The notes under the pieces are model-generated. The model saw only the letters and a program-made list of their open reading frames with translations. It did not search any database and was not told the DNA's origin. Of a stretch of 64,000 bases of DNA, positions 1 through 64,000 are shown one piece after another. Origin of the DNA: Allacma fusca (taxonomy: Eukaryota; Arthropoda; Collembola; Symphypleona; Sminthuridae); the NCBI GenBank assembly GCA_947179485.1, contig OX359246.1, positions 11,904,001 through 11,968,000 on the forward strand, given 5' to 3'. Made by a program: the position numbers and the translations under genes. Position 1 is the first letter of the stretch. Every line of letters begins with the position of its first letter.

Positions 1-824
1 TAACTTTTGCAATTTTACTGGTACAGGCACACATTTTAAATGCTTCAGCGCCTAAAAAAAGTTGTTTGGCCCGGATCATAATTCGAAACGATTATTATAC
101 AGATAATTCTGGGGAGAAAAATTCTCTTGCGGAGCAATAGTTTGGGAACATTCAGTTTAGTCAAAGTTGTAAATAGCTCTTATCTTGCACGTTCTGTATT
201 GTTAACAATGTGTCGTTGACTATATTTTAGTCAACGACATTTTGATGATAAATTTCTGAGATAACATTTCAACATCAAATCTCTTCATTGCATATTCGTT
301 GTGAATGACATCGAGATAAAAACTTGCACCATAGAGATATAAGTTGAAAAAGGAATTCAGAAATTAATACATTTTATTCAATGACTCATTACATCCCATC
401 AAATAAGTACTCAGGACCTTCAAAAATAATTGTTAATTATTATAAATATACATATGTAAGTATACTTGTATAAGTACTGTGTATACACAATGGTCATTCA
501 TTAGACTTTTCCGACTTGGAGTACATAGTTTGATCACAGGTGAACGAGCTAACGTATGAAGCTAAAGTTTAAGTATATCTATATGTAGATTTATTTGGAC
601 ACAAATGGAACTATGCTCCCAACTGTCATTCACTATCTCAAAAAGTCTTCTACACAGCTGGCATAAAAATTATCAGATCCTTACCAGTAAACTGGCAGTA
701 TCTGCACGATACATTTAAATAAATAACAAAATGAACAATGAAGTTAAGTCATTCTCTCAACTAGATAATAATCCCAATCATTAAAATTACTGCTTTAAAG
801 CCTCGATATCAATTAAACCAATCC
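1..824. other. Non-coding flank downstream of XK-related gene 1
   Basis: No open frame, RNA gene or repeat family is recognisable. On the minus strand a polyadenylation-type AATAAA lies near 590-595, about 230 bp past the stop of XK-related gene 1. The 3' UTR of that gene probably occupies the right part of this stretch. Confidence 0.4.
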
Positions 825-2911
825 TTAATTAGATGATTCTTGTGGATTTTCAGCACGACTAGCATTACCATTACATATAGGCCCACTATTTTGAACTGAC
901 ACCTCTGAATTTCGAGGTGGGCTCAGGTCAATCATGTGTCGAAGAGCACCATCCACAGTTGCAAACTTGAGAGACGGATGAAACCATTTAAAATAAATAA
1001 ACATAAACGCAAATCCTAAAAAGAAAAATCCATAAGATATAACCATTGTCCAGTAGACTTCCGCATGTGTAGCGGAATCAATCGATGAAAATATAAAAAC
1101 CGTGTTTTGAACCAAAATAACTATGTAGAACAACCAGTACTTGCGTCGCGTGGGTTCCTCAGTCACATTAAAATACACGAACACATACACAAATGCAAAA
1201 ATCGCATTCATCACAAATGAGCTGAGAATTTCCAAGGGAGATTGACCCCGTTCAGGAGTGCTTTCATTAGCTTGAGCAGTATTAGTCTGCTGAACCAAGT
1301 TCTTTTCGGATTCCAAGCGAACTAGCCAAAATAACATTATAGCCCAGTGTAGAGTACAAATCGGACCAATCAACAGTGGGTGAGAGGATGCGAAGAACGC
1401 CAGAGCACATACACGGGAAACTGAAATAGGAAAAATAATTCATAGCAACTTGAATATCGCTCTCCCTAATACGAGAACCACTAAAAGAGGAAAACTGTAG
1501 TACTTTAACAACTTCATGTTAAATTGAGAAAATATAAGTTATGAGAATTAGGGACCCGGGGGGGGGGGCCACCAGCATATTTAGGAACAAAATTACTTAA
1601 ATCCATTCAGTACAACTAAAAACCATTAATTTTAATATTTCCTAGATCCTTCAGTGTTAAGTACACTTACATATCATACAAAAATTCCATAGAAACTGAT
1701 AAATCTTCCCCCAATAAGTCAAATTCATCTTCCCCGGCGTGGTCGTTCTGGCAGTGTTATTGAAGGAAGTTAGCGACCAAGCTAAGCTTACCAAAGAAGT
1801 TAATATCGAAATTCCTACAAAGAAACAAACACATCATGAATTTGTACATAGTTACACAATTCCAAATCAAATAAATTCTTGAATTTATCCGTCACCACTG
1901 ACAATATTAAAACTCACTTGGCACCGTCCCATCAAAGTTTACATCAGGGTCATGGATGTGATGAATGATGACAAACACTTGGAGAGTTACTTGCGGAGCT
2001 GCTTCCAGGAACCGCTCAAACAGTCGTAGGAAAGCCGCATCGGACTCTTCCAATTGCATTGCTTTGAAGTAACCCCTCTGGGCCGGAAGATCCCCTTTCC
2101 TCAACGCTAAAATACTCCTTATGCCGTAACTCAATACATTGACATCCCTGTTCAAATATAAAAAATATATTAATAAATAATATTAATATTATTTTAATTC
2201 CATCAAGGCTCCATACTCCATTCCCACAAGATCATCGTACCCATTTCCCTAACAAAACATACTCATTACAAATACAATCAAAAAAATTCCTCGAAATCCT
2301 TCTCCAAAGTAACAAAAGACCCAAACAACTTCCAATACCTCAATACTGGTCCCAACTGCAACACCGAAAATACCCATCTCAGTATCTTTTGACCTTGTGT
2401 AGGCACCGGGATGTGAGGGTTGTGACTATCTATCACGTATCTACAGAGGGGCAAAATTTCCAACTAACCCATTAATTTGAATCAATTACCTCATATTATT
2501 TACATCTAGCCAAAAATATAAGAAATGCTCCTAAAATTAAAACTACCACTGGAACTATCGGAACCTTACAATATAATACTGAAGGCTGTGGTGACGACTG
2601 CCGGCCCCAGGACAAATACTACTGTCAGGCCGAAATAAGTGTAGTGTCCAAGCCCGTAAAAGTTACTTGCCACATAAATGTCCAGGCCCGTGTCACTGAT
2701 GTACATGACCATGGAGTAAATAGTAAATAAGAACCCAAATTTGGTAACTTGTGGAATACCGTCCAGGCGCATCGTCCCCAATTCAATTTCTTGCTCGGTC
2801 AAATTCCTCGGAAGAACTGGTCCATCCAACGGATTTCGTTCCGAGGAGTCTTCCCCATCCCTCCTGGAATAATTATTATTTGTATTTTCCATCCTATCAA
2901 ATTCAGTCCTC
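825..2911 (-). CDS. XK-related membrane protein 1 (464 aa, five coding exons)
   Basis: Coding exons in transcription order are 2892-2570, 2440-2339, 2147-1918, 1814-1671 and 1420-825, with GT-AG introns summing to 465 codons including TAA. The ATG at 2892 (MENTNN) is 20 bp inside an exon that begins after a TTTTTTCTAG acceptor (2912), so a 5'-UTR exon lies upstream; a GTAAGT donor after 3422 is a good candidate. The protein is hydrophobic with several membrane helices. It carries the family signature LEAAPQ at about residues 189-194, preceded by LRLFERF, and the C-terminal run LGFAFMFIYFKWFHPSLKF. XK-related (XKR/CED-8) proteins are plasma-membrane, multi-span proteins, some of them caspase-activated phospholipid scramblases. 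Membership is clear; scramblase activity is inference. It is the first of three tandem paralogues on this strand, and its exon lengths 102/230/144 are identical to theirs. Confidence 0.88.
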
Positions 2912-5020
2912 CTAGAAAAAATAAAAAAACAATTTATTCCACATATCACAACACAATTAAAACATTTTAGCTTAAAAAATAGTTACACAATTACACACAA
3001 AAACTACATGAATTTTAACGTTACTTTAAAAGAGGAAATTAACCCTTAAATCATTTGAGAGAAAAAGGCTCCGGAGAACTTTAACGAGTAAATATTAATA
3101 ATTACTAGAAATATTAGAAATTAAAAAAATTCAATATTTTATAAAACACAGTTACACAAATACACGAAAAGAATTTACACAGGACGCTAGCTCTAACACA
3201 CAGTAATGTAATTATATACAGGAGAAGCCCTAAATTCAAAACTTATAATAAAAATAATATTGGATCAAATAAGCATGATGCCAAATATTTGTGACTTTTA
3301 TTACAAATAAACTTTTACTGCTATGACGTATAATGACTGACTCTATTTTGATAAACGCACATGTCTTGAGACTCTGAAGACGTGTGAAGTTCCGCACGAA
3401 GGAAAGAATTTTGTCACTTACCGCATGTTAACTCACAATCAGAATGAAGCACTGATCTTCCCTCCCGTCCTTGCACTTGACTCCGACTGAGCTTCCGCTG
3501 AACTGAGGTTGGATTCTTTGCGTAAATTTTTTAAGTATGACTTCATTGTGAAGATTCACTTATTAATTTGAGGAATATTTTTTTCTGTTCAGTAAATAAT
3601 TTTGAACCCGAACTTACTACTCATAATCGTATTTTTTGAGTAAATATTGATTAAAAATGTTTTAGGGGTACTGTGAGACAGTTGAATATTATGTGAAGGA
3701 TTATTTTGTGTGCGTGTAAATGTTACAAATTTGTGGGGAAAAATTACAGTTTACGTTCTATATATAATATTATAGTATATAAAATTTTTGAGAGAAATCA
3801 AAGTTGAAAGAAAGGAAGAAACTGCTTTAGTTCTTTGATTTAATTCATTTACTTGGAAGTTTGCAGGCTGCTCAACTCCTCACGCTCAAGCAAACAACAA
3901 CTAGAGACTGGAAGGACATTGAAGGAAAAAGAAACCTTGAGTCATGACTTAATATGCGAGGGTTGATGTTTCTTATTTCAATTTATTTTTACACGTAAGT
4001 GGGTACATAGGAGGTTGGAAGGTATAAAAAAATACATAGGCATGAAGTTGGGAAGCCACGGAGGTTTTAAGTACTTATCATTTTGTTTACATTACAAGTT
4101 ACTTGTTTCTTACTGTAGGTTAAAGATAGAGATACTGCCCACTGTACTCGTCGTCAATTGTATGGCATTCCATTTCTTTTCATTTACAATTAGATCGCAC
4201 GTACTAAAATACATGCATGCTCTGTAAGATTCTCTTCCATACGATTTTATTTTGAAGGTAAAACGTTTGGGTTTAAACGAATTGTGGGATACTGTACAAA
4301 CAAGGGTGGGTGAATAAATTGTTTCAGCAGAAACATCCACTTTTCAATTCAGCCTGGAGGCTTTTAATGTGCACCCTTTTTAATTTTCATTGAGGTAATA
4401 TGGAAGGCTGGTTACAAAGAAAGCAGCCGGAAATTACGCTTAATTTGAGCTTTTAAATTGCATAAAATTTATAAATTTTTGAGCCTGCTTTTGTAAGAAC
4501 ATGATTACCTATTGTAAATTGAAAGAGAAGTATTACTGTGATGACGGAAATATAATTTTAAATACTTTAGAAAATATTTTTTATGTAAATACCCAGTTGT
4601 GTTTATTTGTATTTAAGTATAGCTATAAAAAAAGATACAAGCAGCATTTAAAATAATGACACATACCTGACTAAAGTAACATCTTGCTTATACAACACTA
4701 TTTCATTATTATGCATTGGAGAGTATACATGATTAAATAGTAATTACGTACAATTTTCAAATAAAATATAAAATATTCAAGTAGACAGCTGTCATTGTTA
4801 GTAAAAATGTAAAAAATAACAAGATAACAATGGTTCATGATGAAGAGAACAAATTATGAGCAATATATGATTTTGTACAATTAATATAGATTATTACAAC
4901 AACGGCTAAGTATCGAAAATTCATTTGGAGTGCCTTTTCCCATATCACGTATCAGGTACAATTAAAATAGTTATAATAAATAAATCCATGCCCAAAATGT
5001 CAAGGATCAGAGAGCAGGTA
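2912..5020. other. Intergenic, with likely 5' leader of XK-related gene 1
   Basis: The minus strand carries a clean splice donor (CATGCG then GTAAGT at 3421-3416) that fits a non-coding first exon of XK-related gene 1 starting somewhere around 3430-3530. The rest, 3540-5020, is AT-rich with short random frames only. The small frames at 4015-4340 have no recognisable motif and overlap on opposite strands. Confidence 0.4.
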
Positions 5021-6997
5021 CTACATACGACGGGTGTTATTGTCTCTATTGTCCGAAGTTGGTTTAAAATAAAATACGTGTTTCAATGCCCCATCCATCG
5101 TCGAAAATCGCAAAGACGGATGAAAGCATTGGTAATAGACAAACATGAAGGCAAATCCTAGAAAAAATAATACATAGGATGCCATTGCAACACACACCAC
5201 TTCGAATTGGGTTGATGAATTAATGGAGGTAGCAATAAAAATAGTATTCTCTACGAAACAGAGAGCATAAAAAATGAAATATTTCACTCGCGTAGGTTTC
5301 TCCTCCGTGTTAAAAAACGCAAAAATATAAACAAAAGCAAATACTGCAACTGTACAGGATTTTTGAACATACTGCAGGATCTTTGTACAATGACCATAAC
5401 TAGATTTATCTTCCAGTGTACGGCTGGTCTGTGGATTCTTCTTGTATTTGGAATCCAAGTAGGACAACCAAATCAACATTACGGTCCAATGTAGGACACA
5501 AACTGGAACAATCCAAATCTGATGAGAGGCTGCGAAGAAGGCCAGAGCGCACACACGTGAAACTAAATCCAAAAATGTTATATCTATTATTACATATTTA
5601 AAAAAAATACGAATTTGAAAGTGTATCAAATAGATATAGTATTTACCTATCATGCAAAACTGCCATGAGAACTGAAAGGCTTTTCCCCAACCCGTCAATA
5701 GTTGCTTTTCTACATTGGTCGTCCTAGCAGTACTGTTAAAGTTGGTGAGGGACCATGCCAAACTTACAAACGAAAGTAAAATTGATATTCCTAAAAAACG
5801 TAAGATTTCCACACTAGCATTAGGGTGTGGTCAAATTCAATGCAAATTTATTTTAAAAGATAATTATTTAATGGATGTAATAAAACTTCTTACGAAAATT
5901 TATTCCATCGAAGTTCACGTTGTTATCACAAATATGGTGCAACCATATAAAAACTTGCAGTGTCGCCTGTGGAGCTGCTTCTAAATATCGTTCAAAAAGT
6001 CGCAGAAAAGCGGAATCCGATTCTTCAAATAACATTAGCTTGTAGTAATTCTCCTGGGCTGTCAAATCTAGCTTGATCAAAGCTCTCCAGCTCTGTACAC
6101 CGTAATAAAGGACGTTAAAGTCCCTGAAAAAAAAAACAAATTGGAAAAATTTGGGTTTGAGAAATATAAATTGTAGGAAATTCAAGCCAGTCAATGGTGC
6201 TAAATAACTATGATTTTTACAAAAGTTTCACCAGTGCTTTCTTATTGATGGATTGACTTGTTTGATAATACTATCAGGAATAATTTCCTGAAATCACTTC
6301 TTAATTGTTAATTAGCTTTGATATACGTTTGTCTCTCTAGTCAAGGGAAACGTTTTGTTTTGAATTTGTACTGTGAACTGAATCGCTTCGAATTGAATTT
6401 AAAAAAATTAATCAAACTGAACAGAATCAAAAATTATTAAGTTCGAAATGAATCAGTCCGAGTACCATAAAGCACAGAGTACCAGATGAGTTATACTAAA
6501 CTGTGAACATACCGAAAAAGGGGCCCCAAAGGCAGTATACAGAATATCCATATCAACACCTTGTGCCAACACGATGGTCCATCAATTCCAGACTTCTCAC
6601 TATCCAAGGTGTACCTTTGAAAAAGTTAATGTTAAATCAGCTTCGTAGAGTAAAGGAATCGTCAATAGGTAATTACAGAACTAAATGATCTGTGAAAAAT
6701 TGAATCTTACAGTATTGCGCTGAATATTGTGACAACAAACGCCGGGATCACTACAAACCCGATGGTCAGCCAGCAGTAGGTGAGGGAACCAATCGTATAA
6801 TATGTGTAGGCAGTAGAAATATCAAAGACTGTGTCAACAATGTACAAAACTATGGACAGCACTGTCAGCAAAAGATTCCAGCGTTTAAACTGGGGCCGAT
6901 GTTCTAATCTTCTGGTAATTGATTCAATTTCATCTTCAGGGATTGGAGCTGGGGGGAGGCCAATCATTAAACTGTTACTGCCAGGGTTCTGGTCCAT
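5021..6997 (-). CDS. XK-related membrane protein 2 (434 aa, five coding exons)
   Basis: Coding exons are 6997-6711, 6614-6513, 6123-5894, 5790-5647 and 5562-5021, totalling 435 codons with a TAG stop. The start ATG at 6997 (MDQNPG) is the only one before the conserved first membrane helix; a 5'-UTR intron may lie upstream. The protein has the same architecture as its neighbour: a short cytosolic N-terminus, an LEAAPQ signature at about 177-182 in exon 3, repeated membrane helices and the terminal LGFAFMFVYYQCFHPSLRF block. Exon 2 has diverged strongly from gene 1 (YTLDSEKSG in place of YVIDSHNPH) but keeps length and phase. The C-terminal tail is short and basic (DNNTRRM). It is probably a plasma-membrane XK/CED-8 family protein; substrate and activation cannot be read from sequence. 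Confidence 0.88.
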
Positions 6998-9808
6998 CTC
7001 GAGAGTTTTAGCCAGTTTGCCACGAAGCCGTAATTCTTGGTTTTGAGAAACAAAATCCTATGAGGTTACAAACAGGTAGAGGCAGCTTGATTTGTCAATA
7101 ATATCCTCAGTTCCATGGCATGTGTCGTGAACACAAGTCACCAATTTTTTATTCCTCAATTAATATTTCTTCCAGTTACATCTGCAATAAATGATAAGGA
7201 CAGGAATCAATTCATTTACCAATTACATATCCCTAATTAAACATTAAATATGATACTTGCCCAACACATTAGATTTAGTCTAATGGCTTCAACTGTACTA
7301 CATGAACTTTTTTAGCATTAACAATACATTCGTTCATGTTACATTTTATTACGGATACTCCGACAGAGTCCTCTTAAACTAAGAATATTTAATTCTTTTC
7401 AACAATTTCGCATTTAGTAAAAGCTGACCGGGGTTTTATTTTCACAAACTCAGTGCTACCACTCTTGACAATAGTAAACATTCCAATAATTTAATTTAAA
7501 TACATTAGATACATATGCAAGTACAAAATTATGTCTGTCAAACTGCCAAACTGTCTAAGGACATACAGGACAACAAAAATTGAAAAAAATTTATGTCGTT
7601 GGATTTTTCATTGTATTTCATTGTAATTTAATTTAATTCAAATTTGGAAACATTTTTAAATTTACAGAAAATCCAAATTTTAATTGGGATTCAAAACACA
7701 AAAAAGTTATACAAACTGCAAAATTTGGCTCGTACTTTTGTTATAGAATCATTCTGAACTGTGGACTATGTATATATTGTGTAAATAAATAATTATTACT
7801 GCACGGAAAAAAAAAATTTGCACCTGACAAAGTCCACTGAGCCCTTATATATGTAAAATAAAATTTTTAGGTGGATTTGCCCCCTTGTTAGTTTAAAGCA
7901 ACTAATATGGGAATTTAAATACATTGGGCGCTGTACAAAATACTCTTGAATAATGAAAGCACCGGCACACAAACACAGAAAGGTGACAAAACTCGTGAGG
8001 AATCTGTTCCTCCCGCTTGAAATGTCTTCAAGGCCAACGATCCCAATCTTTATTTCTTGAAGGCATTGGAGGCAACAATATAGGCTGCTGGCTGTGAGAT
8101 GTAAATAAATATGCAGCGTAAGGAATAAGTAAAATATCTGTGTTTTGATGCTACGAAGGTATAAATTATAATCAGTAGCAATTTTTTCTGGCGTTTCTTA
8201 TCGCAAACCGCACTCCCCGACCCCCGAAAAAAATATGTTTTCTTATAAAAACAAATTTACTTTATAGCAATGTAATTCAAATTAAGTTTAAAAGCATATT
8301 TTAAAAGTAGAAAAATTTGAAGTCAAAATCAAACCCCGAAATATTATCTTCCATTCGCAATGAACTCATTCGAGTAAGCTCTCCTGGAGCCGGAATTATT
8401 TTCAAAATTTTGTGACTTTACTCAAACCTTATTGAATGCAATTGTGGAGGTGGATTCTTTTATGGAACTCAAAATAGGTCTTATAAATTTCAGCGCCAGA
8501 AAACATGCAACTTTTGTAATTTGACAGTTACATTTTTTGAAAGAATCAGTGAAATATTAGTAATTATTATAGAAACTGCAGGATTTTGTTTAACATTAGT
8601 CCACATATTTTTGAGTTAATTTTCTAAAATTACGGATTCATCTGTGTAGACTTAAAATTTGAAAATCAATGCGGACAAAGTTGATGTTGGGTTGGAAAAG
8701 CTTCTTCAAATTAAATCTGTAGGAATAAATATTATTCGATGGTATGTGTCATTTTTTGCGGCAATTTATGCGGGAATATAATCAGTGGAAAAAGAACTAG
8801 TTCCCTAGATATTATAAGAATATAAATTCATATTGGCAAGGGTCATGGCATTTTATGAATCCATGTTTTGTGTGTATGATTTTTTTGCTCTTTTAAATAT
8901 TTTGCATCCGTGATTTGCCTTCTTAAAATTGCTATGATGCTTCCAAATGCAAATACAATATTTACTTTCTGGTTGTTGTAAATTTTAATGGAGATGTTAT
9001 AAAAATTATTATAATAGAACTATAGCTCAATGTAAGATAAAAGTATTTCGAAAGAATTTCGAGTTCGTCTTTACATAGATCACTACGCTGAGAATGCCTG
9101 ACATGACCTGTAAAACTAGAGAACAAAAGGATGGAGATATTCATCTTTAGAAGCAAAGATGCGGAAAAGGAGATTTTCTGACCTGTCCATTTTTTTATTG
9201 ACGGCTTGTCGTCCATAAAAAAATATATAACATTTAAGCATAAAGCTCGTTCAAAATTTCATGGGATTCATAGATGAGCCTTCTCAAGTAAAAAATTACT
9301 ATTTCCGGGATTGAAAATATGAAACAAAGTTTATGAATTGGTTGAAACAATAACAAAAATCATGTTTCATTCTTGTCACATTTATTTAATATTGACTTTT
9401 CCCTAATTACCCTTGCTGTCTGTGTGTATATGAGCCATACCATATTTCCCAATGCTTAACGCGGCGATATATTGAATACCTCCCTAAAACGCCCAGAAAG
9501 TTTCCTACAACCCAGTGTCAAAAATATATTTCGAAACAAATTTTTAAATGTGAACAAATAATTTAAAACTTTAAAAATTTGAAATTTTCTAAATATCCTG
9601 ACTTTACTCCATTTCCTTGACCACTGCATTCATAGTTTGTAAGGTAAAGATTTGAAAAAAAAATTGAAAAATCTGGAAAAAGATTTGCTAAATCAGAAGG
9701 GGTTTCAAAAATTTCCCTATTACCCCTTGTGTGGGTTAGAGTGAGGGTAAATCATGTCTTGCCACCCCATACAATGAACACTCGCAGAACGAAGTGCTAT
9801 AATTATCT
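6998..9808. other. Intergenic, no gene recognised
   Basis: This is AT-rich sequence with long A/T runs and stop codons in all frames. An 84-codon minus-strand frame (9216-8962, ATG start) has no recognisable motif and is likely chance. No repeat termini, tRNA-like fold or duplicated gene piece was seen. Confidence 0.4.
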
Positions 9809-9816
9809 CATCGTAT
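9809..9816. repeat. Left target-site duplication of hAT MITE
   Basis: CATCGTAT directly precedes the element terminus and is repeated exactly at 10419-10426. An 8-bp duplication is diagnostic of hAT-superfamily transposition. Confidence 0.88.
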
Positions 9817-10418
9817 CAGATATGTCCAGCCTTCGAAGGCTAGCCTTCAATGAAGGCTTCATTGAAGGCGGAATATCAATTTTCCAGAGAGTTGGGAAGG
9901 GAAGGCGGGATTAATGGCTGAATTAATTCGGGAAGGCTGAAGGAAGGCTTTCTAGTATTAACAGAAAAAGGAAGGCGAAGGAAGGAAGTCTATACAGTAG
10001 CCTTCTGCTACTTACAATTAGAAGGCTTCACGCATGCAATGAACGACAATAGATAGTTACAAATACAACAATGAGTGTGTACTAAAAATACTACAAATGC
10101 ACAAATGTACAGTTATATGCACAATGAGACTCAAATCAATTGAGTAAATTGTATCGCTGATTTTTAGGTGTTTTACCTGCAAAAGGGTTGTTTAAATGCA
10201 TTGCTATGGTATTTCGTGTTATGAAGGCTGAATACGAAGGAAGGTTGATTTTTTTTTGAAGGCCGAAGGCTGGAGGCATTAAATTAATAAATAAAGTAGG
10301 GCTGAAGGAAGGCAAAATATTTTGAAGGCTTCCTTTAATAGAAGGATGAAGGAATGCATTTTTTCAAAAAATTGCCTTCGATGGTTTGAAGGAAGGCAAT
10401 TTCATTTGGACATCTCTG
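9817..10418. mobile_element. Non-autonomous hAT-type transposon (MITE), 602 bp
   Basis: The left end reads CAGATATGTCC and the right end, reverse complemented, reads CAGAGATGTCC, so the terminal inverted repeats differ at one position in eleven. Perfect 8-bp direct duplications (CATCGTAT) flank it. The interior is built from many copies of GAAGGC/GCCTTC and GAAGGAAGGC, in both orientations near the ends, giving strong self-pairing. There is no transposase frame; a 61-codon frame covering the left end is not a gene. Mobilisation would need an autonomous hAT element elsewhere in the genome. Confidence 0.88.
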
Positions 10419-10426
10419 CATCGTAT
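10419..10426. repeat. Right target-site duplication of hAT MITE
   Basis: CATCGTAT, identical to 9809-9816, directly follows the right terminus CATCTCTG. Confidence 0.88.
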
Positions 10427-10933
10427 ACAACTCTGTTGTAGTAGTTATTTTCGGTGATATGATTTAAATTCCCTCAAAAATGTCACTGGTAACGTTAGAT
10501 AAGATTTTTTACTTACAGGAATAAACCTTGCAAAAAAAATTGGCAAGTCTACTATTTCGCTCTTCGGCATCTGACAGCTTTAGACACATATGCAAAATAT
10601 ATGATCGTCTCTACCTACAGATGAGAAATGAATATACATGAAATAGATTGAAACTGTAGTTCAACATATTATGTTCATGCACATATGATGGAGAGATTTG
10701 ACAATATATTTTCTAATATTAGCCCAGAAAATGTATTTTAGGTTTTGGTTGCCCCGTTGAAATTATTTGTTTTTATTTCCGTGTCAGCTTGCAACTAATT
10801 TAACTGTATAAACATTAATTCCAAGGTTTTATTATTATTTGTCTTATTAATTTTTCAAAGATATTTGAAATCACATAATGAGCGTCACTGTTTAACTTAT
10901 ACGTGAGGGAAATAAGCCCTAATAACAAGGAAT
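10427..10933. other. Intergenic, downstream of XK-related gene 3
   Basis: No coding potential was seen. It contains the 3' side of XK-related gene 3, but no convincing polyadenylation signal could be assigned. Confidence 0.35.
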
Positions 10934-12737
10934 TTAGTATTTCAAACCAACCCAATGACTCAGGGCTTTATGAAAGGTTGGAAATCTCATTGAGGGATGA
11001 CACCATTTAAAATACACACACATAAAAGTAAAACCTAGAAGGAACAAGGCATGAGATACAACAGAACTTAAGATCACACTGAAGGTCATGGTGGAATAGA
11101 CACAAGAAATAAGTAGAAGAGAATTTTCCACAAAATACACCAAATAGAACAGATCATATTTAAGTCTCCTGGGTTTCTCTTCGGAGTTGAAGAGGGCGAA
11201 GATGTAGACAAATGCATAGAGGAATTTCTTGCTGAAATGATCAACACAACTGGCTCTGGACTCTTTTTGTAGATCTTCGTTGATCTGCGTTTCCTGACAA
11301 GTTAGCCAAGCGAGCATCAGCACCCATCGAAATGCACATAGTGGGGCGGTCAGAGTAGGATGAATTGATGTGAAAAGTGCCAGAGTGACCACTCTTGAAG
11401 CTAAAATCCAATACAGTACACATCAACTTTAAGGACCCAACATTTTTCAACATTATATGATAAAACCTGAGTTTACTTACATATCATGCAAAAATGCCAC
11501 AAAAATTGAAGGGTCCTCCCCCAAAAAGTCAGCCTCTTTTTCCCTGGAGTGGTGTTCCTTCGAGTAGTATTAAAAACAGCCAGGGCCCAAGCCAAAGTCA
11601 TCACCGAAGTTGAAATTGAGATAACTATCAGAAAAGAAATCATGACAACATTACTAAAAAAAATTTATGAGTCTCCTTTAAAAAAAATCATTCCCCCCTG
11701 GAATAGAACTTACGCTGAACAACCCCTCCAAAATGAGTACTTGAGTCCTCCATATGATAAAAAATAATGAAAACTTGTAAAATAACTTGTGGAGCCGCCT
11801 CTAAAAACCTCTCAAAAAGGCGTAAAAATGCTGAGTCAGACTGCTCGAGGAGCACAAAATCATAATATTTTTCTTGAGCACGGGAATCGAATTTTCGTAA
11901 TGCTAAAACACTCCTCATCCCATACGTCAGTACGTTGAGGTCCCTGAAAAAAGCAAATGCAATCATTAATTACTTTAAAATTATTATTAGACGATACGCG
12001 TTTAAGGTGTCAACAAATAAAAAAAAACATTTAATTAAGTAAAATATTGTCAACAAAAATAACTGACAAACTTAGTTTTCCTTAGAATTCCTCTCGATCG
12101 TTTTGAACGAAAGTCGCTTTCGTGTCATATCATAATAAAGAATAATAATAACGAGGACGATTACATCGACACAACATTTGTAATTATTACCGGAGCAGGG
12201 GTCCTAATTGCAGCAGCGAAAAAATACATCTCAGTAACTTTTGACATATTGAGGGTTTCGGAACCCGAGGGTTTTGACTATCGGAGATATATCTGTAATC
12301 ACATATAGCACAAATTAAATTTTTTGTTCAGAGCATCCCAGTTCAAGATATCCATTTATCATTGCTTTTACATAGATTGTAAGACTCCAATATCGAATCG
12401 TACAAAAAACTCACAACAATACACTACAGAACGTGACCAGAACTGCAGGACCGATGACGAAGCCCAGGGTGAGTCCGAAATAGGTCATCCATCCCGACTG
12501 ATAATATCCCCATGCTAAATAAAGGTCCAATCCCGTGTCAATCAAGTACAAACAACTCGTGGCAATGGTAAAGGCAAACTCGAAAAAAGTGAACACAGGG
12601 GGTGGGCTCAGATGAATGCTCATAGCTTCCATTTGATCCTCCGCGTACCCGATATCCGCCCGAGGATCCGATTGGATTTCGAACTGGGATTTGGATTGAG
12701 GTCCCAAATCGGACTCAAAATCTTCTGCGGGGTCCAT
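10934..12737 (-). CDS. XK-related membrane protein 3 (421 aa, five coding exons)
   Basis: Coding exons are 12737-12415, 12292-12191, 11943-11714, 11624-11481 and 11400-10934, totalling 422 codons with TAA. I chose the ATG at 12737 (MDPAEDF); the frame is open further upstream to 12833, so a longer N-terminus is possible, but an acceptor-like ATCTTCAG there suggests 5' UTR. The N-terminus is acidic (DPAEDFESD) and precedes the first membrane helix. LEAAPQ is at about 189-194 and the C-terminal block LGFTFMCVYFKWCHPSMRF is conserved; the tail after it is only about 20 residues, shorter than in gene 1. Exons 2-4 are 102/230/144 bp as in the two paralogues. A partial copy of exons 1-2 sits at about 20.09-20.36 kb. 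Confidence 0.88.
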
Positions 12738-14465
12738 TTTTTTCCCCTCAGCTCTCACAATCCGACATACAACTATTAATTGAATTATTTCAGAGCTTGC
12801 TAATTGTAAGCCTGAAGATGATCCGAGTCTCACATGCTTCGGAGTGACTTTTCAAGATGATTGTTCCCACACTGTGCTAAAAAGAATTAATATATATCAA
12901 CATATTCAACAGAGCTTACAAGGTAAATGCACAGTGAACAGTTCAAAGTATTGAGTAAAAATGCTCATCAAGGGAGTGTACTGTACCTTTCTATTGTTCT
13001 CAGCAGTCAGGAGTCATTAATTCCAACTTCCAACAACCCCATTTCCAGTACTGGGCAATCAAGAGATCCTCAATAGGGGAAAGGAGCTAATTACGCTGCA
13101 AGAAATACATACAAGAATGATTAGTAATTGTGCAAGTTACCCATATATGTATGTAGTCATATTAAAGCCAGAAAAAATAATTATTACGCTTGTACATGCT
13201 TAATCAGAGATTTTAATCCTAGGGATATCCCTGTGAAAAATGGTAACTCCTGAGCATTTCCTGTCTCTCTCTCTCTCTCCTGGGGTCGGAAACTCATCAA
13301 GTATTTTCCGAAACTCATCAATTATTTTTTCATCCCCTGGAACCCCTCAGCTAAATACGCAGAATCTTCCCTTGGGAAGCCCCAACCTTGATTGATCTCC
13401 TGACAATTCCTACAAGAAATACAAGTACATTTACAAACAAAATTGTATATTTTTCATGTATGAAACCATCATGTAGAAAATACATGGAACTTTATATACA
13501 TATGCTTTTATAAAGTGGTTTCCCATAAATATATCGAGAGGGACGTAAGTAACAAAATTACAGTCAACTCACTCTGTGACTGAATCCTTAGAGGAAATTT
13601 TTACTCGAGAGATATCAACTTGGGTCATTTAAAAGTAAAGGAATTATTTGACTGTAAATGGAATTTTAATTGTAGAGCAAGAAATATACTTTGAGTGCAT
13701 ATATACATGGACACTATATTTATATATATAGTGTGTTTTATTAATATATTTGATAAATATTGAGATTAAATAAAACATGGGTAGACATATATGTAAGTAC
13801 ATATGCATGAGATAGCCTTGGATCAGACAGGTTTGACTGGGATTCAAGAATAGGTTGTTGATTTGTTTGCTTCAAGTTGCATCTACAGTCTCATTGTTAT
13901 GCAGTTTTTGTTCTTGTACTATTTGCCTAATTGTGTGGGTCTATATGGATCTTAACAGGTAAAGCTTTTAAGTGGATGTTGTTTGGGATGTAGGTGGAAG
14001 GGAGAATGAGGTTAATAGAGCGTTATGGGCATTTTTACAAATCCCTCAAAATGAACTGTTTGAACTCGACTGTGTTTCATCTTCATTTACCAGGAAATTT
14101 GAAAAGGTTTTTTTTAAAAAGAAATGAAGTAATTTTATGGGCAATTCAACGGACACTTATTTGTGGCTTCAAAATTGCTCTTGGTTTGTTTACAGCTTCG
14201 AGCGACTTGGAAAGAATGCATTTATTTGGGTGAGAATGAATGTATTTACAGCACCTTGTAGCAGCTTGCCCCAATGGTTCTGAAATAACCTGGAGATTAT
14301 TGTAATTTTTCTTATATCTGCTCCCTTGATTATTTATGTACATACTGTGAGAAGTCTTTATAGTCTGAGAGACTTTAACTATAATGATTTGATAGTGATC
14401 CTTTCCGTTTGGCAGAAATTATCACTTACAGTTTCTGTTTTTTTTTTGGAATAAGTACAAGTAAC
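12738..14465. other. Intergenic, with (TC)n tract
   Basis: No gene was recognised. A short TC microsatellite lies at about 13264-13279. Frames of 60-79 codons at 13644-14343 lack motifs and overlap each other on both strands. The 5' UTR of XK-related gene 3 may extend into the first few hundred bases. Confidence 0.4.
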
Positions 14466-15012
14466 TTTATGGAGTTCGGAGAGAGAAACTGGTTCTGCAA
14501 AAGTCATTTATTCTTGACAAAATAGTTCATATCATTTCCTATTAATACCTTTAGCTGGGATTTTTATTCGTTATACGGTTTGCTATAGATTTTTTTTCCT
14601 GCATACATATTGTATCTAACTCCATATAAGATACCTGACTCAGAGTGTGGAAAGACATTGTCCAGGAAACTTTATTTGGAATCATTTTTCATCTAACGAT
14701 ATCACACGCTTGAAATTAATTCTTAAAAGTAAATAAGTTTATGCCCTTAAGATCCGTTGTTGTTATATAACCCGGTTGAATTCTACTAACAATGAACATG
14801 TTTTCAAACAAGAGGTTAATACAATATAGATATAAATAAATCGAAAATGAAAAAAAAACGCAAAGTTTCACACTACAGATAGAGGTGGTTTTATTTATTG
14901 CCGTGTGGACAAGTTGTGGTACAATTAAGGGAATAGTCTCCCACCAGACATTAGAGATGATCGTAAACTTTTAAGCGAGTTATCCAGGGGTGGGTGTTGA
15001 AATAAAATTTCT
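14466..15012. repeat. Diverged duplicate segment, copy 1, with carboxylesterase exon-1 relic
   Basis: This block of roughly 540 bp is repeated at about 21610-22110 in the same orientation, with many substitutions and small indels. Shared runs include CTGCAAAAGTCATTTATTC, AACCCGGTTGAATTCT and GGGAATAGTCTCCCACCAGA. At about 14928-14960 one frame reads CGTIKGIVS, matching the CGSIKGIVS start of carboxylesterase exon 1 in the intact genes nearby. Reading frame is lost on both sides, so this is a decayed gene start with its upstream region. Confidence 0.65.
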
Positions 15013-15439
15013 TTTGTTTTTAAAATTTTATTAATACATAAATTTTCCCCAATTCACATCTGATGTCTTGAATGATTAATAATATTAATATGGAAATGGA
15101 GGAACGTTGGCTTAAATAGGCAAATCTTATAAAACGTTCGATGATCTATTTAAACTAAAAATGTAGAGAGCTACTGTATAAACATTAGACCCTAATTTTC
15201 GTTAACTAATTATTTAAATATACTTTTACGTGTTTCAGAACTGTTTCATCCTCAATGTATGTTCATGTGGCAGGAATAAATAATAATTTTAATTCAGATA
15301 AAATTTGAATGAGTATTTACTATTCAAATTAAAATTTTATTCTTTTTTCAACTATTCAAGAAATATACAGAGAGTCGCTTTTTAAACTGTAATGTTATTA
15401 AATCCCCCAAGGGGTGCATTTCAATTGGGCGGGGTGGAA

Positions 15440-15590
15440 GCCACTATCAAACCGTTGTTGAACCTTATGAGTATAGCTAATAATATCTGAACACATTATG
15501 AGTCCCCCAAATTAATCGAAGAACCTTACAAAAACTGGGCAGATTTTTTATAATCACTGGACTTGTTAGAGCTCCCTTTAAAGGTATCAT
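15440..15590 (+). pseudogene. Relic of a carboxylesterase last exon
   Basis: One frame reads ESPKLIEEPYKNWADFL then stop, and a shifted frame continues SLDLLELPL. These correspond to SDSPKLIKEPFRDRTDIL and SLGIVELPL at the C-terminus of the intact gene at 16.4-19.4 kb. A frameshift and a premature stop separate the two parts. The upstream exons were not found between this and the exon-1 relic at 14.9 kb. Confidence 0.65.
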
Positions 15591-16432
15591 AGCAAATTGT
15601 TTTGGATATTTGTTTTTCACGCTGTTATATCCAAGGCTTTATTTAACTTTGATGAAGTAGATGAAAGAGAAGCCTGCAAATTTGTATAATCTTGTCAATT
15701 GACGAGACAATCCCGGTGACAATACGATAGATAAGCTTGCGGGATTTCTTTCTCCTTAAAAATTCATATTCTCAATCGATACTGGTACAACATCGTAATG
15801 CACAATTTGATGCATACTGATGATTGGTTGTTTTGTCACAAGATTATTCTGTTTGTTAATGATTTCATTGATTTCTATCTACCAGGATATTTCTAACGGA
15901 TAATAACTTCTATTGTAAATTCCATTACTACGGTAAAATTATCCTATCATATTTGCGATTTACCTCAAACTGTAACATTCTGAACGTAGATATAAATACA
16001 CCCTATGATTATTTATCTATGCAGTACCGTCATCCAAATGTATCCGCAAGTGAAGCACACAATAAACAACTGATTTTAAATTGTCAGCGACTATATTTCC
16101 CGATGATTTTTCTCACGCAAGCTTTCATGAGCTAAAAGGATACGAGGCCACATTTGCGATTGATAACTGACGCTGGACTCAACTGAACTAAAAGCCCAGT
16201 GTCCTCTCATCCACAGAAGATAGTACTGAATGGGATGATAACAAGCGAAGTGCTTGCACATCTAACAAAAAAAAAACAGTTTACTATTTGCTTCATTCAA
16301 TGCCATCAAAAATTCTTCATATGTGTAGAGATTACATTGTGGTTATATGAACCAGTTCAATTTTACTTTTGAAGGCGCCAGCATCAGTCTTGTAACATAA
16401 GGCTTCTGAGCATATTAGTTGAGGGAAATAAA
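15591..16432. promoter_or_regulatory. Upstream region of carboxylesterase A, duplicated at 30 kb
   Basis: From about 16105 to the ATG this sequence is repeated at about 30020-30335 ahead of the truncated copy. Shared pieces include AAGCTTTCATGAG, GATACGAGGCC-like sequence, the CTGGACTCAACTGAAC block, and GAAGGCGCCAGCATCAG. It therefore holds the inherited promoter and 5' UTR. No TATA box was assigned with confidence. The left part, 15591-16100, has no recognisable content. Confidence 0.5.
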
Positions 16433-19426
<2,994 letters not shown>

Positions 19427-19456
19427 ATCGAAATAACGTAGTGTATACATTCTATA

Positions 19457-19462
19457 AATAAA
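19457..19462 (+). terminator. Polyadenylation signal of carboxylesterase A
   Basis: AATAAA lies 31 bp past the stop codon. The same 3' stretch (CTAAGTCATTACATT through ATAGTGTTTCATATTTTCCGG) reappears at about 31635-31702 in the truncated copy. Confidence 0.6.
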
Positions 19463-19469
19463 AAAATGA

Positions 19470-20089
19470 CGCTGGCTAAGTCATTACATTGGATTTAAAT
19501 TGTGATGTATAGTGAATTATAAATAGTGTTTCATATTTTCCGGGATTTTAAAAGTCTTTTTATTTCCTCCAGTTATATGTAAGGGAAGGGGGGTACTTGT
19601 AAGGGAAAATATAACCTCGATGTGCAGCTCCTTAAATAATGGTCATCATTCGAATCGTTATTCTGACGACGAAATAAGATCAAGTTTAATTTAGACGATT
19701 TTTGAAAATGCTAACATAAAACTACTTGACATGTTTACTGTGTTCAGTGATCGTGGGTCTTTCTTTTGGGAGCTGTACAATTAACGAGACCTAATAGGAA
19801 GAAAGTTAAACAAGACTAAATTGACTTGACAATGCATGCTCAAGTTACCGTTTTGCGAGATTCTGTGACTACAATTCATAACTTCAAATTTCAGTGATGT
19901 TTGCAGCGGAAATCAACGCGAGATGGCACGAACGTTTGCGCGCATGGAGATATTAGGCTTGGTTTAATTATATATCAACTCACAAAAAATTCCAGTTCCA
20001 AGGTGTATGGAAAGAATGATTGCTTGTAAATACAAATGTACTATTTGGATGATTCAACTACAGCATGATATCCTGAGGGTTCGGGGGAC
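19470..20089. other. Intergenic after carboxylesterase A
   Basis: This is the 3' flank of carboxylesterase A. The first 75 bp are shared with the pseudogene at 31.6 kb; no further coding signal was seen. Confidence 0.4.
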
Positions 20090-20362
20090 GATTACATTGA
20101 TACAACATTTGTAACTATTACCGGAGCATGGGCCCTAATTGCAGGAGCGAAAAAATACATCCCAGTAACTTTTGACATATTGAGGGTTTCGGAACCCGAG
20201 GGTTTTGACTATCGGAGATATATCTGCAATTACATGTAACACAAAGTTAATTTTTTTCAGAGCATCCCAGTTCAAGATTCGTTTTTCATTATTTTTAGAT
20301 TTTAGGACCATCTGTCCAAATACTCGAATCAACAAAGAACTTACAACAACACACTACAGTAA
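20090..20362 (-). pseudogene. Orphan XK-related exon 2 plus end of exon 1 (copy of gene 3)
   Basis: This segment matches 12160-12430 of XK-related gene 3 with scattered substitutions. Exon 2 (20223-20122) is exactly 102 bp, open, and keeps both an acceptor (TTGCAG) and a donor (GTAATA). The last 17 or so bases of exon 1 and its GTAAGT donor (20344-20339) are also present. Homology stops abruptly inside exon 1 near 20361 and just beyond the exon-2 donor near 20090. No other XK-related exon is nearby, so it cannot make a protein by itself. It lies between carboxylesterase genes. Confidence 0.8.
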
Positions 20363-21609
20363 GGTTCGAAACCAGGGTTCCCAGAAGTCCCGATTTGATC
20401 AGGACTGTCCTGATATGACCCATGGTCACCTGATGACCTGATGAGATTGAATGTAGTCCTGATTTCACAGTAGCTTACAAAAATATCACTTTGTTGCTTT
20501 TTGGAACATCGATATGGCATCACAAATTATGATTCATAACACTAATATAAACAATACGTATGAATCTAAATGCTGCCCTGTATGTACAATGTAGAATTGT
20601 TTAATTTTCAACCTTCAAAACTGCAGTTACGCGGAACAGTTCTGCAACGTTGACTTGACATTGTTTGTTATAGTTTTGTTTTGTCTTATCGCGGTTTTGT
20701 TTTGTTCTAGTTTTGTTTTTTCGAAAACGGATTTTGTTTGTTTTGTTTTGTTCAAAAAACAATAACTGAACAAAAGAACAAACAAAACGCGAACAATATT
20801 ACAACACTAAGCACATGTGCCCATATTAAACGTTTAATTGGAAGATTTTGTTTCTGGTTGTTAAGAACAATTGTCTTTACCGTTGCAGTGGGAAAATAGT
20901 TTTATTAGGTACCAGGAAAGGAGACAAGTATTTTTGGTGGAACATCGATAGATTTGATGCAGGTTGTGCAAATGATGGGTTCCCGTATTTGAAAAAGCAT
21001 ATTTCGACCATTTCGAAAATCATTAAAAAAAACGCTAAGTGAATTTGACTGTTTCAATCATTTAAAAATCAAAGTGAAACGGTGAAGTGAAGTGGCGAAC
21101 CCGCAGCCGCCGAATTAGTCCTGGCACACTATGCAGTAAAGTAACACTAATCTTTCACAAGTTTGAACTTGCTTTTTGGTTTCATTGAAAAATGTTTCCA
21201 AGTTTAAAAATAGCTGCTTCATTGCTTTAAGGACAAATCTATTTTCAGTCAAAGCTTTGATAAATTAAATAATATCTCAAGAATAGTAATTTTGCATATT
21301 ATCAGAAAATACTCTGACCAGTATCTATTGTGGAGTGAAAACTTTGGGTTTTTAGAACGCTAGATTCCTATGAAGATCGCGAAGAACCAGGGGGAAAACT
21401 TCGTCTTACAGATCTTAAAAAATTTTTGTCGGCTGGTCTACACAAAAACACTTATTCTGCTTGTAATTGTATTCAAACGGGGGAATTTTTAAAACGCATT
21501 TAAGAGTCATGATTTGAGAAAACGTTGCTCTTAATAAAATATAATCCTTGTTACGAAGACAATTTTTACACTGGTCTAGTGTATACTATTTGGGTACATG
21601 TAGCTGCAT
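20363..21609. other. Intergenic with a TTTTG/CAAAA fold-back
   Basis: At about 20660-20800 a stretch rich in GTTTTGTTTTG is followed by its complement (CAAAACAAAC, GAACAAAAGAAC), so the transcript or strand can fold back on itself. Elsewhere there is no gene. A 64-codon plus-strand frame at 20848-21042 has no motif. Confidence 0.4.
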
Positions 21610-22110
21610 CGAGTTCGGAGGGACAAGTTTGCTCTGCAAAAGTCATTTATTCTGGACAAAATTAGTTCAAATCATTTTCTATTAATACCTTTAGTTGGGA
21701 TTTTTATTAGTTTGTTTCCTTCATACATATTGTATCTAACTGCATATAAGATATCCGACTGGGACTGTGGGCAGAAATTGTCAAGAAACTTTATTTGGAA
21801 ACGTTTTTCAGCTAACGATATCCACATGCTTCAAATTAATTATTATATGTAAATAAGTTTACGCCCTTAAGATCCGTCGTGGTTACATAACCCGGTTGAA
21901 TTCTCCTAGCAATGAACATAAGTTTTTAAACAGAAGGTAAAAAAATATAAATATAAATCGACAAAGGCAAAACAGCTAACTTTTCACAACAGAGGTGGTT
22001 ATAATTTATTGCCTTGTGGTACAATTAAGGGAATAGTCTCCCACCAGACATTAGAGGTGATCGTAAATTTGTAGCTAAGTTATCCAGGGGTTGAGGTTGA
22101 AATAAAATTT
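21610..22110. repeat. Diverged duplicate segment, copy 2, with carboxylesterase exon-1 relic
   Basis: This is the second copy of the block at 14466-15012. It reads through CCTTGTGGTACAATTAAGGG, encoding CGTIKGIVS, without the roughly 12-bp insertion that interrupts copy 1. No intact frame extends beyond it, and the sequence after GTCTCC no longer matches exon 1. Confidence 0.65.
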
Positions 22111-23528
22111 CTTTCAGCTATATGGAAAGAGCTTTTTAAACAAGTGATTTTAAGGTTAGTATAAGCATCTACTACTTGCGTTGATTTAAATCTTTGGCAG
22201 TTGATTCGGTCTCCAGGAATTTTTGACTGAAATGTGATTTTGAAACGACTTCAGAAAGAGGTTTAAGCAGTTCTGAATCACTACATAAAAGGAGGCATCA
22301 CCACTTTCGTTATCTGTGGTCATTTTTGAGGAACTAGGATTGTCTCAAATGCCGTAAATATTAACCCGGATATCCAAGCCGTTGGTTTCCTTCGTCCGTC
22401 TTTCACCAAGAACACCTTCGGCTACAATCGATAACACAGAACAGGAGACAAAAGGCAAATCCAGAGAACTAAGGACAAGATTCAAAATCAATTCGTTCTA
22501 CATATCTTAAGGAAATACCTATATCATTGGAATCATTCAGATATATAAGACTGTAAACAAGGTACCGTAGCCAGTCATTATGTGTATGTATGACATTTTT
22601 GAATTCCATCCTGTGACACAACAATTTGCGGATAATTGTGAACTGCAGAGTTTCGAGTTGCGTGGTTATTTCGGGAAATTGCTTTCTAACTTGAAAATTA
22701 CATCAATAGAGTAAGTGAATTTCCTGAGAAAGGATTAAAGAATCTTAAACCAAGGTATTTTGGGAGAAGCATAATTGAATTCAGTTATATGGAAAGAGCT
22801 TTTTAAAAATGAGTTTAAAGTTACAGTGTATATGTATGCATGGTGGGCGTTTCATGAAGTGATATTTTATTCAAATAAATTGTATGTTTCTACAATTTCA
22901 GGATCTATGGTAGTTTACTCTACAACCTGTTTTGGATAGAATAGAGCACCTCTACTGCTATTATGCTTACCTGACTTGATAGCTATTATTCTATCATGTT
23001 ATATGTTAAAGTTATTAGCGCTGGTGTACCTCTACTCTACTCACTAAATTGGCGTAACCAAATAAGAAAATATTTACACAGAAAAACAGAATGTATGTAA
23101 ACAGCAATGAAGTTTGTTGTAATTATTGGTAAAACATTATGAAATAAGATTATTGACTAATTATGAGAATGATTTTGTCTTGTATAAAATCATGTATGAA
23201 TGTCATGAGTAAAAAAGGAACTGAATGTGACGACTCAGCGTTTTCACACTCACAGAAGAGTTTCAAGAGGAGGAAACTTGACTGCGAGAATGCAACGCAT
23301 TGGAATTCGCCTACACAGAACATTGATGGTTTTATGACGGTAATAAAACTCTCGGGACTGAAGACCGACTCAGGACTGAAGACCAGCTCAAGTCTATAGA
23401 TTTAAGAGCCTATTAGAATGTTGTATGACAAAATGACATGAAACTTCCTCTTTTATTTTGGATCTTATTTTCTTTTAATATTGTTTCTATTTTAGCGTTT
23501 AATTGTAAACTTGGACTACTTAAAGATG
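22111..23528. other. Intergenic, no gene recognised
   Basis: A short sequence (TATATGGAAAGAGCTTTTTAAA) occurs at about 22118 and again at about 22784, so small repeats are present. A 78-codon ATG frame at 23163-23399 ends in a tandem of GGACTGAAGACC units and has no recognisable domain. Confidence 0.35.
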
Positions 23529-23530
23529 TA

Positions 23531-24418
23531 CAGGAAAACTCGACATAACGGATTCCCAGGGGACCGGTATAATTTGTCCGCTATAACAAATTTCCGTTGT
23601 ATGCATATCACGGATACAATCCGTTATATAATTTCCGAAATGACAAACAAGGCTGATTAGGAATATTGACTTAATTTCGTCGAAATACAACATGGAAACA
23701 CCAGACTAATGATATAATAATTATTCAACTGTATAAACATTTAATAGATTAAATATAGAAGTAGAAAAATTATTCATTGACACGCAAAAACGTAGTTATT
23801 GGTTGCTGGGTTTCTATCATTTGGGACCATTTTTAGGTGATCACTTAAACAGTTTCGTCCAAATATAATTCACTCTAAATGATGATAGAGCACGATCTTT
23901 GCATACTTGAGTTTGAGAGTTACCACTTTGAATTTCAAAACCAATACTTGCCTTTTTTCCTACATTTAAAATCCAGGTTTGATTTTTCACACCTTTTAGC
24001 TCTGTAAACAAATTTCAAGAAATAAGTCGAAACTAATTAGATGAAACACGGCAGTGTTCAGGAGTACTTATTCATTCAACCAAAATGTATGTGCAACGAT
24101 GCGGTCCCAGCGTGACCATTCTTGCAAAATACATATGAGTAATAAACGTTTGAATTGCCTTGGCTAACGATTACATGTTAAAGGGAGCTAATAAACTATT
24201 TTGTAATAAATCTCCGCTTAAAATCCGTTTTATGCATGCAAATTGTTTTTAAAGGGCTTCAAAACGTGTCCGTTATAGCTAATTTTCCGATATACAAATG
24301 TCCGTTGTATGCAATATTTTTAGCATTGGTTATATGGGAGCCTTGCCGGGACAAATATATATGTCCGGTGTAACTAAATATCCGTTGTAGAGCCATCCGT
24401 TACATCGAGTTTTTCCTG
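23531..24418. mobile_element. Non-autonomous pogo/Tigger-like transposon (888 bp)
   Basis: The left end CAGGAAAACTCGACATAACGGAT and the right end, reverse complemented CAGGAAAAACTCGATGTAACGGAT, form terminal inverted repeats of about 24 bp with few mismatches. Each is flanked by TA (23529-23530 and 24419-24420), the duplication used by Tc1/mariner/pogo elements. Interior copies of CCGTTAT and CCGTTGTA motifs occur near both ends. There is no transposase frame, so it depends on an autonomous relative. Confidence 0.75.
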
Positions 24419-24420
24419 TA

Positions 24421-27400
24421 TACAAGAACCGTGACTTTCGAGAATAAAGACAGAGATCAATTGATATTCACAATAACGTTAGATCTAATAATCCTCCTTC
24501 AGACTATACATGGTTCACTAGGAATCTGAATCATCATTCAATGACTGCTTCTTTCACGTATATAATAATTCCCAGCTATACGCAAAAGTAAATAATGACA
24601 CTCTAAGCTTTCGTCAGGATTCCAATTAAAAATAATTTTGCTTGCACAAATTAAGACACCAGAAGTCAGTTTATGAGTACGTTGGAAGCTATTCGAATGT
24701 GATTGGTAAATACGACGTTTTGCTATGCACATTTTCAATTTCAGTCTAATGCATTTGCAGGTACATGTCATGTTCATGAGCAACTCATGATAAAATTAAC
24801 AGGAGTTTTGTGTAAGAACACAATATGTCAATCCAAGTATGACATTAACTTGTCAAGAGAGTGAATGTAAGATTTATTCCTTATTACTATCAGCTTACAG
24901 CTGCTACCTATACTGTATCATTAGAATACGATGTACTATTCTACTTCTACTCCCACTGCAGGCATCTAAATTGGGTTAGGTTAAACAAGCGAGATCTTCC
25001 GTTGTAAACTTCAGAATAAAATGAAAATTGGCGGAGTTGTAGGCACAACTAATGCTGTTCAAAAACCGCAAACTTGATGCCATCTCTGGGTTCGGGCAGT
25101 AGGAAATCTGATAGCTTGATTGTTTTTAAATTTATTCCTCGCTTGAATGTTTGCATGTTAATTCCCACACGAGAAATCCATTTTCTCGACTCAAACAAAA
25201 TCGAAACCATCGTTCACACATGAGCGGAACATGTACATACATAAAAATACACCAGTCCCGTCTTCAAGTGTACACAATTTGAGTACAAATAAGCCAAATA
25301 TCATCATTATAGGAATTCGTTTACTGTATTCTTCTATAGTTCGTTTCCCATAAATACTACTGTTTTCACATAACTATCATAAAGCAAATGTACGGAAAAT
25401 ATTTAATAAACACTCAAGTGGTTACGATCAAGCCTTCAGTGTTCTCCGCCAACCTAACAACCTTTAACACTCCGTACAAAAGCGTACAATACCACGGAAT
25501 CGTTTTAACAAGTAGTCGTACTGAACACTGAAATAAAATATTTGTGAATACATTGCAATTTACTCTTAGTACAGTGATGGCACAAAGGCATCGTCGTGAC
25601 ATTTCAAGGGAGATATCATTGCAGGAAGTTTACATCGCTAAAGAACGTGCAGCTGCTGATTGTGCAAAAATTATTATGTACAGTGACATGTGTGATCATT
25701 GGTTTGGATTTTGTTTGAGTTGCGAGAAAATCAACTTTCAAAAAACATCAAACTATCAGTTGTTCTACTGCCCGACAACACAGAAGATGGCAACAAGTTT
25801 GCGGTTTGTTTGAACAGTATTCGTTGTTCCTACAGTTCAATAAATTGCAAAACATTTAGATTGTTATTTTTTAACGAGGGATTATATTAGCACATCATCA
25901 TATCTTGCTCTTCTTCGTCACTCAAAACATTCAACGTTTTGCAGATCCTCCGTTGCAATTCATTCCGCAAACCTGTAGTCAAAGTGGAATATCATAAACT
26001 CAGTTTGCACAATGATGCTTACATTGTGGTCATGGTTTTCATATCGCTTTCGGGGATTTGGTTATTCCAAAAGCAAACAAACTATTTAACAATCTTGCTT
26101 TGACCACGTATCGTTGGCGGTCGTCCACCTGGACTAATTTGGTCTACCTCGACAATCGTGTATGTACCTATGACTTCCAGATTATCGCAGACATTGCAAG
26201 TACCCAGATTAAACCGTGGTTTCAACGGAAGCTCTGATTGAAACTCAAGTTCATGTCAAATAGGTTAAGCACAACACAGCTAAAACTAGCCAAAAAGTAC
26301 AAACAACATAGATGAGGACCTCAATGTAAATACATAGACTAAATGCAAAAATACTTTATAAACTTAACGTTACTTTTGAAAACCAAATTATTTTTACGAC
26401 AGTGTACCCAGCGGTTGCGTAGCTTTTTCTGCCTGGATTCAAACTTAAATTGTGAAAACAAAGGGATCTTTACAGACACTGAAAGATATGTCACTACCTG
26501 ACAATAATTTAAAATAGGCGATAATCAAAAATAGTACTGCAACGACAGGAGCAACGTATTGCAGCGATTGAAGTGAAGTAATAATGATTTCATAGCATAA
26601 AATCCCCTTTGTCAGGACTACATTGTTTTTACAAAAATTGAAATGCGATAAACACGTCCTGAGTACGCCATGATAATGAGAATGCTATTACGATTAGTAA
26701 TTTAAAGCACGTATTACCATCGAAGAGACGCTCCTGCATAGCTTGTGCTGTGACTGCAAACTGTTAAAATCGGGGGACGTAGTAGTTGCACTAATATTTA
26801 CGTAATTAGGACAATTGTTTCAATTTTGAAATTATAACTGCCGCAAACCAATGATTTTCTGTATTAAGTACAGTGTACTGGATCTCCCGGTTTAAGCCTT
26901 GCTGATAGCTGCATTAACAATTAAACGGCCGAAATATGTGTTTGAACTCCAATTGGAGGTTTTGCAGTGACAAACTTTGTTTTTCTCATTGGCATGGTTA
27001 TACTAGGTTATGTGCATTTCATTTTTCGTGGTCACCATGTTCGTAGCAAAGGTCAGCAAAAGATTTCGCGCTTGGTCATCGAAGATAGTTATTGTGACAT
27101 TGATTCAAATGCTTGAGAATATCATGTACCCGAGTTGTGCACATGATGCTCACTGGGTTCAAATATTTTCAATGCAATTGTGATTTTTTAATCCTATTAC
27201 TTGGTTTCACTCTGAAATGCACAGGTCCTGTTGTGTTCTTCGACATAGTACGTAAAACATGCTATCCTCAAGTACTGTATGTATGTACCGTTTATAAATA
27301 GCATTTTATATAAAAGTTAATAAATCAAAACACGGCTTCATGTGTTGTAGCTGTCCTTAATTCATGCATTTTCCCACTCGAAGTATTTTTGCATTGCAAT

Positions 27401-30015
27401 TATGATTTCATTGGGTCGTATACACCCAATTTGTGTTGCAGTTAATGGCCGGTATACGTATTTACAAAGTAACTTATAATTACAAACGATGTTGGAGTAG
27501 AAATGTTAGATCACCAGTCACATCAAATGCAAACATACAATGCATGAAACGTCAAGTTTCAACCGGTGTTTTTTTGGCAAAAAACACCTATCATTTTTTA
27601 GGCAAGTGCACATGCTTGTTCGCATATAATGAGCAACCGCTCTCGAGTGCCTTTATTATGTGTAGGATTCGACTGAAAACAGTTAATGGCATACTTTATT
27701 CATTCAGATGCACGTATGAAACAATTGTGAACTGCCCGAGCCCTCCCCGTGCGAAATTTGTATAGGTAGGCAATACACACATTTAAACATTCAATATTAC
27801 GTGTGCAGGAATCACATAGTTTGCATTGAAAATACGTACAAAAACGTTAAATACGAGTTTAAAACGTCAAATACTGAGCAGAACTAGCTGCGTCTACTTC
27901 AGCTTTATGTAATAACGTGAAAGTACGTGCTAAATTCTACGAATTTCTCGGTATTTGCCACTGCGAGTGGCTGTGACGGGGCTATACCACAAGGTAAATA
28001 CAATCAAATCCACGTACGTCTTCAAAAGTATTCTTGAACGACGTACTGTAATCTAAACCAGTATTTGATCTGCAAATTGAAGGTTCTGCCATAATTTGTT
28101 TGTGCATTATATGAACTACTCAAATGCGTCTAGCGGAAATACGGTGGTTAGGTGTGTCTTACTCTGTGCTATACGTGCGTGACTAAGTTTTCTGGACGCT
28201 TGGCGAAAGACGTTAAACTTCAAGTCCTTCTCACCAAATGGGATTTCTCTATCTCTGGATTTAGTGTTATTGCATGCTAAAAACGGTTCGTACACCTAGA
28301 AATATGGGTAAATGTATGAATCCTCGGAAGAAGTTATAACTGTTGATTTTAACCATCTGAAATTACCCGCACAAAAATTCTAAAAAATTGCAAACTCAAA
28401 GTGTGGCTAAAATCAGGTTGTCATTTTAACATGCATATACATACTAAGTTCCTATACTGATCAATGGTAACTTTAACCCTCGGTACTATTTGTTAAGTGT
28501 GACCAATCTTCACACATTTTGTCGTATTAAAGCAATGGGTTGAAACAATGAAATTTGTCCAATAGTCTTTGATTACTACTATTTACAATATTGTAAATTA
28601 CAAAATTTGCAATACTTTTATCAATATTATTTTATAATGGAGTAGTATATTCATCCCTGGTTCTGCGGTTGATTTATCCAGTATTTCGTATGTCAATGTG
28701 TACTATGTGGGTGCAATCCATAGTATACTTTTGTGCATTTCGTATGTAATTTGTTTCTCGTTGACACCATTACCTTCATGTACCCACCTCAAATCCGTTC
28801 CAAATAAGGTCAACTAACCTAGAAATCCGTTTCCACAACAAATTTCCCTCAAACGGCCTAACAGAATTGAAAATCCCCCAAACAAATCTCTTAAATATTA
28901 TTGTAACTTGGGTTTTTACCTGTGCGGTGTATTATAAAACATGGGTGCAATGCCGGATGTCATTATAACGAAGATAATCTGACGCCCAACAAGCATTAAA
29001 ACATATTAACGAAGTGAAAATCACGAATTGTTTAGTATTTACGAATATCGGGAGCAATGTATTACTCGGTTACAGTAGCCGTCGGATATGTGTGTTAACA
29101 GTAAAGCCACGTGCTATAAGCCTTAAGTGGGTTTGCATTTTGTTTAGTTCTAATTTGCCAACACAAACGGCAGTAATCGTCATTTAACCATGCTAACCTA
29201 GGCCTGGTATCCTGTTACCCGAATGGACCCTGAAAATTAAACTAAGCTCCTGGTATTATATGGAACACATCTGCGTCGTCGGTTTTGCCTTAAACAAATA
29301 ATAAACAAGTATTTCAGAAATATAGCCTGAGGTGACGCTGTTGTGACGTCACAGTATCATCACGGGACGTCACTTATGGGAATCCTACACGAGGTTACAC
29401 TTGTGTGATACCTATGCTTAACCTAAACCCCTAAAGTCTTAAAAGGAATAAAAATATTAGGTAGATACAGGGTTCATATTAAAATTTCGCCCCTTTAGAA
29501 TTATTAATGTTTAAATAATTAAAGTTCCTTCTCCTCGTTAACGTTGGATTGATTTTCATAGTCCTGGTACCCTCACAGTAATGTTAATAAATCCGTGCAA
29601 TAAAATAATAAATAAATGGTTATGCTCAAATTAATTTAGTCAAAATAGCCTTGGCTAGAGCTCTGGAACCGAATGAATCGTGCCGATAAAACTTTTACAA
29701 TTTAATGCTCAAACCTCTTTTTTCATGATTCATTCACTCAGTCTCGTATGCTTTGTCAACACTCACAATCAGAAAAGACACCTGATACAAGTAAATCTTG
29801 CAAAATATTTCGTTTGAATGTATAAAATTCAACCATTAAATATTCGGTCTTAAAATAAATGTAATAAAAGAAATATTGGCTAGTTTCTGGTTAATCTGGT
29901 TGCAAAGAATCCATCGATAATTGTGTATTGTTAAATCCATTATTGATTTCATTATTACGCAAGTTTTGTGTTCAATAAAGTTCAGTATACACAGAAGTGG
30001 ATTTACGGGGTGGCC
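24421..30015. other. Long intergenic stretch, no gene recognised
   Basis: No splice-linked frames, transposon ends or RNA genes were found. Small frames (25544-25813 from GTG, 27433-27765 from GTG, 29836-30063) have no motif and no paralogue in the window. At about 29338-29385 two TGACGTCA-type sites occur close together (TGTGACGTCACAG and GGGACGTCAC), resembling CREB/ATF sites but without an adjacent gene. Distal regulatory or unannotated non-coding sequence cannot be excluded. Confidence 0.35.
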
Positions 30016-30335
30016 CACCCTCGCCTCATTCAAGCTTTCATGAGTTAAAATATACGAGGCCATAGTTTCTATTGATAATTTACGCTGGACTCAACTGAAC
30101 TAAAAGCCCAGTGTCCTCATCCACAGAAGATAGTATTGAATGGGAGGATAATAAGCGAAATGCTTGCACATCTCCCAAAAACAGTTTACTATTTGGTTGA
30201 TTCAATGCCAACAAAAATTCTTCAACTGCACTGAGATTACATTGTGTCTATATGAACCAGTTCAATTTTACTTTTGAAGGCGCCAGCATCAGACTTGTAA
30301 CATAAGGTTTCTGAGTATTAGTTGAGGGAACTCAA
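30016..30335. promoter_or_regulatory. Duplicated upstream region of the truncated carboxylesterase
   Basis: Close copy of about 16105-16432 (the upstream region of carboxylesterase A), with small indels. It marks the left limit of the duplication that produced the pseudogene. Confidence 0.6.
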
Positions 30336-31710
<1,375 letters not shown>

Positions 31711-32832
31711 TACTTGCAGTAAATTTTGTAGATGGATTTTAAATTTCTCACGTAGATTATAAATTATTACGGTCGATTTGGAGGATTCCAGAAGACCATT
31801 GTAGAAACTCGATAAGTTTTTTTTAAACTTGCTCCAACTGTTAGTTCATTAGGAAATTTTTTTGAAAATGAGTAATGCCATGGTATTTGCTTTAATCCAT
31901 GGAACATAAAAATTCTTTTAAAATTTAAAATCTTTCCGCTATATACAATATACAAACGTACACCCTCTGCTAAAAGCTATGCATGCAGCTTCTGTATAAC
32001 ATCAATAGTATCAATTATCAATATGATCCAACTACTGTGCAAGGAAACACGTTTTGTATGCATTCACATACAATAGTACATACATACATATAGTTACACA
32101 AGCCAAAATCAAAGCACGTCTGTAATAACAATTGTTGCTAAATACTTGCTTTGATTTTACGTATAGAGTTTTTTACTCATGAACCCAAAGCTGTTTGTAC
32201 CATCATCTATGCCAGTTCAATGTCATCAAGACTACTTTGAAGTACTAGGCGAGTAAACGAATTGCAGGATGTTTTTTTGATCGTGCAACTAATAAATGCT
32301 CCTCATACATTACATTTTAACACTGTGTGTGAATTTTGAATGCAGTCTTTCAGAAAATTAAAGTTAAAATATTGGAAGTTCCTCCACCTCAACATAACGA
32401 TACATAGGTAATATAATATGCTGTTACGTATTTCCAAGGAACTTGCACTGGGAGAACTACCTGCACATAGGATGGGAGTCTTCCTCAACACACTTGCTTA
32501 AGACGGTCCATTTTTTATGGAGTCGTTACTGAAGCTGCTTCGTCAAGCACTATTAATTATGGTCTCAGTCCTAACAACTTACAACTTAGCTGTGGCAGTG
32601 ATCTGCAAAGTTGCTATCATACTGGAAATAATATTTAGAAAATACATTTCTGTAGTAATTAATATAAATAATTATATACAAGGCCCAATTCAAACAAAAT
32701 CCTTCAAATCGGATTGAGTTAAGATCATTGCTACTTGGACTCCGCGCAGATCATATGATACTTTCCGTTTCATTCCCGATCCGATCATCTCTTTGGCTCT
32801 GGTAAATACAGTTTTGTAATTTAACTTACGTC
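31711..32832. other. Upstream region of carboxylesterase C
   Basis: AT-rich, with runs of TACATACATA near 32080. The proximal few hundred bases should contain the promoter, but no TATA box or initiator was assigned. Small frames here lack motifs. Confidence 0.35.
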
Positions 32833-35578
<2,746 letters not shown>

Positions 35579-36454
35579 GGGCACTGATTTTTATTAGGAC
35601 AAACGACGAAGCCAAGGGAAATTAATGTACAAATTGTAAATAAATTAAGATTTTATTTTGAGATCAAATATTTTGTTACACATTATATATTAAATTTAAA
35701 TAAATTTGTTTTCTAAAGAATGTTCTACACCTTTGTCAAATACATTAAGGTTTATGTTACTTTAATTCGAATCGCAATTCCATCCACGGACACTGCCATT
35801 ATAATAATTGTACTGGGGATGTACAAACGGGACTTATTTAGTCACAAAGAATTCAAAAAGTGGTGAATTTTAAGTGGGAATTTTATTATTTTTCTCTCTT
35901 TAAAAACTGTCAATATTAAGGGTAAAATTCTATGATGTTATCTTGGTTAACCGGAGCTTTACATTAAAGGTGCATTGTGGAAACATATTGGCAGATGTTG
36001 CTCATAAAAAAGTTGAGGTTGATTTTAGAGGGAACATCTTGCTTGTTTGTACCTGGCTTTTATCTGTAAGGCAATACTTTTTTTTGTCCCTACTCGACGG
36101 AAACATCATGTGCATTCATACATGGAAGGTATCCCTAACATACATACATATGTATGTTCCAAGGTCAATTGTAAATAAATGCGATGAGCTCATTGCAGAT
36201 AGTATCTAAAGTGTATTCATATTGTACGTTGTAGAGCGTACTATGTATACGCCCAAATCTTTGCAGATAAGCAAGTGCATGGAAAAATAGAAACGAGCAG
36301 ACTGCAGTTGTAAAGGTTGTCACTCCGTTCCAATTTGCTTTAGTCATTTAATAGCAGTCTCACTTATAGTCTGGAACAAAATATTACTTCATTCCAACAT
36401 TGACAAGTCAGTGAGTGCAAAACTGATTCATATTTTCAATTTAAGGAGTTAAAA
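35579..36454. promoter_or_regulatory. Upstream region of carboxylesterase D, sharing a block with E
   Basis: A segment at about 35970-36210 resembles about 39980-40230 ahead of gene E. Shared pieces are GAACATCTTGCTTG, a TTTTTTTTGTCCCT tract, CATCATGTGCAT and GATGAGCTCA, in the same order and at similar distance from the start codon. This is inherited promoter-proximal sequence that has partly been retained. Confidence 0.5.
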
Positions 36455-39363
<2,909 letters not shown>

Positions 39364-40417
39364 CGATCCTCTAAATAATTGTGACTTGACCACTTGACCA
39401 ACAATCAATTTTGAATTTACAACTGTAACAGTCATTGAACACAATCAAGATACACTTGGGTTGTATCATGTCTGTAACTCCATTTGTAATTTCAAAAATA
39501 ATATGCAATCCTATTTTTAAGACTTTGTTAAATCACATATATTAAAGACTGTGATAACGATTTGCCTTTTCGAAAACAAAAAACTACGTACTAAATATTG
39601 CATTTCTTATACTTCTTCCAATTTTAAATAAACACTCTTCTCAACATGGTTTTTGAATTACTTAAATCCGTTAAAATTCTTATTAATTTATTTTTTAATT
39701 TTAAATTAAATTATAATTAACTTCCAGACCTTTTCCGGTGCAAGGTGTAGAGTTACAATGTGAACGCTATATAAAGAACTTGATCTCACTGTGCCCAGAC
39801 AGAACGTATCGTCCAAACATACGTACTCTTATTAATAGAGTTGCCATTTACTTCCTGATTACAGCGTTCCGTCAATAGAAGTAAATATTCTTTAATCCAT
39901 TTCAAAATAATCTTATGTTTCTCCCCTTAGGATTCTGTCAAACTAAGAGAAGGACCTTGTTTCAAAGGATATTCCAACAGTGCAGTGAGGATATGAGCAT
40001 ATTTGCGGACACTATACTTATAAAATCATTCGTAGAGATTTCAGAGAGAACATCTTGCTTGCTTTTGGCTTTTAAGACAAAATGTACATTTTTTTTTGTC
40101 CCTGCTTTATACTCAACCATCATGTGCATGCACAAAAACATGCAAAGCAGTAACATGTCACAAGGCCACATGCAATAATTATTATGTATGGACGATGAGC
40201 TCACTCCAGATATTATCGACAGTGCAATTAATTACAGTATACGTATGTTCATAGCCTACTGTATTTACTTCGGTCATAACTTTGTAGATAATCAAGTACA
40301 AAAAACATAATGGATACAGTACTATTACTCAACACACTTGAAGTTTTTAAGGTGTTCCCACTCGGTCAGGAAGAGCGAGTAATTGTGTTATAATATCTGA
40401 GTATAGTCGTAAAAATC
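39364..40417. promoter_or_regulatory. Upstream region of carboxylesterase E
   Basis: It contains the block shared with the upstream region of gene D at about 39980-40230. The AT-rich part at 39490-39720 has no recognisable feature and includes the 3' flank of gene D. Confidence 0.45.
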
Positions 40418-41463
<1,046 letters not shown>

Positions 41464-41545
41464 TAAGCTGTTAACAGTACTCTCAAAAATCTCATAGTTA
41501 ATATGCGGAAACACCATGGCTACCTGAAAGTGACATACGGGTTAG

Positions 41546-41801
41546 GGGTCGGACCAGTTCAGTTCAAAACTGAAAATTTCAGTTCAGTTCAAAACTGAAA
41601 ATTTCAGTTCAGTTCAGTTCAGTTTGGTTCATACAAATTTTGGTTCAGTTCGATACAGAAACCAAACTGAATGGTTCGGTTTCAGTGTAAAACTAAACTG
41701 AACTGAATCGTTTGAACGGATTTTTACGCATGCACAATAAAGCCTGTTTCTGTCATGACGCACTTCTCATTTCTGACGGTTGCCTTTGCCGTGCTATATA
41801 T
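41546..41801. repeat. CAGTT/AACTG fold-back repeat in intron 5 of gene E
   Basis: From TAGGGGTCGGACCAG the sequence consists of GTTCAGTTCA and AAACTGAAA units in both orientations (41555-41730), able to form long hairpins, followed by about 70 bp of unique sequence. It is absent from the homologous 139-bp intron of gene D. It is therefore a separate insertion, possibly a MITE, into which the LTR element later landed. Confidence 0.6.
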
Positions 41802-42515
41802 TGTAACGAGATTATTGGATGTTGAATCTCGTGCCCAAGTTCGGAACGAGTCGAGTAATGATGTGTAGTATTTTTGATGATAATAAAATAATCGTTGGCT
41901 AAAAATAAGTTTATACTGAATAATAATCTTGTATTAATTTATTCTAATTGAAATCAAAGATAAAATAAACTTGAAATGATAAAAGGATCTTAAAATAAAT
42001 CTTCCGTGTTGAAATTCCTCCATGGGAAGTCTCCATGAATTATATTGGGATCCAGGGATCTTTTCCCAATATAATTCTCCGCATGGCTGTGAGTCTTCAA
42101 GCCTTGGGCAGGGGCTGTAATGGATACGGATCTATGTCGTGAGCTTTGATCCGAACCATACGAGTGCCTCCCAAGAACTTACTGTCCCTTCTTGCTTGAC
42201 TTAATCTAAAGATTTGGTCTAGGACTATTTACATAGTATGTACATAATTACATTTCAACACAATCATCATAATTATTGTTTGTAATAACAATAGATTGAA
42301 TTGGGGTTAATGGATTTCACATTCCATTCTTCATTCGTTCTCCTCTCAGATTCTGCTGAGTGGAATTGCTGAATGATTCAAAAAGGTTAAATCTTCCCTT
42401 TTGAGATCTGTGGACGTGGTCTTTTATTTTCTGCTAACGTGACATCACGCGATCTTATGTCACGTAGCCTCCGTCTTTTGTCACGTTCCTCAGGTGTGCG
42501 AATTGGGACGTAACA
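41802..42515 (-). repeat. 3' LTR of the giant Ty3/Gypsy-type element (714 bp)
   Basis: Read on the element strand it begins TGTTACGTCCC and ends CTCGTTACA, so the ends are TG...CA within the 6-bp inverted repeat TGTTAC/GTTACA. A polypurine tract lies directly 5' of it. AATAAA occurs on the element strand near 42421-42432 and again near 41940. The flank is TATAT, an AT-rich target typical of this superfamily. The partner LTR lies outside the window, so length and duplication cannot be verified against it. Confidence 0.82.
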
Positions 42516-42525
42516 TTCCTCTTCT
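42516..42525 (-). promoter_or_regulatory. Polypurine tract priming plus-strand DNA synthesis
   Basis: On the element strand AGAAGAGGAA immediately precedes TGTTAC of the LTR, the expected place and composition for the plus-strand primer. Confidence 0.75.
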
Positions 42526-42800
42526 GTCGGTAGGCTGTCCTCAGCCGTCTTCTCGACTGCATAAGGATATTAGATCAGCTAAACTTTATGTACATGATTA
42601 GATTGTCTCAAGTATTTACATTCTTTTTATTATTGTGGTTCCTATAATTATAAACTTATCTGTGAACTACATGTAGATGTTTGTGTTAGCTTGTGAGCTA
42701 TGTGTATTACAAGATGTGTTTTCTTACATACTACTTTATACAATTTGGTTTTAAGCGTAAGTTCTTTCCTTTTGGTTTTCTGGGCATTAAATTCGGACTC
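42526..42800 (-). other. Element 3' untranslated segment
   Basis: This is 275 bp between the stop of ORF4 and the polypurine tract, without an open frame. Confidence 0.5.
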
Positions 42801-43550
42801 CTATGTTCGGGCGGGTAACCTTGCGGTTGATGGCCCTGGCGTGGGTGATGCTCGTACTAGTTTACATCCTACTAAACGTTCGAAACTGTTCTGAACTACT
42901 GTTGCGGTATCCGGGGCTGTAATCCTCTTCAATTCCTGGTATTGATGTCTTGATTCCGGTATTGGTCTACGAGCTATTATTCGACAATAATAGGCACTAA
43001 GGCTGATAATGGCTATTAGAATGAATATTCCAAAGCTGCTAAGGATGATGATAGTGAGATTGCTGTTTTCGGCGGGTGGTGGTGGAATCCACGTATCCCC
43101 TACGTCCTGTGCGTATTTTTGTAACCAAGGTGGATATCTGTTAAAGTCAACTTCGTCTGTAGAAGGATTTATTTGTTGGTTTATTTGTGGTCTCGGTAGT
43201 AACTGTTGCTGTTGTAGCTGCATTTGATTTTGAAGCTGCAATTGATTTTGTTGTTGAGCAGCTATCACGTTTGCATCTTGTGGGTCGTAAGGTACAACAG
43301 CCATTTGTCCATTGTTGCCTGGATGTAATAAATGCACAACAGGATCTTTTTGTGACAAATGAGTGGCGGTTATAGCTGTAGAGCCCACTAACATGGGTGG
43401 TACTACGTATTTTGCGATCCATGCTCCGATGGTAGTGAGTCCCGCTTGAACTACTGGTCCAATGGGTTCAGGATTCGGAACTGGACGTCCTTCAGTTTCC
43501 ACAACTGCGAGAGTTATGGTGATGTACAGAGTGAAAAGTCTAAGTGTCAT
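42801..43550 (-). CDS. Element ORF4: type I membrane protein (249 aa)
   Basis: It starts at an ATG (MTLRLFTLYITITLAVVETEG) that looks like a cleavable signal peptide of about 20 residues. An extracellular part follows with a Gln-rich stretch at about 98-128 (QLQLQNQMQLQQQQ) and a proline run near 156-159. One strong membrane helix spans about 165-188, with an NLT glycosylation site at its outer edge, then a basic stop-transfer (RIIARRP). The cytoplasmic tail contains YQEL, a tyrosine-type sorting motif. No database family is recognised. It is the last ORF before the LTR, the position of env genes in retrovirus-like elements, so an envelope-like or envelope-accessory role is possible, but it has few cysteines and no visible fusion peptide. 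A 620-bp gap upstream suggests expression from a spliced RNA. Confidence 0.7.
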   Translation of the reverse strand: MTLRLFTLYITITLAVVETEGRPVPNPEPIGPVVQAGLTTIGAWIAKYVVPPMLVGSTAITATHLSQKDPVVHLLHPGNNGQMAVVPYDPQDANVIAAQQQNQLQLQNQMQLQQQQLLPRPQINQQINPSTDEVDFNRYPPWLQKYAQDVGDTWIPPPPAENSNLTIIILSSFGIFILIAIISLSAYYCRIIARRPIPESRHQYQELKRITAPDTATVVQNSFERLVGCKLVRASPTPGPSTARLPART

Positions 43551-44173
43551 TACTCAAATCTATGTTTTCTTTGATTATGAGTTTCTGACAATTGGTAGTT
43601 GCAACAATAGATTTTGATTTTCTGGTGTTTGGAGTCCAGGGACTGGTTGTGAGTTGACTGTGTCCAGCCTGATCCTGGAGCTTTCCTTTTATACTGGATG
43701 GTCTTGATTGTTTAGAACAGTAGAGAATGTAAACAATTACGAGTCTTTTGCAAGATTTACTTAATAAAGGGATGTTGGTCCGAATTTAATCTCCATACTC
43801 TTCCGGTGGTGATAATCTAGAAGCAAACTATAAACAAAATTATGTTAGCTTTGTTCTTTTTGTATTGTTTTCTTATTATGTATTTCTTTTTATTTGATTT
43901 TATGCTTATCCTATCTTCTGTTATACTGCCATTCCTCTCTAATCCTCCGGAATCCCCAATGGCTGATTAGGAGTAAATGTCAGTTGTTTTGGTTTCGTGA
44001 TCTGCATTCTATTGTTATAAAATGCTGACGCGAAATTCTTGCTCTCTGGAATTTGCATTCCTTCATAGAGCTCCCCGTAAAGGTTCGTTATCTGCTCTTT
44101 CTCTCTCTCCTACTTTGACTATTAAGATTGTATTAAATAGTCTGACCGTAATTTCTGTTGATGTAATGAATTT
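43551..44173 (-). other. Non-coding gap between element ORF3 and ORF4
   Basis: No frame of note is present on the element strand. An acceptor-like sequence (CTACCAATTGTCAG, AG at 43586-43585) lies 35 bp before the ORF4 ATG, which would fit a spliced subgenomic mRNA. Without a known donor this remains a guess. Confidence 0.4.
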
Positions 44174-47100
44174 TTATTGCCTGACAGGTGGATCTTTTGT
44201 CAGGGAAGATGTATCGCCCTTCTTCTGGGGTAGCTTCCTGAAACTGATGATGATGAGTCTAGGTTCCGATGTTCCCAATCCCGATTTTATGTTGTACTTT
44301 CTTTTCAGATTCATTTCCTCCACGAATCTGTTGAATTCTTCATCGTTCGATAAGGCTAGTTGTGAAACATAAAATTGTGTTGGGGTTATAGGATCGGTTT
44401 CTCTTCGTCCTTCCAATAATTGATTTTCAGGGTCTCGTATTATTATTTCGGACTGTGGTAATCTCTTGAGGTTGAATAAGGTGCTGAGTATGTCGTCAGG
44501 GTTAGCTGGTACCTCTATTACTATTGAACTCCATGTTTCTGCTAAATTCAATCGGATTGTCTGCCTGACTAATGATAATTGTGTTGTGCCTGGTATGTAA
44601 TCGACTTGCATGTCTCGTACTCTTGCTGGAGTTGTTCGGCTTTGATGTAATGCTTCGACTGCTCGGGTCAGTCGGCTGAAGCGTTCTTGTCTCCAACAAT
44701 AGATGATGTTCAACTCGTTCAAATGTTCTATAAACAGTTTATGCTGTGGTTTTCGTATTGAAAACAAAATCCCTTCTGGATTCTCTACGTGAAGTGTAGC
44801 TGGGTAGATTTTGATGGTAGCACTGTATAGGTCAAAAATCCATTCTTCCCATTGTTCTATCTCATCTAAAATTTCCGCAATGGGTGAAGATTCCCCTTCT
44901 GATCTTATGGATTCTCCTGTCCATTCCTTCCATTTTTCTATAGCCGCTCTTTGTTTGTATAGAATGATAAGGCGCTGTGCCATGAGTTGGAATTCTCCAA
45001 AGGAAAGTTGATCGGCTGGTAAATCTGCTAACATCTGTAAGCCTGTCTCGGGTCGTCCTGTTATAGGCGCTCCACGGTGGATAAATGACTCCATCCACAG
45101 AGCTTGTTCTCCCCAACTGGGTTCCAATCCTATGTCATTCCATATGTGAATGAGTAATCGCCTTACTTCTGTTCCGGTTAATCCTTGAAAGGTACCGTGA
45201 TGTTCTCGGCATAGTAATTGCTCTGGAATTGTCGTCCCTTCGTTTGCTTTTAGGGAACGATATAGAGTGTCCCATAACTGTGCTATCATTTCGCCTGGGT
45301 GAATAGTTAAGTCGGTTGCTAATGTCTCCATTCTTGAGTCTGTAAAAGATATTCGTCTCCGTGCTTGACGGTAGATGATGGCAAGGTCTCGTTCTGCTGG
45401 TGCTACTGCTTGAAATTCAGTAGGGTGATCCATTGCCTCCTGTATTAACATTCGCCTTTCTCTGATAGTTTCCTGTCGAGTCTCTGTGTCAGCCTCGAAC
45501 ATGTTTTCTTCATAAGAGAAAGTCTCTCTTTGTGGTAGGTTCTGTGCTTGTTTCAACATTTCTTGTAGTTGTTCCAGTTTGAATTTTGGGTGTTTGTTTT
45601 CCTTCACCTTTTTCCTTGCAATTCTGGCCTCTATGGTTTCCATATGCATCCGATGTGTCCATTGGAAAAGACTATTTGCTCTCATTCCATCATTGTCTGG
45701 TTTACGTATGCATGGAAACTGTCTTGGGTCTCTGCTTGGTATATCTTGGCAATGTTGGCATCTGTCCATCATTGGCAATACTCCGTGTCCTTTACATACT
45801 CTGCATTGCGGTCTTTCGGTCCAATATGGTCTGCTTTCGTTCCTCCAATCGGGTGAATGATCTCTCATCATATTTCTTAGGTGTCTCTGCGCTCCTTCTG
45901 CTGGACTTCGATCACGAAAGCATTGTCGTCTTTGCTCTGGTGAAAGTCCCCTTTCGTTTTGTGCACTTCGTTCGGCTCTTCCTATTGCGAATGGTGATTC
46001 GACGTTTTGAAAGATTGTAGCTTGTGTAACTGAGTCGGGTCGATGTAGTACAATAAGCTCGCTTCCACTTCGGATGTATTGTGGATGCGAAATGTCAATC
46101 CGTGTTATAGTAAGGTCCCTTTCTTCAGGTGGGGTAGCGTTTCGAGAATTGGGTCTAGTATCGAAATCGTATCCCCTTTGGAATCTTCGAATGGTGTCCC
46201 TTTGTAGTTCAACTAATCTTTCTTGTTCTCGTACTTCTCTCTCTTCCTCAGATGCTTTCATAGCTTTCTCTATGTCTTTCCTTAGTTGTTCCTCCTCTAT
46301 TTCGCTTTCTGATTGTTCTTTCTCCTCGTCTGGAAGTGTTCCTGAGGTGCATTCTGTTGGATTTCCACATAGCATTTCGGGTGTTAATGGTGGATCCCAT
46401 CCTGCCTCTCTGTTTACTCTGGCAAGGAATCCAAACATCTCTTCTCCCTTTTTCATAACATCTAAGCTTGGACAGTCTAAGTTTATGAAGGATGGTCGTC
46501 TAGCTTTCTTTCTTGCCTTAGCTTTCTCTTTCTTCGGTTTAGGTTGATTTACTTGTGTCAAGGCTGGTGATGATGGTCGTTCCTCTTCTGGAGGTGCTGA
46601 TGGCGTAGGTGTGTTCAGCTCTCTTTCCTCTGGTGTGGCTTCGACATCAGTGTTTGGTGGAGTTTCTTTCAGAATTCCTTGTGGATTCTTTGTCTCGTCT
46701 ATTGCGAATGCTGTACCTATGTACAACAAGGTTCTAAAGATGAATCTTGTAAGGCCTTGTAGTATGCCTGTGTTTCTGGGTGCTGCTGATGATTCGCCGC
46801 TCTCCTTCTCCATTGCTCTTAATAATTCCAGTTGTTTTCTGATGAATTTGTGGTTGTACTCAATGGGTGTCCATGAGTTGTCTGGTCCAAGGAAAGCTTC
46901 TCTTTTTCGTCGTAGATGTGTCTCCTCCTCCCCTCTGGGAAGCTCGTTGCCCTCAACGATGGTAGTTCGACGAAAAAGTCTGCGTTGATTGAATGCCGTT
47001 ACTTGTGCATCAGTTTCCCATTTATTGAATGTATCTGTTTCGATGTGATTTACTCCCTTGTAAATCATGGGTAGTAAAATTGCAACTGTCATATTTGCTT

Positions 47101-50100
47101 CATGGATGGTAATAGCGGTGTTGAAGAAAACTAACTCTCCGTCCAAAATTTCCCTATCAGGATGTGTGAAATCTTCTCCCGTGGTTAGGCTATGAGGGTC
47201 ATCTTGGATTTGTCTTTGGATCTTTGATAAATCCTCCCTTGGGATAATACTTCTTTTGGTCCTGTTATTGTGTGGTTGATATCCTAGTATAATCTTTAAG
47301 CTTGATCCTAGGTGTTCATTGATACCTTTATCGACTGCTCTTTCTAAGGTCTCCACCTTGTTTTTAGTAAAAATACCAGGTAAAGTGTATTGTTGTAGTA
47401 TGTCGAATAACTGGAATAGTTTATGAGGTGAAAGTTTCCATCCGTCACGCATGACTCGTGAAAACATCAAAATTCCACTGGGTGTGTCAACTTCTTGGGG
47501 TTGATTTTCTTTGTGATTTTCTCCTTGTACGTAAATAGCTTTATTCCATAGTTGAGAAATGGATGAGTTTGTTAACCATTCAGCCTGTCTTTTTGCTCTG
47601 ACCGAAATGGTTTTCCGCACGTAGGGTGATGATGTAGTTGTTGTGGTGGTTGTGATTGGAACTTGGATATTAAGGTTATTTTCCAGTTCCATCACACTAG
47701 CTGTGTCAATAGGTAGTGTAATCCACATTGGTCTTCCGTCTTCAAGTTCGTATTTAACCATAATCCAATCATCTGGAATAGCTGCTCTTTGTCCACATGT
47801 TGGCTTCCAGTATTGTAAAACATAACTCATTGTCATGATAGTCCAAGTTAAGGCTATGGCTGCCATGGTGGCACATCCTTTTGCTGTATCGGATTCTTTG
47901 AATCTTTGAATCCAATTGGAAAAGAAAGGTCTCACATTTTCTCCAAAATTGTGAGGTGGCGGCTCACTATCTCTTGTATGAAGCCTGCGGTGTCGTTCCA
48001 TACTGTTGCATGTGAAATCGTCATGTTTCGCGGTCTCATTGAACGATTTCATTAGACGATTAAATCCTTCCCGTCCGTGTAAGTAATTGTTGGTGGTGAC
48101 GGGTCCTGGCAAACGTGTAGTTGGTGTCATTCCTAATCCCATTGTTACTACTCCCATGAGTAACATAAATGTGAAAAAGTTATATCCTATGGCTGGAATC
48201 GGTCCTCCGCGTCCTCCTCCTCCTCTGGGTGGAGAGTGATCATCCCGTGGTGGGCTGGGAGTTATTGGTAACTCTTCCGTATCCATACTTAAGGAAATGT
48301 CATGAGGTGGTGTAGCAAAATCCGATAAAGATGAGGATTCAATTTGTTGGTGTAGTTGAGTTGGTTCCAAGTATTTTTCCAATTCTGTTGCTATCTCGTC
48401 AGTTAAAAGTGGAGTGATAGCTCTCTCCAGTTCGGTTTGGGTTTTAAATACTTGAGTTATGTTGACGTTGCTATTAAGGGTGAGTAGCTCCTTCTCCCCT
48501 GTGGGTGGCTGGACTTCGGTTCCAGTCGCTCCCGTGCGTTGATATGGTCCTTGCGATGGCTCTGGTGTTGTCATTTCCGGGGGTTGGTTTGCTTCCATTG
48601 GCATATCGGGGAATTTCCTTGTGTCGGGGTTAATTCCCAGTAGAGTACATACGGCTGGAAAATTATGTTTAATTCTCCATGCTCTCCAATCAATACGTAT
48701 CTTATGCAATTGTTCTTGTGCATAGTCTCGCATTTCCTTAAAAATGGCTGGGTCCTTTCCATTGTGGGTTGCAAATAAAATAGATAAACTGTCTCGTTGT
48801 AGGTTGCGAACAATTTCGTCGTAGTGAGATTGTCGCTTTGAATCCAAATCCAAAATATGGATTGCTCGTTGTAATGGGTCTAGTGTTGGTAGAATAGTTT
48901 CCATTTCTGCCTCGGTCTTAGGTCCCTCGGCTTTCTTTCTAACTAATTTTTCGGTCTTTATGCGCTTTTTCATGTGGTGCTCGCATTCACCATTCTTAGG
49001 TTGAGGATCTGTCAAATTCATGGGGATATGTCGGGTCCTTTTGCATTTGGCATGAGTACATTTGATGTAGCTAATCTGCTTCACGATCTCAACTTCTGCT
49101 TCTGAGCTGACTGTTGATGTATCTGTAGTGGACCCTGGGCTTTGTGTATTTGATTGTTGAGGTGACTCATTTTCGATGATCATGACTTCTGGTGAAACTG
49201 GCTGATGTACTATCGCCTGAGGTGGTTGTGATTCTTTCCGATTTCCCGGAGTTGTTAATATGATATCCAGAGAAGTAGCCTTTTTTCCTTTGGCATCTTC
49301 TATCTGTACAACATTAACTTCCATGGCTGGCTGTATTGGCGTTTGGGGTGTGGATTGTATAGTTGGCTCCACTCGTGCTGTGTTGGGTCCTATAGTGCTA
49401 TGCTTTGTTGGAGTGGTTGGTGTAGATGTGAAAGGTTGTTCGCCTCGCCTCTGTTGTTCAGCCTTGGCCTCTCTTTGTGGTAGGGGTTTTTCGTCCCCAT
49501 GGTTGGAGTCCTTAGGGCTGCACGGCCTCTCGTTTCGTGGAGGTGTGGTGGGCCTCTTTAGGATTTTTTGGGTGTGAAAAGTTACCGTGTTGTAGCTGGC
49601 CTTGGCTGTGTCAATGGGTGGAGTAAGTATGGATTGTCTTTCCGTACTTCTACTCCTGACAGGTGAATTTCGGCTGCGTCGTCTATCCTCCTCGTTTGAC
49701 CTATGGCCAGTGCGTTCATAATGTCTTGCAGGTGACCTTCGTCTTTGATAATAGTAAGTGTCTCTATGTCTCCTGCTACTTGTGACAGTTTCTGTTCTGG
49801 GTGGCGTACTTTCTCTCGATCTCATCCTTTTGGGTGTATGGGATGAAATTTCTTCCGTTTTTCTAGATCGTTCCTCTTTGGAATTTTGGCGGTCTCTGGA
49901 ACTGTATCTAGAACTGCCAGGTTCTCGATCTTCATGACGATTATCTTTCCTCGTCTCTCTCCGTGCTCCTCTTCCTACTGCCACAGGCTGTACAAACTTG
50001 AAATCTGGTTCTTTGTCAGGTTTGTCAGATGTGACAGTGGCTGGTAATTTGGCTGGTTTGTCTTCCGGTCCCCAGTCACTTACTCCATGTAATCGTTTCT

Positions 50101-50776
50101 TCGTAAGTTTACATGCTGGGTCGGCTGTAAAAATTCTTTTGGCTGAGTTCACTGTGTACGGTTGTCTTTCGTCATCCAATTCTGGTGACGTGGCCCATGG
50201 AGTCCTCAAAAAATCGGTACAGGGTGGCATAATTGTTGACACTTCCCTTTCTCCTTTGAAGGGAACAATTTTCCATGGGTCTTCAGGTTGACGGTTTCTA
50301 TTACTGGCTGGTATTGCCACTTCATTTATCTTTGTGGGCTCAAAAGGTTGGTCTTTGAATAGAAATACCATATCATCCGGGACTCTCTTTCCTTCCCGAA
50401 TTTCTTTCTCCTCTTCCGCAAAATTTACGGAGCCGCAATAGTAAGGGTCTCTTTTCAACACTCTATAGTCGTAGTTAGAAATGGCACCAGTTTTCTGTAG
50501 TGCTCCAATGAAAAATGAATGACAGATGACTTCATTCTTTTGTTCTGTTCTGATGATGATTCTATTTCCAATTCTTCCATCTAGGTTGGTTACTGCCTCC
50601 AAACGATGGGTGTCCATGTTGGGAATAAGTTTTGATGTTGGTTGTGGAATCTCTGTAGTACTTACGTACTGTTTCCAGTATAATGGTCGTCTTGAGTCGT
50701 CATCCTCCTCTGAGGAATTATGTGACTCATTCCTTGCTGTTTGATATGTAGATGATTGCTGATCGTTTGGATCCAT
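44174..50776 (-). CDS. Element ORF3: giant membrane-spanning polyprotein (2,200 aa)
   Basis: It has an ATG start and an uninterrupted frame. Regions by approximate residue: 1-230 mixed, partly globular; 260-400 Arg/Ser-rich (SR-like); 400-560 disordered; 573-600 a Cys/His cluster (CTHAKC ... CEHH); 640-720 helical. A membrane helix lies at 863-880, another at 967-987 and a third near 1340-1358. Furin-like basic sites RAKRQ, RTKRS and RRKRE fall near 1060, 1172 and 1288, with N-glycosylation sequons nearby. At 1660-1677 CRVC...CQHC could bind zinc. The last 500 residues are charged and appear folded. The 860-1360 part resembles an envelope cassette in layout only; no family is recognised. The start overlaps the 83-aa GPY/F ORF by 50 bp and is in the same frame as pol. 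Confidence 0.75.
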   Translation of the reverse strand: MDPNDQQSSTYQTARNESHNSSEEDDDSRRPLYWKQYVSTTEIPQPTSKLIPNMDTHRLEAVTNLDGRIGNRIIIRTEQKNEVICHSFFIGALQKTGAISNYDYRVLKRDPYYCGSVNFAEEEKEIREGKRVPDDMVFLFKDQPFEPTKINEVAIPASNRNRQPEDPWKIVPFKGEREVSTIMPPCTDFLRTPWATSPELDDERQPYTVNSAKRIFTADPACKLTKKRLHGVSDWGPEDKPAKLPATVTSDKPDKEPDFKFVQPVAVGRGARRETRKDNRHEDREPGSSRYSSRDRQNSKEERSRKTEEISSHTPKRMRSRESTPPRTETVTSSRRHRDTYYYQRRRSPARHYERTGHRSNEEDRRRSRNSPVRSRSTERQSILTPPIDTAKASYNTVTFHTQKILKRPTTPPRNERPCSPKDSNHGDEKPLPQREAKAEQQRRGEQPFTSTPTTPTKHSTIGPNTARVEPTIQSTPQTPIQPAMEVNVVQIEDAKGKKATSLDIILTTPGNRKESQPPQAIVHQPVSPEVMIIENESPQQSNTQSPGSTTDTSTVSSEAEVEIVKQISYIKCTHAKCKRTRHIPMNLTDPQPKNGECEHHMKKRIKTEKLVRKKAEGPKTEAEMETILPTLDPLQRAIHILDLDSKRQSHYDEIVRNLQRDSLSILFATHNGKDPAIFKEMRDYAQEQLHKIRIDWRAWRIKHNFPAVCTLLGINPDTRKFPDMPMEANQPPEMTTPEPSQGPYQRTGATGTEVQPPTGEKELLTLNSNVNITQVFKTQTELERAITPLLTDEIATELEKYLEPTQLHQQIESSSLSDFATPPHDISLSMDTEELPITPSPPRDDHSPPRGGGGRGGPIPAIGYNFFTFMLLMGVVTMGLGMTPTTRLPGPVTTNNYLHGREGFNRLMKSFNETAKHDDFTCNSMERHRRLHTRDSEPPPHNFGENVRPFFSNWIQRFKESDTAKGCATMAAIALTWTIMTMSYVLQYWKPTCGQRAAIPDDWIMVKYELEDGRPMWITLPIDTASVMELENNLNIQVPITTTTTTTSSPYVRKTISVRAKRQAEWLTNSSISQLWNKAIYVQGENHKENQPQEVDTPSGILMFSRVMRDGWKLSPHKLFQLFDILQQYTLPGIFTKNKVETLERAVDKGINEHLGSSLKIILGYQPHNNRTKRSIIPREDLSKIQRQIQDDPHSLTTGEDFTHPDREILDGELVFFNTAITIHEANMTVAILLPMIYKGVNHIETDTFNKWETDAQVTAFNQRRLFRRTTIVEGNELPRGEEETHLRRKREAFLGPDNSWTPIEYNHKFIRKQLELLRAMEKESGESSAAPRNTGILQGLTRFIFRTLLYIGTAFAIDETKNPQGILKETPPNTDVEATPEERELNTPTPSAPPEEERPSSPALTQVNQPKPKKEKAKARKKARRPSFINLDCPSLDVMKKGEEMFGFLARVNREAGWDPPLTPEMLCGNPTECTSGTLPDEEKEQSESEIEEEQLRKDIEKAMKASEEEREVREQERLVELQRDTIRRFQRGYDFDTRPNSRNATPPEERDLTITRIDISHPQYIRSGSELIVLHRPDSVTQATIFQNVESPFAIGRAERSAQNERGLSPEQRRQCFRDRSPAEGAQRHLRNMMRDHSPDWRNESRPYWTERPQCRVCKGHGVLPMMDRCQHCQDIPSRDPRQFPCIRKPDNDGMRANSLFQWTHRMHMETIEARIARKKVKENKHPKFKLEQLQEMLKQAQNLPQRETFSYEENMFEADTETRQETIRERRMLIQEAMDHPTEFQAVAPAERDLAIIYRQARRRISFTDSRMETLATDLTIHPGEMIAQLWDTLYRSLKANEGTTIPEQLLCREHHGTFQGLTGTEVRRLLIHIWNDIGLEPSWGEQALWMESFIHRGAPITGRPETGLQMLADLPADQLSFGEFQLMAQRLIILYKQRAAIEKWKEWTGESIRSEGESSPIAEILDEIEQWEEWIFDLYSATIKIYPATLHVENPEGILFSIRKPQHKLFIEHLNELNIIYCWRQERFSRLTRAVEALHQSRTTPARVRDMQVDYIPGTTQLSLVRQTIRLNLAETWSSIVIEVPANPDDILSTLFNLKRLPQSEIIIRDPENQLLEGRRETDPITPTQFYVSQLALSNDEEFNRFVEEMNLKRKYNIKSGLGTSEPRLIIISFRKLPQKKGDTSSLTKDPPVRQ

Positions 50777-50978
50777 CTAGACGGGTGACTTTGAAGATCT
50801 TGTCGGCAAAAACTTGGTCAATAAAAAATGGTCCAATATGCTTAACTCTTTTCCTTCTGGAACCGTCGTAATAACGAGTTGTTGAAAGTCTGATTACTTC
50901 TCCCACTGAATATTTCCGTGGCTGAAATTGATATGGATCTGAACACTTCAAAATATGGTGCAGATAATAGAAGTTCAT
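50727..50978 (-). CDS. Element small ORF: detached GPY/F (SH3-like) module, 83 aa
   Basis: The ATG at 50978-50976 overlaps the pol TGA (50977-50975) as AUGA, and its stop lies 50 bp inside ORF3, so it bridges the two giant frames. Residues 24-81 (SVGEVIRLSTTRYYDG ... HIGPFFIDQVF ... YISNSK) align along their whole length with the integrase C-terminal module in Pol (KIGDSVRVFTPTRVIG ... YRGPFKVIEVL ... VERLK), including the GPF core. GPY/F domains bind DNA or multimerise integrase in Ty3/Gypsy elements. A free second copy is unusual: it might assist integration, or be a remnant of a pol duplication. The overlap suggests translation by termination-reinitiation. Confidence 0.75.
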   Translation of the reverse strand: MNFYYLHHILKCSDPYQFQPRKYSVGEVIRLSTTRYYDGSRRKRVKHIGPFFIDQVFADKIFKVTRLDGSKRSAIIYISNSKE

Positions 50979-53900
50979 ACCTCGGTTTCAAAACCAAATC
51001 TTTGAGGTGACTTCCTCCGGCGGGTGGGGTATCTATTCTGAGTTACTTTCTCTTTTTCACAATTACTCTCGTCGACGGTATCTGAGAGTACTGTGCGATG
51101 TGAAGAATTGGTTTGTATTGTAGAGCTTCCTGAAGTAGTATCTTTGTCCTCTCCTGAGCTATTTCCGACGTTATCAGTAACTGTTGAATTTGGATGTCCA
51201 ATATTCGTTGGAAAGTTGTTATTTCCTCCTTGATTTGTTTGATTCGTTCCCTGGCCAACTTTTGTTGAGCTATTTTTGACATTAGGTTCCTCTTCTGTAG
51301 AGCTTTCTACTTCTTTTCTTGCTTCTTGCTCTGGAGTTCTAGTATTCTCAATTTCAACACTCTCTGATTGTGTTGGGCTTGTCTCAGTTTCTCTGCTGTC
51401 TCCTCCAACTGTTTTTTGAGTTGAGCTTGGGTCGCCTCCGCCTCTTTTATCTCTGGCGTTGTGACTTCTGGAGATGTTGGGGGTGATGTGTGACTTGATT
51501 TGTCTGACATTCAACGTTTGCTCTGCTCCTTCCGGCGTTGAAAAGCTCTGTTCTCCTCCGCTATCTCCTCCTGGAGGGCCAATAATTCGTGTCTCAAATT
51601 CTCTATCTCTGTCCGAATTCTTGGCAAGGCTCTCCTCACCACTTCGGCTTGTGCAAAAAGTCTCACGTTCTCCGTTGTCACTCTGGCTATCTGTGCTCTC
51701 AATTCGGCCTCCGAATGATTGGGTAGTTGTGGCGGGTTGGCGTGTGGCGGTGTCATAAGTATTTTTCAGCGATTGTTTCTCAGTGTTTGCAGGTCCGATC
51801 GTAACTTTTGGGCCTGCTGGCGAAGATCTTGAAGCTGTCTCTGGAGTTCTACCTGTTGCCTTTCTGCGTTCTCTAGTGCTCTCCTCAACTCTATGTTTAG
51901 AGCTCTCGCCTGTTGTGACTCTTGTACTAGAGGGTTGTAATATGGGGGGTTGTTTCTCTGCATCTAATTGTCTTTGGTCACTGCAAGTACGAGCATATCT
52001 TTGATACTTGCTAGTGCCCACTTGATGTCCGTTAGCTCGCTCTCGAGAAGTTGATTGATTTGCTGTTGGAGTAAAAGTGCCTGTTGCAGGTGTTTGATCT
52101 GTTTGCGAAGGTGATGAATCGCTGGAAATTGGTCCTCGGGGTAAAGGCTGTGCTCCGGCATTAGTACAAATAGGATCTTTTTGTACTGTATGCTGTTCGT
52201 GTTCCTCACTTTCTAATGGTTCTTTGAAAGTGAGTCTCTTTCGCTTAGGCTGAGCTGAACTCTCAGGTTGAGTAGTAGTCTTTAAAATTGATTTTAGCAC
52301 AAAGTCACTTTGCTCTTTTTCCACCAAGTTCCAATTTCTTTTTGTTACAATCTCCACTAAATCTGAATCCAGATCGTATCTGAACTCTTCTTCCAAGTCC
52401 TCACGGCGTGTGCAGGGCTTGAGTCGCTCTACGTGTACCTTTTGTGTTTTCTTTGGATTTTTGTAATCCTGAATAATGTAGTTGTCCTTTGATAAAACTT
52501 CAATAACTTTAAATGGACCTCTGTATGGGTGTAGGAATCGCTCTGATTTTCCGATCACTCTGGTTGGTGTGAAGACTCGTACTGAATCTCCAATCTTAAA
52601 TTGTACTTGTCTTCTCTTCCGATCGTACCAATCTTTACTATACTGTTGTCTTTGTGTAATCTTCTTTATTGCTTGTTGGAGCCGGGCTTTTGCTTCGTCG
52701 GCTGTTATTAAGTCGTAGTTGACCGTTTCACAAGACATAATCATATCCATGTCATCAATATGTTCCCTCCTAAACATCATAAAGAATGGGGTCTCTCCCG
52801 TCACATCATGTCTTGATGTGTTATAGGCGTGAATGAGATAAGGCAGGCACATGCACCAAATACTTTGTTCTTGTTGTGCATAGTGGCTAAGCATTGTACT
52901 TATGGTCTGAACCATTCTCTCAATTTGTCCCACGCTATTATGCCTCATTGCAGTTGCTGTCGTATGATTAATCTTCAGTTTTCTTAAAAGTTGCTTTGTC
53001 ACTTCCGCTCGAAATTCTGATCCAGCGTCGCTCATCAGATTTTTGAAAAGTCCAAATTTTAAAACTACATGATGAAGTAAAAAATTTGCTATCCTCTCAG
53101 CGGTTTTATCTGGAATAGGCTGAGCAATTACGTATTTAGAAACGTAGTCTTGGGCTATAATGATGTACTTGTGTCCATTTACACTTGTATGTATAGGGCC
53201 TATAAGGTCTATACAAAGTGCATCGCCTACATTTTCTACTCGTATAGGGTGTAAGAGTCCGGCGGGCTTTTGCCTTGGGATCTTTGCTGCTTGGCAGCTT
53301 TCGCATGACATTACATATTTAGCCACTGAAACTTGGATCTTTTTCCAGTGGTACTTTCGACATAGTCTATGAAGCGTTTTCTGAAATCCGAGATGGCCTC
53401 CACATAATAATCCGTCGTGGGCCTTAGTTAATAAAAAATTTCTCAAAACTCTAGGCACTATGAGTTTTGGTCCATCTTTATGTTGGACATATAAAATGCC
53501 ATGGTCATCATAAAAATACTTCTCGTATTTTTGTTTGTCTCTCCACTTGAGTGAGTTCAAATGGGTCATCATGTCCTTTATGTGAATACAGTCTGGGTCT
53601 TTGTTTTGCATTTCTTCCAAATTATGCTCTTTTAATGGCAGTACTTGTGGTTCTTCCTCCAATGTTATGGCTAGGTCCTGAAATTTTTCCCCTTCTCCTT
53701 GGCACCCCTGCAGTGCGAAGGCTCCTATATAAAACTTCGGTTCATTTTCAGGTTCTAATTCTGGGTGCCGCTCCTCATAAAACTGGGGTTGCGGTATATT
53801 TGTAGGAAGTATTCTTGGATTGTCCTTTGGAGGGTTTATTGTTTCAACTCTCCATTTTTCTCCATTTGTAAACTTCAACTCTCCTGAGTCTAAACTTTGT

Positions 53901-56900
53901 TGTAATTGTTCAATATTTTCATCTAGTAATTTCCATTCTTGCTCTGATTCTTGAGGATTCACGTACAATTGGGTACCGGGGGTATTTATTTCTTCCTCCG
54001 TAACCAATGGCACGGCATTTCTTTGAATCTTATTCAACCAGATCTGTATATCTTCGTAAATCTTCTTGATTTTCTTCTCGTTCGAGTCTTCCAAATCCTC
54101 TGTATTCTCTGAGTTGCTGTGACCTGGCCGTGGTCCTACAGAGGTTGTTTGTATTCCTCGTGGTTCTCGGCCAGTGCATAACATCTTGTGGAAATTCTCC
54201 TCGTTGGATTTTTCATCTCTATCCTGAAGATTGTTTGAAGATTCGGGCTGCTCCTCAACTGGGTTGTCATCATTTTCTTTCCTTAATTTGCTGGGAGTAA
54301 TGTGCTCCACTGTGAAGATTCGGTCTTTCTTCGCCGTGGATGTACATAACTCCTCGTGAATTAGTTTGTCAACTGTTGTCTCCGCTATTTTTCCACTGCC
54401 GGGTACGGCGAGCGTTGGCTTGGACTCTGTAATTTCAGCGTCCGCGAGCGCTCCCGCATCTGTTGGTTCTGGGCTATCTTCCGGCTTCTCATCTGCATCC
54501 TGGAATTGGTCCATATAGCTTGGTTCTTTATTGGATTTGGCGGTTACGGTGGGCTGGGCTGTTGAAAATGTTTCTTCATTTTCCAGAACGGCCCACGTAT
54601 CCGCTGGATTTTTATCCTCTTCATCTGAAGATACTTCCGAAGGATCTTTGAAGTATTCCAGATTAATTTCCTTTGTGAATGACTGATCTTTTGCCATGAA
54701 CTCGCGATTTGAACCCAGAGAATGTGTCTTCTCTGCGTCTTTTCCCGTGTCATGGCTGGGGCATTCTGAATCATCATTTGAACCTTTGAATACTTGTTCT
54801 GGAGATTCTCCTATGTGTGAGTTATGGTAATCAATTTCCCTCATGATATTAATATTCTGCTCGTAAATGTATTCATTTGAGTAAACCCATTTTGATGTGT
54901 TGTCTTGTCCGTTTTCTATTTCTGTAGCGAAGGTGCAAACTGTAACCATAGTATCCACGGATAGTGACCATTTAGTGCACATATCTGTCCCAAGTGTATT
55001 TTGTTTCACTAGGTCTCGTATGTACATTTCATGGTCGGTCCATTTAGTTTCTTCACCTGGTGCTGGTTGATGTATCAGAAGTTCCACTCGTTTTACTGGC
55101 TTATCCCAATCTTTACTAGGACTTGCATCCTCTGCTTGATTAGGAGAGTACTGTAGTTGTGAATCCAACCCCAGCACTTCCCTAGTCTGCTCAGAGATTT
55201 GCATACTTGCTGCTACCGCTGGTCCTCTTTTCAAAAGAATTTTCCGATCACTTACTGGATCTGGTTCGTATTCTATTACGAGGTCTTCCTCATCTTCCTT
55301 GTCTTCCTCTGTGTGTGGTAGAGGCGCTCTGGAAAGAAAATCTGCATCAAGATGAGTCTTTCCAGTTCTGTAAGTAATGACATAGTCAAATTCCTGTAAT
55401 TTAAGGATAAATCTGCTGATTCTGTGGTTTGGTGACTTCTGTATGTCCAAGTATTTAAGTGCTAAATGATCACTTCTGATGTGGAATTTCCGTAGATACA
55501 GGTATTGTCGGAATTTTCTAACTGCAAAAACTACTGCTGTTAATTCGAGTTCTGTAGCAGAGTATCGTTTTTCTGAAGGCAATAAGGTTCTGCTTGCATA
55601 GGCAATTGGATGCTCTCCATCTTCATCTTGGAGTACACAGCATCCTAATCCTTCTAATGATGCATCTGTATGTAAGATACAATTTAGTATTGGGTTGAAG
55701 TGCTTTAATACGGGTGCAGTTGTAAGCTTTTCTTTAAGGATCTCAAAAGCTTCTGTTGCTTCATCTGTCCAATGGAATGCGTGAATTCTTTTCTTCCCTT
55801 CTGACTTGCCTTTACTTCCTATCCAAGATTGTGATATTGGGTTGGCTATTTTTGCAAAATCCTTTATGTATCGTCTATAAAAACTACAAATTCCGTAAAA
55901 TCTTCTGGCTTCAGTCTCTGACTTTGGAATCTTGACCTTCTTAATTGTTTCTATCTTGCCTGGGTCTGGGCAAGTACCTTCTCGTGAAACTTTAAATCCT
56001 AAGACAATAATTTCATAGTAACCAAATTTACATTTTGAAGGCTTAAACTTGAAGTTTTTGTTGCTAGCTCTGAGAAGCAATTCTTCCAATGATGCCAATT
56101 TGTCTTCCATGTTGATTCCATATGACACAACATCGTCTAGGTAAACCATGGCTCCTCGGAATTTTAAAGAACCTATCATCTGGTCTGCTGCACGTTGAAA
56201 CGCTGAAGGTGCTATCTTTGCTCCCATTGGAAGTCTTAAAAAGCAGTAAAGTCCATCTTGGGTAATAAATGAAGTTTTCACTTGATCATCTTCGTGAATT
56301 AATAACTGAAAGAATCCTGATTCCATGTCCAAGGTGTCGAAGATGGCTGATTTGTTGAACTGCATCAGTATGTCATCAATTCTGGCTATAGGATAAACTT
56401 GATCTGTAATTGTTTTGTTCAGTGCTCTGTAGTCTACGACTGATCGGAAAGTTCCGTCCTTCTTTTTGATGAGAAATAGCGGACTGCTATATGGTCCATT
56501 TACTTCCTTGATGATATTGGCATCTAACATCTTTTGGATTTCCTCTCTCACCTTTTCGCGTTCTACTGGCGAGCAAGGAAATGGTTTACATTGTACTGGT
56601 GGGTTGTTTCCAGTGTGGATTCTGACGGGTTCTACCCATGCTGGTTCTTTCAAGTCGGCTTTGCTGAAAGCAAAACATTCCGGGTATCTTGCAAGTAATG
56701 CTCGGTATTGAGCTTTTGCCTGTTCTGGTAATTCCGGGTTGATGTCAAAACAATCCAATTGTTCCTGTGTTAATCTCAAACTTGTGTCTCGGAGATTTTC
56801 TCTTTTTATTTTTAGAATTTTGAAGTCTTCCTCCGCATATCCAACTGCCGTCCTTCCATACATAGTCTGGGCTCCTGCTGACGGGTTGAATACATATGCA

Positions 56901-57703
56901 TATGGATCTTCCTGTGGAACAATCCCTGCTGCTACCAATAGCCTGTTGCTGGTATAAAGTTGCTCCAAGGGATTGAGTAGAAAGTCCTTCTTGATTTTTC
57001 TTGGAATGTGGATAGGTACTTTCATATGAGTCATTGCTGGAATGGTGACTGTTTCCTTTGTCCTACATATTTGACTTGCTTTAGGCTTCTTTTGATTGAA
57101 GGAAAAAATTGATTTGACAAATTCGGTATCTGCTTTCTTTTGTCCCATATATAGATGCGTGTCCCTGGTCATTGGGATGGTTTTGAAATAAGGGCTTCGG
57201 ATCTCTCCCTTCTCATAGTCAATCAAAACTTTGTATTTGGTCATCAGATCTTCTCCTATTATCATCTTGGGCTCAAGGGTTTCCAAAACTAAGCCTTTGA
57301 ATTGTAGTTCTACTCCTTCAATTGTCATCGGAAATTTTGCTATGCACATTGGCTTGATTAATTCTCCCGATGCTATTGCGACACGAAGCCTGCTAGGTGC
57401 TTCTGCGATCTCTGCACATTTTGGTAAAAGGTTTCGTTGTATGCAGGATCTTGTTGCTCCAGTATCCAAAAGTACTGGCATTACCATACTGCAAATCTGA
57501 ACTTGGATTGTTGCTTTACTTCCGTTAACTATTCTGCATGGATTACAGTCTACTATTTCTAATTCCTCGTATAATTCTTCCATTTGTAGTTGTTTGTCTA
57601 TGAACATCTGTACTTGTTGTTGGACATCGAGTGTTATTGGGGGTGCATCCCCCTCTGTGGGTTTCCCGAAGGATGTGGACTTGACCGGCGTTTCTTTTGG
57701 CAA
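50975..57703 (-). CDS. pol: Element Pol: protease, RT, RNase H, integrase (about 2,240 aa)
   Basis: The frame is open from 57733; its first residue here is a TTG codon, so no ATG is needed: Pol is made by -1 frameshifting from Gag at 57661-57667. Positions count from that TTG. Protease LLDTGA is at 78-83. RT is about 385-570 with LPMG at 491-494 and YLDD at 521-524. RNase H is about 675-792 (D680, E720, D745). A 630-aa acidic, low-complexity insert follows (793-1425). The integrase zinc finger has H1429, H1437, C1467 and C1470; the core is D1499, D1559 and E1595 with exactly 35 residues between the last two. GPF is at 1729-1731. The tail from about 1770 is Ser/Thr/Glu-rich. Domain order is Ty3/Gypsy (Metaviridae). 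No break was seen, so the copy may be active or very young. Confidence 0.93.
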   Translation of the reverse strand: MPKETPVKSTSFGKPTEGDAPPITLDVQQQVQMFIDKQLQMEELYEELEIVDCNPCRIVNGSKATIQVQICSMVMPVLLDTGATRSCIQRNLLPKCAEIAEAPSRLRVAIASGELIKPMCIAKFPMTIEGVELQFKGLVLETLEPKMIIGEDLMTKYKVLIDYEKGEIRSPYFKTIPMTRDTHLYMGQKKADTEFVKSIFSFNQKKPKASQICRTKETVTIPAMTHMKVPIHIPRKIKKDFLLNPLEQLYTSNRLLVAAGIVPQEDPYAYVFNPSAGAQTMYGRTAVGYAEEDFKILKIKRENLRDTSLRLTQEQLDCFDINPELPEQAKAQYRALLARYPECFAFSKADLKEPAWVEPVRIHTGNNPPVQCKPFPCSPVEREKVREEIQKMLDANIIKEVNGPYSSPLFLIKKKDGTFRSVVDYRALNKTITDQVYPIARIDDILMQFNKSAIFDTLDMESGFFQLLIHEDDQVKTSFITQDGLYCFLRLPMGAKIAPSAFQRAADQMIGSLKFRGAMVYLDDVVSYGINMEDKLASLEELLLRASNKNFKFKPSKCKFGYYEIIVLGFKVSREGTCPDPGKIETIKKVKIPKSETEARRFYGICSFYRRYIKDFAKIANPISQSWIGSKGKSEGKKRIHAFHWTDEATEAFEILKEKLTTAPVLKHFNPILNCILHTDASLEGLGCCVLQDEDGEHPIAYASRTLLPSEKRYSATELELTAVVFAVRKFRQYLYLRKFHIRSDHLALKYLDIQKSPNHRISRFILKLQEFDYVITYRTGKTHLDADFLSRAPLPHTEEDKEDEEDLVIEYEPDPVSDRKILLKRGPAVAASMQISEQTREVLGLDSQLQYSPNQAEDASPSKDWDKPVKRVELLIHQPAPGEETKWTDHEMYIRDLVKQNTLGTDMCTKWSLSVDTMVTVCTFATEIENGQDNTSKWVYSNEYIYEQNINIMREIDYHNSHIGESPEQVFKGSNDDSECPSHDTGKDAEKTHSLGSNREFMAKDQSFTKEINLEYFKDPSEVSSDEEDKNPADTWAVLENEETFSTAQPTVTAKSNKEPSYMDQFQDADEKPEDSPEPTDAGALADAEITESKPTLAVPGSGKIAETTVDKLIHEELCTSTAKKDRIFTVEHITPSKLRKENDDNPVEEQPESSNNLQDRDEKSNEENFHKMLCTGREPRGIQTTSVGPRPGHSNSENTEDLEDSNEKKIKKIYEDIQIWLNKIQRNAVPLVTEEEINTPGTQLYVNPQESEQEWKLLDENIEQLQQSLDSGELKFTNGEKWRVETINPPKDNPRILPTNIPQPQFYEERHPELEPENEPKFYIGAFALQGCQGEGEKFQDLAITLEEEPQVLPLKEHNLEEMQNKDPDCIHIKDMMTHLNSLKWRDKQKYEKYFYDDHGILYVQHKDGPKLIVPRVLRNFLLTKAHDGLLCGGHLGFQKTLHRLCRKYHWKKIQVSVAKYVMSCESCQAAKIPRQKPAGLLHPIRVENVGDALCIDLIGPIHTSVNGHKYIIIAQDYVSKYVIAQPIPDKTAERIANFLLHHVVLKFGLFKNLMSDAGSEFRAEVTKQLLRKLKINHTTATAMRHNSVGQIERMVQTISTMLSHYAQQEQSIWCMCLPYLIHAYNTSRHDVTGETPFFMMFRREHIDDMDMIMSCETVNYDLITADEAKARLQQAIKKITQRQQYSKDWYDRKRRQVQFKIGDSVRVFTPTRVIGKSERFLHPYRGPFKVIEVLSKDNYIIQDYKNPKKTQKVHVERLKPCTRREDLEEEFRYDLDSDLVEIVTKRNWNLVEKEQSDFVLKSILKTTTQPESSAQPKRKRLTFKEPLESEEHEQHTVQKDPICTNAGAQPLPRGPISSDSSPSQTDQTPATGTFTPTANQSTSRERANGHQVGTSKYQRYARTCSDQRQLDAEKQPPILQPSSTRVTTGESSKHRVEESTRERRKATGRTPETASRSSPAGPKVTIGPANTEKQSLKNTYDTATRQPATTTQSFGGRIESTDSQSDNGERETFCTSRSGEESLAKNSDRDREFETRIIGPPGGDSGGEQSFSTPEGAEQTLNVRQIKSHITPNISRSHNARDKRGGGDPSSTQKTVGGDSRETETSPTQSESVEIENTRTPEQEARKEVESSTEEEPNVKNSSTKVGQGTNQTNQGGNNNFPTNIGHPNSTVTDNVGNSSGEDKDTTSGSSTIQTNSSHRTVLSDTVDESNCEKEKVTQNRYPTRRRKSPQRFGFETEV
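51043..51282 (-). CDS. Nested coiled-coil ORF 5 (79 aa), +1 frame of pol tail
   Basis: ATG start, 24 bp after the stop of nested ORF 4, same frame. The first 60 residues form a predicted amphipathic helix (RIKQIKEEITTFQRILDI, then QQLLITSEIAQERTKILL) with Leu/Ile at heptad spacing, followed by a short basic end (VIVKKRK). No family is recognised. It is fully inside pol, whose frame here is disordered. Expression is unproven. Confidence 0.5.
   Translation of the reverse strand: MSKIAQQKLARERIKQIKEEITTFQRILDIQIQQLLITSEIAQERTKILLQEALQYKPILHIAQYSQIPSTRVIVKKRK
51307..51510 (-). CDS. Nested coiled-coil ORF 4 (67 aa), +1 frame of pol tail
   Basis: Its ATG directly follows the TGA of nested ORF 3 (TGAATG). 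A Ser/Pro/Thr-rich head of about 18 residues (MSDKSSHTSPPTSPEV) leads into one charged helix (AQLKKQLEETAEKLRQAQ, LKLRILELQSKK) with heptad leucines. No family is recognised. Coupled reinitiation after ORF 3 is the simplest expression route. Confidence 0.5.
   Translation of the reverse strand: MSDKSSHTSPPTSPEVTTPEIKEAEATQAQLKKQLEETAEKLRQAQHNQRVLKLRILELQSKKQEKK
51511..51756 (-). CDS. Nested coiled-coil ORF 3 (81 aa), +1 frame of pol tail
   Basis: ATG start 9 bp after the stop of nested ORF 2. Head MTPPHANPPQLPNHS, then a long helix (ELRAQIARVTTENVRLFAQA, IRTEIENLRHELLALQEEI) with clear a/d hydrophobic positions. The same head-plus-helix plan is seen in ORFs 2 and 4. No family is recognised. 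Confidence 0.52.
   Translation of the reverse strand: MTPPHANPPQLPNHSEAELRAQIARVTTENVRLFAQAEVVRRALPRIRTEIENLRHELLALQEEIAEENRAFQRRKEQSKR
51766..51963 (-). CDS. Nested coiled-coil ORF 2 (65 aa), +1 frame of pol tail
   Basis: Its ATG directly follows the TAG of nested ORF 1 (TAGATG). Head MQRNNPPYYNPLVQ, then a textbook heptad helix (LRRALENAERQQVELQRQL, LRQQAQKLRSDLQTLR) rich in Gln, Arg and Leu. It is probably an oligomerising coiled coil. No family is recognised. Confidence 0.55.
   Translation of the reverse strand: MQRNNPPYYNPLVQESQQARALNIELRRALENAERQQVELQRQLQDLRQQAQKLRSDLQTLRNNR
51964..52161 (-). CDS. Nested coiled-coil ORF 1 (65 aa), +1 frame of pol tail
   Basis: The frame is open from 52209 (GTG) but the first ATG is at 52161, giving 65 residues, the same length as ORF 2. 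Head MPEHSLYPEDQFPA, then helix LRKQIKHLQQALLLQQQIN, LLESELTDIKWALASIKDML. It ends in TAG immediately followed by the ATG of ORF 2. No family is recognised. Confidence 0.5.
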   Translation of the reverse strand: MPEHSLYPEDQFPAIHHLRKQIKHLQQALLLQQQINQLLESELTDIKWALASIKDMLVLAVTKDN

Positions 57704-60700
57704 TTTCGTGCCTGATGTCCCGGCTCTCCACAGTTAAAGCAAGATTGATCTCTCTGTGGAGGTTCGATGGCCAATTGACCTTCATTATTTGGCTGGATTT
57801 GCTGTTGTTGATTATTTTGACGGTAATCATTGTTGTAGCCTCTTCCTCCAGATCTGTTCCTCTGGTTTCCGTCTCTGGAGTTGCTCCTACTTCGGCCATT
57901 ATTATTGTAGCCTTGGTTGTATCCTTGATTGTTGTTGTATCCTTGGTTATTGTTGTAGTATCCCTGGTTGTTATTGTATCCAGGGTTGTTATTATATCCA
58001 GGGTTGTTATTGTAGTATCCCTGGTTGTTATTGTATCCAGGGTTGAATCCTTGTTGATTGTACCCTTGATTATAATTTTGTTGATTATAACCTTGTTGGT
58101 TCCAACCTGGATTGTTGTTGTATCCTTGGTTAGGTCCTGGATTGAATCCGTTATTATATTGGCCTTGATTCTGATAGTTGTTAAATCCTTGATTATAACC
58201 TCGGCCTGGACTTCTGCCTCTGTTATCGTACTGTTGATTATTATAGGGTCTATAATCATTCCGATATTGTTGGCGTCCTCTGTCCTGGCCTTGATTATTG
58301 TATCCTCGGTCTGGTGTTGGCGATCTTCCTCTATACCCGTTATTGTTGTAACCTTGGTTTCTTTCAGGCGTCGGGTTCCTACTTTGATTTCTGAAATCCC
58401 TGTTGCCTCCGTTGTAGTTTCTATTTTGGTTCCCCGGACTTGGTGTTCTATTATTGTCAAAATTTCTTCTTCCTGGACTCTGTCCTCTATAGTCTTGAGA
58501 TCTTGGTTCCGGTTGCTTGAATTCTGAAGTAGTGTTCATCACTGCTAATTTCTCGAAGGTAGTTACTGCCGTAGATTTCTTCATCATTTCTTCCATCATA
58601 TTTTGCATCTTCTCTAGTCTTGCTTCCATTGATTCTCCTCCATCAGCTCTTCTATCGTCGTTGTATTTCTTTGCCCATTCCTGTAGTGCTGGGACTGTGT
58701 ATAATTCCCATCCTCTGCACTGTACTTGATATTCTTTTGAGAATCCTATGCGGATGAGTCTTAATTTTTCTTCCTCCGGCATGTTAATGTTTACTCTGTT
58801 AATCAGGCTGAGTTTTGCATCAATATAGGTGGATGGATCTTCATCCGATTTCATCACTCGTTTTTCCATTATGGTCCGTAGTACCTGCGGTGTAATTTGG
58901 TACCGTCGGATAAAATCTGCTCTGAAGTCCTCCCATTCTATATTATCATAGGGGGCTTCCTCTTCTGCTCGTCTTTCGGCTATCCAATTTGTAATCCAAT
59001 CCCGTACTGGTGAGTCAAAGATCAAAGTTATGTATCTCAACTTTGCCTCTGGTGTCTGAGCTGCTCCAAATCTGATTGCTTGGAGTTCTGCCTGTTCTAT
59101 TGCCAGTACTGGGTCATCTTGTGATGGCTTAAATTCCACCTTTGTCATAAATAGAGCTGCCATGTCGTCTAATGGTTCGTATTCGATTTGTGCTACTAAT
59201 TGTACTCGTACTCTTTGTCTGCCCTGAGGTCTTTGTGGATTTTCCACTTGGTTATTTTGTTGGTTGTTTCGCTGTTGGTTTCTGTTAAGTCTGTGATTAT
59301 TTCGACGTGGTTCTTCACGTGCGTTGGAGTTATCACTGGATGATGAAGATGATGTGGAAGAAGTGGATGATGATGAAGATGATGATGGGTCTTCTGGGTC
59401 TTGACTAGCACGTTGTCTACTTCCTGCTCTTCCCGCTCTTCCTCCTCGGCTGCCTCCTCTGTTGGTAGGTTGCCTTCCTCGGGAAGAATTAGAACCTCCT
59501 CTGCCTTGATGACCTCTTGAACTTGCACTTGCTCCTGCTCCTCCAGTGGGTGGGTCCCTTCTAGAGGATGGATTGTTGGGTCCTGTATTACCGTTATCTC
59601 TTTCTCGTATTTCTGCTAATCTGTCAAGATGTTTCTGGACTTGTTCTCGGACTTCTTCCGGTAAATCCTGTATTTGAAATCTGGGTATTCGGTATCCGAC
59701 TCTCCTATCGTCTCTCAGGTGGATGTAACCTTGGCTCAGTCCAAGTCTCTGAATAACGTTAGCTGTTGCTTGAATAACGTCGTTATGGCTTAGTGGGAAA
59801 ATATATCTGTCTGCTGTAAATTCCTGCGAAAAGAATCCTTCGTTGTCTATAACTACGTAAAAATGGTTAAATTCCCGGTTTAGGCTATCGTCACTAAATT
59901 GTGGATTTAATTGCGGTCCGGGTGATAACGGAGAATCCGGTGATGCTGGACTTTCTTCTGCTAAGCTATCGTCGCTTCCTCGCTCTGCATCGTCAAAGCT
60001 ATATTCGTTATGTTGTTCTTCTTGAAGAAGTAGTAACAATGCTTCGTAATGATCTTCTTGCTCCAATATGCTCACTAGCTGTCTTGCTGTTGGTTGAGCG
60101 TCTCGTATACCGTGTCTGTAATTAATATTCCGGTATCTGATTCTTCTACCGTTGTTATAGAAGATCGTTACGAAATCTGGATCTCCTAGTCTGCTTCCTA
60201 ATAATCGGTGAAAAGCTGCGCTCTGATTAGCACTTGTGACGATATTTTCGTATTCGAACCTTGTTACTGGGCTTGCAATGAATTGGCGTTGTACGTGTGT
60301 GGGTGGTTCTCTGTGAACTAATCCTTCTTCAATATCTAACCAGATTAATCTTCTCACGTTGTTTGTCCAAATTGCATCTATAGCTGCTTGTCTCTGTTCG
60401 TCTATTAATCTTTGTTGATTTCTTGAGAGATTAATAAGTTCTCTGGTGGTAACTGATCGTTCCTCAAAGTTGGGTCGGACGCTTGGGGATGATGGTGTGT
60501 GAACTGATCCGTCTGGTGCTATTCTTACCGTATATCTGGTGTTCGCCCAATTGTCTCTAAATGATCTTCCAGGTCGTCTTGGTGAATTGCCTGGGAATTC
60601 GTGATCTGGGTTGGTTGGTGGAAATACCTGCACGGGTTGTCTTGCGGTGGCTCCAGTTAAATTCGTAACTACCCTTGTGGTACTTTGGGTATTTGGAGGT

Positions 60701-63678
60701 ATATTAGTTGGTGCTGGGATAGGTATTGGCTGACTTACGGGTACAACCTGTACTTCGGTTTCGTTGTCGGGTGGTTGCTGTTCTTCTTCCGGTTCGGTGA
60801 TTAACGTCCCTCCGGGTATCCGCGTTCTATCCCCTCGGGCTAATCTTCGTAATAATTCTCTTGCATTTGCTAGTACCCTATAGATACCTCTTCTTCCTGT
60901 TGGTGGACTGTTGAATACTGATCCGTTTGGTGATTGATAGACCGTGATCTGTTCTGAATTGGTAGGAGCTTGGAAATACGTTCCGGTATCTGCGTTTCGG
61001 AGGGTTCTAATTGTTGTCTCTGAACCTGCCCGTCGTCGGGTATTTCTTCCGGCTTCCACGAGTTGTTGTAGTTCCGGGAAGGTGACGGTTCTTTCTTCAG
61101 CTTGCAGATTATGTAGAGGTGGATGTATGTATACTCGACCTCCTGGTGATTGGTAGACTTGCTGTGGTCTAATAGTATGAGTGTTGTCTTGAACGACTTC
61201 TCGTTCTCTATAGAGTCTTGTTGCTACCGCTTCTTGTCGAGCTGTTCTGATTGGTGAAGTCCCTATTGTAACCGTCGATGGTTGTGTCTCATCCGGGGTT
61301 TCTACTTCCGGATGGGTTGCTAATCTGGTCTGTAAATTGGTAGGTCTGACTACGGGTCGGTGTTCTGGAGTTGTTTCCAATGTCCGTTGAATTCTAGATG
61401 TCACTTGAGTTGACGTTGACGGTTGTTGTGTGTCTGGACTTGGCTGAGAATTCTGTTGACTTTCTTGCGAAATATTCTTGCGTGGCGTAACTGCCGGTGC
61501 TTTACTTGGAGTGCCAATAGTAGGTGAGGGTCTTGTACTACTAGCCTCTGAAATAGTCGGAGTACTATTGGTGGATGTAATTTCCCTCCGGGTGATAATG
61601 GGTCGTAACCTTGGTAATTGTGATAACTCTTGTTCCAAACGTGAGCCTCTGCTCGTTAAGTCTCTCAATTGTTGTTGACTTTCTAAATATCGCCGCACGT
61701 GGTCTGTTATTATTTGGCGACCTGTTGTAGGTGAGTTACTATAGATTGGTCTCAAAAATCTTGGTCTTGGGTTTACTTCAGTTGTTGATGTTTGTACAGT
61801 TGTGGTTGTAGTACCTTCTGTACCTTGGCGTTCTGATTGTTCGGGTTGTCGTACGTCTTCTGGACTATTCCTTCTTTGTCTTCGAAATCGTGATCTCCGA
61901 TCCCTGTCTGGATTTCTGGGGTTGACTACTGTAATGTAAGGTCTTCTATCGTTGAAGAATATCTGTTCATCCGTAACTCCTGACCTACTACGAATTGATA
62001 AAAATCTTCTCTCCAATAAATGTTGGATTACATCAGTTGAAACTTCCACGTTTTGTTCAAGGTCTCTTGCTTGTTCCTCAGCTCTTTCCCATAAGGTGGT
62101 TATTATTTGTTCGCGTGGTCTACGATTGGTTTCTCTTTCGTAGATTCCAAGGGCAATCCTAAAGAAAAGGTGTGACCACTGCACTCTTCCTATGTGTCTT
62201 GAATTGGCAGTAATGTGTCGTACGCTGAGCCACTGGGCGTCTAGTCGGTCGATTTCTAAAAAATTTGACCGTGAGTTCCTTCTTGCATCCGAAATTCTAG
62301 CCAAAATGTCATGTACGACTGATATGTCAGCTTCAAATTCGAATTGTCCTTCTTGAGCTAGTCCTCGTATTGCGTTTTCGCTCTCTCTACGCTCGGTTCG
62401 TTGTTGTTGGGATGTTTCCGAAATCCTGGTATTTGTGTATAATTCCGTTACGGTCTCTTCGGAATTATTAACACCGTCTGTTATACCTGAAAAAGCTTCT
62501 AAATTGTGTGTTCCAAGGTCCGTCAATATGAATTGCGATCCTGTCAATGCTTCTAGGTTTTCAAGTCTGTCCGGGCTTCTCTGTCTAGTCTGCGTGGTTG
62601 TTACCGGTGGAATGTCGGTGCTGGAATGCTGGTCAACAGCTGATGCTTGCTGGCTATGGTCGGTTGGTGGTACTGGAACTTGATTTCCGGTGTTTGCAAA
62701 ATATTCTGCTTGTGCTACTTCATCCCATAGGCTTGGTCTACGCTGTTCCGTATAAGGACTACTACCACTTGCTTGGTTATCTTCTGCAACTATTTCCCTG
62801 ATGTGTTCATCCCCTATGTCTTCTTGTGGGGTTGTTGGTGCGTTAGGCGATTTTGTCTTCTCTGGTGATAGAGGTTGAGTAGTCCCTTGGGTTGGATCAG
62901 CTAATCTCTCTGGAGATGGGATGTTTTCAGTTACTTGCTGTAAGTCATTCTCCGTAGTATTGACTGGATTTGCCAATGTATCTTGTGGAATGACATCCGG
63001 TGTAAGTTCCCTTGTATCTTCTTCCAGCTCATCATCGCTGTCCATCGTTTTGTCTGCGTTATCCGGAATCCTTTCCATGTCTGAACTAGTAGCTGGACTA
63101 TCTTTGTCCGCCACTATTTCGAAAGATGATGTGGCTTGGCTACTTGCAGACCCTGCTCTTTCCTCAGGATTCTGTGACAGTAATTCCTTGATAATTGAAC
63201 CCGCTTGACTAGTAACGAAAATTACTTCTCCTGCGGCGTTTTTCATAAATTCTCCTAGGACTTCTTCTCCGGAAACTCCCTCTTCTTCTGCGTTTTCCGC
63301 CGAATGAGCTTCGTCCATGATAACCTGGTCGCGGTCTGTTAGGTCATCATGGGTTGAGGATGTTGCCTCTGGATGGATTGACTCTTCATTCCCATTATGT
63401 CCACGCGGTCTAGTGTCGGTATTTTCACCAACTATAACGGACTGGGAAAAACTGCTGGAGTTTTCAGATGGTAGAGTTGAAAGTTCGGAATCGTGAGTAT
63501 TGGATCTATTCTCACGGTCCCTTCTTCTTTCTTCTCTTCGTTCTCTCCGTATTCTTGCATTTAATTCATCCAAGGTCTCCTCATTTTCGGCGACTGGACC
63601 TGCTGATCTTGTGTTGGTCCTCGTCTGGAGCGTATTGGGATGTCGCTCCTGGGGGTCATTCTTACCTTTGTTGGGCAT
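57634..63678 (-). CDS. gag: Element Gag (2,014 aa) with CCHC knuckle
   Basis: ATG start, no interruption. The first 1,500 residues are unlike ordinary Gag: long Pro/Ser/Thr/Gln/Glu-rich stretches with islands that look folded, and a module seen three times around 843, 916 and 1052 (YQSPGGRVYIHPP, YQSPNGSVFNSPP, RIAPDGSVHTPSSP). A poly-Ser tract lies near 1426-1446. Residues about 1516-1651 resemble a Ty3/Gypsy capsid (retrotrans_gag type: LIFDSPVRDWITNWI ... FRADFIRRY ... KLSLINRVNI). Then come RS/NQ-rich sequence, tandem NNNQGYNN/PGYNNN repeats at about 1810-1930, and a zinc knuckle CX2CX4HX4C with C1980, C1983, H1988 and C1993. The last 70 bp overlap pol in the -1 frame. It is roughly four times the usual Gag length. 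Confidence 0.9.
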   Translation of the reverse strand: MPNKGKNDPQERHPNTLQTRTNTRSAGPVAENEETLDELNARIRRERREERRRDRENRSNTHDSELSTLPSENSSSFSQSVIVGENTDTRPRGHNGNEESIHPEATSSTHDDLTDRDQVIMDEAHSAENAEEEGVSGEEVLGEFMKNAAGEVIFVTSQAGSIIKELLSQNPEERAGSASSQATSSFEIVADKDSPATSSDMERIPDNADKTMDSDDELEEDTRELTPDVIPQDTLANPVNTTENDLQQVTENIPSPERLADPTQGTTQPLSPEKTKSPNAPTTPQEDIGDEHIREIVAEDNQASGSSPYTEQRRPSLWDEVAQAEYFANTGNQVPVPPTDHSQQASAVDQHSSTDIPPVTTTQTRQRSPDRLENLEALTGSQFILTDLGTHNLEAFSGITDGVNNSEETVTELYTNTRISETSQQQRTERRESENAIRGLAQEGQFEFEADISVVHDILARISDARRNSRSNFLEIDRLDAQWLSVRHITANSRHIGRVQWSHLFFRIALGIYERETNRRPREQIITTLWERAEEQARDLEQNVEVSTDVIQHLLERRFLSIRSRSGVTDEQIFFNDRRPYITVVNPRNPDRDRRSRFRRQRRNSPEDVRQPEQSERQGTEGTTTTTVQTSTTEVNPRPRFLRPIYSNSPTTGRQIITDHVRRYLESQQQLRDLTSRGSRLEQELSQLPRLRPIITRREITSTNSTPTISEASSTRPSPTIGTPSKAPAVTPRKNISQESQQNSQPSPDTQQPSTSTQVTSRIQRTLETTPEHRPVVRPTNLQTRLATHPEVETPDETQPSTVTIGTSPIRTARQEAVATRLYREREVVQDNTHTIRPQQVYQSPGGRVYIHPPLHNLQAEERTVTFPELQQLVEAGRNTRRRAGSETTIRTLRNADTGTYFQAPTNSEQITVYQSPNGSVFNSPPTGRRGIYRVLANARELLRRLARGDRTRIPGGTLITEPEEEQQPPDNETEVQVVPVSQPIPIPAPTNIPPNTQSTTRVVTNLTGATARQPVQVFPPTNPDHEFPGNSPRRPGRSFRDNWANTRYTVRIAPDGSVHTPSSPSVRPNFEERSVTTRELINLSRNQQRLIDEQRQAAIDAIWTNNVRRLIWLDIEEGLVHREPPTHVQRQFIASPVTRFEYENIVTSANQSAAFHRLLGSRLGDPDFVTIFYNNGRRIRYRNINYRHGIRDAQPTARQLVSILEQEDHYEALLLLLQEEQHNEYSFDDAERGSDDSLAEESPASPDSPLSPGPQLNPQFSDDSLNREFNHFYVVIDNEGFFSQEFTADRYIFPLSHNDVIQATANVIQRLGLSQGYIHLRDDRRVGYRIPRFQIQDLPEEVREQVQKHLDRLAEIRERDNGNTGPNNPSSRRDPPTGGAGASASSRGHQGRGGSNSSRGRQPTNRGGSRGGRAGRAGSRQRASQDPEDPSSSSSSSTSSTSSSSSSDNSNAREEPRRNNHRLNRNQQRNNQQNNQVENPQRPQGRQRVRVQLVAQIEYEPLDDMAALFMTKVEFKPSQDDPVLAIEQAELQAIRFGAAQTPEAKLRYITLIFDSPVRDWITNWIAERRAEEEAPYDNIEWEDFRADFIRRYQITPQVLRTIMEKRVMKSDEDPSTYIDAKLSLINRVNINMPEEEKLRLIRIGFSKEYQVQCRGWELYTVPALQEWAKKYNDDRRADGGESMEARLEKMQNMMEEMMKKSTAVTTFEKLAVMNTTSEFKQPEPRSQDYRGQSPGRRNFDNNRTPSPGNQNRNYNGGNRDFRNQSRNPTPERNQGYNNNGYRGRSPTPDRGYNNQGQDRGRQQYRNDYRPYNNQQYDNRGRSPGRGYNQGFNNYQNQGQYNNGFNPGPNQGYNNNPGWNQQGYNQQNYNQGYNQQGFNPGYNNNQGYYNNNPGYNNNPGYNNNQGYYNNNQGYNNNQGYNQGYNNNGRSRSNSRDGNQRNRSGGRGYNNDYRQNNQQQQIQPNNEGQLAIEPPQRDQSCFNCGEPGHQARNCQKKRRSSPHPSGNPQRGMHPQ
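57639..57653 (-). promoter_or_regulatory. Hairpin stimulating gag-pol frameshift
   Basis: On the element strand GGGGG-ATGCA-CCCCC forms a 5-bp all-GC stem with a 5-nt loop. It begins 7 nt after the slippery heptamer, the usual spacing for a frameshift stimulator. The gag stop TAA follows directly. Confidence 0.75.
57661..57667 (-). promoter_or_regulatory. -1 ribosomal frameshift slippery site GGGAAAC
   Basis: In the Gag frame it reads G GGA AAC, a canonical X XXY YYZ heptamer. A slip by -1 joins ...HPSGN to PTEGDAPPITLD of Pol. It lies in the only overlap shared by the two frames (57733-57634). Confidence 0.85.
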
Positions 63679-64000
63679 GACCTCTGAAATAAACTTTCAA
63701 TGCTTCCGATGGTCTAAGCTGAAAGTATGAGCTTGTATTTTCCTAAGATGTTGTTTTGGAAAATTTAGCTTTTATTCCCTAATGATGTTATGTGGGAATG
63801 TATGCGCTTGCCTTTCCCTAAGATGTTGGTGAGAGAGGTGCGCAAAATGTAGTACCTTTGTAAAATTTGTTTTTCTCAGAATTGAGAGGGTTTCTGAAAA
63901 ATTCTGTCTTTACTAGCTTTTACATGAACTCAAACCGTGTTGTGGTATCCCTACGCATAACCCAGCGAAGGATATACCTGCTCTAAAATTATCTTTCTTT
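63679..64000 (-). other. Element 5' leader (partial)
   Basis: This is at least 322 bp between the Gag ATG and the window edge. No copy of the LTR end (TGTAACGAG) and no primer-binding site was found, so the 5' LTR lies beyond the window. A GTT-rich unit (CCCTAA-GATGTT) recurs at about 63741, 63778 and 63818 on the plus strand, a short degenerate repeat with about 40-bp spacing. Confidence 0.5.

Follow-up and report, generated by a model that had tools for sequence, protein, structure and literature searches.

Five conserved tandem reading frames with predicted coiled coils, overprinted on the pol tail of a Ty3/Gypsy-type retroelement in Allacma fusca

The minus strand of the window, by which we mean the whole 64,000-nt stretch of Allacma fusca DNA that was analysed, carries an LTR retroelement of about 25 kb, whose features are collected in Table 1. 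The domain order of Pol, the GPY/F module of its integrase, and the LTRs flanking gag-pol point to the Ty3/Gypsy type. In Pol, the RVP, RVT_1, RT_RNaseH, Integrase_H2C2, and Integrase_p58_C domains follow one another above their Pfam cut-offs, and the rve core scores 26.7 bits, which is under its cut-off of 32.6. The two LTRs are the same at 714 of 714 aligned bases (41802-42515 against G000:C8:11970142-11970855, the latter beyond the window), indicating that the element, about 25.05 kb long, was inserted recently.

Residues 1400-2242 of Pol have 22 distant matches in the protein database, the nearest of which is at most 33% identical. Searches of IMG/VR with Pol and with the env-like protein found no relatives, and the GTDB genomes searched with Pol gave no match. 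The env-like protein has no match in Pfam or in the protein database; by eye, its ORF displays furin-like RAKR, RTKR, and RRKR sites together with hydrophobic stretches. The 249-aa ORF encodes a possible second membrane protein. On the 5' side of gag, a leader of 2463 nt (2.46 kb) with 25 ATGs occupies 63678-66141 (window numbering, running beyond the window end; L046), and the bases that follow the 5' LTR do not start with TGG.

Table 1. Features of the retroelement, listed 5' to 3' along the minus strand (window positions)
Feature	Position	Strand	Description
5' splice-site-like AAAG/GTAAGA	63660..63669	-	just after the gag ATG; rank 3 of 673 by a splice-donor consensus
gag	57634..63678	-	2014 aa; CCHC zinc knuckle
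pol	50975..57703	-	2242 aa; PR, RT, RNase H, integrase with GPY/F, long low-complexity tail; ORF1-ORF5 lie in its +1 frame
ATG-free pol stretch	52162..52737	-	576 nt upstream of ORF1; possible leader of a putative subgenomic RNA
ORF1	51964..52161	-	65 aa; heptad helix behind a short polar head; omega 0.59 (pooled), the least constrained of the five
ORF2	51766..51963	-	65 aa; heptad helix behind a Pro/Asn head; ATG directly follows the ORF1 stop (TAGATG); omega 0.20
ORF3	51511..51756	-	81 aa; single long helix behind a Pro-rich head; omega 0.22
ORF4	51307..51510	-	67 aa; heptad helix behind a Ser/Thr/Pro head; ATG directly follows the ORF3 stop (TGAATG); omega 0.33
ORF5	51043..51282	-	79 aa; mainly helix, basic C-terminus; omega 0.45
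ORF6	50727..50978	-	83 aa; pol+2 frame; ATG overlaps pol TGA (ATGA); omega 0.14-0.23
env-like ORF	44174..50776	-	2200 aa; start inside the 3' end of ORF6
249-aa ORF	42801..43550	-	N-terminus resembling a signal peptide and hydrophobic segment at the C-terminus (both by eye); downstream of the env-like ORF
3' LTR	41802..42513	-	TGTTACG...CGTTACA; identical to the 5' LTR outside the window

The initial annotation described five consecutive ATG-initiated ORFs in the frame +1 to pol, and all five are present with the lengths it gave. Their junctions are also as it reported, two of them abutting and the other gaps being 9 and 24 nt, and the pol frame indeed stays open throughout the array, as far as 50975. 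From its composition, the pol tail is probably disordered. Each of the five products is predicted to consist of a short head followed by one coiled-coil helix and to form a small homo- or hetero-oligomer, the prediction of oligomerisation being drawn from the heptads only. A model of ORF3 alone has an unstructured low-confidence head and a single helix covering residues 16-80, with a mean pLDDT of 91. The Pfam matches of ORF1-ORF5 all fall below the cut-offs and are mostly to generic coiled-coil families. A common descent of the five by tandem duplication was also considered but is not claimed here, the similarity being marginal against heptad- or codon-preserving nulls (best of ten pairs: P 0.017 for protein and P 0.022 for DNA).

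It had further been claimed that chance frames would not normally give repeated coiled coils whose stops lie only at start-coupled junctions, and the array was set against chance expectations. When the synonymous codons of the pol tail are permuted (5,000 times), the +1 frame contains on average 1.22 ATG-initiated ORFs of at least 65 aa and never more than 4, as compared to the 5 observed. A comparison set of 58 tests along gag, pol, and env (29 windows in two frames each, the last pol window overlapping the array) gives a lowest P for ATG-ORF length outside the pol tail of 0.06. The +1 frame holds 250 coiled-coil residues vs 43.9 +/- 31.6 in 3,000 synonymous permutations, where the maximum is 153; the scoring used the Lupas matrix. 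A matrix-free measure is provided by T at the pol wobble position, which gives hydrophobic residues in the +1 frame. Its periodicity at 3.5 codons is 2.12 in the array, compared to 1.02 +/- 0.27 in 27 other, partly overlapping windows of the element, the highest of which reaches 1.50 (permutation P 2e-4). From each of the four internal stops, the next in-frame ATG is 0, 3, 0, and 8 codons away, respectively (P 8.5e-5). Given the +1 proteins, 13.0 +/- 2.7 stops would be expected in the pol frame, with a minimum of 4 in 10,000 draws, and none is observed. Elsewhere in the element, the window at pol codon 187 (about codons 187-560) has a stop deficit in the +2 frame (11 vs 23.9, z -3.8) and contains no ATG ORF of 60 aa.

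A search of the 392.7-Mb genome located 38 copies, including that of the window, which are 69-100% identical; all the evidence discussed here comes from this one element family in one genome. The other 37 copies were compared as 2.07-kb pieces. All five ORFs have exactly the same length in 25 of the 37, and the ATGs of ORF1 to ORF5 are retained in 33, 35, 36, 37, and 36 copies, respectively. The reading of the initial annotation thus withstands its own refuting test, by which a broken +1 frame or lost ATGs in related copies would have marked the ORFs as by-products. The pol tail is open in 28 of the 37; among these, L031, L037, and L039 break ORF4 and/or ORF5, and L038 has two extra codons in ORF2. 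One further copy, L034, keeps all five ORFs despite a stop in pol. The stops of ORF1, ORF3, and ORF4 are the identical codon in 34/34 alignable copies, and ORF2 likewise ends in a stop in 34/34.

The substitution analysis used two sets of copies. The pooled set comprises 34 of the 37, leaving out L041, L042, and L045 (broken or poorly aligned) and using L043 only below 52080. The 25-copy intact set comprises the 24 copies with both frames at exact length and L038 with its two extra codons. The upstream pol identities of L037 and L039 are distorted by indels and were not used.

Between the window copy and L040, the substitutions at pol codon positions 1/2/3 number 18/11/46 upstream of the array and 91/39/21 within it, which means that the most variable position shifts to the third base of the +1 codons. 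For the same pair, omega in the array, calculated with kappa 2 from simple counts of opportunities, taking the window copy as reference, rather than from a joint overlapping-frame model, is 0.22 [0.16-0.29] in the +1 frame and 2.00 [1.32-3.57] in pol. The distinct changes pooled from the 34 copies, treated in the same way, give 0.30 for pol upstream, 1.61 [1.34-1.91] for pol and 0.37 [0.32-0.43] for the +1 frame in the array, 0.46 [0.26-0.80] for the pol C-terminus after ORF5, and 0.23 [0.16-0.32] for ORF6 in its own frame; the values of ORF1-ORF5 in Table 1 are from this pooled set. In the 25 intact copies the corresponding values are 0.24 for pol upstream, 1.86 for array pol, 0.24 (95% 0.18-0.30) for array +1, 0.41 for the pol C-terminus, and 0.19 for ORF6, with a codon-position chi-square p of 1.3e-21. 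Parsimony counts of events on a tree lead to 0.25 for +1, 1.95 for pol, and 0.14 for ORF6. The pol values above 1 in the array are attributed mostly to the constraint of the other frame rather than to positive selection.

A blind three-breakpoint search, which has no knowledge of the ORFs, places the breaks at 52277/52276, 52115/52114, and 51043/51042. The third of these falls exactly where the ORF5 stop codon ends. At its other end, the +1 pattern begins 47 nt inside ORF1, whose first 16 or so codons are not clearly constrained, and the stretch between the first two breaks has a mixed pattern. The start of ORF6 was not recovered as a separate break in this three-breakpoint search.

The +1 proteins, ORF6, and the pol C-terminus are all under purifying selection. 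Constraint confined to the pol frame, which the initial annotation had held to speak against its reading, is not what is found in the array, where the +1 proteins are constrained and the sequence of pol is not. It is highly likely that ORF1-ORF5 are genuine accessory genes, conserved as proteins, of this young ~25-kb Ty3/Gypsy-type element.

Selection keeps pol open through the array, but the pol sequence is not kept. Among 341 changes that are synonymous in the +1 frame, 8 create pol stops vs 29.4 expected (P 1.6e-6), and the pol identity to L040 is 71% in the array and 89% upstream. The last 22 or so pol codons are constrained again and encode a conserved basic C-terminus (RYPTRRRKSPQRF). 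The avoidance of stops together with these constrained final codons suggests that translation of pol continues across the array, where its product would be an unconstrained spacer, and so reaches the conserved C-terminus. By eye, the distant Pol P0004 has a similar ending.

ORF6, which is absent from the list of the initial annotation, follows the five-ORF array, and its coding status is independent of the resemblance described here. A profile was made from the pol domain together with 18 C-terminal domains of database Pol proteins. Against it, ORF6 scores 18.2 bits, compared to at most 12.6 in 3,000 shuffles, and this score tops those of the other stop-to-stop fragments of 60-400 aa in the window. 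The pairwise score with the pol domain is 48 vs 26.8 +/- 4.9, the best of 500 shuffles also reaching 48. A single-sequence model of ORF6 is all-beta with low confidence (mean pLDDT 59), its Foldseek matches in the PDB include, weakly, foamy virus integrase (E about 1), and there is no Pfam match. ORF6 can thus be described as a free-standing module that resembles an integrase C-terminal domain, being GPY/F-like rather than a proven member of that class.

The region around the array contains few AUGs. After 52738 and down to 50776 (1.96 kb), there are 8 sense ATGs in any frame, 7 of which are the starts of ORF1-ORF6 and of the env-like ORF, the only non-start one (51996) being located inside ORF1. 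Dinucleotide shuffles would place 17.3 +/- 3.2 ATGs in 52500-50770 (P 0.002 for depletion). All five array ATGs have weak contexts, with neither a purine at -3 nor a G at +4 (P 0.002-0.003), while those of gag, ORF6, the env-like ORF, and the 249-aa ORF are moderate. The -3 base of each array ATG is unchanged in 34/34 copies, that of the ORF2 and ORF4 ATGs doubling as the first base of a stop, and a G at +4 of ORF1 appears in 1/34.

Other counts make this evidence mixed. Given the pol protein, the ATG numbers are not low (6 vs 8.1 +/- 1.6 in +1, and 0 vs 1.0 in +2), and gag also has ATG-free gaps on the minus strand, at 61970-61292 (678 nt) and 59990-59163 (827 nt), as well as windows with 3 ATGs. 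AUG-creating changes amount to 4/290 upstream vs 15.0 expected (P 7e-4) and to 20/710 in the array vs 29.2 (P 0.045). Among changes that are synonymous in the constrained frame, AUG gain is not significantly rare (2/143 vs 3.9 and 2/341 vs 3.7), and strong selection against it is unsupported once only these changes are counted.

The splice sites are weak and the acceptors unconvincing. The donor-like sequence after the gag ATG and the CAG before this ATG are separated by an 18-nt segment that contains the ATG, and of 11 probed copies, the 7 with an alignment across both sites have them unchanged; of the remaining four, one covers the donor only (unchanged), one falls short of the site, and two have no match. 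The CAG itself, noticed by eye as an acceptor candidate, lies under the listing cut of the crude splice-site scan and was discarded. Within the ATG-free stretch, no acceptor ranks higher than 44 of 1968. The site at 52769 ranks better (8 of 1968) and is followed by four ATGs at 52755-52738.

We propose polycistronic translation of a subgenomic RNA that would be produced by splicing to an acceptor within or close to the ATG-free stretch. Scanning ribosomes would leak past the five weak AUGs, and some of them would reinitiate at the abutting or near stop-start junctions, such that ORF1-ORF6 and the env-like ORF could all be made from one AUG-poor RNA. The abutting junctions fit serial reinitiation, and the weak start contexts fit leaky scanning as well; we consider the chances of a polycistronic RNA that combines the two to be slightly better than even. 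The ORF1-ORF5 proteins may, as a guess, be partners of Gag or the genomic RNA in regulation or assembly. More tentatively, and with somewhat less than an even chance, the whole may constitute a kind of AUG-poor operon, in which eukaryotic ribosomes would serially translate six small conserved cistrons, including the five that are overprinted one after another in pol, with the five as matched coiled-coil partners assembling together and pol as an open, sequence-free carrier frame there.

An alternative is that each +1 ORF, or group of them, has its own spliced RNA, with no leaky scanning or reinitiation on one polycistronic message. Acceptor-like sites do occur in the array at 51570, 52062, 51090, and 51980 (ranks 7, 20, 30, and 39 of 1968, respectively), but the AUG-poor stretch in which nearly all AUGs are used, the two abutting stop-start junctions, and the uniformly weak starts argue for the single polycistronic RNA, and we regard separate messages as rather unlikely. 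Much less probable is that the five ORFs are joined into a single longer coiled-coil protein, or a few such proteins, by readthrough of their stops, by frameshifting, or by small introns. Although the five share one frame with single stops between them, the ATG that closely follows each internal stop is conserved, the stops themselves are retained in all the alignable copies, and the Pro-rich heads of ORF2-ORF4 also speak against such a fusion.

It could also be supposed that the +1 ORFs yield no product and are a by-product of a pol tail rich in Gln, Arg, Glu, and Ser codons. The low T content at the second pol codon position makes +1 stops rare in any case, so that their number alone is less striking (5 seen vs 8.3 expected in the synonymous permutations of the pol tail, P 0.02), and the synonymous codon choice in the +1 frame resembles that of off-frames (synonymous-only codon score -0.099; the full codon score of -0.013 is the highest of the +1 windows listed). 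The heptads exceed the synonymous permutations, however, and selection on the +1 proteins instead of the pol sequence, as seen in the frame-specific substitutions, in effect refutes this possibility, which we judge extremely improbable. A nucleic-acid signal for packaging or splicing, in place of +1 protein coding, is next to negligible, the constraint being codon-periodic over 1.1 kb and stopping at the ORF5 stop, with +1-synonymous sites varying freely and no Rfam match at gathering thresholds in 42000-64000.

Several known systems share parts of this arrangement. Among the Caulimoviridae, rice tungro bacilliform virus (RTBV) and badnaviruses, as described in PMC5902531, have small ORFs without internal AUGs and with suboptimal starts before a large ORF (ORF I/II/III), and use leaky scanning over about 900 nt. 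The consecutive small ORFs, suboptimal contexts, and lack of internal AUGs between starts are alike (here with one exception, 51996), but those are plant pararetroviruses with two small ORFs before the polyprotein ORF, whereas here five or six lie in and after pol. The same source describes the polycistronic RNA of CaMV (Caulimovirus), which is spliced with a donor in the leader and on which reinitiation takes place after long ORFs; the consecutive ORFs are similar, but CaMV requires the viral transactivator TAV, and none was identified in the Allacma element. Extra ORFs downstream of pol are reported for the bdelloid LTR retrotransposons Vesta, Juno, and TelKA (PMC5408684) and additional ORFs for plant LTR retrotransposons (PMC7264820), some of the ORFs after pol being coiled-coil or transmembrane. 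In those elements an ORF3 follows pol, whereas here five genes are inside pol and ORF6 and the env-like ORF are added; the term 'overlap' is absent from the main text of PMC5408684. Cer1 CERV, an LTR retrotransposon of C. elegans, offers a functional precedent in an accessory protein made from a spliced RNA and involved in genomic RNA export (PMC10309623), although it is one protein and is not described there as nested in pol. In hepadnaviruses the envelope ORF is nested in the replicase P ORF (PMC5604429), so that there too the polymerase of a reverse-transcribing element contains an overprinted gene, but it is the envelope gene of a DNA virus, and several small genes in a row are not involved.

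The literature thus knows LTR elements with accessory ORFs downstream of pol, and reverse-transcribing viruses with overprinted genes; the arrangement described here is without precedent in what we found. By titles and the beginnings of abstracts, the literature search returned no tandem coiled-coil genes inside a Gypsy pol, most subscription papers being outside its coverage.

Five tandem conserved genes nested in pol would show that a polyprotein tail can host a whole gene set. Selection would here invert the usual hierarchy, the hidden frame being constrained and the pol sequence not, and annotation that retains the longest ORF only will miss such genes. With 25 copies that are intact in this region, identical LTRs in the window copy, and fixed start contexts, the array lends itself to testing polycistronic translation in an animal genome and the origin of small coiled-coil genes.

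The host DNA of the window contains, at 825-11392 on the minus strand, three XK-related ORFs, with no protein-database match for a host XK-like gene. At 16000-41500 on the plus strand, it carries tandem diverged repeats, with carboxylesterase matches in two ORFs, one of them just below the Pfam cut-off.
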